NCBI RefSeq assembly: GCF_000003815.2
Contig: NC_049979.1
Location: 4,726,206-4,790,205, forward strand
Source: Branchiostoma floridae
Taxonomy: Eukaryota; Chordata; Leptocardii; Amphioxiformes; Branchiostomatidae
Direction of reading: 5' to 3'
DNA: 64,000 bases
Made by a program: the position numbers and the translations under genes. Within the stretch, counting starts at the first letter, position 1. Each line of letters starts with the position of its first letter. The notes below the pieces were generated by a model that saw only the letters and a program-made list of their open reading frames with translations, was not told the DNA's origin and did no database searches. Positions 1-64,000 of this stretch are shown piece after piece.

Positions 1-700
1 CAGTTACATATGTGACACTTTTGATGAAAGTACTATAATGGAATGCAGTGGATTTATGAACTTTTCCTAATCAATTATGTAAATTAGCTGTTAACTTGCA
101 TAATAAGTATCGCATTATATAAGTCTTCATTTAGGCTATCTACATGCCGAAAATCATGACGATCCGTCAAAACGTTAATATTTTCTCATTAATTATGCAA
201 ATGAGATCATCATTTGCATGATAAATATGTTTGACATTTCTCTCTTTCTCAGGTACATATGTGACAAGTTTTAAAGCCCTATCATGGAATGTAGTGAATT
301 TATAAAATATCCTCATTAATTATGCAAATTAGCTGTTGATTTGCATAATTGTTATCTCATTATGTAGGTCTTCACTTACGCTACCTACATACAAAAAAAC
401 ATGATGATCCGTCAACATGTTTATATTTTCTCATCAATTATGCAAATGAGGTCATCATTTGCATAATTGATATCTGTCGACATTTCTCTCCTTCCCAGCT
501 ACATATGTGACAAGTTTGAAAGTCCTATCATGGAATGTAGTGGATTTATAATTTTTCCTCATTAATTATGCAAATTAGCTGCTGATTTGCATAATTAGTA
601 TACCATTATGTAAGTCATCACTCATTCTATCTACATACCAAAAATCATGACGATCCGTCAACACGTTGTAGAGTTATTCTCATCCAAAGTTTGAAAGGAA
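1..700. repeat. Tandem repeat, about 247-bp unit, nearly three copies
   Basis: The word TACATATGTGACA recurs at about 5, 254 and 500, each followed by a similar AT-rich block with ATTATGCAAATGAG and ATGACGATCCGTCAA. Copies differ by scattered changes. The array lies in a URB2 intron and probably continues left of the window. Confidence 0.8.
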
Positions 701-1035
701 ACCGGTGCCTGCAGTTCCAAAAAAGCCGCTAGGGGGCCCAAACTCACAGCACTTACTCTCTGCCTCGAGGGCTATCTACCACTCAAAAATTATGATCACA
801 GCATGTCCAGAACACGAGATATCAAAAATTGAGGTTCTGCTGCAGTACCTTAGCAAGCCGCTAGGGGCCCCATTATCGAACTTGACCTTCGTTTTCCCGA
901 CCCCTACCCACCTACCAAATATTATCGGGATCCATCCAAGACTTCTTGAGTTATGCTGTTAACAGACAGACAGACACACACACAGACTCACAAGCCCAAA
1001 ACATAACCTTAGCCATTCTGGCAAAGGTAATTAAG
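700..1035 (+). repeat. Unclassified interspersed repeat with (CAGA)n/(CA)n tract
   Basis: Non-coding block with a repeated word (GCCGCTAGGGG at about 728 and 860), the phrase GACTTCTTGAGTTATGCTG, a CAGACAGACA microsatellite near 964, and an imperfect inverted repeat (ACCTTAGCCATTCTGGCAAAGGT) at about 1007-1029. It looks like the 3' end of a retroelement. I cannot assign it to a family. Confidence 0.5.
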
Positions 1036-1157
1036 ATCGTAGGGCCTGATGTTACCATCATGGTGATGAAGAGCGGCCCATAGAGATAAATTTAGCAGCA
1101 TCTCTTCTGCAAGTCAGAAACATCAAGCTTAGAAACGCTTGATTCACTGACTCAATG

Positions 1158-1312
1158 TACTCTCCAAGCAGAGGTTAGGCTCCGGCTGTTTTTTCAACGT
1201 TTCTGACTAGGTCAGACACAGCAAAAAAAAAAAGACAAAATAGAAAGCCCGATAAAAACAACTAATAAAACGTTGCGAAAACAGCCGGAGCCTAACCTCT
1301 GCTTGGAGAGTA
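1158..1312. mobile_element. Palindromic MITE, TACTCTCCAAGCAGA ends
   Basis: Near-perfect inverted arms: TACTCTCCAAGCAGAGG at 1158 and CCTCTGCTTGGAGAGTA ending at 1312, each continuing inward through GTTAGGCTCCGGCTG. The centre holds a poly-A run. A relative sits at 24126-24622. Confidence 0.85.
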
Positions 1313-1401
1313 GACTCAATAGGCGATGTAGGCGTTACGAATGTTGCTCGGGAGATTCCCTACCCCATTTGAGGATTGACTGTAATTTTTTGTTTACCCA
1401 G

Positions 1402-4400
1402 GTCACAAGTGTGACAAGTGACAGCTACTCCACAGCCCGCTGGTACCTCCTCTGCAGCAACATTGGCCTGATTGTCCCACTGTGTACCCAGCGTCAGTTA
1501 GCACTTTGGGCACACAGCCTTCTACAGACTGTAGTCACTGAGAGCTGCCCAAACATGTCAGCCAGGTAAGGCACTGTCATACACTGCCTGCACGGTCTTC
1601 TGGCGTTCATATATGTGCACTCGTTGATGAAGGTTAGACATCCAGGTAATATAATGTGCCCAAAAGCAGTTACTCAAGCAACTGGATACGATTTTGGAAA
1701 TACATGTATGTGCACGCCTATTGTCGCATATATAAACCTATTGGAAGGAATTATGTGACGCTTGTCCTGAATACTTTCCTGCTTCTTGACTGAAAGTAAC
1801 AGTTTTGTCCTTAACACAAGGCAATAACATAACTAGTTTTCCTGTTCTTTTAGGCTAAAAAGTAATATGACTAGTGTTGAACAGTAGCATAAGTGTGGCG
1901 TAACTGGTAGAGCGTTTGGCATGGAATCGAAACGTTCTGAGTTTGATACCCACCATGCCCAGATGTTGTGCCCTTGGGAAAGGCACTTAACACGACTTTC
2001 CCGTACAGTGGACATCATTCGTAGCTTGGGAAAATGACAGCTCAGAGATAGTGTATTTCCCTTATTGTGGAGTGACGTCGACCAAGCCTGTTCCACTACT
2101 GTCTAATTGTGTGCCAAAACCACGCTACAAATTTGGTGCGCCAATCTGCCAACATCAGCACATTGGTCTCCCACCAAGAACAGTTAAAACCCATGTTGAA
2201 CAGTTTGGTGCTTACAGACATGACTGTGCTCCCTCCAGGCTGGTGACCAGAGCCATGATATCTGCAGACCTGCTGCAGAGCGCCACCTATCTGGAGCTGC
2301 TGCCCATGCAGGAAGCCATGATCACTGCCATCCTCAGGGGCCTGGCAGACTCTGTAGACTGCAGGTGAGTCAGTGTACCAGCTTGACGAGGACAGTGTAC
2401 AAGACACTAGAATGAGAATGGGAAGTGGGGAGAGGCATATGTAGAAGAGACCTCTCTTGAAATGGAAAGATGTCTGAAACCATTTGCGGAGTCATTCTTT
2501 CTCTCTGATCTTGCAGGGCTCAAAATACTTTTTGCATTTTGACGCTTACAGTGGCAAAATGCCTTGTGGCCGGAGTAGTCGCCGTTGTTATGTTGAGATG
2601 TTGTGATGTTGGAATGAACGGACCTGTTCAATCCATGCCGAACATTTCTATACCTGTTAAAACGACTGACTCATCAACATGTTCGCTCTAGCGCAGTGGG
2701 AGAATTTGCGCATTGTAAACCAATGCATCGGGTTCGATTCCGGGGCGGAAATCTTTTTTTAACTGTCTTTTTTTTCTTCTTTTACATCCATTAAAATACT
2801 AATTTTTACATCCATTGAAATACTAATTAACAATACTTTTGTATAGAACATTAAAACTCACCTTTGCACCTGTTCTACTTCTGCATTTTTTTGCTGTTGG
2901 GATGTTTGAATGAACGAACCGTGAGACGTGCGATACTCTGCTTGTATGTCATTCTAACTTTCCATAAAATGCCCATACAACATCTATATCACAGAATTAC
3001 ACAAAAACAAACTGATTTTCTCGAAAATTACTACATACTGTATGACAAAAAGTTTCACTAAACATATTCATTTTCATATTTCTGGACATAAAGTCATTTG
3101 CATATTTGTGAATCTCTCCATGTGCCCATATCAGGTTTAGTTACTCTGTTCTATTTATATGACATTTTGATAACTAGAAAAAAAACGTTCACACACGCAA
3201 ACCTTGGCAAAATGCCAGCTTTTTTAAAAGCACTTGTTTCTGCACTGGTGCAGGTAACATAACCTGCACCAGACAAATTTTACCTGCACCACTCAAAATT
3301 TAGGAAGTGTGGATCATACTAAAATCTGTTCAGAAACCATTTCCATTATTTCCTTTCATACTTCATAGGTGGTAACAGTACAATGCAGCTAGTAAATGTC
3401 CACATCATGAAACATGCATATGTAAGCCCAGCATATGGGCCAGTGCAGGTTATGTGCAGGTAAACATCAGAAATAGCTGCACAGCTCCAATTTGACCTGC
3501 ACAAACCTGCATATGCAGGTGGTATTTCGAGCCCTGTCTTGGCATCACCCAATGCTCCTAAGTCAGAAAAGACTTCGGTGAATATTGATACAATTGTAAC
3601 ATCGTGTTGCTGTTGTACAGCAGGAATGCATCAGTCATCAGACTGTGTGTGAAGGTGCTGCAGGAACTAAGTGAAGACTTCCATCCTGTGTCAGCTACCA
3701 CTGGACCAGAGGAGGACACACCCCAACTGTCAAAAGCCATCACATCAGCAGCAGTCGCACTACAGAGTCTTCAGAAAGCTGTGCAAAAGAAGTGTACTGT
3801 ATATCTATCAGGGAAGCAGTTACAAATGATGTGCCATTACTTCAAGGTATGCACTTGAGAGCCTGATCTATGTCATTGTGTTTTAGTCACAAGGCTAAGG
3901 AGGAAAGAAACTTTCTGTAAATCAACAGTTTGGTGAATATGATTAGATGTCTTCATGGCTTTTTTCAAATTGTCACAGAAATCTACACTTGAGATCCTGA
4001 CCTACAAAATGTATGTCAGTCTCGTTTTATTCTCTGTTGTGTCCATGAGACTAAGGAAGAAAGAAACTTGCCATAGATTTACACTTTGGCAAATTTGACA
4101 AATGTGAATGATTGTCCTCATGTCTTAATTGTCTCAGAAATCTGCAGTTGGTAAGGTGGTACAAGCAGAAATAAAACAAGCATTGATGTAATTGTAACTG
4201 AACACTAACCTTGGTATGCAGTAATAGTAGAGTAGATTCATTCAACATCTTGCACACTGAAATTGTCCCTCAGAAAGACATCTGGAGCCGCATAGTTCAA
4301 GTTTTGAACCTTTTAATATTCAGCCTGTTGTCCAAACTAGTTTCACTGTGTACAGCTTCTTCAATGGCTATAGGCTAAATGACCGTACACTGCCACCTTG

Positions 4401-7400
4401 GTCTTGTCTCAGGTGCTGCAACGGCTGCCGCTGCAGTGCCTGTCAGGTGTCAGCTCAGTCCGCTGTGTTCTCGGCTGTCTCGCTGTCAACTGTCTACTGG
4501 GGGCTTCACACAGTGTTTCAGGTAATCCCCCAGATACCACAAGAAGAATTGTACTGTTAGGAGACCCCTTTTCTGCTGCTTCGGTGGTATTTTGTACATG
4601 TTTTTGTACTTTTTGTACACCTCGAAAGAGATGGACGGACAACACAAGGGAACAAATACGCTTCCTCAACCTACACAGTGTCAACCCAAATGATAGAGGA
4701 CGCTGGCGAGCTGCCATCAAGCCCCCTCATCTATGTGCAAGCACGTCTAAACCCCACAGGATGGGGAACAACAGACAATAAGCCGGAGAGTGAGTGAGTG
4801 TGAGTGTTGCATTTGATTGTTATGTGTCTGATAGTGTCGGCATGTTGAAGCTGACATTTTGTTTGTTCTGTTTGTTCAGACTATGCTCCAGCTGTCCTGA
4901 GAACAAACCTGGAGGTGCTGAGAGATGTCATGACTGGACAGAGGAAAACCAGTCTTTGGCAAACCTTAGATGCAGCAGTCACTATGAAGTGCCTTCTACT
5001 AACTTGTGAACGAACTCAGGTAAACATACTACAGTCACCACGCCATTGCAAACTTTGTATTGGCCAAGTTCAATATGTGTTCCTTAAGAGAATGTTTATT
5101 GCATCACTGCTGTCTTGTTAGTGCTAATACTTAAATGTTATTTGTGACAACTTGATTCTTGCTTGGTCTAGCTTTGATCCTGCTTTGTTCACTGAAGATG
5201 TCCACTCATCAGATGCAAGACTCAGTAGAGCTTGAAATACTTTTTTCTGCATACCTGCACTGGTTCAGGTAACATTGAAAATTACCTGTACCAGAAAAAT
5301 TTTTACCTGCACTACTCTGAATTTAGGAAGTGTCAGGAACCATTGCTATTTTTTTCTTTTATACTTTATAGGTGGTAACAGCCAATGCAGCTAAGAACAA
5401 TCCATATATACCTACATTATACAATATTTATGTATCCCCAGTCCATGGACCAGGACAGGTAGACACCAGAAATGCCTGCACAGTTCCAATTTTACCTGCA
5501 CTAACCTGCATATGCAGGTAGTATTTCGAGCCCTGCATTTGTGAACTGCTTAATATTTACACCTGACATATTTCATCCGCAGGACAAGTCACAGTCCATG
5601 TCTCTGGATGACACCTACCAGGATCTGATGTACCACCTGTTGTGGTCCGTGGTGAGGTCAGCTGAGGGCACGTCCACCCTGCCCAGCTTCACAACACACC
5701 TGTGTGAAGCCATGCGGAGCCTGTCCCAGTCACCTGCATCACGTGATGGGCACAGACTGGACTTACGTGCACCACATGAGCGGCACAGACTGGACTGGCT
5801 GTTCATCTCTGCAGGCTGCACTCTGTCAGCTGGACTCATGGTTTGTGTCTTTCACTTTTGTTGGGTCATAGCATTATGAGTTACTTTGACACAAATTGTT
5901 CATTCAAGTGACTACATCTACATCTATGTCCACATATTACTAGACAAAACCCAGTGTGGAGCATGAAGTCTATGACAAACTTAGAGGTCTTACCATAGTG
6001 TGGTCAGTGGTGGTGCGAACAATCAACAAGAAAGTGATGCATGGAACAAACAAAAAAATAAACATTGTGATACTGTACATTGCCACAGTGGGTATAAGCT
6101 CCTATCATTTTTTACAGCTGGGTAGAGCTGGGGTGGTCGTAGTGCTTGGCTACCCCAGCTTTGAAGTTATCTGTAACAGTTACTACATGGTAACTATTGA
6201 TGGATATGGCCTTTCTTTTAAATCATTCGCACGTAAGTGTGCCCCAGAGCCCCAGTTACTAATTATAGTTGTAGGGACATTCTGTAAATCCTCTGCACCT
6301 CAACTTTATCCATAACATTCATAAAAAAACTTAGGTTTAGTCATTTATTCATGAGACTGTATAAGACTTTTGCTTTCATTAAAAGATTAGACTTGTTTAT
6401 TGCTACATAGCCCGTTATTATGCAGTCTCCCTGCAGGTGCAGAGATGTGACTCAGGTACTTGTTTTTCACCTGAGTGAAGTGAGGAAAGTCGTGTCAAGT
6501 GCCTTTCCCAAAGGCACAAGATCGTAGACATGGCAGGTTTCGAACTCGGGACCTCTTGGGCCTGAGCCCAAAGCGTTGCCGATTACACCACGCGACCTCC
6601 CAACTCATCCATGTGAGTTGTATTACATCTCTTCTCTATCATGTCAGGTTATGCAGAACAAGGTGAAAGTGCCTACAGTCCAGGGTGACATCATCGCCTC
6701 CTGTACCAGGCAACTGGCCATGTCTGTTGCTGCAGTGGTACATGTACCATCAGTGGGCCCGCCAGCTGTTGCTGTGGTGAAACATGTACCATCAGTGGAC
6801 CTGCCAGCTGTCACCACTGCCATGGCTGCTGCGCTCAGGGTTCAGATGGGAGAGTCACAGTAAGTGTAACAGGGTGCCCCTGCACTATCTTGTGAATCCC
6901 TTGTACTTTCCAAGATCCTCATGCCAGAACTTAGTAGAAGACTGGATTAGTCACTCTTACCCTGCTCTGTTCTGAGAAATGGGTCAAGTAGGCATTTGTC
7001 TAATGACCCAAAGACAGCCAAAGCACCTTCCCTGCAGAGAAGGAGCTTGCCTCTTCCATGGATCACACCATATATGGGCATGGTCAGGGGGTCATCCTGT
7101 AATATCTTGAGAAGGGCTAGGGAAGTAACTCATGATATTTCTTGGTTTAGCAAGATAACAATGATAACTACATACCGTCGGAATTAATCCAACGCTTCAA
7201 GTCAAAGAACATCTTACAACATGTATCCGGTTTTGTTTTCATTACAGAGTTGGTGAGGACTGGACTCCTTGTATTGAGCGCCATGTTTGCAGCCTGAAGA
7301 CCATGCTGACAGAGATTCAGGCAAATGTAAGTGTCACAAGTCTATACTAAAAATCCCTGTGATTCAGATGTTACCTATTGTATGATTTGTGATATCGTAC

Positions 7401-10400
7401 CTCTGTTGGAACAGTCCCAGTGCCTGTGTAGTACAAGGACACTTTGTATTATTTCAACTTTATTGCAGGCACTTGTCCCATATCACGTGAACAATAAATA
7501 TCAAAACACACAATTCAACAACACAAATACAGTCTATATACAATAAAAAGTTGATTAGGATCACCCAGGGCTTTTGTAGATGAGATTGATGTAACGTTAG
7601 TGTGTCCAGAATATGCTGTGGAGGAAGGCATCTGAGAGGAATAAGCAGGAGATGATGTTGTTTTCAGATGTATTCTTCTATAGATAATTGAACTGTAGTC
7701 TCATGACTCTTGACAGCTTGTGAATGAATGTGATGTGTTGCTTCTTATGCAGCTACAGAACATCAGGGCCTGCCTGGGCTTTCTGAAGACCGTGGCAGGT
7801 GGAGTGCCCAAGTGGCAGGCAGTCCTTCCTGAGGAGTTTGAGCCAACTGTGTACAACCTGGCGGTGCAGCTGCTACTCAGCGTTCACTCCACCAACAAGG
7901 AAGGTACTGTTCTGTTCTGTTCTTCCGATAATGTACATCTGCCAAAGAGTCGACAAAGGGACGGATTGTAGGGATGTGTGTGGAAATGTGTTGTTTCAAC
8001 AGATTACAAGCCTTTTCTGGCTAATACGAAACGGAGGTTTGCCAGGCCTCCGTGCAGGTGACTTGTAATGAATCACCAACTCCAGCAGGCTACTCCAGAC
8101 TTAATTTGTTCCAACGCACACCGCACCATCGCACATGTGGGGGTTCTTATGCTGACTGGGGATGAATGTTTATGTATTCATGTTAATGTATTCATTTGTA
8201 TAATAGATATTTTAAGTGCATTTGCAGCCAGTGGGTACACAATTTTTTTTTTAGTAATGAGGCTGATTTACGTGATAGAGGCGCCTCCTCAAACGCGTGA
8301 CCCCCGTTTTACGTCCCTTCTGATAGACGATTTCATGAATGCTAGGTTGGGCTACAGCATCCGGTCGTCCTTGGCTGGTCTCCCATCCAAGTACTGACCA
8401 GACTGTCTGACTGTCCATTGCTCAACTTTTGAGATTGGGTTTATCAGCGCGCCACACGGCTGTAGACAATGATAATGGTCATGGAGAAATATGTCCAACA
8501 CCTATACCTATTCCTTTGAAGGTAGTCTTGGCATGCTTGTGATCACTATTTGCTGTGACAAATGGGAAATGTGCTGTGCTATCCAAACTATGCTTTCTGA
8601 CATTTCGAATATCAACAAGGGAAATCTTTTTGCATACTCGTCAAGAACGTCATGTGTACTTTTTGAGCCATTGTCAGATTAAAGGTGAGGAATTGAATTC
8701 AGTCGTATAAAGACGTGTACTTCTAACAAATTGATTTTGGTAATCCTTCAGAGTGCATCTTCTGCACTACATGTAACAATCCTGCAAGGCAGGTTTGTTT
8801 TCAATTGCCCTGTGTCTATCATTTTGAGTATGATTAAAACCTGGCAGAACTACAGCATGTGTTCTAAATCTAAATCCCAGAGCCTTCAGAATCAGCATCA
8901 TCACCAGACATGGCAGATGTTGTGGCAGAGGCAGAAGCCTTGCTGCTGATTGTGTGCAGATGTTCCCAGCCTGAGCAGTTCTGCACATACATAGAGGGTC
9001 TGCAACAGCACTTGGTGAGGAGCAAGTTTACTTAATATGTACTATGGTTTAGCTTATTGTAATAATACAATGTTCTTGGGGTGTTTTTACCCTTTACAAA
9101 TTGAATTCACTTTCTATGTAGATGTCATAAAGGTTTGCTAACTTTGGTTTCTGAACAGATTTTAGTATGATCCATACCTCCCTTTGCAAGGGGCCAGTTC
9201 CTGGCCTATGCACGTACATACATACATACAGACATACATACTTCCTAAATTTTGAGTGGTGCAGGTAAAATTTGTCTGGTGCAGGTTATTTCCAATGCAG
9301 AAAAAAGTATTTTGAGCCCTGATCACTTATGAAGATCCTAATAAAACAAAGAAACAAACAAAACAAATGTTGTGACTGTCTGCAGGACGGTGACGCGTCC
9401 GTGTGTGCTGCTCTCCAGCTGTGGCAGCTGGTACTGAGGGAGGAGTGGAAGGATGAGAAGAGAGATGCCGTCAACAGCATTTTACCACAGGTACTCCAAA
9501 TAGATATACTGTAAATGCAGAAATGTTCGCGGTGGATTAATGTTCGCGGTTTTCGCGGTGACCACTTACTGCGAATTTAAAACCACCGCGAACATTTTTC
9601 TGTTATGATATTAGATTGCAGTCTATGGTAATACCGCGAACTTAAATCCACCGCGAAAAGTTCTTTTTCCCTCTACCGCGAAATTAAATCCCCACGAAAT
9701 TAAATGCATTTACAGTATTTCATGCCATATTAAATAGATGTATTTCATGCCAAGGCCATGGGATGTACCTCTGAAAGGATCAAATTACGAAAGACACTGG
9801 ACTGAGTCTAAAGTGCAAAGGACCGTGCAACATGGAGAGTTCTGATGGAGAGGAGCAAGGGGCCAGTCTCTGGCCTAAGCACTTAGGCAGGTAGCCAGTA
9901 GGCAGGTTTTAGCTGAAATATTGATGATGGTGTACCTGTCTCAACTAGCTGCAAGTGTCATTTCAAATCATTGTGCTAGTAGCTAATATCTGTACTTAAC
10001 ACCATTATCTATAGCCTGAGTGACATCCTGCAACGTCCAACCCTCACAAGACGGGGAACAACGGACGCTAAACTGAATAGAAAGACAGACCAGAAAATTA
10101 ATATATAACTAAGCAGTGTATTGCATGTATTACTAGTAGTTTCTCCATCTAATGTCTTCTAACTTTCTATCTCCTCTACAGTTGGTGCTGCAGCTCCAAG
10201 TTTTACTTCAGAAGTCATGCAGTAAAGTTACAGTGGATGATGTTCTAAAGCAGACTGTTGTACCCAGTCTGCAAACAACTGCTGCCATGCTGCAGGTTGG
10301 ACAGGTTAGTGTCTCATACAGATCTATAAGATCTGAAGGCTATGAAATGATATGACCTGTTATGTATACAATAAGGGACAATAGATTTTTCTTAGTTTTT

Positions 10401-13400
10401 TTCTGTGTTTGTGTATCTATATAACTTAATGTTGAAAAATTCAAAAAAGAAGGGGGCGAAAGATCTGAAGGCTACAGGTAATTTTTGTTAAAGTTATGTA
10501 TGAATGGTGTTCAATACCATCACAGGTCTCTTCGTCCATTTATGGAAGGTGTTCAGCACCAAGGACAAATGCATTTACCAATGTTTAGGTTATGTTCAGC
10601 ACCATGGACAGGTCATTCTAGGCAAAATAAGTTAAAGAACAAGAAGAAATATGCTTTCAGCCTCAGACAGTACATTTTGTATGAGTGTCCCATAACAGAT
10701 CCATGATGGCATGATCATTTTGAAAGATACAAGTAATTTTTGTGGGAGTTTTTGTGGGAGATTTTTGTGGGAGATTTTTGTATGAATTGTGTTCAGGTCT
10801 GTTTGTCTGTGTATGAAAGGCGTTCAACACCAAATACCAATGTCAATGTGTAGGTTATGTTCAGCACCATGGACAGGTCATTTAAGGCAAACCAAGTTCA
10901 AGAACTAGAAGAAATATGCTTTTAGCCTCATACCGTAGTAGTGTCCCATACCAGATCTACGATGTCATAAACCTTTTTGAAAGATACAAGTAATTTTTGT
11001 GGAAGTTATGTATGAATCGTGTTCCCAGGTCTGCTTGACTGTGTATGAAAGATTTTCAGCACCAAGGACAAATGCATTTGCCAATGTGTTAGTTATGTTC
11101 AGCCCCACGCACAGGTCATTTAAGGCAAACCAAGTTCAAGAACCAACTGAAAATATCAAATGTCAGCTGAAAATGTACTTTCAGCCTCATAAAGTATTTC
11201 TGTTTGCTTTAGGGAAGCCTACCAGACCACGTGGCCGGTGCAGCTCTACATGGATGCTAGGTTATGTTCAGCACCATGGACAGGTCATTCAAGGCAAACC
11301 AAGTTCAAAAATAAGCTGAAATGTGCTAACAGTATTTCTGTTTGGTTTAGGGGAGCCTACCAGACCATGTGGCCGGTGCAGCTCTGCACGGATGCCTAAG
11401 TGTGCAGATGCAGAGCCTGCCAGGCAAGACTTTTGCCACTGCTTTTCACGCCACCTGCAGAGTGTTAACCAGCCTACTGCAGCATCACACCAAGGTGGCC
11501 AGGAATGCCGTCCCATCACTGATGGCCTGCTGCAGAAATATCCTTGGATCATGGCAGATTACACTTTGACATTTCATNNNNNNNNNNNNNNNNNNNNNNN
11601 NNNNNNNNNNNNNNNNNNNNNNNNNNNNNNNNNNNNNNNNNNNNNNNNNNNNNNNNNNNNNNNNNNNNNNNNNNNNNCATGTTAACCCAGCTATTAATTT
11701 CTATTATCATATAGCCAGATGGAGTTGGCCAATCAGAGGCCCCCATTTCCTATGGGTTATCAGGCTGTAACGTCAAAACACTTTTTCAGCTTTATTCGTC
11801 AATTCGAACAAAAGAACTGCAAGCGCGCAACCGCAGTTGTTCGAATTTTCGACAACTGCACACGCAAGCGAGTTCGAGTAGATTGAATTGAACTATGGAA
11901 TCCCGGGCTGTACCATAAAATGCCACTGTAAGTGAAACGTGACTGTACGTGAAACAACAACAATGCCAAATCAGTTTGGATAGGCTATATGATAGTAACG
12001 TTAATGCCCCACCTTATCCTCGGTACGCTCACACGTGGTTTATTTGGTGGTTATCGCACCTGACCAGGGATTATCTCACCATATACACCTCAGGGCGGGG
12101 CATTAACCCTTTATGTACATGATGAATCATAGGACTCAAGAACATCATTTTCATGTCTAAGATGTTTGTAAAAATTTTTGAAGCCGCACTGTCCCATGTA
12201 TATACCACCTTAACTGCAGTGTACCATTGCTAGTGGCTCTTGTTCATGAGGGAAGACAAAACAAGGGATCAGTGGACAGTGCTGATGTCGTCCTGTGTGC
12301 GGGAGACTTTGAGAGACTGGTGGCAGCACTGGTGCAGAAAGTAGACCTGACAAGGGTACTGGTGTCTTTTTGCTATGATATTTCATTTTCTTTGTATGCT
12401 TCCTCAATGATAGGGATGTTGAAGCTGATAAAAATGCATGGTATTTTCTTCTTCTTCTTCTTCTTCTTTCGTTTTGAGGCTACCAACTTCAACTTGCTGA
12501 AGACCTTTGTAGCCTATATAGTCATTTTTTCACTTGAATGAAGTGAGGAAAGTCGTGTAAAGTGTCTTTCCTAAGGGCACAAGATAGGTGACACAGCGGG
12601 GTTCAAACTCAGGACATTCTGGACCTGAGTCAAACATGCTGCCGATTGTGCCACGTGGTCCAACCATTTTGTCATGTCCAATAAAATCAAATTCATCATC
12701 ATTATCAATGCATATCATAGAAATTACATTCTCAATATTATGATACCGCAAGAACGTCTGGCAGTTACTACAGGTATGTTAATGACTTGCTGATTGTTAA
12801 TCTTGCAGACTGCAGCATTCCTGGTGGCAGAGTATGTGAGTGAGCTGCAGCATGGAACATTACATCCTGACGTTAAGGTAAGAGCTTTAATCTATGAGCT
12901 GTGATTACCAGACTTGTATTTCTGTCATACCTGGGCCGCCATAACGTTCCGATACGGGTATTCCGGACCGGATGTAAAAAGCCGTATCACACAGGCTTCG
13001 AAGTTTTATCACACAGGCTTCCATCAAATAATTTGAACGTACTCTGTGCACGACGAGTGTGGCGCGGTCGGAAATTCTAGTACCTGATTTGGACGTTAGA
13101 ATTGCTGTTGTAACAATTTTTGTTTGAGGGCACCAAATTTTCTTAACTCCTGGTGCATTTTGCATCGAAATATGTGTTTTCTCAGGTGGGTATGACATGA
13201 ATGAAATACACATCACCTTCCGTTCCAGCCCTTCTCAAGTTTCTACCTTATGCTCCATGTATACTCCAACGACATAAAAAAGAGACACAATCATTTTAAA
13301 TTAGTTCCTTTTAGAGCCCTCTTCACCCTTAGTAAGGCCTAGGTCCCAATTCCCAACCCAATGCCCAGCTGTGTAGCCTTCAGAAACAAAAAATATGATA

Positions 13401-13790
13401 AGGCAACAAAACACACAGAACGTAAAACAATAGTCAGGAGCATAAATCTGTGTATATTCCTGGGTAAACACTTTTATTTTTCGTTTCCGGAGACGTTAAA
13501 CCAGAGAGTGAGTTAGTGAGTGAGTGCGTGTTCCGCAGACATCTCGGCTGGGCCCCATTTCAGAAATGGGACCTTAGCCTTAGAGGATGTATTTTTGCCA
13601 TTTTACTCGTCTAATACATTTTTTCTTCTCACAGAAATCCTTGGTGCCATCAGTGTACCTGCTGCTGGACGTTTGTGGCATGCATGGCAGCAAACTGCTG
13701 GGCACAGCCCTGGACCCTGGGCTCAGGGAGATATACAAGGCACTCCATACGGACTACAGCAGATATCACAAGTACAGAGGAAAAGTGTGA
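1402..13790 (+). CDS. URB2: URB2-like (Urb2/Npa2 family) ribosome biogenesis protein, C-terminal half, 16 exons
   Basis: Exons read by splice sites and phase: 1402-1565, 2239-2364, 3624-3846, 4413-4521, 4880-5019, 5583-5840, 6648-6859, 7248-7326, 7753-7903, 8881-9014, 9386-9490, 10182-10304, 11351-11553, 12220-12355, 12809-12877, 13635-13790. All phases join and give about 795 codons before TGA. The earlier part lies off-window; vertebrate URB2 is about 1500 aa. The family acts in the nucleolus in pre-60S assembly. Support is the C-terminal Urb2 domain pattern: FHATCRVLTSLLQHH, then FLVAEYVSELQ, then VYLLLDVCG and DYSRYHKYRGKV at the very end. Exon 3 has a NAG-NAG acceptor (tacagcag). Exon 13 ends just before a 100-N gap with no GT donor; a GC donor at 11554 would keep phase. 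The family call rests on remembered motifs, not a search. Confidence 0.75.
1893..2015 (+). mobile_element. tRNA-derived SINE, copy 1
   Basis: A box-like TGGCGTAACTGG and B box-like GAGTTTGATACCC are followed by the body phrase TTGTGCCCTTGGGAAAGGCA and ACACGACTTTCC. The same body occurs at 6440-6600, 12527-12664 and 44392-44545. It lies in a URB2 intron. Confidence 0.8.
2688..2750 (+). pseudogene. tRNA-like sequence, degenerate
   Basis: AGCGCAGTGGGAGA resembles an A box, a GCATT/AATGC anticodon-like stem follows, and GGTTCGATTCC matches a B box; a T run comes next. The acceptor stem does not pair and the T stem has a mismatch. A decayed tRNA or SINE head is more likely than a working tRNA gene. 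Confidence 0.4.
3220..3536. mobile_element. hAT-like MITE with CAGGGCTCGAAATAC-type end
   Basis: The right end GGTATTTCGAGCCCTG is clear. The body is rich in TACCTGCACC/GGTGCAGGTAA words and contains the phrase AATTTAGGAAGTGT. A second copy is at 5223-5535, an inverted piece at about 9240-9322, and end fragments near 2515 and 54178. The left end here is eroded. Confidence 0.65.
5223..5535. mobile_element. hAT-like MITE, second copy
   Basis: The left end CAGTAGAGCTTGAAATAC and right end GTATTTCGAGCCCTG form an imperfect TIR. The interior matches 3220-3536, including the AATTTAGGAAGTGT core. I could not find an 8-bp target duplication, so the hAT label rests on the TIR form only. Confidence 0.65.
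6440..6600 (-). mobile_element. tRNA-derived SINE, copy 2
   Basis: Read on the minus strand it has GGTGTAATCGGCAACG (A box region), CCCGAGTTCGAAACC (B box), then TTGTGCCTTTGGGAAAGGCA and ACGACTTTCCTCACTTCA. It sits upstream of the URB2 exon at 6648. Confidence 0.8.
8240..8467 (-). mobile_element. 5S rRNA-derived SINE
   Basis: On the minus strand the head (8467 to 8350) follows the 5S rRNA plan: GTCTACAGCC at the 5' end, then GTACTTGGATGGGAGACC (the internal promoter C-box region, essentially identical to 5S), ending GGATGCTGTAGCC. The central part is diverged. An unrelated tail follows, down to an A run (plus-strand T run near 8243). This is the layout of 5S-headed (SINE3-like) elements. It lies in a URB2 intron. 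Confidence 0.75.
9240..9322 (-). mobile_element. hAT-like MITE fragment
   Basis: In reverse orientation this carries the CAGGGCTCAAAATAC end, the TTTTTTCTGCA segment, and the body as far as AATTTAGGAAGT. The other half of the element is missing. Confidence 0.55.
9507..9717. mobile_element. MITE with TACTGTAAATGCA ends, copy 1
   Basis: It starts TACTGTAAATGCAGAAATG and ends AAATGCATTTACAGTA. The interior has repeated CCGCGAA/TTCGCGG words that fold back on each other. Related copies are at 14133-14343 and 63381-63572. It lies in the URB2 intron after the exon ending at 9490. Confidence 0.85.
10480..11340. repeat. Tandem repeat of about 250 bp, three to four diverged copies
   Basis: The phrase GGTTATGTTCAGCACCATGG and neighbouring GGTGTTCAGCACCAAGGACA-type words recur near 10555-10600, 10855, 11050-11100 and 11261. 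Each is followed by GACAGGTCATT and AAGTTCAA. The last units include a copy of the start of the next URB2 exon. Confidence 0.75.
11212..11262 (+). pseudogene. Partial duplicate of a URB2 exon 5' end
   Basis: A TTTAG acceptor followed by GGAAGCCTACCAGACCACGT repeats, with few changes, the start of the true exon at 11351. The copy breaks off after about 50 bp at GGATGCTAG and runs back into the tandem-repeat unit. Splicing to it would bring an early stop, so it is a decoy acceptor. Confidence 0.8.
11578..11677. other. Assembly gap (100 N)
   Basis: Exactly 100 N, a usual placeholder for a gap of unknown size. It follows the URB2 exon ending near 11553, so a missing exon or donor context here cannot be excluded. 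Confidence 0.99.
12000..12107. mobile_element. Short TIR element, GTTAATGCCCC ends
   Basis: GTTAATGCCCCACC on the left and GGCGGGGCATTAAC on the right form an inverted pair about 108 bp apart. There is no coding capacity. Family unknown. Confidence 0.55.
12527..12664 (-). mobile_element. tRNA-derived SINE, copy 3
   Basis: Read on the minus strand it has an A box-like GGCACAATCGGCAGC, a B box-like GAGTTTGAACCCC, then TTGTGCCCTTAGGAAAGACA and ACGACTTTCCTCACTTCA. The same body as the other SINE copies. It lies in the URB2 intron 12356-12808. Confidence 0.75.
12920..13200. mobile_element. MITE-like repeat with GTCATACCTG ends, copy 1
   Basis: It starts CTGTCATACCTGGG and ends CAGGTGGGTATGACAT. 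Shared interior words with 28880-29135 (in opposite orientation) include the CGATACGGGT/ACCCGTATCG block, TGCATTTTGCATCG-like and CCAAATTT. Confidence 0.6.
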
Positions 13791-13970
13791 ACACAGCCCT
13801 GGACCCTGGGCTCAGGGAGATATACAAGGCACTCCATATGGACTATAGAAGATATCACAAGTACAGGGGAAAAGTGTGAATACAGCCCTGGACCCTGGGC
13901 TCAGAGAGATATACAAGGCACTCCATACAGACTATAGCAGATATCACAAGTACAGAGGAAAAATGTGAAC
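13704..13970 (+). repeat. Triple tandem copy (89-bp unit) of the URB2 terminal coding sequence
   Basis: Units 13704-13792, 13793-13881 and 13882-13970 are nearly identical. The first encodes the last 28 residues and the TGA at 13788-13790. The next two lie in the 3' UTR. The unit is not a multiple of three, so read-through would not keep the frame. Confidence 0.9.
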
Positions 13971-14065
13971 ACACGTGTATACAGTATAGTGGTAAAAAGG
14001 TCTTAAGCTTTTGTGGTATCATAGTACAGTGTATCATAACGATGTATGATTAAACAATTATGACT

Positions 14066-14071
14066 AATAAA
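14066..14071 (+). promoter_or_regulatory. Poly(A) signal AATAAA, URB2
   Basis: This is an AATAAA about 276 bp after the URB2 stop and just past the tandem units, in a plausible 3' UTR position. Confidence 0.5.
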
Positions 14072-14132
14072 TATGACGCACAAGCATCTAGTTGTCTCTC
14101 ATGTTCTTGTACCAAACACTCCACAGTCCACA

Positions 14133-14343
14133 TACTGTAAATGCAGAAACTTTCACGCTGGTTTAATATTCACAGTTTTTGCAGTGGCTGCTTCACTGCG
14201 AACTTAAAACCACCGCAAACATTTTTCCATGGCAGTAAGAGACTTCAGTGCATGGTGCTACCGTGAAATTAAAACCACTGCAAAAAGTAATTTTCCCGCT
14301 ACCATGAAATTAAATCCCCACAAACTTAAATGCATTTACAGTA
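14133..14343. mobile_element. MITE with TACTGTAAATGCA ends, copy 2
   Basis: TACTGTAAATGCAGAAAC at the left and AAATGCATTTACAGTA at the right, with the same order of internal words as 9507-9717 but many CpG-to-TpG type changes, suggesting an older copy. The rest of 14072-15025 shows nothing coding. Confidence 0.8.
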
Positions 14344-15025
14344 ATACAGGTATAGTCATCCATGCTGGGTTGTGTGGGTGGTTGTTATTATCCAGATGCC
14401 CTCACGGAGGAGTAATATATTATCATCTGTTCAGTATGTGGAATAAAATAAATGTCACATCAGAAAGCTGACCTGGAAATAGCTGACAAGAAGTAATGGC
14501 CCAGGGCAAATGATTTCCACTCAATAACTTATTTACTCAATGCTGATAGATTATTTTAATCAGGTATGAGAGAAATTTTATTATCAAAACTGTGAAGTGA
14601 TAGAAACAAACTGTTTTCAGCTATACATTGTTGTGGAATATTAAACTGGTCAATAGCAATAAACAAGTTGCAATGTAAATACTGCATTGAATTAAAGTCT
14701 AAGTTGTATTTAGAGCTTAGCAACAATTCGATAATATGGTACTTTGTTTGATGATCAATTTTGGTCCAAAGGGAATTTCTTCCTTAACAATAAATGCTAG
14801 TCAGTTGTTTCCGTTTGCTACAACGGTTTAGATTTATGTGGTATTATAAGATTGTGGCATTGTTACAACGTTTACTAGTTGCAATTTGATGAGCGCTATG
14901 ACATTATAGTAAACCATAAAATTGACAGACCTATTGTTGTCAGTGATGACACTTAGGCAGTGCCCTAAATACCATGCGAGTGTTTAAACACAGAATCCTC
15001 CCCAGAGACGAGCCACACGTGACAG

Positions 15026-17004
15026 ATGACATTGAATCAGCAGCAGGTTCTGTGTGAAAGTGTTCTGACTACACTGAGAAAATTTTTGCACTTCCATTTC
15101 AACAACCTCTCCTCCTGGGTGGAAGAAAACTCCACAGTACCACAGGTATGTAAACTGCTTTGCTCCAGGATTGTGCTCTAATTCACATTTCCACAAATTC
15201 AGCATGTTGCAGATCTGAGTTTTTAAAAATTACTACATACCTATTTGCTTAGAATGGACAGTTTAAATCCACATTCCCAGTAAATCATATAGGTACAAAA
15301 AAAGCTCAAAAACGACTTTTCCCAGGTGTTTTTTGGTCTTATATTTGGCAAAGTTTCCTTCAATTCATTGCATACACAGGCTGCATTTTGTTAGATTGAC
15401 ATGTATTTCTGTTACACCCAGCTGAGTTATCCTAAAAATATGACACAACATGTACATTTTGTTTGGAGAGTAAATTAGTGTGCTACTACATGTGCATACT
15501 TACATGCATAATATCATAATACATGTAGTATTTGACATGTACATAACAGGTCGGAATACATAACATCAACGGGTCTGGTTCGGTAAAACATTTTGTTTTT
15601 TATATTGAGTCATTTCTCCTACATTTGTAACTCTAGTAAATTCCAGCTTCATGTACAGTACATGTATTGCAATGTCATCATTTTGAAAATGTTAAGTAAT
15701 TACAGAGAAGAAGACGTGAAGAAAAAACATTTATTGGTAACATACAACATGAGGTTCAGGTACATGTTGGACTTATGTGGATGGCATCAGAAGTATTGAC
15801 AATAACAATATCTGGTGTGCCATATTTTCTTTTACATTAAAAGTTTGAAGAGATGACAGTTGATATAAAAAATAATAATTATATGTACAGTCAAGCAAAT
15901 CTTGAACAATCCATTGAGGTAATCTAACTTTCATCCATATTAAATCTAGTTCTCAGTTGCTATTTGAAAATAAGTTACACATGATTGTGATTCCAGTAAC
16001 GTTACATTATGTCATTATAGTAAGAAATTTTAACAGTCTATGCAGAAATGTATGCTCTCTTTGTTGTAAGTTTACATCTGTCTGTATGATCATCACAGAT
16101 GGAGGCAGGTAAGGAATCTGTCCTAGCAGTGTTACTGACCTCAGAAGATGGATGTGAAATCACTGAGTTGACAGCTGCATTTGGTCAACTGAACAAGTGG
16201 CCGAGCATTCGATCTTCTCACATCCCAGACCCAAGAACTGGGAATTTTCTGTCAGAAACTGAGGAGGCAAAGAAGAGAAAGCTGCAGGCTACCTCGCAGA
16301 GAAGCAGGAAACTTGAAATCCAACTGGCTCGCCTGCAAGACAAGCTCTCAAGGGAGCACAGGAAGACAAATCGTATTCTCCAACGCATTGAACATCAGAA
16401 GGAAGAAAAGGCAAAACTTTCCACGGTTCAGTCTGAAATCCGCCAGCTCAGAGGGGTGATGTCTGACGTGTGCGATGTGCGTAGGAAAGCAAGGCTGAAC
16501 CTGCAAGATGCCAAAGAGAAGGCAGAAAAGGCAGTAAAAACAGAGGAGGCCTCCCTCAAACAGCAGTCTGACACCCTCGCAACACTGCAGGACGTCAGGA
16601 AAGAAATACAAAAACTGCGGTTCCATGTAGATCTGGAGAAAGAGAGGCGACGTTTAGGTGCCATGACTCTACACAAGGGCACCTGGAAGAAAGACAAGGG
16701 CTTGTACCGTAATGTACAGACCCAAACAGAAGAGGTGCCCCGTGCCAAGAGCTATGAGACGTTTGTGACATATGACATTCCAGTTGGAGCACTGAGGAGA
16801 CCAAGTAGTTGGCCTAACGAATATGGGTCCTCTCTGCCTGTCACTAGTAGTAGATACACTAGTGTGGAGTTGTGGCGTATTGGTGAAACAACAGAGAACC
16901 AAACTGGCTCTCGTAGTGTAACCCCTAGCAGAGAGTTGCCCCAAAAGTTCAGGTTGTGGTCTGGACCACGTAATTCAAAAGGTAACAAGTACTTGATACA
17001 GTGA
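15026..17004 (+). CDS. Uncharacterised coiled-coil protein, two exons, about 341 aa
   Basis: Exon 1 15026-15145 (40 codons) starts at an ATG preceded by an in-frame TGA at 15020-15022 and ends CACAG/gtatgt. Exon 2 16099-17004 follows a catcacag acceptor in phase 0 and ends at a TGA. The protein opens with a short globular region (KFLHFHFNNLSSWVEE), then has a long Lys/Glu/Arg/Gln-rich stretch at about residues 95-240 with heptad-like spacing (LEIQLARLQDKLSREHRK), predicted coiled coil. The C-terminal 100 residues are Ser/Pro/Arg-rich and look disordered. VQTQTEE near residue 250 resembles a dynein light chain (LC8) TQT motif. I do not recognise the family. A cytoskeletal or ciliary role is only a guess from the coiled coil and TQT. 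Confidence 0.75.
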
Positions 17005-17297
17005 GTTCTTCTAAAGGGCTGCCATGTTGATATGGTGTCATCTTTAGAAAGCAAAATGTTCACTGACAGGCTCTCATTGAAATGTCACAACACAATCACT
17101 GTTGTCATGTCATTTAGAATACCTAGGTCTACATGGACTTCATATGTTTAACACATTCACTGTCTGTTGTCTTGCTGGTTTCACTTCAAACATAGACTAT
17201 ACAAATATGCTCTGCAGTATCAATAGTGCAGAAGACAAGAGACAGTCTGGCACTGTAGCCTGATTTAATTGCCAATCAGCCCCGAACAGCAATGTAA

Positions 17298-20200
17298 CTA
17301 ACAGCCCATCCAGTCTTCGGCTATGGACCTCGGGTAGCCTCTTTTCACCTTGAGATGATGGCTGCTGTACTTCCAGTAGTTCCTTCCACGGAAGAAATAA
17401 ACTTCACCTGAAAGAACATTTGCAAACAGCTCTTAGAAATTGGATGTCACTCAAATAGCTTTTGTAAGCATCTACCAGTACATAAAAGCAGTGCAATGGC
17501 CAAGTAGGTAGAGTGTGTTTGATCCCGGCCGAGTCATACCAAGACTTTAAAAATAGTGATTTCTCTGTTAACCACTCAGCCTTTTGGAAAGAGTTTTGCA
17601 GTTGAACTACTAGTTAGGCCTACCTCACATTTCCAAACCATGGCCCACCAAGCAGCTATTGGAAAAACACCAAACTACACAAGAAGTAAAAGTGTATTGT
17701 CCTGGGCATGACATTTTTATTTTTTGTTTCCATAAACAGCCCGTCCTGGCCCCAATTTGAGCGGAAATGTGACGTTAGCCTTACTTACCATCCTCGCCCA
17801 GGTCTGAAGCACAGTCAGGACTAGACGGCACGCCGTGCCACATGCTGACGGGTCGGGGGTAGCCTGGGTCCAGGGTCTTCGTCTCCTCGTTGTATCTCCA
17901 GTACAGGTCTCCCTGTCAACAATATAAATTCCTTTCATAAGACTTCCAATGGGCATTTGATTCATAATTCATATGTGCGGCTCTTTGACAAATTTTTTTC
18001 TTCAGTTGATTTCTAGCAGAGTGCCAGTAAATATTTTGCATGCCAGCATATCACTGCAAGCCTTAAATCCTATCACAGCAAAGCAGCGAGCACAGTGTGA
18101 GAGTGTTAAAACAATACCAGTAAGCCTCTTCAAGGCTTGAGCAAACACAGAATGTTTGAGCTACACCACCCCTTTCTTCCAACAAAAGTAAATGTAGTTT
18201 ACCTTGGAAAAATAACCACAGTTGCAGGGTTGGACAAGTCCACTAGTCCTATTGTCCGGGGCAAGTGAACGTGCTGATCGGGCAAGTGCATGACCTACCC
18301 CACTTGCCCAATCAGGCAAGTAAGATTTCTCCATCAAACAAGATTTTGATGTACTTGTCACTGTCATGACATCAAGCAATGGTCAACATAGAAAAATAGA
18401 GGCAATGATAAGGAGTCCAATACTGGGAGTCAAAATGCATATAAAAGTGACATTTGAATTTTAGGCAAGTGAAAAGTTGGTTCAGGCAAGTAAAATCTTT
18501 TATGCGGTTGCCCAATAGGACAAGTGAACTTTGGAAAACTTGTGCAACCCTGCAGTTGGCACACTGCCTTACCTTAAAGAAATAAGTCTTTTTAGTTGGT
18601 CTCCAGGCAACAGCAGCATCCACATCATCCGTGGGCAGGCCAAAGTCTGAGATGGGCCGTGGGAAACCTGGCGCCATGTTAGCACCATCAAACAACCAGT
18701 ACTGGGCACCTACAGGGAATCAACACAGTGATATGTCATTAATTAAAAAAGAATTCATGACACAAGTCTTCAGGAAAAATGACTGACAAGCTAGCAGATG
18801 TACAGTATATTTGGTGGTTTCATGAAATGATAAGAAACAGAACTTTTGAACAAAGTCTTCTTTGTTACACAGCCTTCTTTAAATCTTCTGTAAACGTTTC
18901 GATAACCATCTGCCGCCTTAATCCGTGCAAAATGAAACAAATACTATCGGTGCCATATAAACTAGACAAAGCCAGTGCAAAGGAAAGAATTACACCAGAA
19001 GATACTTACTTTTCAAGCAAACATTTTGAACTTTTTTCCACAAACCCCTCACCACTGAAGAAGACGATTTTATCGTGTGGTCGGGTGTAGGCAGCATTGT
19101 TTGGTGGTTTCACCAAATGGTAAGAAACTGAGAACTGTCAATAAACTTTTCAAGCAAACATTTTGAACTTTTTTCCACAAACCCCTCACCACTGAAGAAG
19201 ATGATTTTATCGTCCTGTGGTCGGGTGTAGGCAGCATTGAGGTATGTAAGCGTGCTGACTGACACGCTATAACGTCGCTATGACGTGCACAGGGGACACG
19301 CAGTGACGGCAGTCATGAGGTGCTGTTTGGGGCACCAAGAACGGCTGTCATTTACTGTATTCATATTATGATAAGGCGGGAACAGATAGTAACTTTGCAC
19401 TAAAATAGTTTTACAGTCATATTTTACAATATTTTAATATTTATGAATGGCAGAGCTTCGGAAAACATCGATGTTTTGACAAGTTCGTAACGTCGGTCAC
19501 CCGTCACACAGGATGGGCGGCGGAGATCGATCAGCGATTCCTTCGGCAAAATAAAGGAAATAACACCTACATGCCGTAATCTATACTTTCTTTGTAATAT
19601 CCTAGTGTAAAGTTCCGTGTCTTTTCTTGTCTAAATTTGCTAATAAGAGCTGTATAACCTGCCCGGTGCGTCGGATTCACGGGGGGAGGCCCGGCATTTT
19701 GGTTTGAAAATCAGCTGCTTTGGACAGAAGCTAGCCACTTATTGTGTTACAGATTGCGACGATACGGCGTAAATTGCCTGGATGCGCAAGTGTATGAAGT
19801 ATGAACAAAATAAAGTGTATAGTGCGTAGTCTCTATATCTCACTGACAATTTATGTTATGAATTTGGGAAGTTATGTTGGAAAAGCCGAATCTTTAATCA
19901 GCGCTGTGTTTCATCGTCGTAATGCGTCCCCCTGAACGCCACGACGGCGTTGGAGGGTGCCCAGTGAAACGCTGTGACGGTCCTATTTCATGGGGATACT
20001 CGAGCCACGGAGGTAAAAAATGACTTATATCTTTAAAAAATGTTTTTACAATTAAAATTGTACAAAGACTACACGCAATTTTCGCAATTAAGAAAATTTC
20101 ACATCCTTACATTTTTTACTTTTGTTTCGTTACACTGTCGCTGCCGTGTGTTAACCTGCACAAGGAAACGGGTTATAAAGTACATCGACTTTATACGGCA

Positions 20201-23200
20201 CTTTTTTAGCGGGTTTGGGCGACCAGAAACGGGAAATGTCTGTCCGTTGATTGTGTTTCGGTCGACTGCCCGATGACCAGGAACGTCCGATGGCGACTTT
20301 CCGACCCAGTTCCAACCCAAGAGCGCTGTCAGGAACAGGTAGGGTCATCAGGTAGGTCTTCATGCAGAGTTGCGCCCTTGACTACCAGCCATGAAACCCA
20401 AATTCCTAGCTACCGATGTAGCTACACAGCTAGCGATGGCTAAACTAAGGAATATCAGCTTATCTAGAAATACATGTGGTAACTTGAATAGAACTGAGCG
20501 TACCTGCCCGGTAAAAATTGGAAAGGTCTATTATTATAGGGGATTGTCCTGGTTAAGTTCATTGAAGTAAACAAAATGCCAATTGAAATATTTCATACGG
20601 TTGTGAAATGTTGCTACATATTCAAAGGAAGCTGGCCAAATTACTTATCTTTTGAAAGAGTTTATTTCATATTTCTTTATGTGATTCTCCCCCTGCTATT
20701 ACTGTTAGAACGTCCCCTAGATCGTGGGAATCCTCATAGTCAATATATAGAAGTTCGCTACATCCAAGCTGTACTGGGTGTCGGTGCTTTGATCTAGTAT
20801 CATATGTACCGCGCCGACGACAAAATCAATCAATTTTGACAGCACTACCGCCTATCACGCGATGCATGACGGTCTAGCATCAGTTGTCGGTAGAAGAAAA
20901 TATTTGTGCGCCTTGTAGGAAATGCCACAAACATTATATTTTCTCCCTTTAAACTGGTACATGGACAGTGTTTTGTAAGAAAAGTGGTAAGAAGGGGTAT
21001 CAGCCTGAAATATGCACTTTGAAGGGATATTGGATCTCGTTTTATTGTCAATTTATTGGCGCGGGACGGACAAGACGTGAGGCTGCCCACGAAAGTGCGT
21101 GCGTCGCCAGTCAAAGAACAAATGTGCCGGCCAGTATCATTTGTAGTTTCTTTACTGCGCTATATACAAACGAGACTGAAAGCATTTAATTATGAATTAT
21201 TGTACACATCGCCTCATATATGCTCATTGCTCAAATTTATACATAACACAGAAAAGTCACAGATTATTGCGTGTAATCACTTGGAAAAGTAAATTATACA
21301 TGTACATCGTCTGAAGGAAAATCATCAAAAATGTAAAAGGAAATCACATGTGGGGAAAGCGTCCAGAAAGACGGGAAAGGACATGAATCATGATAGGGAA
21401 AAGATTTTTCAGGGAAACTCCTACAAAATGTTTTCAGAGCCTACAATAGCAAACTTCTTGGCTGTAGGGCCAACAAGCCCCCAAGAATTGAAGAAAACTC
21501 TCAACCCTCGATGTAACGAAACGACTCCCTCCGTCCTTGGTTAGACCAGAGTCTTTTTTGTGTGTGTGTGCGTGTCGGTGCAAGCATTGGTGCAAGGAAG
21601 TGGTAAGCTTTAAATGTAAACCAGAAAACAAGATATTCATACAAAGACCAAGTAGATTAGAATAATTTTTACGTAGTTTCCTAGCCTAGTTTCCTAACAT
21701 CGGTTCATAACATTGATTTGAACGAACAGTCAGCCATTCTTGAGATTATCATTTACAGGAAGCAAGCGGGCGCTCCTGGTGCACCAGACGGGCCGACATG
21801 CAGCGTGGCCCGCCAGCGCCTCCGGCGTTAGAGTATCTGCTAAAGAAAGAAAAAAATATTGAAATTTGAGTCACAAGGTTTTGTTATCAAGTAAACCAGT
21901 TCATAATAAAGAATCAAGTATAGAAGATGTGTAGTTTATGACTTGTCTGTATGCATCTGGCTTGTGAAAGGAAGACTCGAAGCGTAAACTCTGGCTCATG
22001 CTCGCAAATATTATGTTGTGCGCGTGGACGTGGTCGGTGATAATACCAGACCCATTTCCAATCAGAGGCCCGGCTAGGAAGTTTTGGGGTACGAAAAGTA
22101 TGACATTTAAGACAACAAAATACAAATGTACGCTAAACGTGCTAAATTATTCAAGTGTTCAAGGGCACACATTGTGCATATCTATTGATTGTTTTTTTCC
22201 GGGCTGCTCAACACGCTATTTTATAAACTGAAGAGTATGACTAGGAAAACATTGACTCAATTATTTCAACAAGAGAGTGCACAGAGTGAAAAAAAACTAC
22301 TTTACCATCGTCTTGACATGATAACAAAATTGCATTTAGTGTAACCCGTTTTGGCGTGCGCCTCAACACGCAATAACGGGAGACAACCGGGTCGGCTTAG
22401 TGAAATTAGCATACCAAAAAAAAGAGATCTACACACACAAAAACAGAGAATAATCTCAAAAAGGAAAATCTAATGCCATATTGATGTGCAAATGCTGCAT
22501 GCTAAGGCTCCAAACTGTTGGCGTGTGTATGTCCGTCCTTTTGCGCGGCTCAACACGCCATAACGGCGTCCTGGCGTGCCTGCCGTCACATGCTGACGGT
22601 CGGACTGGCAAGTTCAATGTGTGCCACTGTGTGTGTTGACGTTATATTATGAAACATCTATGATTTACAAACAAAGTTTTTAGTACCAAAATACTTTTAT
22701 GCAACCTCTGGTTCTCGGCAAAACAACCTGAAATCGATGGACAAATGAAACGCACACCAACCCATGCTAGATGTGTGTGTAGAATAAGTGGCTAGCTTTC
22801 CTTCAAACCGGTTCGTATCAGTCATGGCGGTTCTTCCGTGCCGTGCACTGCGCGGCGGATACGATTTTACACAGGTCTATCAGCAACCAATCGGTGCAAA
22901 ACGCTTGGCATAACATCTAAAAATTAGGGGAAAGGTAAAATTTATAAATTCTGGTGTTCGTTCCTTTTTTTATTTGCAGAATGGATTCGTCAAACTCTCT
23001 CCAATCCGCGGCGCCCACCCGACCCACGAACTTCGCAAACTCGATCATTTTTTCCCAGGCTTTGTCATTCTTCATATAAAAAAATAAATAAAAGGCGATT
23101 ATAAGGTATTTTCAAGTCAAGTCTCTACACTTTACATCGTCTGGATGCAATAAAAGACTCATAAAAGACAGCCGTTCTTGGTGCCCAATACAGCACCTCA

Positions 23201-26200
23201 TGACTGCCGTCACTGCGTGTCCCCTGTGCACGTCATAGCGACGTTATAGCGTGTCAGTCAGCACGCTTACATACCTGCAGCATTGTTTGGTGGTTTCACC
23301 AAATGGTAAGAAACTGAGAACTGTCAATAAACTTTTCAAGCAAATATTTTGAACTTCTCTCTTTCATTTCCACAAACTGCTCACCACTGAAGAAGATGAT
23401 TTTGTCGTCCTGTGGTCGGGTGTAGGCAGCGTCGATCTTGTCTGGCAGCCCTCTCCACACCTGCTGGGTGATCAACAGCTTGGGTTCCGCGCCGTGCTCC
23501 CACATGTGGCGCCGGAATGTGTAGATGCCCTATTGCGGGTACAGGGGAGAAGGTTTTGATAAAAAGACAAAATGTATAACATTACAACATTGTTGCCAGT
23601 AAAAAAATCAGGTCACTAATCATGCCTTTTATGGTGATTTTGGGTGCAGAAGAGACGAGAGGGTGGAGAAGGAAGTGCACAACCCTCCTTCACCGTGCAG
23701 CCCAGGCAAAAAGGCCTTCCACTGTCTTCTGAGACAAACGGATGCTAACAACAATATCATGATTTTGTTCTTCACAACATAACTCAAGATGGGTAAAATA
23801 AGGCTATTGGAACCCCATAAATTAATAATACCCATGGTCATGTATTTTGGATTGGTAACAGACTTAGACATAAGGCCACACCGACTTAATCTTATGGATG
23901 ACCCCATCCTCTGGAGACCCCAAAAGTAATGCGCGCGGGCAAAAAAATAAAGAAAAATTAAGCAAAAAAAAGTACTGCTAAACCACAGGACTAAGCATCC
24001 AACCACTCTCTCCAAGGCTTAGTTTGTCTTATGTTAACCTCCAGTAAGACTAAGAGACAATTTTCGCCAGTTCAATCATGTTCATATTGCCATTCTTGAT
24101 TGAAAAGGGAACAAGGCCACAGTGGCTACTCTCCAAGCAGAGGTTAGGCTCCGGCTGGTTTTTAACGTTTTTTTTTTAGTCGTTTTTATCAGGCTTTCTA
24201 TTTTGTCATTTTTTCTTACTGTGTCCGGCCAAGCAGAGGTTAGGCTCCGGCTGTTTTTTAACATTTTTTTTAGTCGTTTTTATCGGGCTTTCTACTTTGT
24301 CATTTTTTCTTACTGTGTCCGCCCTAACATGATAGAAAGCCCGATAAAAACTACTAAAAAAAAAACGTGAAAAANNNNNNNNNNNNNNNNNNNNNNNNNN
24401 NNNNNNNNNNNNNNNNNNNNNNNNNNNNNNNNNNNNNNNNNNNNNNNNNNNNNNNNNNNNNNNNNNNNNNNNNNNNNNNNNNNNNNNNNNNNNNNNNNNN
24501 NNNNNNNNNNNNNNNNNNNNNNNNNNNNNNNNNNNNNNNNNNNNNNNNNNNNNNNNNNNNNNNNNNNNNNNNNNNNNNNNNNNNNNNNNNNNNGAGCCTA
24601 ACCTCTGCTTGGACGAGTAACAGTGGCTCCATGCCCTGACCATGTGCCCCCTACCCTGGATAGCAGGTCCTCTGGTAAGCATAAAATTCCGAATGACCAG
24701 GAATGATATGGGGTGACATATGGCTACAGTTTTTTTTTTGAACAAGCAAAAATCAATGTGCATGGGGATCTCATCCATAAAATTAAGTCACCGGGGCCTA
24801 ACATGATAAAGCTAGTAAAAAACAAAGAAGGATGTGAAAATGACTCCAGGTTAGCATTACCTTAAATACAAACAGTTCTGAACGGAAATGCAGGATAGAA
24901 TCAAACTCTGAGGCACAGGGGTCAGGTAGGCTGTTGCACCTCGGTAAGGAAGGTGATGATTTTTCAGGTTCATCTGAAAAGACAAAAAACAAATCATATA
25001 ACATAGCAGCTAACAATACAAAAGTGTATTAAGTTAGGCATCATTAGAACAACAGTAATGCTTATCATAGCATAACTAATCAATAAAACTGATACATGTA
25101 ACTCTATCTCATACAAGTCATAGAACAGAAATTTTAAAGCAATTTTGTCTTCTCTGTTTATTTATCTATTTATTTATTCATCTCAAAACGGGTGGGTAGC
25201 CCCTACAACTTTTAAAAGTTGATTTCCATGTAGGCCCACCATATATACATGTGAGACAAAACATTCAGTCAGAGTAAAGACACCAATGGACAACATACAG
25301 TATATCACACAGGCTCTATCACAGGAAAACCGAGGGCGTCATAAACAAAGTCAGTATCCATTTAACCAAGGAGTTTAATTGTAGAAAAGAAAGATAATAA
25401 GCCAAGGTCCCAAGCCTCCTCACCATAGAGGCTCTGTATGGCTCTGACATCATCAGGATGAACACAGAAGTCGTTCCTGAAGACGGGGAACGGAAACATG
25501 ATGGTGCTGGGGTCATCGGTGTGACTCAGGCCGAGGGCGTGGCCAAACTCGTGCACCGCAATCTGGAACAGGTTCACTCCTGGCAGCCAACAGATTACAA
25601 CATTCACTGGCAGTGTTTCATTTTTTGTCTTAAATAAAACATACATGTAACTTATTGTAAGATAACCTTCAAGTTGATTGTACCAAACTCGTGCACCGCA
25701 ATCTGGAACAGGTTCACTCCTGCTTCCGAAAATAATTTCATCAGGTTGGTAGAACATAGGATATAGGAGAATTCTGAGGAAAGTGTCTGAGAGACACCAA
25801 AACGTATGCAAAGTAAGTACAAACTGGTTGTGGAAAAGAATTCTCCTATATCATATGTTCACTCCTGGCAGACAACAGATTACAACATTCACTGGCAGTG
25901 TTTGATTTTTTTTGTCTTAAATAAAACATACAAGTTAATATCCATAAATAACTTAATCAGGTTGGCAATTATTACCTGCATGTATGCAGGTATGGTTTTG
26001 ATGCTGGTGGAAACTTTTCGGTAGCCGGGGATTTAGGGCGCTGTATCTCGTGAATGGATGGTGCGAGCACGACGATTTTTGGTACGTGGGTTGGGGGTGG
26101 TAGCCTGACACTCAGGTGTGATTTTGGGCCTCCTGGCGCTTGACCTTGACATTGAAGGTGGCATTTTTGGTGTTTTTGGGGCACTTTTGGCGCTGTGTGT

Positions 26201-29200
26201 CCGGAACGATACGCGCGATTGCGACGATTTTTGGTGCATGGGTGGGGGGTTGTTGCCTGTTGCCTAGGATTGACTTTGGGCCTTGTCGCGTTTGAACTTG
26301 ACCCGGCAGGTCGAATTTTGTGTCCGGGAGGGGTGTTTCCGGAGTTATATCTTCTGAACGGCTGGTGCTGGCGCGATGATATTTGGCACATGTGTCGGCG
26401 GTGGCTGAATAATGCTCAATTTTGATTGGTGCTTGGTGCCCTTGGTGCTTGAACTTGACATTTTAGGTTACCTTTTGTGCGGGCACGGGGCGTGCGCTGT
26501 ATCTCCGGAACGCAAGGTGCCATTGTGTTGCCATTTGGTACGTGAGTTGTTTGTGGTGTCCTGGTGGTCAGGTTTGATTTTGGGCCTCCTAGTGCTTGAA
26601 CTTGATACTGTATAGGTTGACCCTGTTTTAGTGTGGTTGGGGCATCCTCCCAATATCTGCTTGGTTTTAAAAACAGATTATGGTTGGGTGTAGAACCATC
26701 ATCTGGCCTGGGCCACCTTCAATGTATCAGGTTACTTAGTGGCACTGACAGTTTGCCAGATGACGGGAGTGTGCCAGATTATATATCTGTTGGTCAGGTA
26801 TAATTGGAGTTTGCTTATTACTCTTTGTGGTGTTTCTAGAGCTGTATAGTACTGAGTTTTAAGTTCCGGTACAAGTTCCTTTACCCTGTTGGCAATCATG
26901 GTTGAACTTGAACTTAAACAGAAGAAGATGCAATTTTCTAATGTGGAGGAGAACTGTTTTGAGTGTGGGCATAAGAGAAAGGTATGTGTATGATTTGTCC
27001 TGTGTTTCTTTTTGTTTCTTTGGTAATGCCATTTCCATACTGTATACAGGTAATTTGTTGTTTTGGGCTAGTCATATTCGCTTGGTTTTTGGGCCTACTT
27101 AATCTATGGTACAGGCAGGGTTAAGTGGTGGAGGCTTAGCTTTGTTCTGTTTTGAATTCAGTATCGTTTGTTGCATTTTGTCGCGGCAAATATATGATGA
27201 AATTCCCCTTCTAAGCAACTGCTCATTGGTTTGCGGGGATGTTTGCTGGGTGTTTGCTCTGACTACAACAGCTTCTGGACTTTTCAAAGCTTCCATTGCC
27301 AGCAGCTTGCCATCTATAAATGGGATTGACAAGGACATTTTTCATAGTAAATTGTGCTGTTAAATTTGGCTTAGATACTACAGGAGATTTAGGTTTGGGT
27401 TGGATGGATTGAATGAAAATATCATACCACCCTGGGGACTAACTGTTGCTGCTGCATGGGGGCTACCACTATTCATATTGTCTAATGTCTATGGAACTAC
27501 AGATAAAAGTATCATTGGTCAAATTATGCGAGTAACATTCCGATGTCAAGTGAATAACACCCCAGAAATAAATCTTTAATGAATATCATTGGAAGAACAC
27601 AAACCAAGGAGACTTAGCAGCTGCATTAGGTCAGTACATTGAAATAGGAAGATATTAGTATATCATGTGACAGAGTAACTACCCAGAATAACACCCCAGA
27701 AATAAATCTTTAATGAATATCATTGGAAGAACACAAACCAAGGAGACTTAGCAGCTGCATTAGGTCAGTACATTGAAATAGGAAGATATTAGTATATCAT
27801 GTGACAGAGTAACTACATGTGCATGGGCCATCTGAGACAAAAAAAGGTAGCGTCTCAACAACTTCAAAGTACTGTGGTTGGTTACATACTTAAGAAATCC
27901 AAAATAAGTAATGTTCATCCATGTCCAAACTTACAAATTCAGAAAATGGAATTTCAGAGTCAGACTTTTGCATGGTGCACAACCAACACGGTAAAAAGCT
28001 CATTTTTCCAACCACGTACCACAGACAAAAAGGCAAAAATACACAATAGGTCTACAGAAACCCAATACATTTCATGCAGGCCTGAGGTCTACGAACTCTT
28101 GTTCATATAGTAAGGTTCTTCAGGCACAACTAGGGAGTGCTTATTTCCAACTTTTCAATGTCTATCAGATCAGACACCATCATCAACAAGGTAGAATGAC
28201 TGGAAACTACTTATTGCTGCTGCAGCGCCACCTACATCAGCTATAAGTAGCAGCAAGAAGTAGTTTCCAGTCATTCTACCCTGATGATGGTGTCTGATAG
28301 ACATCGAAATGTTGGAAGTAAGTACTCCTTGAATGTGCCTGAAGAACGAAAGTATAAGTTCGTGTTTATGATTGCAAAGCTGGCCCTACCCCTGGGTGAG
28401 CGCAGAGTCCAGTACTCATCAGCATCAAAGTGCACATCCCCATCGTCACCATAGCCATCCGGCCAGTCCAGTCCTGGGGGCTGGAAGGCATGGGCATATT
28501 CTCCTCCAGGACCTTCAAACTGATTAGCTGTGTCAAAGGGAAAATAATGTCATCTCTGAGTACTAGTATTGTTTTGGACTGTCAGACTTTCTAGATGATT
28601 TATTTATCTGTGATTTTTTTCTCAAAGGAAAAGCATCTTCCAACTGAGCTGTAATTAAATATTATGGATCAGTACGAAGGGCTCACCACTAGAAATTTTT
28701 TGTCACTTGTCATTGATGACATGTAGACAGTTAAAATTTCTCACTGTACTCTGATAACCACTGGTTCAATAAATCCTGCTCTTTATTCCCCATCTTGTGA
28801 TAGACATAAAAGTTAACAGCTTAATGCCCATGTCCTGACTGCATAGTTAAGTACCTGTGTAAATGATAAATATAGAATATATGAGATAACCCATGTTTTG
28901 ATGCGAAATGCGCCAGAAGTTGAACAAATTTGGTGCCTTCGAACAATAAGTGTTGCAACAGCAATGTTCCAACGTCCGAATCAGGTATTCGAATTGCCAA
29001 TTCGGCCCGCTCGAAACAGTTTGATTTATTCGAATAGAGCCTGTGTGATACGCCTTTCGAACCTGTGCGATACGGAAACGTACGGCCCGGTCCGGAACAC
29101 CCGTATCGAACGTTTTCGCGTCACAGGTATGACATAAATGGGGTTAGAATCTTACACACCTTTTCCATCCCCATGGTTGCCTCGGGCGAACTTGATCATG

Positions 29201-31370
29201 ATGTCAGCATCTCCACTGGTCCTCTCCACAAACCGCAGTCCTGACACGTTCGCCCAGACCTCCAGGGCATCCACCAACACCTGATGGACGATGGCATCGT
29301 CCAGGTGGTCACTGCTGGGGTAGTTCATGATCCTGGAGTGCAGACAGTGATCTATAGTCTTAAAACACTCGGAGTAACACATAGCTGCAGCAATATGTAT
29401 GTAAAAGTTGTCTATATAAACTTATAAGACTCATTGGGACTTTAAATGATGTAAACTGTATCTCTGTTATATACTTTGTCTGACCCTTGCCTCTTCCCTC
29501 ATGACCTCAATGAAAAGCAGCCTGCAGGCCAATTTGAGCTTTCATGAATAAACAAAGGTTTAAACAAATAGACAAGAAGTATGCCAGTAATTGCCTCTGT
29601 ATACAGAGTCTATTATGTTTCCCATGTGTATGTTTGTTTGGGTTGGTGTGTGTCTGTTCACCATATAGCGACAGGAAATGATTAATGGGCACATGTAATG
29701 TTGATTAAAACCTTATTTGCATAATCATGAATTACAGTTACAAAAGGCATACAAGAAAACTAAATATTTCATGTAGCAGGGAGATCTTCAAATGCGTGTT
29801 GAGCATGAAGTTGACTGAACACAAATGTATTTTTCAGAATTCTTTGGTATACCAAGGACAATATATATCATATTTTCTACAATGTTCTTGGTGGTTACAC
29901 TGAGATAGAATTATCCTAAAGCCTCTAACTATTAAAGTCACTTAATCTCTAAGCAGATCTAGCTGTGGCATAAGATAGTATCATACATAAAGCTTGGGAA
30001 ATTTAGCTGGCAGAGGAGTTTCCCTCCTTCACTGTGGCCAATGAAACCCCTCTGCCGGCTAAACTCCTTCTTAAGCTTATAAGTTATATACTATGTTATG
30101 CCACAGCAAGATCTGCTCGAAGATTACCTTCCTAAGCTTATGATAGTATCTTATACCACAGCAATATCTGCTTGGAGATTACCTTCCTAAGCTTATGATA
30201 GTATCTTATACCACAGCAATATCTGCTTGGAGATTACCTTCCTAAGCTTATGATAGTATCTTATACCACAGCAATATCTGCTTGGAGATTACCTTCCTAA
30301 GCTTATGATAGTATCTTATACCACAGCAATATCTGCTTGGAGATTACCTTCCTAAGCTTATGATAGTATCTTATACCACAGCAATATCTGCTTGGAGATT
30401 ACCTTCCTAAGCTTTTGATAGTATCTTTAATATAACACAGCAAGACCTGCTTGAAGATTACCTGAAAGACACATCTTTGTTCTTCCACTTGGTCCCACTG
30501 AGAGACAGCTGCCCTGTCCTGCCATACGGGAAGTCGGGCCAGGCAGACTCGGAGTTCGCCATAACTTTGATCATGTTCTGGTCCTGTTGGAGTTCCTCTG
30601 TTGGATCTCTCAGTATCCTTAACCTCCCTTCTCTCTCTCGTCTGGCTCCTCCGGAGTCTGTCGCGTTCCCCACAAAGTAGCCATAATTATTCAGCAAAGC
30701 CTGGAAACAACAATGTTCAGAGGCCTTAAAAAAGCATAAAGGTTTGCTATCATGCTAACGTTATATTGTACTTCATCATTACATTTCTGGCGTGGAAAAA
30801 AAGTCCAGCAAAATAAACAAACTTCAGGGCAGTCGCACTTAAGTTTGCGTTGGAGTTCTTGTTACCTGCGCCTGAAGATCTCTACTCTACTCTACTGGGT
30901 CTACTCTATTTAAATCTTTCATGTTTTATTCGTCTACCTACAAAGTATATAGGTCCAACCAACCCAGAAAGCATCAATTCGAAGTAAACAGATCCGTCCC
31001 TAGAAATGCACAGGAACTCAAGGGACGGAAGAGAGGCAACGTGAGGTCACTTTTACCGGTTAGTCCATGAGATCCAGGTGCAGTAGAAAAGGCCAGAAAA
31101 CTTCACTCGAGTGTACAGTTCAAAGTCGTCTGAATTAATTCGAAAACTAACATGACACTTCCTTGTATAATCAAAATGTCTTGTTTCGTGCGGAGTATTA
31201 AACAGTTTGATATTTTCTTTTTGTCAAGGCTTGAGTTGAGCGAAACTACGTACCAGAGTTTGCTGGAAGTCCCAGATCCGGGCCAAGGGCTGAAGATGAC
31301 CCGCTTCCGTCGGCAGTAGAACCGTAAACAACACGACGCACAGGAGCCTCCAGTCTAGCTGGATAACCAT
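17298..31370 (-). CDS. Secreted matrix metalloproteinase, MMP17/MMP25-like, no GPI tail, no cysteine switch
   Basis: Exons, 5' to 3' on the minus strand: 31370-31254, 30700-30462, 29332-29160 (or 29158), 28527 (or 28519)-28390, 25579-25424, 24973-24861, 23529-23385, 18709-18573, 17912-17789, 17407-17298. Total about 482 aa. Order: signal peptide 1-23 (LLCVVLFTVLLPTEA), short propeptide from NYGYF, catalytic domain from LSLSGTKW, HGDG and GGEYAHAF structural metal site, HFDADE, zinc motif HEFGHALGLSH at about 230-240, Met-turn STIMFPF, Cys-containing hinge, then a four-blade hemopexin domain ending DWMGC-stop. The hemopexin phrases DPGYPRPVSMWHG and FFRGRNYW fit the MMP17/25 group. The switch position reads SESAWPD, with Ser where PRCGVPD has Cys. 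No furin site directly precedes the catalytic domain; RRER lies earlier in the propeptide. The exon 3/4 junction is uncertain by two residues. Confidence 0.9.
18225..18552. mobile_element. MITE with CAGGGTTGGACAAGT ends
   Basis: Left end CAGGGTTGGACAAGT and right end ACTTGTGCAACCCTG, imperfect TIR. CAGTTG flanks both sides. The interior repeats GGCAAGTG words. It sits 20 bp from the splice donor of the MMP exon 18709-18573, inside the following intron. hAT-like by TIR; the target duplication is unclear. Confidence 0.65.
19046..19239 (-). pseudogene. Two tandem fragments of an MMP hemopexin exon 3' end
   Basis: The stretches 19046-19092 and about 19186-19239 repeat the last 45 or so bases of the exon 23529-23385 with its donor (CTTCAGTG/gtgag) and the adjoining intron. 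A third, intact context is at 23286-23430. Each fragment keeps a donor but lacks the exon start. Confidence 0.85.
19240..23276. mobile_element. 4.0-kb non-autonomous TIR DNA transposon with 9-bp TSD
   Basis: Inverted repeats 19240-19349 and 23167-23276 are about 110 bp long and begin AGGTATGTAAGCGTGC. GCAGCATTG flanks the element on both sides (19231-19239 and 23277-23285), a perfect 9-bp duplication. A neighbouring tandem copy at about 19093 shows the same site without insertion. Open frames inside do not exceed about 90 codons and show no transposase, so it cannot move itself. The 9-bp duplication with long TIRs points to a Mutator-like (MULE) element; Merlin is less likely. It lies in an MMP intron and is rich in CpG near its ends. 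Confidence 0.9.
24126..24622. mobile_element. Nested or tandem palindromic MITE (CTCCAAGCAGA type) with gap
   Basis: CTCCAAGCAGAGGTTAGGCTC begins it, CAAGCAGAGGTTAGGCTCCG repeats near 24231, and GAGCCTAACCTCTGCTTGGA closes it at about 24614. Repeats of TATCGGGCTTTCTA and its complement fill the inside. Same family as 1158-1312. It lies in the MMP intron between 24861 and 23529. Confidence 0.75.
24375..24593. other. Assembly gap (219 N)
   Basis: A run of 219 N inside a palindromic MITE. The odd length suggests an estimated gap, probably caused by the inverted repeat. Confidence 0.99.
25684..25722 (-). pseudogene. Partial duplicate of the MMP zinc-site exon
   Basis: The 39 bp repeat the 5' part of the exon 25579-25424 (encoding VNLFQIAVHEFG). 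A copy of the adjoining intron piece (AACAGATTACAACATTCACT) occurs at 25590 and again at 25873. The copy is upstream of the true exon in transcript order and breaks off after the HEFG codons. Confidence 0.8.
26036..26650. repeat. Degenerate tandem repeat, about 150-bp unit, four copies
   Basis: Each unit has a phrase like GCGCTGTATCTC.GGAACG, then ACGATTTTTGGTACGTG, then TTTTGGGCCTCCTGGCGCTTG. Starts fall near 26036, 26190, 26340 and 26480. GT-rich, non-coding. The following 26650-27540 is unclassified intron sequence. Confidence 0.6.
27552..27816. repeat. Direct tandem duplication, 134-bp unit
   Basis: GAATAACACCCCAGAAATAA starts at 27552 and again at 27686. The two copies are nearly identical through CATGTGACAGAGTAACTAC. 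A recent duplication inside the MMP intron 25580-28389. Confidence 0.9.
28133..28335. repeat. Long imperfect palindrome with CTGATGA...CGAAA motif
   Basis: Arms pair GTAGAATGACTGGAAACTAC (about 28190) with GTAGTTTCCAGTCATTCTAC (about 28262) and extend outward through the ACACCATCATC/GATGATGGTGT segment. The right arm holds CTGATGA, a 7-bp hairpin, and CGAAATGTTGG. Confidence 0.7.
28880..29135. mobile_element. MITE-like repeat with GTCATACCTG ends, copy 2
   Basis: Opposite orientation to 12920-13200. Shared parts include CCAAATTTGTTC-like, AGCCTGTGTGATACG, CACCCGTATCGAACG and CACAGGTATGACAT. It ends about 25 bp before the donor of the MMP exon at 29160. Confidence 0.6.
29946..30119. mobile_element. 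MITE of the CCAAGCAGATC type
   Basis: Inverted arms: AAGCAGATCTAGCTGTGGCA at the left and TGCCACAGCAAGATCTGCT at the right (about 30100), with a second inner inverted pair (GGCAGAGGAG/CTCTGCC, TTAGCTGG/CCGGCTAA). Relatives are at 33447-33652 and 39683-39846. Confidence 0.75.
30121..30458. repeat. 55-bp minisatellite abutting an MMP splice donor, six units
   Basis: Units start at 30121, 30176, 30231, 30286, 30341 and 30396 with AGATTACCTTCCTAAGCTTA. The unit is the right end of the adjoining MITE. The last, diverged unit runs into AGATTACCTG, which on the minus strand is the donor CAG/gtaatct of exon 30700-30462. Confidence 0.9.
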
Positions 31371-32099
31371 GGCGCAAGAGTCCTGGACAAAGACCCTGTT
31401 TTGGCACAAGTATCAGTCAAGTGAAACCATTTTAGGGCCCGGTGTTCCCTCGTCGCTCAGCCACAGGCCGTGACCTCTTTCCCAGTCTTGCACCGTAACC
31501 CAGGCCTCCAAAACTTCAACACCCACACCACACGAGGCCAGTCATGATCTCTGGGATCCACAGACAAGGTAGATATCCTGCTGTGGAATAGAACAGGAAC
31601 CTTCAAACCAAGAAGAACCACTCTCAGATCACAGGCACCGACCGCACACACAAACACAGACGTTCCACAACCTCCACAAGGGGATGCAGCTTGCCCTGCC
31701 GAATCACTTGTGTGGAACTGTTAATAGCGGGGAGATTCAGATATAAATAGTCTGGGGCTAAGCATTGGAATTTTCCTCATCAGAGACTTACAATTCCCAA
31801 CTATAGGTCATAAATGAAGATATCCAACCGAAGAAAGCAATGTTTGCAGCATGACTGACCCATGACTCAGTGAGTTCAAAATTAGTTTGAAGCTTGGTTG
31901 ATAGCTTCCCGCTGGATTGTGGACAATCCCCAAGGAAACTGAGATGTTTCTTCGAAGTGTCAGACCCGGGGCTGGGCTTGGGGCATCTTGCGTCATCCTT
32001 CACAGTGTCACAGACAAACCAAGTGCGTGCCGTGGCGGCAAATATGAACTGTGCAACTTAATACTAATAATAGACGTCTATCTCTGATATACTCTCTGA

Positions 32100-33041
32100 T
32101 GCAGCTTCCTGACCGACCGGAAACAAAGAGTCCTCTACAAAGGAGTTCACTCGGATTGGTCAGTCACTACCTGCGGCCTTCCGCAGGGTACGGTCCTTGG
32201 TCCCCTGATATTTCTTGCCCTTATTAACAACGCCAGTGTAGACGCCTTAGCAAGAAGGTGGAAATTTGTCGACGACCTTAATCTAGCAGAAAGCCGGAAA
32301 ATCAGCGTAACCTCCAACCTCCAAACCGACCTCGACAATCTCGGCACCTGGACAGAAAGTCATAAAATGAAGCTAAACCCAAAGAAGTGCAAAGCAATGC
32401 ACGTTTACTTCTCTAAAGTCCCCCCGACGCTACCACCTTTATCTATCGCTGGTGAACCACTGAACATAGTCAAAGTCGTTAAACTACTTGGCTTATTTGT
32501 ACAAGCGGACCTTGGCTGGCAAACTCAAGTTGACCACGTACTGAAGTCAGGTAATAGAAAACTATTCCTGCTCCGACAGCTACGACGTCTCAACCTTTCT
32601 CAAGAAGACCTTCTCACCTGTTATAAGACCTTGGTCCGACCGGCTTGTGAGTATGCCGTCGCTGCCTGGCACCCGGGCCTCACAAGAAAACAGCACGAGA
32701 GAATCGAGACCATACAGAAAAGGGCTTGCCGGACAATACTAGGCCCCGCATACACATCCTACTCAGAGGCATGCAGTGTTCTTAACCTACCTACACTAGA
32801 AAGCCGTCGCCGTCAGCTGTGCTACAAGTTTGCCAAACGCCTGCTACATTCAGAGACCTTTCGAGACTGGCTACCTCCATACCGCGGTGAGATCAGCGTC
32901 AGAACTACACGGTCATCACAACTACTGGACACTATAAAAACCCGTACAGAGAGATACAGAAGAAGCCCCATCCCTTACATGACGAACCTTTTAAATGAAC
33001 TGGACTCATGCCATATGACTTCCGACTTCCCCCTGTTTTAA
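32100..33041 (+). mobile_element. 5'-truncated non-LTR retrotransposon, CR1/L2-like reverse transcriptase fragment
   Basis: An open frame runs from just after a TGA at 32097 to a TAA at 33041. It holds the late RT palm: SFLTDRKQRV, CGLPQGTVLGP, the active-site motif FVDD (family usual YADD/FADD), KLNPKKCKAM, LGLFV, then the thumb-like region with CYKTLVRPACEYA and LNLPTLESRRRQL. The fingers and the catalytic Asp before them are missing, as is the endonuclease. A GC-richer codon use than the neighbours and an uninterrupted frame suggest a fairly young copy. 33042-33440 is probably its 3' UTR. Confidence 0.85.
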
Positions 33042-33446
33042 AGTTGTAAGGTTGTGCATCTTGCGACCTTGCATTAGTGTTAAGTGATGTTTGCATAGAA
33101 ATCCCAATTGGTGAATCAGATTTACAGTGTTTTGGATTTCTCTTCTCGTGCAATATTGACGTGCAATACTATGATATGATAATTATCACTTACTTTGTTA
33201 GTTTATAAATTCTATTGTAAACAACATTGCGACAACTTCTCCCTTTTAAACTTTGTATACCGTGCAATAGTGTGTGCGATAATTGTAAATACTCACCGCA
33301 ATTCAGTCACTACAACGACTGCAAGTGTGATGTTTCGTTTGTAATCGCTATGTCTCTATGTCCAATAAACCATTCATTATATGTCAAACTTCATCCTTGG
33401 TGCGAAAAGGTGGGGTCATCGCCTAAGATTCTAACATGAAATAATC

Positions 33447-33652
33447 TCCAAGCAGACCTTTCTGTGGCAAATGGGAAGGAGTTTAGCCGACACTGAGGAG
33501 TTATTGGCCTTCGCTGTGGCCAATAACTCCTCTGTCGGCTAAACTCCTTAACATACATTTGCCACAGCAAGATCTGCTTGGAATAACTCCTCGGCCGGCT
33601 AAACTCCTTCCCATTTGCCACAGCAAGATCTCCTTGGAGATTAACATGATAC
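33447..33652. mobile_element. Palindromic MITE, AATCTCCAAGCAGA ends
   Basis: ATAATCTCCAAGCAGACC at the left, and GATCTCCTTGGAGATTA at the right. Inside, TGGCAAATGGGAAGGAGTTTA and its complement, and CGGCTAAACTCCTT twice, make nested hairpins; part of the right arm is duplicated. Confidence 0.8.
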
Positions 33653-34351
33653 GGCAAATATCTCATCTTTCCAGTTCCAGGCATTGACTTTTTTCCCACC
33701 CAAAGAGGATTCAAATAGTGCGCAAGGCGAGGCGAGTTGATTTTTCTGCTTTCCGATATAATTATAAGTGCCTTGGCCAAATTCCTCTATCATATTAGGC
33801 CAAGGAGTCTGGTAGAGACTAATGATTGGCGCTGGTGGTGAAAAGTGGTGGTCTACGGTGCCCCCAGAGACACACTAAACGTCTTTATCCACCGTGACGT
33901 TTTAAAGCGTGCCAGCCACGTGTCAGCTATCTGTCAACGACATACTGCTTACTAGTAATTCGGCAAGAAAAGGGGGGTATGGTGTGTAGAATGTAGATAG
34001 TAGATGCCATGCGCAAATAATCAAATGTAAAGACTTCCAGAAAAATTTCATTTTCAAGCTTCAGAATAAGTCGAGCGTTTTCTCCACTCCCCCAATCCAA
34101 GTTGAAATGTTACGAGGATTTTTTCGGTTGCCGAGGACCATGTTTTATTGTTGGCATCGACGAGAAACTAATAATGTTATATTGTCATAAAAATCGATGA
34201 GACACAGAGAGCTCGACAGTGTACACTAGATACAGAACATGACAATTTCAGTTCCCTCCACATTTATTAACCACATCCGTTTCATCCGGTCGGGGAGAAC
34301 GCTTTCTCCAACTTTGATCTCTGAACTTTGATGAAGCTTCTTCCGTGTCTG

Positions 34352-35735
34352 TTAAAGGGGCATTCCACTCCAGGAGGGAGTGTTATTTTCCAATAGACAA
34401 TCAATGAATACATGATCAGCCGACCTTTTGTGGAATTTCACTTGTGGCGAATTACGCAACGTGTGTTTGTAAAACAATTTGACACTCACTAAACCCATGC
34501 AGACCCTACCCATGTATTTCCTATACGTGTAGACACTTCCTTTATCGTGAATATTTTCAGCATAAATGAGGGGCGCTTAGCACAACAAGAAGGTCAATTG
34601 AACACATAACAAGACGTGTTTTTCTTAGCGACCCTGAAATTAGCTTTGTAACCTATAAAATTACTACAGCTATTGACAACAATGAATTTACCATAGGGAT
34701 AGTTTTAGATCTAAGTAAGGCATTCGACACGGTAAACCATTCTATTCTTCTCAAAAAGCTAAATAAATATGGCATTAATGACACGGCACTCAAGTGGTTT
34801 AAGAGCTATCTATCTGATAGAAAACAATATGTCACCCTCAATGGCTATACATCTTCATGCAAACTGATAAATTGTGGAGTTCCCCAGGGATCAATTCTGG
34901 GACCCTTTTTGTTTTTGATATATGTTGATGATCTTGCTGAAGCATCCAAAATATTCTTTATTATCCTATTTGCTAATGATACAAATCTCTTCCTCTCACA
35001 TGCAGACTATGATTCGTTAATATGTCTAACCAATCAGGAATTAGAAAAAGTCATCACATGGTTCGAAACCAACAAGCTATCTGTTAATATTAAAAAGACG
35101 TACTATCTTATCTTTTGTAGTAAAAACAAGACTTATAATAAGAAAAATACCAATATCTTCCTAAAGAACCTTCCTCCCTCCCAAGAATGCCAGGCTAAGT
35201 TCCTAGGAGTACTTATTGATGATCGACTATCATGGAAACCCCACATTGCTATGATATTAAATAAAATTTCAAAAACTATCGGGATCATAGGGAAAATTAG
35301 ACATCTTTTATCCCAGAGAACCTTAATAACCATATATAACAGTCTAATCTATCCATATCTCATTTATTGTAATATTGTTTGGGGAAACGCCTACAAAACT
35401 TCTCTACACCCTTTATTAATTCTACAGAAAAAATTTCTACGCATTGCGACATGTTCGAGTTTCCATACTCACTCTTCACCACTATTTGAGAAAAAACAAA
35501 CAAACCTAACTTAAGTCAGATGTTGCCAGGCACATTGTATTCAGTCATAGGCTGAGATTGATTAATTTAATTAGAGGGTACTTGGGGAGTTTTCTAGAAG
35601 ACTGAATGCTTTTTGATGCGCGTGGGGCTAATGGGTACTCTATCGTAATATGTTATGTAACATACATTTGTCACTTCCTACAATTAATATCTATCGGAAA
35701 ATAACAGTCCCGTCTGGAGTAGAATGCCCCTTTAA
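34352..35735. mobile_element. TTAA-flanked TIR element carrying a LINE fragment
   Basis: Ends are TTAA/AGGGGCATTCCACTCC and GGAGTAGAATGCCCCT/TTAA. The inverted similarity extends about 45 bp (GTTATTTTCCAATAGA against TCTATCGGAAAATAAC). TTAA duplications are typical of Kolobok and piggyBac transposons; the AGGG end fits Kolobok better. No transposase is seen. Most of the inside is the LINE fragment 34570-35514. Confidence 0.8.
34570..35514 (+). mobile_element. Non-LTR reverse transcriptase fragment with mutated active site
   Basis: The frame is open from after a TGA at 34567 to a TAA at 35514, about 314 codons. It covers IGIVLDLSKAFDTVNHSILL (first catalytic Asp region), WFKSYLSDRKQYV, CGVPQGSILGP and LFLIYVDDL. 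The active site reads FANDT, where the family has FADDT, so the enzyme should be dead. LGVLIDDRLSW and YNSLIYPYLIYCNIVWG follow. The frame stops early, within the RT C-terminal extension. AT-rich codon use, unlike the LINE at 32100. Confidence 0.85.
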
Positions 35736-36004
35736 ATATACACATACCTCCAATCATTATCCATATACAGAAAGACAGACAGACAGACAGTATTATTTTC
35801 AATGTACTGCATCAGCGTTGTCATTTTAAATTAAACATCCGCACTCTCTAGGCCTGGCTACATTGAAAGGATACCATTGACTGAAGCTATTCAAATAGTT
35901 ATAGAAGCTATAGTCCCTACCGCCACCACACAGTTGATTACAAATCGAGCGTTACTTATCGTCGACGTAAAAAGAAACATTGCCTGTATTGAAGACTACA
36001 CGTT

Positions 36005-36992
36005 AAGCTAGGGGCACAACCCGCCGTACTTGCAAGAGCGTGCTGTCTACGTGCCAAAACGTGGGCAATCTTTTGGTATCCGTAAGTAGTAAGTACCGTC
36101 TCCGTACGAACACGTGGCGAATCCCACGGATTTGGGAGCACGCAGACACGCCGTAGAAATTTAAGTGCATGCAGAACTTTCTCTGCTCTCGGGCTGCAGT
36201 ACGTGCCAGTACGGGCGACGCGCCTACCCTGTACAGCCAATGAGCGCACAACGCACGGGCTCCGTGAGTGTATCAAAGTTTTCTCACAGTCAATTGCTGT
36301 ACGGACGGCGCACGCAGAACGTGCGAGCTGCGCACGTCGTGATTGCGTGTTCCGTGCTTCCTTCGCGCTTCACTTGTTCACCTGTGAATGCCGACGCACA
36401 ACACATCTGCACTGTAATGAGGGAGCAGGTGCTCCGCACGTACAACGCACGTGGCAAGCACATGGTTTCTGCAGTATATAAAACCGAGTCAACGAAAGAC
36501 TGCCAACCCGTCTCCAAGATTCGTAAGAAGACGCACTGAAGGAGCCGTCAGTTGCATCGGTACCAGCTTCGACCAGAGCCGCCGAAAAGAAAGACCTTGA
36601 AAGGTCGTCCTATATATACATCCCCGAAAAACTTGCGTTCATCGCACTTGAACGCACTTACACCATGCGAGTAAGGAAACCGTACTTAAGCAGCACGTGT
36701 AGGTAGGGCCTGCATACGTCAACGTGGCAATCGCACAGAGACCGTACGTTGTAAGCACGTGCAACTCACCTACCACTTGCGCAACGAACGATGAACGCAA
36801 CCGCTCGCAGCCAGGCGTGGCGTGCAGACCTCGTACTTACACCTTGCGCAACCGTGCGAGTGACGTGCGTTGACGTACTCCCTCCCTGCTCTTGCCAGTC
36901 GTTCCCCATGTTTTCAGAAATACGTGGCGGACGTGGCCTCCCAAATAAACGTACGGGCAATTTGCACGTACGGCGGGTTGTGCCCCTAGCTT
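36005..36992. mobile_element. About 1-kb GC-rich TIR element, AAGCTAGGGGCACAACC ends
   Basis: AAGCTAGGGGCACAACCCGC at 36005 matches the complement of GCGGGTTGTGCCCCTAGCTT ending at 36992, about 30 bp in all. The inside is rich in CGTAC/GTACG/ACGTGC words and codes for nothing recognisable. The target duplication is unclear. Confidence 0.8.
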
Positions 36993-37088
36993 TACTGAAA
37001 CAGCACGGGTAGATTGTCCTGGAGCTGCTGGAAAAGAACATTGGTTCTAAAGGACGTTGCTCTGCAAAGAATAGTCGGCTTTTACTAT

Positions 37089-37261
37089 CCTCTACCAGAC
37101 TATGCGGATCGGTGGTCTAATCATGAGTAGAAATTGGACAAATAGAGTCAGTAGTACGTGTGGAAAAAACTCCTATGGCCGGCCGACTCTCCTAGCGTGC
37201 CCTTGACTCTATTTGTCCAATTTCTACTATAAGACCACCGATCCGCTGAGCCTGGTAGAGG
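37089..37261. mobile_element. Palindromic MITE, CCTCTACCAG ends
   Basis: Left arm CCTCTACCAG, GCGGATCGGTGGTCT, AGAAATTGGACAAATAGAGT. The right arm is the complement and ends CTGGTAGAGG. The loop has ATGGCCGGCCGACT. Confidence 0.85.
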
Positions 37262-38223
37262 CTTGGCTTTTACATGTCAACTTGACTTTGATACTGGCTG
37301 AGCGAGGCGGCCAAGGGTGACATTCACGACGTGGCCACCGTGTGTACATTAGTCATTCTGTAAAGGTTTACTTTTCTGATCATTCTTTTGTCTTCTTTGT
37401 TTACTCTCTTTGAAAAAGTAGTCATTAGTTACCAAGGGAAACCATCAACTAAACAAACGAATTAATGGTAATGCACTAGCTAGCGGCCAACAACTATGGC
37501 ATAGTCGCTGGTTACTGGCGAATAGAACTAAAAGCTTACAAATATGTATTAAAAGGTTTAAACCACCATGACCACAGTTGAACCTTCATTGTAAGCGGTG
37601 CATATGGTATGGTTTAGGGCCTGCCTTGTTTCAGGCAAATCGTGGTCCTATCTGACGTCGCTGAACTTTTGAACTCGGCAACGTTAATTGTTAAATGTTT
37701 GAACTTAAGTGTGACTGTTCAAAGGACCTTTCTTCAGTTCCCACAATATGTGTTCATTGTGGTTACATTCTACCCACGGGTTCGTGCCAAATAAAAGTAG
37801 TTGACATGAACCCTGCCTACGGACTCTCAGTCATGACCCTAACATGTACTGCAGGGAGGGAAAGGTGGGCGGTGACTCTTTTTTACGACTTTTCAAAAAA
37901 GATGTCTGTCTGGTAATCAAACAACGCTTTACCAAATAAGGCGTAACGGTGATCTCATAGGTGATGTCATCCAACCGACGCTAGCTGTAAAATGGAGCAA
38001 TCAGACGGCGAGGTTAGGCAAACATGTGCACATTCACCTGGGTTAATATTAACTGAAGATTCAAAAGGGCCAATCACCAAGTCGTCTCGTGGTCGTTTGA
38101 CCGTTACACGTACCCCCCTTTCCTGTGCGTCCTCCCGGAGTCGGCAGTGTGGTAAAGGCGGCACATCTCCCAGGAACTTCTTAGAACTTGTAGAATCCAC
38201 TCAACAACATTTGCTTAGAAAAG

Positions 38224-41200
38224 ATGCAGCGACTCCTTGTATTCGTGTTCTTCAGCCTCATGGCGGCTACAGGTGAGTTTTGACACATTTCTGTTTCGTC
38301 TGAAGACACTCCCCAATAGCCCATGCTGCAACAGGTGGGTGATTTAAGCTCTTTTCAACTTGAGCCTTGTTCTGCATGGCTGAAGACCTTCCTTGCTCTT
38401 AGGGCCACACGGAACTTTTAGTACCTTTTATGCCATCTCCACAACAAATGTAGCAAATAAGATTACGTTTTTGCTCAACTTGGTGTCATTTAAGAGCAGA
38501 ATAACTGGACAGTTGAAATGGCTATGTTACCGCCATTTTACAACTGTGCGGCGGTTATTTGCTCTGGGGTTCGTGTTGACTCACTAGAGAGCAAATTAGC
38601 CCTCCATCTTTGACAATCCACGGCGCACATTGCAATCCTTCGGTTGGCGCTTGCGAAAGGGCGGTATGTATGAACTCCTCTTCAATGGACGGACACAGAC
38701 AGCATCTGGACATCTTCATGTCGGGTCGAGTTGAGTCGAAGTTAACCTGAAAAGCGAAATGAGAAAAACTAATGTGGAGACTATCGTCGTTTTCATACGC
38801 AACTGGTTAGAAGGCCTGGTTAAAAACTTGAACAATAGTTGTAAAGAGGATTCACAATGTTGCGCCTTATGTCTTACCAAGGAGCTTACATTCCTTTTAT
38901 GTGACATTTTTTACCTGATTCATTTTTGAAGGCTCCAGGATTTTGGACGCAAGACTTTATGAAATCTAACTAACGAAAGCAACTCTGCGAGAAACAGCTT
39001 AAAATTTGAAAGATATAGTAAGATATAGTGAAGTAACAGGTAGCTTGATATGACCTGCGAACTAACAGATTTCCTTTTGCACTTCCATCATCCTAAATCT
39101 CTTCTGAGGTACTTAGGAGAACTATAAAACTAAATGTATATGCATTCCCAAACATCAACGGACGGAATACTACACTAAACTCCACAGTGACCACATTTAC
39201 ACCTGCAATATCACGGTATAAATGCTTTGAGGTGTATGTGCGGATCTCCTGTTCCCGAATAAGCTTCTATCCAAGATGCCTTCCCGCCTCACTGTTCATG
39301 ACCCTGAAGCAGCAACACCTTCGGAAGTGCGAGTTCGAAATTGTTGTTGAGGATGCTGACAACGGTTGTCAGTTCACATTCGAATTGAAACCGTATTTGA
39401 CAAACACGACATCTGTTTTGTCTGCTCTGCGGTTTGCTCAGCCATATGGCGGTTAGAATCGCACCTTGACCAGATCGATATGTAGACCACGGGATTGAAG
39501 TCTGGGACATCGTCTCGTGTGGCAACGGTTGCTTTAAAGCAGCGCGGTACGGCGGGGTTAATGTTTTACAGGTAACGTGGACCCAGTACAAACAGCTTAC
39601 TCATTGGTTACTCATGGATAGACGGGAGAGGCCTGGTCAGGGTACCCATGAAATTCAGCCCCAACTTTGCCTGTACCACAATCTCCTGAAGAAGATCTTG
39701 CGGTCGCATAAGATAGTGTCATAATCTGGGGAAGGAGTTAAGCCGGAAGATGAGTTTTATTCAACCGCGAATGCCGGCTAAATTCCTTCCTCAGCTTACG
39801 ATACTATCTTATGCCACCACAAGATCTGCCTGGAGATTACCTGTACCAGGTACTGGGTTCAAACGGCGTGTGGAAGTGAAAAAGATGACGTAATACCTGA
39901 CATGTAACCAAGTCAGTTGATGCAACAACCAAGCTATCTTGAATCATTGGGTCGAGAGGTCCTTAATCTCTATGAATCGATTTTAGTTGGAGATAACAGA
40001 AATGTTTCTCTGCCTTTAGAGTTCAGTTCATCTGTAACGTTATACTCAATGGACCATTGCAAAGTGAACAGGTACACCTGTTATAAACCGCCTGTAGCAA
40101 TAGGTGAACCATGCCTGTTAGTTTTTGTTGGTTGTGCCAACAAAGGGGCGATCAACTCGCGCCAAGAACAAACAGCGGGCGGCCCTCAGCCGTGTAGTGT
40201 TGTGACTCCAACTGGTACCAAAACGCGCTCGCGTCACTGCCTTGTTGATCTCTTAATTAACTACCCAAATCTCAAGGACAAGTGTTGTGACTCCTAATGG
40301 TACCATGACGCGCTAGTGCCTTGATGATGTTATGCATCAAAATACCAAGGACACATGCTATTTGGTGTTTCGAACTGTATTGTTCAATAACGATTAAGAG
40401 GCTGTTTTCAAAGTCCCCCACATGATGCATACCCCTTATTGCACAACTAAGACTTTCATTCAACACGGCACATTTTGTCATTTTTACGGTGACCAGTAAT
40501 TATGATTTCAATCGTGAAGACGTGGAAGTCGAAGCTTTTATAGACCACACTCTGTCTTTAGTACCCTTGTTTTACATTCACCTGATTCCGTGATGTAAAC
40601 ATTTAACACATTCTGGGTTTCTGACACGTGCCGAGTCACTAACTAACATTACCACAAGGTAACGGCACAATCCGTACTTGTACGAAATCAACTTCTATTT
40701 GAACTTCTCCCAAGTGTTAACGTTTGTACTGACCCGACTGATCGTCGAGTGAATATGTTGTTACAATGGCGCGAAAAATTGTTCTAAAGTTACACATGTG
40801 AAACTGACATGGGCGTGACAGCAGTTGCATTAAATTAAACCGTGCGGCCGGTAACAGCAAAAGCGACGTTTAAAACGTGCAAACCCACACGAAACGGCAC
40901 GCAAGAAAGGGATGTTAGTCGACAGGAAGTTGGATGAGTAACAAACTAAACATACAAACACTAACGTTACTCCATAAATCTGACTTAACCGGGTTATTTT
41001 GTTGAACCAACACCTGCGTGCTTGACAGCTTGTCGTGCAGAGTCAGGCACGGACAGGACCAAACAAACTTTTAAGTCCCCCTTCCTGTATGACGAGCGAT
41101 AGTAATATACCGTTTTAGACACATTACTTCCCTCTTGAATGACTTATTTATTGTTGGTTTATTGTAAAATATTTAGACTTTTACAGGAAATTTCAACTAT

Positions 41201-44200
41201 GCTTTTATTGGTCCGTCATCAATGATCAATGGCAGGCAATGCGTACCCATCAATTAGACATAGATTAAGTAGACATAGATTTAGAATTGATGTTATTTCC
41301 CTCTTAATTTATCTATAGATCTTATTCTCCGTCTTTGTTCAGTCGTAGACGAATTATGTATACCACAGCTCTGCTTTGTTTGCAATTAACCTTCGGGCAT
41401 GATCTTGCAGTTATTATTATCATTATTATTCTAACTCTTCAGTCTCATGAAAAAAGTGATGAGAATAAAGTACTTTTCAAATTCACTTCCGAGACTTATA
41501 TACAGTAGTTCACGAGAATTCACGAAATTAACTTGTCTCATGAAAAAAGTGATGATAATAGAATACTTTTCAAATCCACATTTACATACATACAAGTTCA
41601 CGAGAATTCACGAAACTAACTTTGTGTTTGTGTTCTGATTGAAGCCGTGAGAGCCCAGCTGTCGATCAGCGGCGGTAGTACGGCGGTGCAGGAGTCCATA
41701 GGCCGAGCAGTCACGTTGACCTGCACCTACTCTCTAAGCGCAGGCTACACCCTACGTGAGATCAAGTGGTACCGGGTGAATGGCGAAAGAGACCCCGTTC
41801 TATTCTACTATCCTGGCCAGTCTGCGTACACGTACGGGTTGTACAGAAACAGGGCTAGCCTGGTCAACACGGATGACAGCGCTCAGGTGGCCTCCCTTCG
41901 CCTCAGCAACCTGCAGTTCAGCGACAATGGCACCTACGAGTGCCTGGTGGGAGCGTTAAATGGGCAGCCTGCGGAGGAATCTGTCCAAATTGATCTGGTA
42001 GCTCTGGGTAAGCTGTGGCTTTGGATAACCCTCCATAGCAGGCTCTCTGGGGTTCTTTTTTGGGCTCATATATACTTTTGTTGGCCATTTCTTTTTGCAC
42101 TGGATCGCTGATTTACTGGGTAGTAATCAGCGACGGCCGGCAATCAGCGACCTAGTACAAAAAAAAAGGGGCCAGCAAAAGTGTATTTTGAGCAAAGAGA
42201 GCCTGCTATGGAGGATAGACTTTTGTTAAAACTTTACATGTACTTCTATTTGTTTCTGTAGTTGACTGATCTGGATCTACTGTTGCTCTGGTTCTGGATG
42301 AAAAATGCCGTTAGAACTTGTAAATGATTAAACCCTGTTTTCTAAGCCTCTAAAATAAGATCTTTTTAGACTTTCGGTACTCCACAAGTAAAGAATGAAT
42401 CTACACGACCAGCTCATTCACATCGTGTTCATTTCCTCGCTCCCCATCTGCAGTTGCTCCCAACGATCCTGTGATCACCGACGAGTACAACAACGGCAAC
42501 CTGACGATGACCTGCACGGCGTACACCGGCAACCCCGCCGCCAACCTGACCTGGACCCGCGACGGCTCCCGGGTTTACCACGACGTGGCAGAGAACATCA
42601 CCAGCTGGCGAGGATACCTGGACGCCCAGTCCATCATCAGCGTCACGGCCAGCACCGCACAGTCCTCCACATTCCAGTGTGTGGCTCAGCATCCTGCCTT
42701 CACTGCCGCCCAGAGGGCCTCGGTCACTGTCGGTACGTTCAACATAGATGGTGCAGTGGATCAGGGTGGTCATGAATTTATGGTAACATCAAATAGCAAA
42801 ATAAGAAGTATCGTAGGGAAGTAAAGCTTGAATGTCGAAAATGTTTTGTGAAGAAGGCAAAGGACTAGAGCTTCATGGTCAATTGACATATCTGAGATTT
42901 TGAGCATCTCTTTATCATAACAAAGACAGTAAAACTGAACAAGTGAAATATCATGCAATGCAATTTAGCAATTGATTGATGCAATTGTACTTGACCAAAA
43001 TGATGACATCGTGTTGTAAAAACTTTGTTTATTCCAGGATCCCCCACAGTGTCCACAGTCAACATCAACCCAAGCCCGGTTCCAGGGGAGGCTCTGCAGG
43101 AGCTGGATGACATCATCCTGACCTGCATGACCCAGGAGGGGATCGTCCCCCAGCCCACCTACCAGTGGACCCTGGACGGTGGAAATGTACCTGCCAGCGC
43201 ACAGGCGTACAGGAACGAGCTCAAGATCTTCAGTGCACAAGTAGAGGACAGCGGCATCTACAGCTGCACTGCCAGAAATGACTTTGGCTCTGACAGTGGC
43301 GATGCAACCATTCTGATTGCAGGTATGTATGACCATACAGCAGAGAAGAAACGTTTCCTTCCTCTAAAGGGAATGTCTTGTCCAAACAGAAGACAATGAG
43401 AAATGATGAGAGGTTTACAGCTTTTCTGGCTAACATAGATGACACGACAAATGTACAGACTCGCAGATGTTTGTATGATTGCCACCATTTCTTGGGCTTC
43501 TAAATGAAAACTAGAACTCACCATGACATAATTGAGATTCTAGCACTCATGACGGTAGTGCAGAAGACATAGAACAAATGGTTATCATATTCATAATCTT
43601 AACATAAGTGAGAAAAGTATTTCTATGACCAACAATACCCTTTACATATCTTTCCTCTTTTACAGAACGAGACACTAACATTGTAGAGCCTCAGACAGGT
43701 GAGAAAGTAACCTTAACAATCATCCTACATAGATCAGTAACATATTTGCACCAATATCAGGGACAGAGATTTATTCAAGCATATAATAGTTGATATTGTC
43801 TGCCTGCCACTTTTAAGTGAGAAAATGACAATTTGGAATAATGATGTCCTATCAGAAATAAAGGCAGCAACAATCTAGAATCAGGAGAAAGTGGAGCATG
43901 ACAGAGCCCTTCTTATCACTTTATTAGATGCTATTCAGGGCCATTTTTGTACTCCAAAATCTGTGTTATCTAGCCTTGTGTTTAAGCAGGCCTATTTGGG
44001 TTCACAGGCACTCCACCTGGTACTGTGGTGGGCATAGTGATTGCAGTTCTTGCCGTTGTTGCTGTGATCGTTGTCATTGGATTTGTGTGCTGGCGCCGGC
44101 GACAATCAGATGAGCTCAAGATTCCCCCAGACAGGTGAGAGAACGTCACCTTTCTGATTTTGCTTTGCCTGTAGGCTCGCCTGTGGGGTCAGTAGTCGGT

Positions 44201-45625
44201 GGGGTGGTGGCAGCTCTGGCCTTCCTGGTCCTGGTCGCTATTGTTGCATTTGCATGGTGGCGAAGCAAGGAGAGGGGAGATTACCACACCGCTGAGCAAA
44301 GGTGAGGCTGACTGGGAGGGTAACACAGGCACAGGCATGGCACATCTTCAGCTACCCAGTCCCCATTATGCACACTCTGGAGGTACTTGTGAGAGTGCGT
44401 GGCGCAATCGGCAGCGCGTTCGGCTCAGGCCCAAGAGGTCCTGAGTTTGAATCCCGCTATGCCACCAACCTTGTGCCCTTGGGAAAGACACTTTACACGA
44501 CTTTCTCCACTTCAGTCAGGTGAAAATGAGTACCTAGTTATAGTAGGCTAGGGATGTCCCTCAGATAGGACATTGAATAAAGACTGTGCCATAATTATCA
44601 ATATACACATGATCGTGGGCACTAAAGGAAGAAAGAAAGAAAGAAAGAAAGGTACAGGTCCTGAAGCATCGGACCCTTGCAAGAAATTCAGAAGGGCTAC
44701 CAACACTCATTAGATACATCTGCATGCATATTGTTGCAGCTATATGTGCCCCTATGAATTACAATCATTGGTAGCCCGAGTGTCATCCTATAGTTAGTTT
44801 ACCGGGGCTACCATACAACCCCCTTGTAAACTAACAACATGAAGTAGGATGGTACTCATGCTAAGTCAAAGTAGCCATCAATGCAACAACTCTGATAGAT
44901 GGAAACTGGTGGGTTATTGTTGCTAGACACAGTTTCCACATGTTTCATGGGGATGATAATACTAACACAGTGAGACATTTCTTTAATTTCTTTGGTACCA
45001 ATTGAAATTTTATACTCAATGCAGCCCCGAAGAGCCAACAGCAGTGGTGTCAACAGAGCCTGAGGATGAAAAGGATGAAGAGAAGCTCAATCTAATGGTG
45101 AGAACATGTGATTTGAGGAAGTCAGACATCATTTGCTTCATCCTTAGCAACATCATCATTGGGAACATCAATATTGAAGCATGATGGCAACATCAATATT
45201 GTTACTTTCAATCTCAAACTCACTGCAGGAATAGCCAAAAATCTGAAGTCATCCATATCTTCTCCATCCAATCTGAATTTATTGGAAATACACTCTTTCC
45301 AACCAGTATTCCCTTAGGTAACATTATGACTATTACTCCTGGGTCATTGTGAAGGTATGGTAGATTTGGATCCTTTTTATATTCTTCCTGTAACTTTTGG
45401 TGCTGTCCCTGCACCATCAGTTCATGTTTGCACCACCATGCAAACATTAGCCTGTATCATCTATTACCAAACACAAGAAATCTGTTTTGTGCCCTGCATC
45501 ATGGTTTGTTCTTTTGATCCCCACAGGAGGAGAAGAAGGAAGAGGAACCTGAGGTGAAGGTCGAGACCCAGGGTGAAGGTCACGCAGAGGTGGCGAAGAA
45601 GCCAGATCCAGACCAGACTGCCTAG
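38224..45625 (+). CDS. Single-pass IgSF cell-surface protein (V-C2-C2-TM-acidic tail), 435 aa
   Basis: Exons: 38224-38272, 41645-42007, 42454-42732, 43038-43322, 43666-43698, 44008-44134 (or the alternative 44175-44301), 45025-45097, 45527-45625. Signal peptide MQRLLVFVFFSLMAATG. Ig1 is V-like: VTLTCTYSL, IKWYRV, DNGTYECLVG. Ig2: LTMTCTAYTG, LTWTRDG, FQCVA. Ig3: IILTCMT, YQWTLDGG, DSGIYSCTARNDFG. Each Ig domain is one phase 1-1 exon. A ten-residue spacer exon, a TM helix (VVGIVIAVLAVVAVIVVIGF) and a WRRR stop-transfer follow; the tail is Glu/Lys-rich and ends DQTA. The plan resembles nectin/CADM/JAM-type adhesion receptors, but I cannot assign an orthologue. Intron 1 is 3.4 kb and could hide an unseen exon. 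Confidence 0.85.
38273..41644 (+). other. Intron 1 of the IgSF gene
   Basis: No coding exon recognised. It holds a MITE at 39683-39846, repeated GTACCA-CGCGC words near 40210-40310, and a short direct repeat near 41445 and 41535 (TCATGAAAAAAGTGATGA). Confidence 0.5.
39683..39846. mobile_element. MITE of the CCAAGCAGATC type
   Basis: TCCTGAAGAAGATCTTGCGG and GCATAAGATAGTGTCATAA at the left pair with TTACGATACTATCTTATGCC and CAAGATCTGCCTGGAGATTA at the right. Inner pair: AAGGAGTTAAGCCGG/CCGGCTAAATTCCTT. Confidence 0.75.
42029..42214. mobile_element. Palindromic MITE, CCTCCATAGCAGGC ends
   Basis: CCTCCATAGCAGGCTCTCT at the left, AGAGAGCCTGCTATGGAGG at the right. AATCAGCGACGGCCGGCAAT lies near the centre. 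It starts only 22 bp after the donor of the first Ig exon. Confidence 0.85.
44175..44301 (+). CDS. Alternative transmembrane exon of the IgSF gene
   Basis: A ctgtag acceptor and a CAAAG/gtgag donor bound 127 bp, exactly the length of exon 44008-44134, with the same phases (1 in, 2 out). It encodes GSPVGSVVGG, a hydrophobic run (VVAALAFLVLVAIVAFAWW) and RSKERGDYHTAEQR. The cytoplasmic end differs from the first version, which reads WRRRQSDELKIPPDR. Only 40 bp separate the two exons, and joining them to each other would break the frame. So each transcript should use one or the other. Confidence 0.8.
44392..44545 (+). mobile_element. tRNA-derived SINE, copy 4
   Basis: GGCGCAATCGGCAGCGCG (A box), CTGAGTTTGAATCCCGC (B box), then TTGTGCCCTTGGGAAAGACA and ACGACTTTCTCCACTTCA. 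The best preserved of the four copies. A GAAA microsatellite follows at about 44629-44651. Confidence 0.85.
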
Positions 45626-46460
45626 ACACCTTCCCTCACTCATCTTACAGCCTCCACAAGGAGACAAGTCTAGCGAATTGTGTACAATTTTAATAGCCTA
45701 AGACGGCTTTAAATAACTGATTCACAGACAGCTGTTTGTCTTCGATCCTAACTTAGCTTGAGTTTACTGCTTTTTCAATAGTGCTCCTCTCATGATAGGC
45801 AATTGTGCTGTTGTTTCCTTCCTCCGGCAGTCTGTTGCCATTTCCTATGAAGATGACAATGAAGTAAAGCTGCTCTTTTGTTGGTATTTCTAAGCTTTGT
45901 TATTTCCTTTACTGTTGGATAACTCCAAACGCCAAGAACCTTATTCAGATTCAGACCAAGATAAACCGGTTCTCCTGCAATCATGGCTTTATCATTGAAA
46001 AAAGCTGATATGGGCTTGTTTACTGTCTAAGAACAGAGAAGAGTTTGATAATGAGAACTGCTTAAGATATTTTGGAGAATTGTAGAATTTGTACCTTTGA
46101 TAGTTCCGATAATGATGATGACAATGAAGGAAATGGGGACATACGTAATGATGGGCGATAAAATTAAACATTGCCCAAAAATTGTGCAGTAAACTAAATG
46201 TTTTGCAGTGAACTACATGTATAGATAACTAAGACCTAGTTTTTTTCTTCTTTTATGTGCAGGTAAGACATGAAATACTAAACAATTGAAAATAGTTATT
46301 GTTAATAGCATAGTGAAGAAACCTCAATTGACATGTCTAGGTAGCTTACAGTGGAAAGTTTGGAAAAGTAATCGTATTTTGAAGTTTTTTAGTGTGTAAA
46401 CAGCTATTTTTGAGTTTTTATGGCTTGTAGTTGTCTAGCGTCGCAACTTGGTAGATGTTG

Positions 46461-46683
46461 GTAACAGTAGTTCACCTTTATCCACATGGTAACCTATATC
46501 CGTTGTTTTTAGGAACAAGGTATGTACAGATATCTAGTCGACGGACGTCGGTTTCAAACTGCAATATTTTTATAGCATTCGAGTCTGAAACACCCGTCTG
46601 TCAACTTGATATCCCTAAATACCCCAATTTAAATACAACGGATAAAAGTTACCCCAGGGATAAAGGTAAACTAATGTTAGAGT
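46461..46683. mobile_element. MITE with TAGTTCACCTTTATCC ends, copy 1
   Basis: Left AGTTCACCTTTATCCACATGG, right GGGATAAAGGTAAACTA. In the middle TTTCAAACTGCAATATTTT and a complement-like GAGTCTGAAAC make an inner hairpin. Same family as 48105, 55292, 59946 and 62560. Confidence 0.8.
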
Positions 46684-47481
46684 GATGTGTCAGCCCTTGT
46701 TGCAGTTGTTTTACAGAAATCTTTTGAATCTTTGATGACTGTTACCGTTGTTTAATGTCGAAGTGCACTCAGTCAAGGTTGGGGAGTAATCTCTGTACAC
46801 ACCTAAGAACAGTAACAGATTTGCATATGACCAAATGACCAAAAAACATCGCAGTGACAGTTTGAGAAAGAATTAAAATGCTCTGTGTGCCTCGCGGCTT
46901 TTTAATAATAACGTGTCATGTCATGTTTGGTTGTCTTTCTATGCATACACTTCCTATTTGTTTTCCACTATAGCGTATACCTGAACACTAAGAAGACATG
47001 TGAGGAAAGGTGCTATATGTCTTAACCTCTTTCAACAACTAAGGGGAACTCTTTCAACAAGTAAAGTAGTCAAAGTTTTTGATGCTACAAAAATGTCCCA
47101 GATGCTACAAAAATGTCTTTCAGAAAGTGTAACTTGTTCAAGAAATTGTCCTTCAACAACAAAGGACAAGAAGTTAATTGTAGTTGTTGCAGCAAAGCAT
47201 ACAACATTAGACTAAAATGGAGGAGTAACACTACAAGACTTACAAAAAAATGTAGTACAATTTTTGATGAAAGTGAAAGAATCACATCAATAATAGAGCC
47301 ACTGACAATAACCTTTTTCACCTTGATATTTAATAAATCACTGGTGGGTTTTCAAATGTACAGTAGTAGTTGGAGTGAGTCCATGTGCTCCCAGGAGGTC
47401 GCTGCTGGCTGACTGATATGTGTGTGGTTATGTAGAAGTGCAGCATGGGGCTGCAATCGGGGGGTCGGAACAACCAGAAAC

Positions 47482-47898
47482 TAGGGGTGGGTACCGGTAC
47501 AAAACCGTTTTTTTTAATTTCTGGACCGGTCCGGAAAAAAGGGACCTGAAAAAATCAGTGTACCCGACTTAGACCGATTAAAAAATGAAGACACAATGTC
47601 AGCAGGCATTTACATGTTTTGGGGCTTACCGCCTGATACCGATTCAAGAAAATAACGAGCAAAGTAGACTAGAGTTTAAAGTCATTTCTACCATGTTTCT
47701 ACAGTTAAACCTACAGAGGCAGTTAGCCTTGTTTACAAGGATTTTGAAACACCAGAGGGAGTTGGATGCTCCACCAAACAGATTCCTTTGTAGCAAAATT
47801 GACCATTGTTTAAGTATCTCCATTGACAAGTTTTCACCATTAGCTACAGGTTCACGTCCAGACCTAGACCCGATCCTCTGGACCGGTACCCACCCCTA
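47482..47898. mobile_element. hAT MITE, 417 bp, 8-bp TSD
   Basis: Ends TAGGGGTGGGTACCGGT and ACCGGTACCCACCCCTA. CCAGAAAC directly flanks both sides (47474-47481 and 47899-47906), a perfect 8-bp duplication typical of hAT. No transposase. Confidence 0.9.
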
Positions 47899-48104
47899 CC
47901 AGAAACCTAATATCCAGATTTGCTTTACATGTTATGGCAGCCTTTGTAACTACAGACTGCATAAGGAGATGGGACAATATCATTTTTGGATACATCTTTT
48001 TTTATAAGTGTTTTTTGAGTGATTTCTCTACTGACATGCCTTCTTCCAAGGTATTCAGCAGGGTTTTGTTCTGCCCAGTGACACAAAGCTCAAAATTTAT
48101 ATCT

Positions 48105-48331
48105 GTCGGTTAACACTAGTTCACCATTATCCGCGGGGTAACCTATATCCATTGTTTTTCAAAATAGGGTGTTTAGGCACATCAAGCCGACGAGTGATAG
48201 TTTTAAACTGCAATATAGTGAAAATAGTGCAATTTGGAAGCATCGTCCGTCGACGTGAAATCCTCAAATACCCTGTTTTTTAAAACCAATGGATATAGGT
48301 TACCCAACGGATAATGGTGAACTAGAGTTAA
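48105..48331. mobile_element. MITE with TAGTTCACCTTTATCC ends, copy 2
   Basis: AACACTAGTTCACCATTATC at the left and GATAATGGTGAACTAGAGTT at the right, with CCGCGGGGTAACCTATATCC and its complement just inside. Confidence 0.85.
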
Positions 48332-51300
48332 CCAATAAGGGATGCATTATTGATCACTGGCTGTGATTCATTAAAAAAATTTCCCCACTTTCAGACAATG
48401 AAAAGCAGTACCAACACTTCCTATATTTGTTTGATTTTGTGAACTGGTAAACAGCTTGGAGGTCTTTGAAAACTATGGGCAAAATTCATATATATTCAAA
48501 GGGTGTCTGCAAAGTATGTTAGGGAAGTTTAGTCAAAGTTACCCATGGAAGAAGGCAACATGAACTGTTACCAGCATGCTAACACTGATGTATCTGGGCC
48601 CTGGCTCTTCAGAAACACTAATTAGTAACTTTTTTCAGGGGTATTGCAACCACTCAATGTACAGCCATAGGGTATATTAACAACTATATAGTCAATGTGG
48701 TGTCTTTATAAAGCGTTTGAACCATGTTCTCTCACTAATATATTGTTCTTAAGCTTCTAATATATACAAGGTTAAGTTTGCAGTGCATTCATATCATGTG
48801 TCTATCATGTAAGTCTTGTTTTGTGAAAGTCCAGTACATCTTTCTACACCACTGTACAAACTCATTAGCACCATGCTTTAGTAACACCCCGGTTTTTACC
48901 ACAAGTGGTTGCAATGTTGCAGACCCCAAAAATACATACAACGAGAAACCTCATGTTCTAAATTTATGCGTAATCTATCAACATAGTTTTTGTTATAGCA
49001 ATAATCCAGGTATTTCTCCAGGCAGATTTAACTGGTCAACTCCACTTCTGGTACAATAGGATTTGGCCAAATGTATTCACTTCCTCTCCTTTTTGTCTGA
49101 TCAATGTGTTTCATGACAGGGTGAATTGTTAACGTTTTTCTAAAACTTTTCTAATATACACAAATCAAACTAATATTTGTTTCCTACTCCAATCCTGGAT
49201 TACTCAAATATGAGACGTGTTTTTTTTGGGGGGGGGGGGGGCGAAACGAGTCTTAATGTTTACAACACATGAGGTGTACCCCATCTAGTGTTAGGAGGTC
49301 TCGGAGGTGCTAGCAGTGTGTCAACTGGCAGCAGTTGTAAAGGCACTCTGTGGAGCAAGCTGCCAATCTTCAGGCGACGTCTTTGGCCTTTCCCAGAACG
49401 GAGAGGACCTGAACAGAACCAGAGTTTCCACCATGCAAGTGTCAGTTGTGTACAACACCCGTCAGCCAGCAGCAGCCTCAAACACCGTGGACTCAGCACA
49501 TGGGTCAGTGTGGGCAAGTCCCTCTGTGTACAAATGGAAGCTCTTTCCTAGCCTTACATAGTACCAAAGCCCATCCACAATGGCCTACTTGACGTTATTA
49601 TTAGAGATTCTAGTACTTTGTTAAACTTGATGTAGTCCTGCCACCTCCTCTTCAAGCATCACACAGGTCTGGAAATTACAACATGTACGTCTCCCCTCTC
49701 TGTTGGCGCATTCAGTTATCAGTTTTCAAACTACAAGCATTTCCAGTACATGAAAATTTCCCCCTATTACCTAGTAACATCCTTCAAAAAACCAATTTAT
49801 CAGAAAGTTTTCAAAAACCTACCTAGAGAAATGTACATATACTATTATAAAGGCATGGAAATCATACATTCTATCATCCCTGGAAATTCATACATAAGAT
49901 GTATAAAACTAGATACTTGTCTACACATAATAATTTCCAAGTCAGGACAGCTTGCACTTAAGCAATAGAGTTACAGCAAATACGTTAAGGCTTGATAAAC
50001 TCAGAAATCAATTCAAAATATACAATAGCTGCACCATATCCGTATTTTGTATGCAAGGTTACTCATAATGTGTACCTGATGACAAGAGTAGAGTTATTCC
50101 CTCTTAAACCGTACCCTTAGATTTGCTATGACAGATATTCATGAGTTTCATTGTGAAAAAGAGAAAATCTTGCATGACAGAGGAATTATTACAATAGATC
50201 AAAGAAAATTTGACACCTAGAAAGTATGGTGCAGTAAGAAAAAATAATGTATAAAACATGCACCTTTTTAAACTGCAAGACCATGTCTTTCTTTACAGCT
50301 CTTGGAAGACAATATATATTTATATATATTATATATAATTTCATTGCACCGAGTGTTAAATCATAGAATTTACATCCATGGTGAGGTTTACAGTTAGATA
50401 TTAGTCTTTGCTCACTTAACCGACATTCAATAGTAAAAAGAGTCAACATTCAATAGCATTATTTGTCTTCTACAGGACTGGACTAAATTTGGGGAGACCT
50501 CGCACACTACTGGCAAAACAGATTATGTTCATCAAAGGCCAGAGTGTTATATGAAAGTGTCATATTGTAGATCTAGACGTAACGGTTTGGATGAAATAGC
50601 CAGGCTCTGGACCTTATATCCCACTAACAATGGTCTACATCAATAATTATACTATCGCCTTTTCACAGATTGAAGGGAAGATTCGGTAATTTTTACATGA
50701 AACTGTTAAATGCGTCAAAGTCAACACAGTCCATGTGAAATTTGTTTTTGGTAGCAGGATACCTTTAGAAACATCATGACGTTGGGAAACAGACTTAGTC
50801 TAATAGGTCCTCTTGGAAATGGAGCAATGTGGAGCAACATTACCACGCTTTGGGCCTCAAACATATTATCACATACATCTATTTTCCTTGATAGAAGGTG
50901 ATGATTAATGATTGATTAATCATTGACTGATTGAGGGATTGATTAACACTCTTTTCTTCTGAATTCTTCCTTTTCTGTTTAAGATTTGTCCTGTTAGTAG
51001 TTTATTATCCGAACCCAATTTTTTAAAATTCTATTGATGTAGCCCTTAGCAGGAACCTGCAGAATCTAATGTCAGCCATGAGGAAATGATTCATTCCTAC
51101 TTCCATTAGTCTACTCTTGAAATATGGCACAAAGATGAATTTTGGCACAGAGATCTTTGGAGAAATCCAATATATTTGTTTTGATATTCGGAAAAGTCGT
51201 CAGCCTTTTGGGGCTGCTAAACACTTCAAAGTAATGGTCCAAACTTTCAAAATCAACAACATAACAAAAGCGGGTCAAGTTTGCAGGTATTGACCAGACA

Positions 51301-53749
51301 TTCCATTGCCAATCTTCATGGGAATTTTGCATTCTAAGCTTTTTTTTTCTCTGTGAATGATCCGTTCAGAGTCAAATAATGCAAAAGATTAAAGCTGTGG
51401 ACTTTCCAACAACACTTTGATCAATATGTCGCAAACATGGTAAAGAGTTTACCTTGGTGTAGTTAGGTTCTGTAACACAGAAGAATCAGACTATTTCAAA
51501 ACATTTTCATTTATGTCATTTGATCTATGGCAGAAGATTGATAATCTGATCCACCAAGATCCAAAGAGCTACCAGACCAGCATTCTGTGTGGCTTTACAT
51601 TTTTTTCTTCAAAAATGAACAAAGTCTTGCAAAGTGAAAAATTGGTCTCCTAGTTCTTATTGCTTGTACAAATCTACAAAATGTGATGTTACATCTATCT
51701 GACACCTAGCTGAAGTGTTCAATGCCATACAACATCAAAAGAAAGTCCATGTGACTGAACTATGCTGTCTGGTGTTGAGAGGATGGTAGGATGTATGTTG
51801 TCACTACATTTAGGGTTTGTTTGGATAGTGCTAGAGACTAGTGCCACATCATCACTGTTCTGTACAGCCTCACACCATGGACCTACAAGGATGACTCTAA
51901 AGAAGACTAGAAGACTGCAGCACATGACTGGCCTAGGTGGGGAAACAACTTACAACTACTTGTGTAGCCCCTTCGACTTCTAGAAGGTTACAGTTGAACA
52001 TTACAAGAGGAAATATCAAGTACTGAGTGTCAAAATACGTAGACCTGAAGGCAAATGATAAGAACTCTTGGCACCTACATTCACACTGTCCATTTCACAT
52101 CATGTATGGGCAAATCACCTAGTAGTCTTTTCAATTCAAACATGACTGTCAGTTACACATACAGCAAGGTAGAGTATTTGCTATTTGATTGGTGCATAAA
52201 CATTCATTCCACTCCTTAGGTTTCTTTAAGCTTTCAACGTGGTTGACTCCTATTTCAGTTAACACCACCATTACTGTAGACAGCTTGCTGTCTCTATCAC
52301 TACGGAAAAGTTACGTACGGTATTTGGATTCTCACCACTCTCCTCCCGTCACCAATCTGTTCTTAATGCCATTCCGTAAAAGTCAACCGTCCTAGCAATT
52401 GCTAAATGCATTGATTGCTTTGGTATCAGATCTTTTGTGCGGAGAGGCTCCAGCACAATGTGGTCATCCTTATTAAAGACTTCCAAATGGAGAAAAAGGT
52501 AAACATGGAAACGGTCACCTTCTTGATCAGGACCTTGTAAAAGATTTAGCTGCTGTTGTTAATTTTGCCACGCCACTCAAACCTTACCATGTTCAAAAAG
52601 CCCACTAAAGCTCCCATAAACCTACCATTCTAAAGTCCTCACACAACCCTCACCATTCCTAAACTTGTTCCTATACAGTACCCGTGTTGCGCTCATACGC
52701 ACTCCTCATATGTACAGCTACCCGCACCAAAAGATGCTGCTCCTTCCCCTTTAAAACCTCCTTTTTCTGATCTACCGTGTCCTTCCGGTTTAAGGTTGCA
52801 GTTGGCGGAGAGTTGACCATGAAGACAGTTGGTTTATTGGTAGAGGGACCACAGCCTTGTTTGTGGGAGAGGAAGCCCTATGTTTTTTTACACTATACTG
52901 AAACTGCTTTCATACAGAGAAGGGTCTACATCATTCACTTTGTGTTCTGACTATTGTTGTTGCCTCAGAAGGCATGAAATCAGCTTCACAATTAAGGAGT
53001 ACTGTTTGTTAAAATTTCCAACACATCAAAACCTTAGTAACCATGTCTGTCATTGGCAGTGATGTGCTTGACAATGATCAAAGCTATCAGTGGGTGTATA
53101 TAATATATGTAGACTTTCAGTTCAACTGTTACAGTATGTTTCTGTAGACCCTTTATTTTTGGGGGGTTCATATATCATGCTTCACCTCCCACAAGAGCAG
53201 ACAGACATACTCTAGACAAGGTCCTCTGGTGTCTTGATTACAATGGCACTGAGATTATCAAGTACAAGTTTGTACAATGCATCCTTATATACCTCAATAA
53301 CCCTCAACTGTAGCAGTTGACCCCTGTGCTTTAGAATGTACATGGGGTGTGTAGGTACTGGTTTCTGGATGCCCATGTAAACTTGATGAGGTAAAAACTT
53401 CTGCCATCACCACTATGTGTGTGTGTGTGATGGGGATGTCTGAATCATCCCTTTTACAGTCCACACAGTCACCTGCAGGTTCGGACAGGAGCCAGGCTTG
53501 CACATCTGCCAGCCAAACTGCCATGTACACAACTTTAGGGTGGAAGAAGGCAGCCTGGCAGCCGACCTGTGGGGAAAGGTACTGTCAGCTGCTTGATCCT
53601 TGAATGTTGGCATGGAATGGAATAGAGTTGCTTCATCTTATCAAGTAGAAAAGTGCCCCCACAAAATTGACTTTCATTGAAGATCTACAACCCTGACTCG
53701 GGCTAATGAAAGTAATATTGCTCAGGTTGCCATTAAGATGCAAACTTAA

Positions 53750-53983
53750 CCTTTAAACTGCCAAACCCGGATATATCTGGCACACATATACATGCCCTGT
53801 ATGCCGTGCCCGGATATATCCCAGACAGCGTATTCGCCCGAAGTAACAGCTTTGCGCGTGTGTAGAGCACAAACCCCCGAAGTTAGGGACTTCGGCCTTG
53901 TTCGGCGGTTTCTTTTTGGAGGTCAGCGGCCAACCCTGGCACTTATAGCATTTTATAGGGCTGGAACTTTGGCAGTTTAAGGG
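53750..53983. mobile_element. MITE flanked by TTAA, piggyBac-like ends
   Basis: TTAA at 53746-53749 and 53984-53987. Ends CCTTTAAACTGCCAAA and TTTGGCAGTTTAAGGG. Inside, CCCGGATATATC is present twice. It ends 38 bp from the gephyrin stop codon, so it lies in the gephyrin 3' UTR. Confidence 0.85.
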
Positions 53984-54024
53984 TTAAGCTGTTTCATCAA
54001 ATACAACAAGTCCCGTGGGTTACC

Positions 54025-57000
54025 TCATAACCTGCTGATGATCATGGCATCGACCAGGTCTCCCTTTCGCATCATGGCCCGCTGGTCGGTACGAGGGGGT
54101 AGCACCAATAAGGCATTGGCCATGTGCATGCTCAGTAACCGGCTACTCATCTGGCTTCCTGCAAGAGTCCACACAGGACAGGGCTTGAAATATCTTATGC
54201 CTACCTGCACTTAGAGCACAGCTGAGGAGATACTTTAGGTTGCACAATCATATAAAATATGACAACCAATATCAGGTTGAATTCATTTCTAGATCACACA
54301 TATCATCAACTATCATAATTCCAGCGGGTGCCATAGTACCATCGTATAAAAAAAATCGTCATAGAGGCCTTCTAATCAAGATAACTACATGTAGTACATG
54401 TGCATTTTGAACACCTAAATATCTGCAGTTCATATATCTCAGGATTACTGCCGCTCTATTGGCGCATCACTTTAAATCATTTTACATTCATGTATTTTCA
54501 TCATGTGGCGGTATCATGGCATTCAGTGAAATTATGAAGATTTGATGTACATGTACATTAGGTTACGTTGCAAAGGTAAGCTGCTTTCTCACCTGTACTG
54601 GTAGCCAGTGGAATAGGGTCGTCTGGTGGCCAGTAAAGGGCAGCCCTGTGGTATTCTGGTCTGGGGTCCAGCTTCAGGTCGGACAAAAGCTGTGGACATG
54701 TCAAGTTAACAGTTAACGCTGACAGAAGTTGCCTTTTGTTTGCATGCAGGTCCATCTGGTAGCGTTTGAATCAGACTTAGAATGTTAGCCCCAAGGTCTA
54801 CATCATCCTATGTGTGCATTAATAGCTTAAACAAGACGGCCACGTTTCCATTATCATAACATGCCATATATATACTACAATACTCTCCAAAAAACATCTT
54901 GAAACTATGATATTTCTTGATCAAATTAACAGCAAACACATGTGCTCATCAAAGAGACATGACCCACCAGTGTTCTAGCCAGCCTGAATTTTTTTCTGTC
55001 CCCTGGATTTTGAATGGAAATCCTATCAAGGCTCGACGATTCTAGAGGGTAAAGGGGCATGCTCCCTGGGAAAATTTTTGAAATCTAGACCCTCTGAAAT
55101 GCTATTTCCTTATTTTGAAGGGCAAATTATGCCAATAGACTCCACTTGGTTTAATAATAATCTTTACATACCAACTTTTGTCAGTCACAGGGGACAGAAT
55201 GGGCAAAAGCTTTGTCTGTCCCCAGCAGCAAAATTCCAAAAAGGATGGAAGGATAGACGCTGACTAGAACCCTGTGACCCGCTTACAAAATGTAATGCTG
55301 GTTCACCTTTATCCGCAGGGTAACCTAAATCTGTTGTATTAAAAATTCTAGTATCTAGGGATATCAAGTCAACGGACGGTGGTTTAAAATTGCAATGAAT
55401 TCGAAATATTGCAGTTTTAACCACAGTCTGCCGACTTAAAATCCCTAAATACTCTGCTTTTAAATACGGATATAGGTTACCCTGTGAATAAAGGTGAACT
55501 ATCTTTACATGACAGAGCAGAGTAGTAGTACAAATTACACAGTGCTTACCATGGCCTTGACAGTGGTGAGTTTAGGTTCCATGAACCCTGACATCTTCCT
55601 CAGCGTTGGAACCACGAACAGGTTACAAGTTACGATAGCTGACACAGGGTTCCCTGAGAAGACCAGCCAGGACAAGAAACATGGATGATAAGGGAGGGCA
55701 AAGTAAGGCAATATCATACAAAGACATTGTTTAAAAGTTTTAGTAACTCCATTTGTACTACAGTAGATCCAGTTAATTGCACAACAGATTAACATACATT
55801 TCTTTTAACTGCATGGAATCCCAAAATCCCAAACCGGTGCAATCCAGCGAGATGACTTCGCATTATTGCACCATCTGGATAATTGCACGAAATTCACTGG
55901 CAAATAGGCCGTGTAATTAAGCAGCTTCTACTGTACTTGGTAACAGCAAACATATATCAAAGATTTATTGACACAACTAAAGTACAGTGACCATTATGCG
56001 ACTTTTTTTTCTTTTCATAATGATATATTGAGAGTAAATAAATCATCAGTCTAGGACTGCCAGTCAGTTAGAAGAGTTGGCATGAAGGACGATAGAGGAG
56101 TAAGTCCACACTCAATACACATGCACCATATCCGAATGAAAGCTCATCTGTGTTGGTAAATTCCATAGTGAAAAGTTCACTCAATACACATGCACCATGA
56201 AACTTTTACTGACCTGGCAATGCAAATAGCAACTTCTTCTGCCTACTATACTGTATTGTGGCAAAAGTTGTTGGTTTCCTGTGATTATACATTGAGAAAA
56301 AAAATAGATAGATTTCAGATTATAACAACACTTGTCAATTAACATGTTCAAGAAGTTTAAAGAAGGTTTTCTCTGAGTAATAAAACTGCATGTGAGTGCA
56401 CATTTTAACTGTGTTTATTCACAGCTTTTTTATTGCTTTTATACATATGATGATAGCTTTATTGCACAACAATTGTACGGGGTACAAAGTATGGCATCTA
56501 CATATTAACTACAGTTCTATAACTTAACGCTTATCTAACTAATACAGAAGTTGTAGTATGGGATAAGTTTCTTACAATCATTGGAGGCTTTTACAATCAT
56601 TGGAGGAATTTCTAATGTCTAAACCTTCTTTGATACATGTAACGTTAGGTCCAAGTAACTTTGAAATGTTGAACAAGTAAACGAGTCTTCAAATTCCATG
56701 ATATACTTTACTTGCTTTGGTATACCCACTGTCATGTCTCTGTGGATAAGGAACAACTGCTGCTGAACTGAAGGATATAAGATGATAAACTAGGCGTAGG
56801 AAAAAAATGTTGTGTTTCCTGTTTCAGTCCTGAAAAAATTAGGGTCAGTCGGTAGGGATTACCTTTTTTTCTTGTAATCTTTTTTTTACGCTGGCCAAAA
56901 CTCTAGTGAGACATATTACAATATACAGTTGAACAAAGTAAATTGAAATGCATGAGGACACTTGTCGTTCAATGTCAAACTTTAATTTTGTACATAATAG

Positions 57001-60000
57001 ATACATTTATCCTTCATTAGATAGGACAAGCAGTGTTTTTACATCAATAGGAAGCAGGCTGAATACAAATTCTAACCTGGAAGCTATGTGAGTCTACTGC
57101 CCACCCCCTAAAAAAGTCTAGGGTTGGCGGATTTTTCTAGGGTAGGTAGGGAAACAGGAAACACAACATTTTTTCCTAGGCCCTAGCTAGATATACATGT
57201 AGCAGGCTCTTACCCTGGCTTCATAAACACTCTTCCAAAGTGGATGTGAGCATTAAGGTCCAGTTCCAGCACCTGCTTCAGGTAGTCCTGTACAAGTGAA
57301 CATGATGCAAGAATCACATACGGGGGACTACAACAGGACAACAGCTTTGCACTGCTCTTAATGTCTTATACAGAGGTTACTTCTACACATGTTAGGGCTG
57401 ATGAGAACCGTTCTAGAAACGCAACTTGACCAAATATTCAGACAAAGAGGCAACTTGACCAAACATTCAGACAAAGAGGCAACTTGACCAAACATTCAGA
57501 CAAAGAGGCAACTTGACCAAACATTCAGACAAAGAGGCAACTTGACCAAACATTCAGACAAAGAGGCAACTTGACCAAACATTCAGACAAAGAGGCAACT
57601 TGACCAAACATTCAGACAAAGAGGCAACTTGACCAAACATTCAGACAAAGAGGCAACTTGACCAAACATTCAGACAAAGAGGCAACTTGACCAAACATTC
57701 AGACAAAGAGGCAACTTGACCAAACATTCAGACAAAGAGGCAACTTGACCAAACATTCAGACAAAGAGGCAACTTGACCAAACATTCAGACAGAGGGGTA
57801 GATACAATTATCGAGCAAGACAGGATACCTAAAAAAGTAAAACAACTACTCATCGTATTCTAAATATCACTATTTTTCAGAATTTTTTTTAATGTGAAAA
57901 GATATCTCATTATGGCCTATACTATAGTTGATGAAAAAGACAACCACTTACACTACCCTGGGAAAACCCAAACAAAGAGCTACCGATACCCGCACACCCG
58001 CCCGCCGCAACATCCGTCCACCGATCCAGCTGGCCTCAACTATTGCTTGCAAGCGATAGTTTGGGGCCGGCATAAGTGGGGCCAGCTGGTAGTGGGGCAG
58101 GTGCATGAATGCAGGCACACGTGTGGCAGCCGGGGATCGGTAACTCTCGTTTGCGCCGCTTCTTTGAGTTTGGTTTCTCACGGTACAGTGACACAGGAAG
58201 AGAAATATTCACCTTCTCCCCCATGGAGACACCTCCAGATGTAACAATCACATCTGCTCTGTTCAGGGAATCTTGAAGCATTAGCAGCATCTCATTTGGA
58301 CTAAAGAAGAAACAACATACAAATGTACATTCAAATGAATACATGTACATGTATAGATATGCAGACTTCTTGGTACATAGCCAAACGTTTTGTAAAAAAT
58401 CCCATTACTATACATGTCTGCCCTGCATAGGTTCTAAGGAAAGGAGCCATGTGCCCATGTCCAGTGTAGGCAGCCCATGGCCCTGTTACTATCTCTGATC
58501 AAATGTGCATGTAGACATGATGTACATGTACAGTGTGTATGTTACCTGTCAGGAGCAATGCCCATGTCCAGTGTGGGTAGCCCATGGCCCTGTAAGGTTA
58601 CCAGGAGGGTGGCCTTGTTGCTATCTCTGATCAAATGTGCATGTAGACATGATGTACATGTACTATGTGATCAAATGTGCATGTAGACATGATGTACATG
58701 TACAGTGTGTATGTTACCTGTCAGGAGCAATGCCCATGTCCAGTGTGGGTAGCCCATGGTCCTGCAGGGCTGCCAGGAGAGTGGCCCTGTTGCTATCTCT
58801 GATCTGTCCTGGTTGGAGAGGCTCGCCTGGGTCCACAAGCTGCACCACAAATAAAGGGAAGGGAAGTGTTATGAATGAAAAGAGAACAAGGGAAGAATCT
58901 GTGGATAAGAATTAAGCTTGTGATGAATTTCACTCAAGTATCATAATGCTGTTATGTATGTGAGGCATGTCCATATTAGTTGTTCTCAGCAATGTGAACA
59001 CAAACAAAGGGATGTGTACAGGTATTAATTATGTTGAGCTGATTTGTTCTGCATGGAACTGTTCCAGCATGACTTGTGCTGGAGACAGTCATTCACCTCA
59101 CCATAAATAGACTGAATTAAACAGAGAAAAGTGTAACATCAACTTTCATAAATCTACCGGGTTCCATAAATACTGCCTGCACAATTCCTAGAATTCTTGC
59201 AGACTATACTAATTCTTGAACACTATACCATTTGTCTCACCCCTGAGGCATCGCCAAAAACAGAAATGCATGCTCAGTGCCCAGTGTACATGTGCAAGTG
59301 GGACCCACCTCATTCCCAGTGGACATGACGGCCACTATAGGCAGTTTGTACACCTCCACCTCCGTCACCCCCACAGCTGCCAGCAGACCCACGTCAGACG
59401 GACCCATGCGGATCCCCTTCTCAAGGACACGCTCTCCCTTCTTAATGTCGCTCCCTGTTAGCCTGGGCAGCAGATACAAACATGAATTGCTAAATACTGT
59501 ATCTATCTATGTTTTTTTTAAACCTGAAACCAAATTTAGCGTTTTTTAAAAACGGGGCAAACAGCAATATGGAAATAGACAACAATCTTTGTACGCTCAT
59601 GAACACTTGATCACAATAATTATTGCTTTTTCATGTATCATCATGTATTGTACCATAATGTCTGTAAACTGTTATGTGAATGAGGATAAATGTTGATGCA
59701 AAAAAAAAAAAACATAAAAATAATGGTCAGAGGGTAAAACTTGAAAGAAATGCTAAATTGCTATGTTTCTACATACGTTTCTTACTTCTGGTATTTCTAT
59801 GAATGTGACAGTAATGTGAAGTAGTCTTGTAAAATATCATAATATGACAACATTGACCTGAAATAATGAAACCCCTAGGAATATACACATCATGTGGCAA
59901 ATCACACATTAGCACCACATCTGCTAGCTTGTGTGTGAGGTGTAATACTAGTTCACCTTTATCCGTGAGGTAACCTATATCAGTTGTTTTTAAAAACAGG

Positions 60001-63000
60001 GTAAACTATTTAGAGATGTTAAGAGGACAGATGATAGTTTCAAACTGCAATTTTTTAAAAATATTGCAATTTGGAACCACCTTCAATCGAATTGATAATC
60101 TTAAACACACTGTTCTGAATACAATAGATATAGGTACCTTGAGGATAAAGGTGAACTAGCATTACAACACTTGATGTCCCATGGAAAGAATTTTTTTTTA
60201 TCCTACCTCCCCTCAAAGTCATTAAGTAAATCCTTCCATCTCCGTACAGTTACAGTTATCATGTTGCCTTCACAAATATTGTGGAGGGGCATGACAGGTC
60301 TTACCTGACATCTTGTCCCTTTTTGACTGATGTTAAGATCCTGACTTGGACCTCCACAGCACCCTGCAACAAAGATATCCCCACACAATACTCAAAACCA
60401 TGCTAACACACCCCACACATAAATCAGGCTGTGCTTACATTTGTATACACATCATACTAATAAGTTCAATGGTAGACATAGCAAGAATCCTACTGGGAAA
60501 CTTGTTTTAAGATTAGACCACCTCAGTTTTTATCTTTCTGTTGACTGTACGTAGCTCAAATTTGCTTTACATTACAATTTTTTTATTTACTTAGGATTCA
60601 CCACAAAACAAGGCTCATGGAAGCCCATTCCATAATGATGTAGTTCTAGGAAAGAAGCTGTCAGAGTGGTACTTCCTCCTAAGAGGTGGATTATGAAGGG
60701 GAAAAAAGGATGCTTTGCTTCTGTGGAAATGGCAAAATGTGTTCTTGCAGAGAAAGTTCGTAGTGGAGACACAAATGAATATAGTTCTGCTAAAATTTAA
60801 GCTCCAGTAGTAGTTTGGGCTTGTTGTTGTCCAGTTGTGCCAGGTCTACTCCAAGGTCAGAACTTATTGAATTGAATTTCTTTATTTCAGGTGCACAACC
60901 CATAGAAGAAGCCTACATGCAAACATAAGAACACAAACAATACCCACAACAATCTATACACATTTTCAAAAGAAGAATTTCTACACTGACAATCTGACCT
61001 CAGATGACCTTGTATGATACTATTATTGGTGTTATATAGCCTGTTAATGAAGGAATAGCATATCATATTATAGAAAAGTGAATGACTTACATCATCAGCC
61101 TCCTTGACCAGTTCTGTATCCTCCACTTGTACCACAGCATCTGCTCCATCAGGCAGGGGGGCTCCAGTGGTGATTCTCATCACGTGGCCACTGGTCACCT
61201 CACACTCAGGCTGGCAGATGGTAATACAGTAGAAGCCAGTTAATTGCACAACATATTAATGCACACGTCTGTTAACTGCATGGAATCCCTAAATCCTAAA
61301 CTGGTGTGGTCCTTTGCATTTATTGCACGAGCCGGATAATCGCACGAAATTCAGGCAGTGCAATTAAGCGGCTTCTACTGTACAGGGAGTCAATGGGATG
61401 TTTCAGTCTAACTGGCTAGCCTCTGTTGCAGTCTTTGAACGAGGCTGTTTTTTATTGGGGGGGGGGGGGGGTGTGCGATTTTCAATGTTGGCTAGGTTCT
61501 CTTGTGCCGGGAAGGGAGTTTGCCGTGGAAGGGAATTTCGTCCCATCTCAAACCTAGCCAATGTTGAAAATCGTGCCGTTCGAAGACAGCAAGGGAGGCT
61601 ACAAACTGGCCATGTACAGGTTAGCATATCAATTTAAGATACACCACCCCAACATTCAGCGGTGCATGGTTTATTCAGGTTTTTCCTATTTACGGACAGT
61701 GGGGCAAATTTGTCGGGAACCTGCCCCAAATCGGGGGTGCATACTTTAATCGAGAAAATATGGTAGGCTGTATAACACTGGTATAAAGCTACTTACCAGT
61801 CCACCAGCAGTCGTCTCACCAATGACTACCCTGTCCCCGTGTCCATCAGCAGCTGTAGGACAAGATCAAGAACAGATGAACTAATAAGAAAAAATACATA
61901 ATACACATGTAAGTCTTCAGACACAGTAGCAATTTTCAACACACTATGAACCTGTGTTACACAGCGTCCGTCTTCTCTGTTACAACCAGTAGAAGAGTAG
62001 CTCTTCAGTATCAGATCAATATCACTTTCACGGGTCAGTTCCTCGGCTCCAGGGCCAACATGCACACAAAAAAAATTGGTGGAATCAACTTTTCACATTA
62101 ATACATGTAAGAAAAGTATATTTGTGTGCAATGGTTGGGAAGCCCTCTTCTAAACTGGTACATTTTCAACAGCAGCTGTTTTAAAAGATGTCACACATTG
62201 ATACCAGTAGATAGATATTACATGTACCATTATTATTAATAGATTTCACTTATTATATGTTAATTTTCTTCTTGTATGTCCCTGTATATACAGTACATGT
62301 ACTTGTTTGTTTTCTTTGTGTAACGCAGGGCCCCACTAAATAGCAGTGTTAATCACTAATAGGGCAACCAAGGGTAAAATTGACAGAAATAAATAAATGA
62401 GTACTGACCCCTCACAGCATATCCATCCTTGGTGGAGGCAGGAAAAGGTGGGAGGGGGTCCTGAGCATACACGTCCTGGGCAAGCACCCGACTCAGCACA
62501 TCTGTAGGGAGAGGTGCAGACAAGCAACTTCCGTGAATAGTTTCATCTGGTTGATAACGTTAGTTCACCTTTATCCGCGGGGTAACCTATACCCGTTGTG
62601 ATGCTAAACAGGGTATCCAGGGATATCAAGTTGATAGACGGTAGTTTCAAATTGTACTATTTTCAAAATATTGCAGTTTGAAACCATCATCTTTTGACTT
62701 GCTTTCCCTAAATACGTTGTTCTTAAAAAGAACGGATAAAGGTTACCCTACGGATGAAGGTGAACTAGTGTTACATCACTGAATAAAGAGACTCTTTTTT
62801 TCACATCCATTGCTTTATTCTCACCAATGTTTCGGTGACCGTCTGTCACCTTCTTCAGGGCATTCTGACTGGTTCACATTGTACTGTAGGAAATAATTTG
62901 CATAAAGCTGTCCGTACATATGTATTAAAACTTTACGGTTTGTGACTACATCTGAACTGAGAGCAGCGACACCTATCCTGCAGTATAATGTGTACCTGTC

Positions 63001-63792
63001 ATTGCCCTAAAGAAGGTGACAGCATGTTGGTGAGAATAAAGCAATTTTTGTGTAAAAAAGAGTCTCTTTATTCAGAAAAGCAACTTTCATTGGTAAGACA
63101 TTTCCAGTTCCCGTGTGCAAATCTTGTGGGGAGAGGACATCAGTGTGTATCCCTGATGACTGTTTACATTATATAGAGTATACATCTAAAAGTTCACTAT
63201 TCATTTCATCCAGATAATCATCGAATAGAAGATGAGCAAACACATCTGTCCTGCTTGAAAAATAAAATACGTCAAAGAAGAAAGTCTAGAGTATTATCAG
63301 TTTTACTAGAAATAGAATCAGACTTCAGCTGTTAACGTTACATAAGGTCAACAAACAAGCATATGGCTTGTATAGTAAAATACTGTAAATGTTTAAGATT
63401 CGCGGTAGCGGAAAATGGAGTGTTCGTGGTAGTTTTAAGTTCGCGGTAGCAATATTGACTGTAGTAAAAAACTATATTGGAAAATGTTTGCGGTGGTTTT
63501 AAGTTCGCAGTGAAGTGGCCACCACAAAAACTGCAAACATAAAACCACTGCGAACATTTCTGCTTTTACAGTACATGTATACCAGAGGGCTTTGGAACGG
63601 TATTGAACATACTTTACTTGCATTGTCTTGCATAAGAAGCGAGATAACAATGTTCCCCACCTCTGTAGTTGACTATCTCTGTGCCCAGCGTATAAGCCTC
63701 ATCCAGCACGATGTTTATGGCCTTCTCCATTGGGATGATGGCAAACGGCGAGGACCTGGGTCTCCTGGCGACCTTGGTTATGTCTATCCTAC
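54025..63792 (-). CDS. GPHN: Gephyrin, MoeA-like E domain (13 exons; 5' part off-window)
   Basis: Exons 5' to 3': 63792-63661, 62501-62409, 61852-61797, 61210-61091, 60363-60305, 59462-59309, 58839-58718, 58300-58213, 57287-57214, 56278-56214, 55653-55550, 54689-54593, 54158-54025. All phases join to give 431 residues before TGA, the full E domain. Gephyrin's E domain inserts molybdenum into molybdopterin and, in animals, clusters inhibitory receptors. Hallmarks in order: [166 protein letters not shown] and a final ISRL. The phrases match vertebrate gephyrin closely. The G domain and linker should lie beyond 64000. Confidence 0.95.
54968..55274. mobile_element. hAT MITE, 307 bp, 8-bp TSD
   Basis: Ends CAGTGTTCTAGCCAGC and GCTGACTAGAACCCTG. 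Flanks TGACCCAC and TGACCCGC form an 8-bp duplication with one mismatch. It lies in a gephyrin intron. Confidence 0.85.
55292..55507. mobile_element. MITE with TAGTTCACCTTTATCC ends, copy 3
   Basis: TGGTTCACCTTTATCCGCAG at the left and GAATAAAGGTGAACTA at the right. It sits in a gephyrin intron, 43 bp past the donor of exon 55653-55550 and only 18 bp from the hAT element 54968-55274. Confidence 0.85.
55759..55935. mobile_element. TA-flanked MITE, TACAGTAGAAGC ends (pogo/Tigger-like), copy 1
   Basis: TACAGTAGATCCAGTTAATTGC and GTAATTAAGCAGCTTCTACTGTA are an imperfect TIR. The inside shares AACTGCATGGAATCCC and ATAATTGCACGAAATTCA-type words with 61225-61382. TA at both tips and CAGT ends suggest the Tc1/mariner-pogo group. 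Confidence 0.75.
57421..57797. repeat. 29-bp minisatellite, 13 units
   Basis: GCAACTTGACCAAACATTCA followed by GACAAAGAG repeats 13 times head to tail with almost no change; only the first and last units vary. It lies in the gephyrin intron between 58213 and 57287. Confidence 0.95.
58448..58631 (-). pseudogene. Two partial tandem copies of a gephyrin exon 3' part
   Basis: 58546-58631 repeats about 86 bp of the exon 58839-58718 (encoding IRDSN.ATLL...[12 protein letters not shown]) with its donor intact (GACAG/gtaac). The frame is open with a few changes. 58448-58500 is a shorter, more eroded copy. The intervening GATGTACATGTACAGTGTGT-type intron piece is duplicated too. Neither copy has the exon's 5' part ([10 protein letters not shown]). 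Confidence 0.85.
59946..60166. mobile_element. MITE with TAGTTCACCTTTATCC ends, copy 4
   Basis: AATACTAGTTCACCTTTATC at the left and GATAAAGGTGAACTAGCATT at the right, in the gephyrin intron 59463-60304 (plus-strand coordinates). Confidence 0.85.
61225..61382. mobile_element. TA-flanked MITE, TACAGTAGAAGC ends, copy 2
   Basis: TACAGTAGAAGCCAGTTAATTG and CAATTAAGCGGCTTCTACTGTA. Its inner edge is 15 bp from the first base of the gephyrin exon 61210-61091. Confidence 0.85.
62560..62775. mobile_element. MITE with TAGTTCACCTTTATCC ends, copy 5
   Basis: AACGTTAGTTCACCTTTATC at the left and GATGAAGGTGAACTAGTGTT at the right. It directly adjoins the palindrome 62779-63074. Confidence 0.85.
62779..63074. 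repeat. Long palindrome with CTGAAGA...CGAAAC motif
   Basis: CTGAATAAAGAGACTC at the left and GAGTCTCTTTATTCAG at the right. Inner pairs GCTTTATTCTCACCAA/TTGGTGAGAATAAAGC and GTCACCTTCTTCAGGGC/GCCCTAAAGAAGGTGAC. On the minus strand the left arm reads CTGAAGA, hairpin, CCGAAACATTGG. Confidence 0.8.
63381..63572. mobile_element. MITE with TACTGTAAATGCA ends, copy 3
   Basis: TACTGTAAATGTTTAAGATTC at the left, ATTTCTGCTTTTACAGTA at the right, in opposite orientation to the copies at 9507 and 14133. It ends 89 bp past the donor of the gephyrin exon at 63661. Confidence 0.8.
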
Positions 63793-63842
63793 CTGGGATG
63801 TCACAGATTGGTCAGTATTCAACATGGGGTGAAACTCATATT

Positions 63843-63965
63843 CTCCAAGCAGACCCTATGGTGCCTTAGAGGTAGTATCAAAGCTGGCAAAGGAGTATAG
63901 CCGTCCAAAGGGAATCAAACGGGCATGCACCGGCGCCGCTAAGGCACCATAGGGTCTGCTTGGAG
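63843..63965. mobile_element. Palindromic MITE, CTCCAAGCAGACCC ends
   Basis: CTCCAAGCAGACCCTATGGT and ACCATAGGGTCTGCTTGGAG are perfect inverted ends, continuing GCCTTAG/CTAAGGC. The outer 11 bp match the unrelated-bodied MITEs at 1158 and 33447. Confidence 0.85.
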
Positions 63966-64000
63966 ACTAGAAACACAGACTAGTCAATGATGTTTTCAGG

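Follow-up and report, generated by a model that had tools for sequence, protein, structure and literature searches.

The window, by which we mean the whole 64-kb stretch of Branchiostoma floridae NC_049979.1 that was analysed, contains on its plus strand an open gene encoding a signal peptide (in a predicted exon), three immunoglobulin (Ig) domains, an 11-aa stalk, a transmembrane (TM) segment, and an acidic tail (Table 1; all exon positions are positions in the window). The signal-peptide exon is one of two candidates detected in a scan of positions 30000-41640, the chosen candidate being the one that joins Ig1 in frame. In Ig1, the Pfam V-set match covers residues 13-106 of the query protein. 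Two introns of the gene contain repeat-like structures. In the Ig1-Ig2 intron (42030-42214), perfect 19-nt inverted repeats enclose a second pair of 38 nt with 76% complementarity, and this structure is possibly a small mobile element. Downstream of exon B, the intron holds what looks like a tRNA-derived SINE (44386-44640), with A- and B-box-like stretches and a terminal GAAA-type repeat; ARAGORN found no tRNA in the window, this element included, and Rfam at gathering thresholds gave no matches within the window.

Table 1. Parts of the Ig-superfamily receptor gene and their positions in the window
Feature	Position	Strand	Evidence or remark
Predicted signal-peptide exon, MQRLLVFVFFSLMAAT...	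38224-38272	+	phase out 1; in-frame join to Ig1
Ig1 exon, V-set	41645-42007	+	frame, splice sites, Pfam
Ig2 exon, C2-set_2	42454-42732	+	frame, Pfam
Ig3 exon, Ig_3/I-set	43038-43322	+	frame, Pfam
Stalk exon, 33 nt, phase 1/1	43666-43698	+	skippable, frame unaltered
TM exon A, GTPPGTVVGIVIAVLAVVAVIVVIGFVCWRRRQSDELKIPPD, 127 nt, phase 1 in / 2 out	44008-44134	+	frame, splice sites, tblastn
Spacer, 40 nt, contains exon B acceptor	44135-44174	+	branch-point-like A 13 and 22 nt past the A donor
TM exon B, GSPVGSVVGGVVAALAFLVLVAIVAFAWWRSKERGDYHTAEQ, 127 nt, phase 1 in / 2 out, 4.1/FERM-like motif	44175-44301	+	frame, tblastn, motif likeness
Tail exon 1, phase 2 in / 0 out	45025-45097	+	frame
Last coding exon, C-terminus PDPDQTA and stop	45527-45625	+	frame

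Elsewhere in the window, exons of a gephyrin/MoeA-like gene are found on the minus strand (58039-61255; MoeA_N 7.5e-11, with a second MoeA_N match at 2.5e-5 and MoCF_biosynth both below the cut-off), together with a matrix-metalloprotease catalytic exon (25365-25850, minus strand; Peptidase_M10 3.7e-16), two plus-strand reverse-transcriptase frames (32100-33038 and 34570-35511; RVT_1 1.3e-10 and 1.5e-21), and a tandem array of 12.8 copies of a 29-nt unit with 99% match (57421-57792).

The two TM exons, A and B, are bounded by ttcacag/GC...GACAG/gtgaga and cctgtag/GC...CAAAG/gtgagg, respectively. A preliminary description of this DNA had claimed that they share length (127 bp) and phases across a 40-bp gap, that both encode a TM helix followed by different cytoplasmic starts (WRRRQSDELK in A and WWRSKERGDY in B), and that inclusion of both would break the frame. 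The first point is exactly so in the sequence, the two exons are confirmed as related TM segments, and the computed A+B product ends early, with a stop near the end of exon B. Translation with exon A alone or exon B alone yields 435 aa with the same tail, the frame being open from the signal-peptide exon through the stop in the last exon. With both exons the product is 418 aa and its stop lies 79 nt upstream of the last junction; with neither exon a frameshift leads to 359 aa lacking a TM segment, with a stop 2 nt upstream of the last junction. Skipping of the stalk exon leaves all these outcomes the same with a product 11 aa shorter, and retention of the spacer brings a stop one residue beyond the last whole exon A codon. 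Two marks of a mutually exclusive pair are present in the locus: the neighboring exons are homologous and agree in length and phase, and inclusion of both or of neither breaks the frame.

Homology and age of the two TM exons

When the 64-kb window was searched with exon A in tblastn, exon B was matched (E = 3.7e-7, 33 residues), and the two exons are identical at 14 of 43 residues in ungapped alignment. The A/B alignment score was reached by none of 20000 segment-wise shuffles and the A/B identity by 31 of 20000; these shuffles and the tblastn match rule out a chance likeness of two hydrophobic helices. Nei-Gojobori comparison over 41 codons gave pS of 0.72 and pN of 0.42. Split by region, the 28 outer and TM codons gave pN of 0.34 and pS of 0.61, and the 13 juxtamembrane codons pN of 0.60 and pS of 1.02 (silent sites saturated); the lower pN in the former and the high pN in the latter indicate that the anchor was kept and the cytoplasmic start diverged. 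Judged from the sequence, the pair is an old duplication, since silent sites are saturated while the frame, the helix, and the splice sites are kept.

Both copies also look selected, as judged from one genome. A neutral simulation of a duplicate copy was carried out in 20000 runs (no indels modelled) with a varied share of sites kept. Without memory of the original, the frame and splice dinucleotides survived at a frequency of 0.0003, and in none of the 20000 runs did they survive together with the TM helix. With 40% of the sites kept the corresponding frequencies were 0.022 and 0.004, and with 60% kept they rose to 0.089 and 0.053, in which case the argument is weaker.

The A/B pair is present once in a DNA search of the 513,431,437-base genome (431 contigs); a second pair was not found by this search, in which repeats and very frequent words are passed over. 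A hydropathy scan of the plus strand at 41000-50000 gave three other stretches near the pair, none of them A- or B-like. A candidate origin of the pair is an unequal exchange at the similar donors of the stalk and A exons, but with the splice signals trimmed off, the spacer shows no clear likeness to the stalk-A intron (score reached by 157 of 2000 shuffles).

Splice signals, the 40-nt spacer, and the choice between exons

The donors of A and B rank at percentiles 99.7 and 99.8 among the GT sites of the window plus strand (matrix scores). For acceptor pyrimidine content, B is at percentile 92 and A at percentile 53, the latter equal to the acceptor of tail exon 1. The candidate branch-point-like adenines in the spacer (Table 1) are 26 and 17 nt from the B acceptor. 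A passage of PMC7969005 cites a proposed mammalian steric limit, by which the 5' splice site and the branch point need a distance of about 50 nt. The entire spacer measures 40 nt and its predicted branch points fall within this mammalian limit, so that the A donor and the B branch point would not be usable together. There would be no space for U1 on the A donor plus U2 on the B branch point simultaneously, and since both could not fit, each transcript would join the stalk exon to A or to B. Any frameshifted A+B product would, as its stop precedes the last junction by 79 nt, probably be destroyed by nonsense-mediated decay under the 50-nt rule. We consider it probable that the exclusion of A by B and of B by A is steric.

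The anatomy, the frame, the splice signals, the shortness of the spacer, and the fact that coding has been preserved since an old duplication support the earlier claim that these are mutually exclusive TM exons, and the claim that near-membrane sequence is swapped under the same Ig head can be made more specific here, exon B having a 4.1/FERM-binding-like motif and exon A being without it. As a full-length protein is predicted only with exactly one of the two homologous exons, which match in length and phase, A and B are very likely used in a mutually exclusive manner. Against this reading count the average pyrimidine tract of the exon A acceptor and the finding that, among the three relatives in the genome with an identified TM exon, none has two intact copies.

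The exons might be mutually exclusive for a reason other than the short spacer, with splicing factors that differ between cell types, or RNA structures that compete, making the choice; we regard this as rather unlikely. Steric hindrance is named for Dscam1 exon 17 in a reference title within PMC7969005, where it is reportedly combined with RNA secondary structure, and this speaks for such a contribution; in the window, however, pairing of the spacer stays within the shuffled range for the stalk-A intron (reached by 48 of 300 shuffles), the B-tail intron (83/300), the Ig3-stalk intron (128/300), exon A (75/300), and exon B (50/300); for the two flanking introns paired with each other, 22 of 100 shuffles reached the observed value. 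No exon-choosing RNA pairing rose above first-order Markov shuffles.

It is improbable that one exon alone is used in practice, its partner being a leftover or a noise exon. The C17 paralog described below, with one intact TM exon and a truncated copy, shows that copies of this exon decay, and the exon A acceptor is unremarkable; yet both copies in the window retain frame, helix, length, and splice sites despite saturated silent sites. Still less probable is that A+B or neither-exon transcripts are a regulated product, the former leading to decay and lower output and the latter to a soluble receptor. The A+B stop, 79 nt short of the last junction, would suit the decay route, and the 359-aa protein without a TM segment, whose stop lies 2 nt before that junction, would evade decay by the 50-nt rule, but these products would require splicing across 40 nt or the passing over of both TM exons despite their good donors. 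Taken together, we favor the view that one three-Ig adhesion receptor gene probably gives rise to two membrane-bound isoforms via mutually exclusive tandem TM exons, with the motif-bearing isoform B perhaps coupled to the cytoskeleton.

Relatives in the genome and the motif in exon B

Near 13.16 Mb on C17 (minus strand) lies a paralog that has Ig1 (there split across two exons), Ig2 (46%), and Ig3 (46%) in common with the window gene, and EPQT is common to the two stalk exons. It has one intact TM exon of 114 nt (phase 1 in / 1 out) that ends in RRRKQSQDEE and aligns with a score of 37 to exon A versus 14 to exon B, and a truncated, decayed copy of the TM exon lies 170 nt upstream of the intact one. 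At C17:13157460-13157850 (minus strand), a short cttag..gtaag-like stretch precedes each of the two copies, the first being a possible 9-nt microexon. One TM-like exon was detected in a C14 relative by hydropathy scan and one TM exon in a C16 gene by likeness; a C2 locus showed no clear TM exon. The count of TM exons covers the C17 paralog, the C14 relative, and the C16 gene, and C17 loci near 13.27, 13.31, 13.37, and 13.41 Mb lie outside it. The decayed C17 copy together with the A/B pair would mean, by this reading, that the TM exon was duplicated at least twice in the gene group.

The C16 locus (near 11011340; about 8841-9025 of excerpt L030) encodes in one open frame a TM segment, ARHKGDYKTNEE, and a terminal KNKEWFI, and is presumably a CADM-like gene, as judged from CADM features. 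Exon B carries the protein-4.1/FERM-binding-like motif KERGDYHTAE, and exon A (WRRRQSDELK) is without it. When KERGDYHTAE was compared with RHKGDYKTNE of the C16 gene, the B score was reached by 2 of 3000 shuffles versus 684 of 3000 for the best score of A, a comparison that is post hoc because the C16 locus was picked after being seen. In random 15-residue peptides, the pattern G.Y...E occurs at a frequency of 0.0013 and G.Y.T.E at 6e-5. Exon B with 15 tail residues gave a weak match to the TM/juxtamembrane region of neurexin-1 (sequence E = 0.003, stretch E = 0.05); the best match of exon A was TNFRSF13C (E = 0.026), and neurexin-1 is absent from its 16 matches up to E = 10. A genome-wide search with exon B returned six matches at E of 1 or below, i.e., itself, exon A (0.017), three other TM-like segments (0.056, 0.364, and 0.729), and the C16 locus (0.48).

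This evidence for the motif in B is modest. In isoform B a protein-4.1/FERM contact at KERGDYHTAE would tie the Ig head to the cortical cytoskeleton, and isoform A would be without such contact, so that splicing would set the anchoring of the same adhesive head. On motif likeness, 4.1-type coupling by B only appears evenly balanced. Somewhat more tentative is the full proposal of a chordate adhesion receptor that toggles its coupling to the cortical cytoskeleton by TM-exon swap, with B 4.1-anchored, A free, a spacer too short to be spliced out, and an origin independent of arthropod Dscam exon 17.

If confirmed, the locus would give an invertebrate chordate a compact means of switching one adhesion receptor between an anchored and an unanchored form, and it would be an independent parallel of Dscam1 exon 17. 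The A versus B comparison would then provide a built-in contrast, and the 40-nt spacer would serve as a natural test, on a very small scale, of whether the exclusion is steric.

Comparison with known systems

Nectins have isoforms with different TM segments and tails, and in PDB matches of the window gene nectins align over all three domains. The gene resembles CADM and nectin-like proteins in its three Ig domains, single TM segment, and short tail, but its best PDB match is CD276 and not CADM, so that any family name would be provisional. CADM1 carries a protein-4.1-binding motif (in a passage of PMC3913574), and CADM1/3 are named as 4.1N partners in a passage of PMC8473747 that does not give the motif; in the window gene a juxtamembrane stretch with likeness to this motif is found in exon B only. 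Unlike CADM with its class II PDZ-binding C-terminus, the gene ends in PDPDQTA, and a scan of 44300-50000 with two patterns found no PDZ-type last exon; the separate C16 CADM-like gene has both a 4.1-like motif and the KNKEWFI terminus. Parts of PMC7286890 describe nectin splice variants as common and mention an IgV/IgC/IgC/TM/SH3 protein of the Florida lancelet; the Pfam matches of the window gene include no SH3 domain.

OGDH exons 4a/4b are mutually exclusive, with intron branch points less than about 50 nt from the donor (passage in PMC7969005). The likeness to the A/B pair lies in duplicated exons separated by an intron with branch points close to the donor (predicted here), but OGDH is a vertebrate enzyme with a longer intron, distant branch points, and no TM segment.

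The closest counterpart is Drosophila Dscam1 exon 17, for which passages in PMC8787164 and PMC1397879 describe two alternative TM exons used one per transcript with the same ectodomain. Both systems have a tandem TM exon pair in an Ig-superfamily receptor, one-per-transcript use being our inference here. Dscam has many Ig and many fibronectin III domains, unlike the three Ig domains of the window gene, in which no fibronectin III domain is among the Pfam matches up to E = 0.1, contrary to the domain composition of the Dscam family. The Dscam survey, in the part of PMC1397879 consulted, concluded that Dscam exon homologs outside arthropods are not mutually exclusive, so that the A/B pair would be an independent case, and that part of the survey reports no vertebrate tandem array of such homologs except titin matches. 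In titles and abstract openings, a description of this gene was not found among the matches listed for amphioxus mutually exclusive exons or splicing, nectin/IgSF, and tandem TM-exon duplication, and the matches for tandem exon duplication with TM and adhesion concern Dscam. The pair is real and most likely consists of mutually exclusive TM exons like arthropod Dscam exon 17, a kind of system already known, and the new part seems to be that one TM variant brings a cytoskeletal docking motif.
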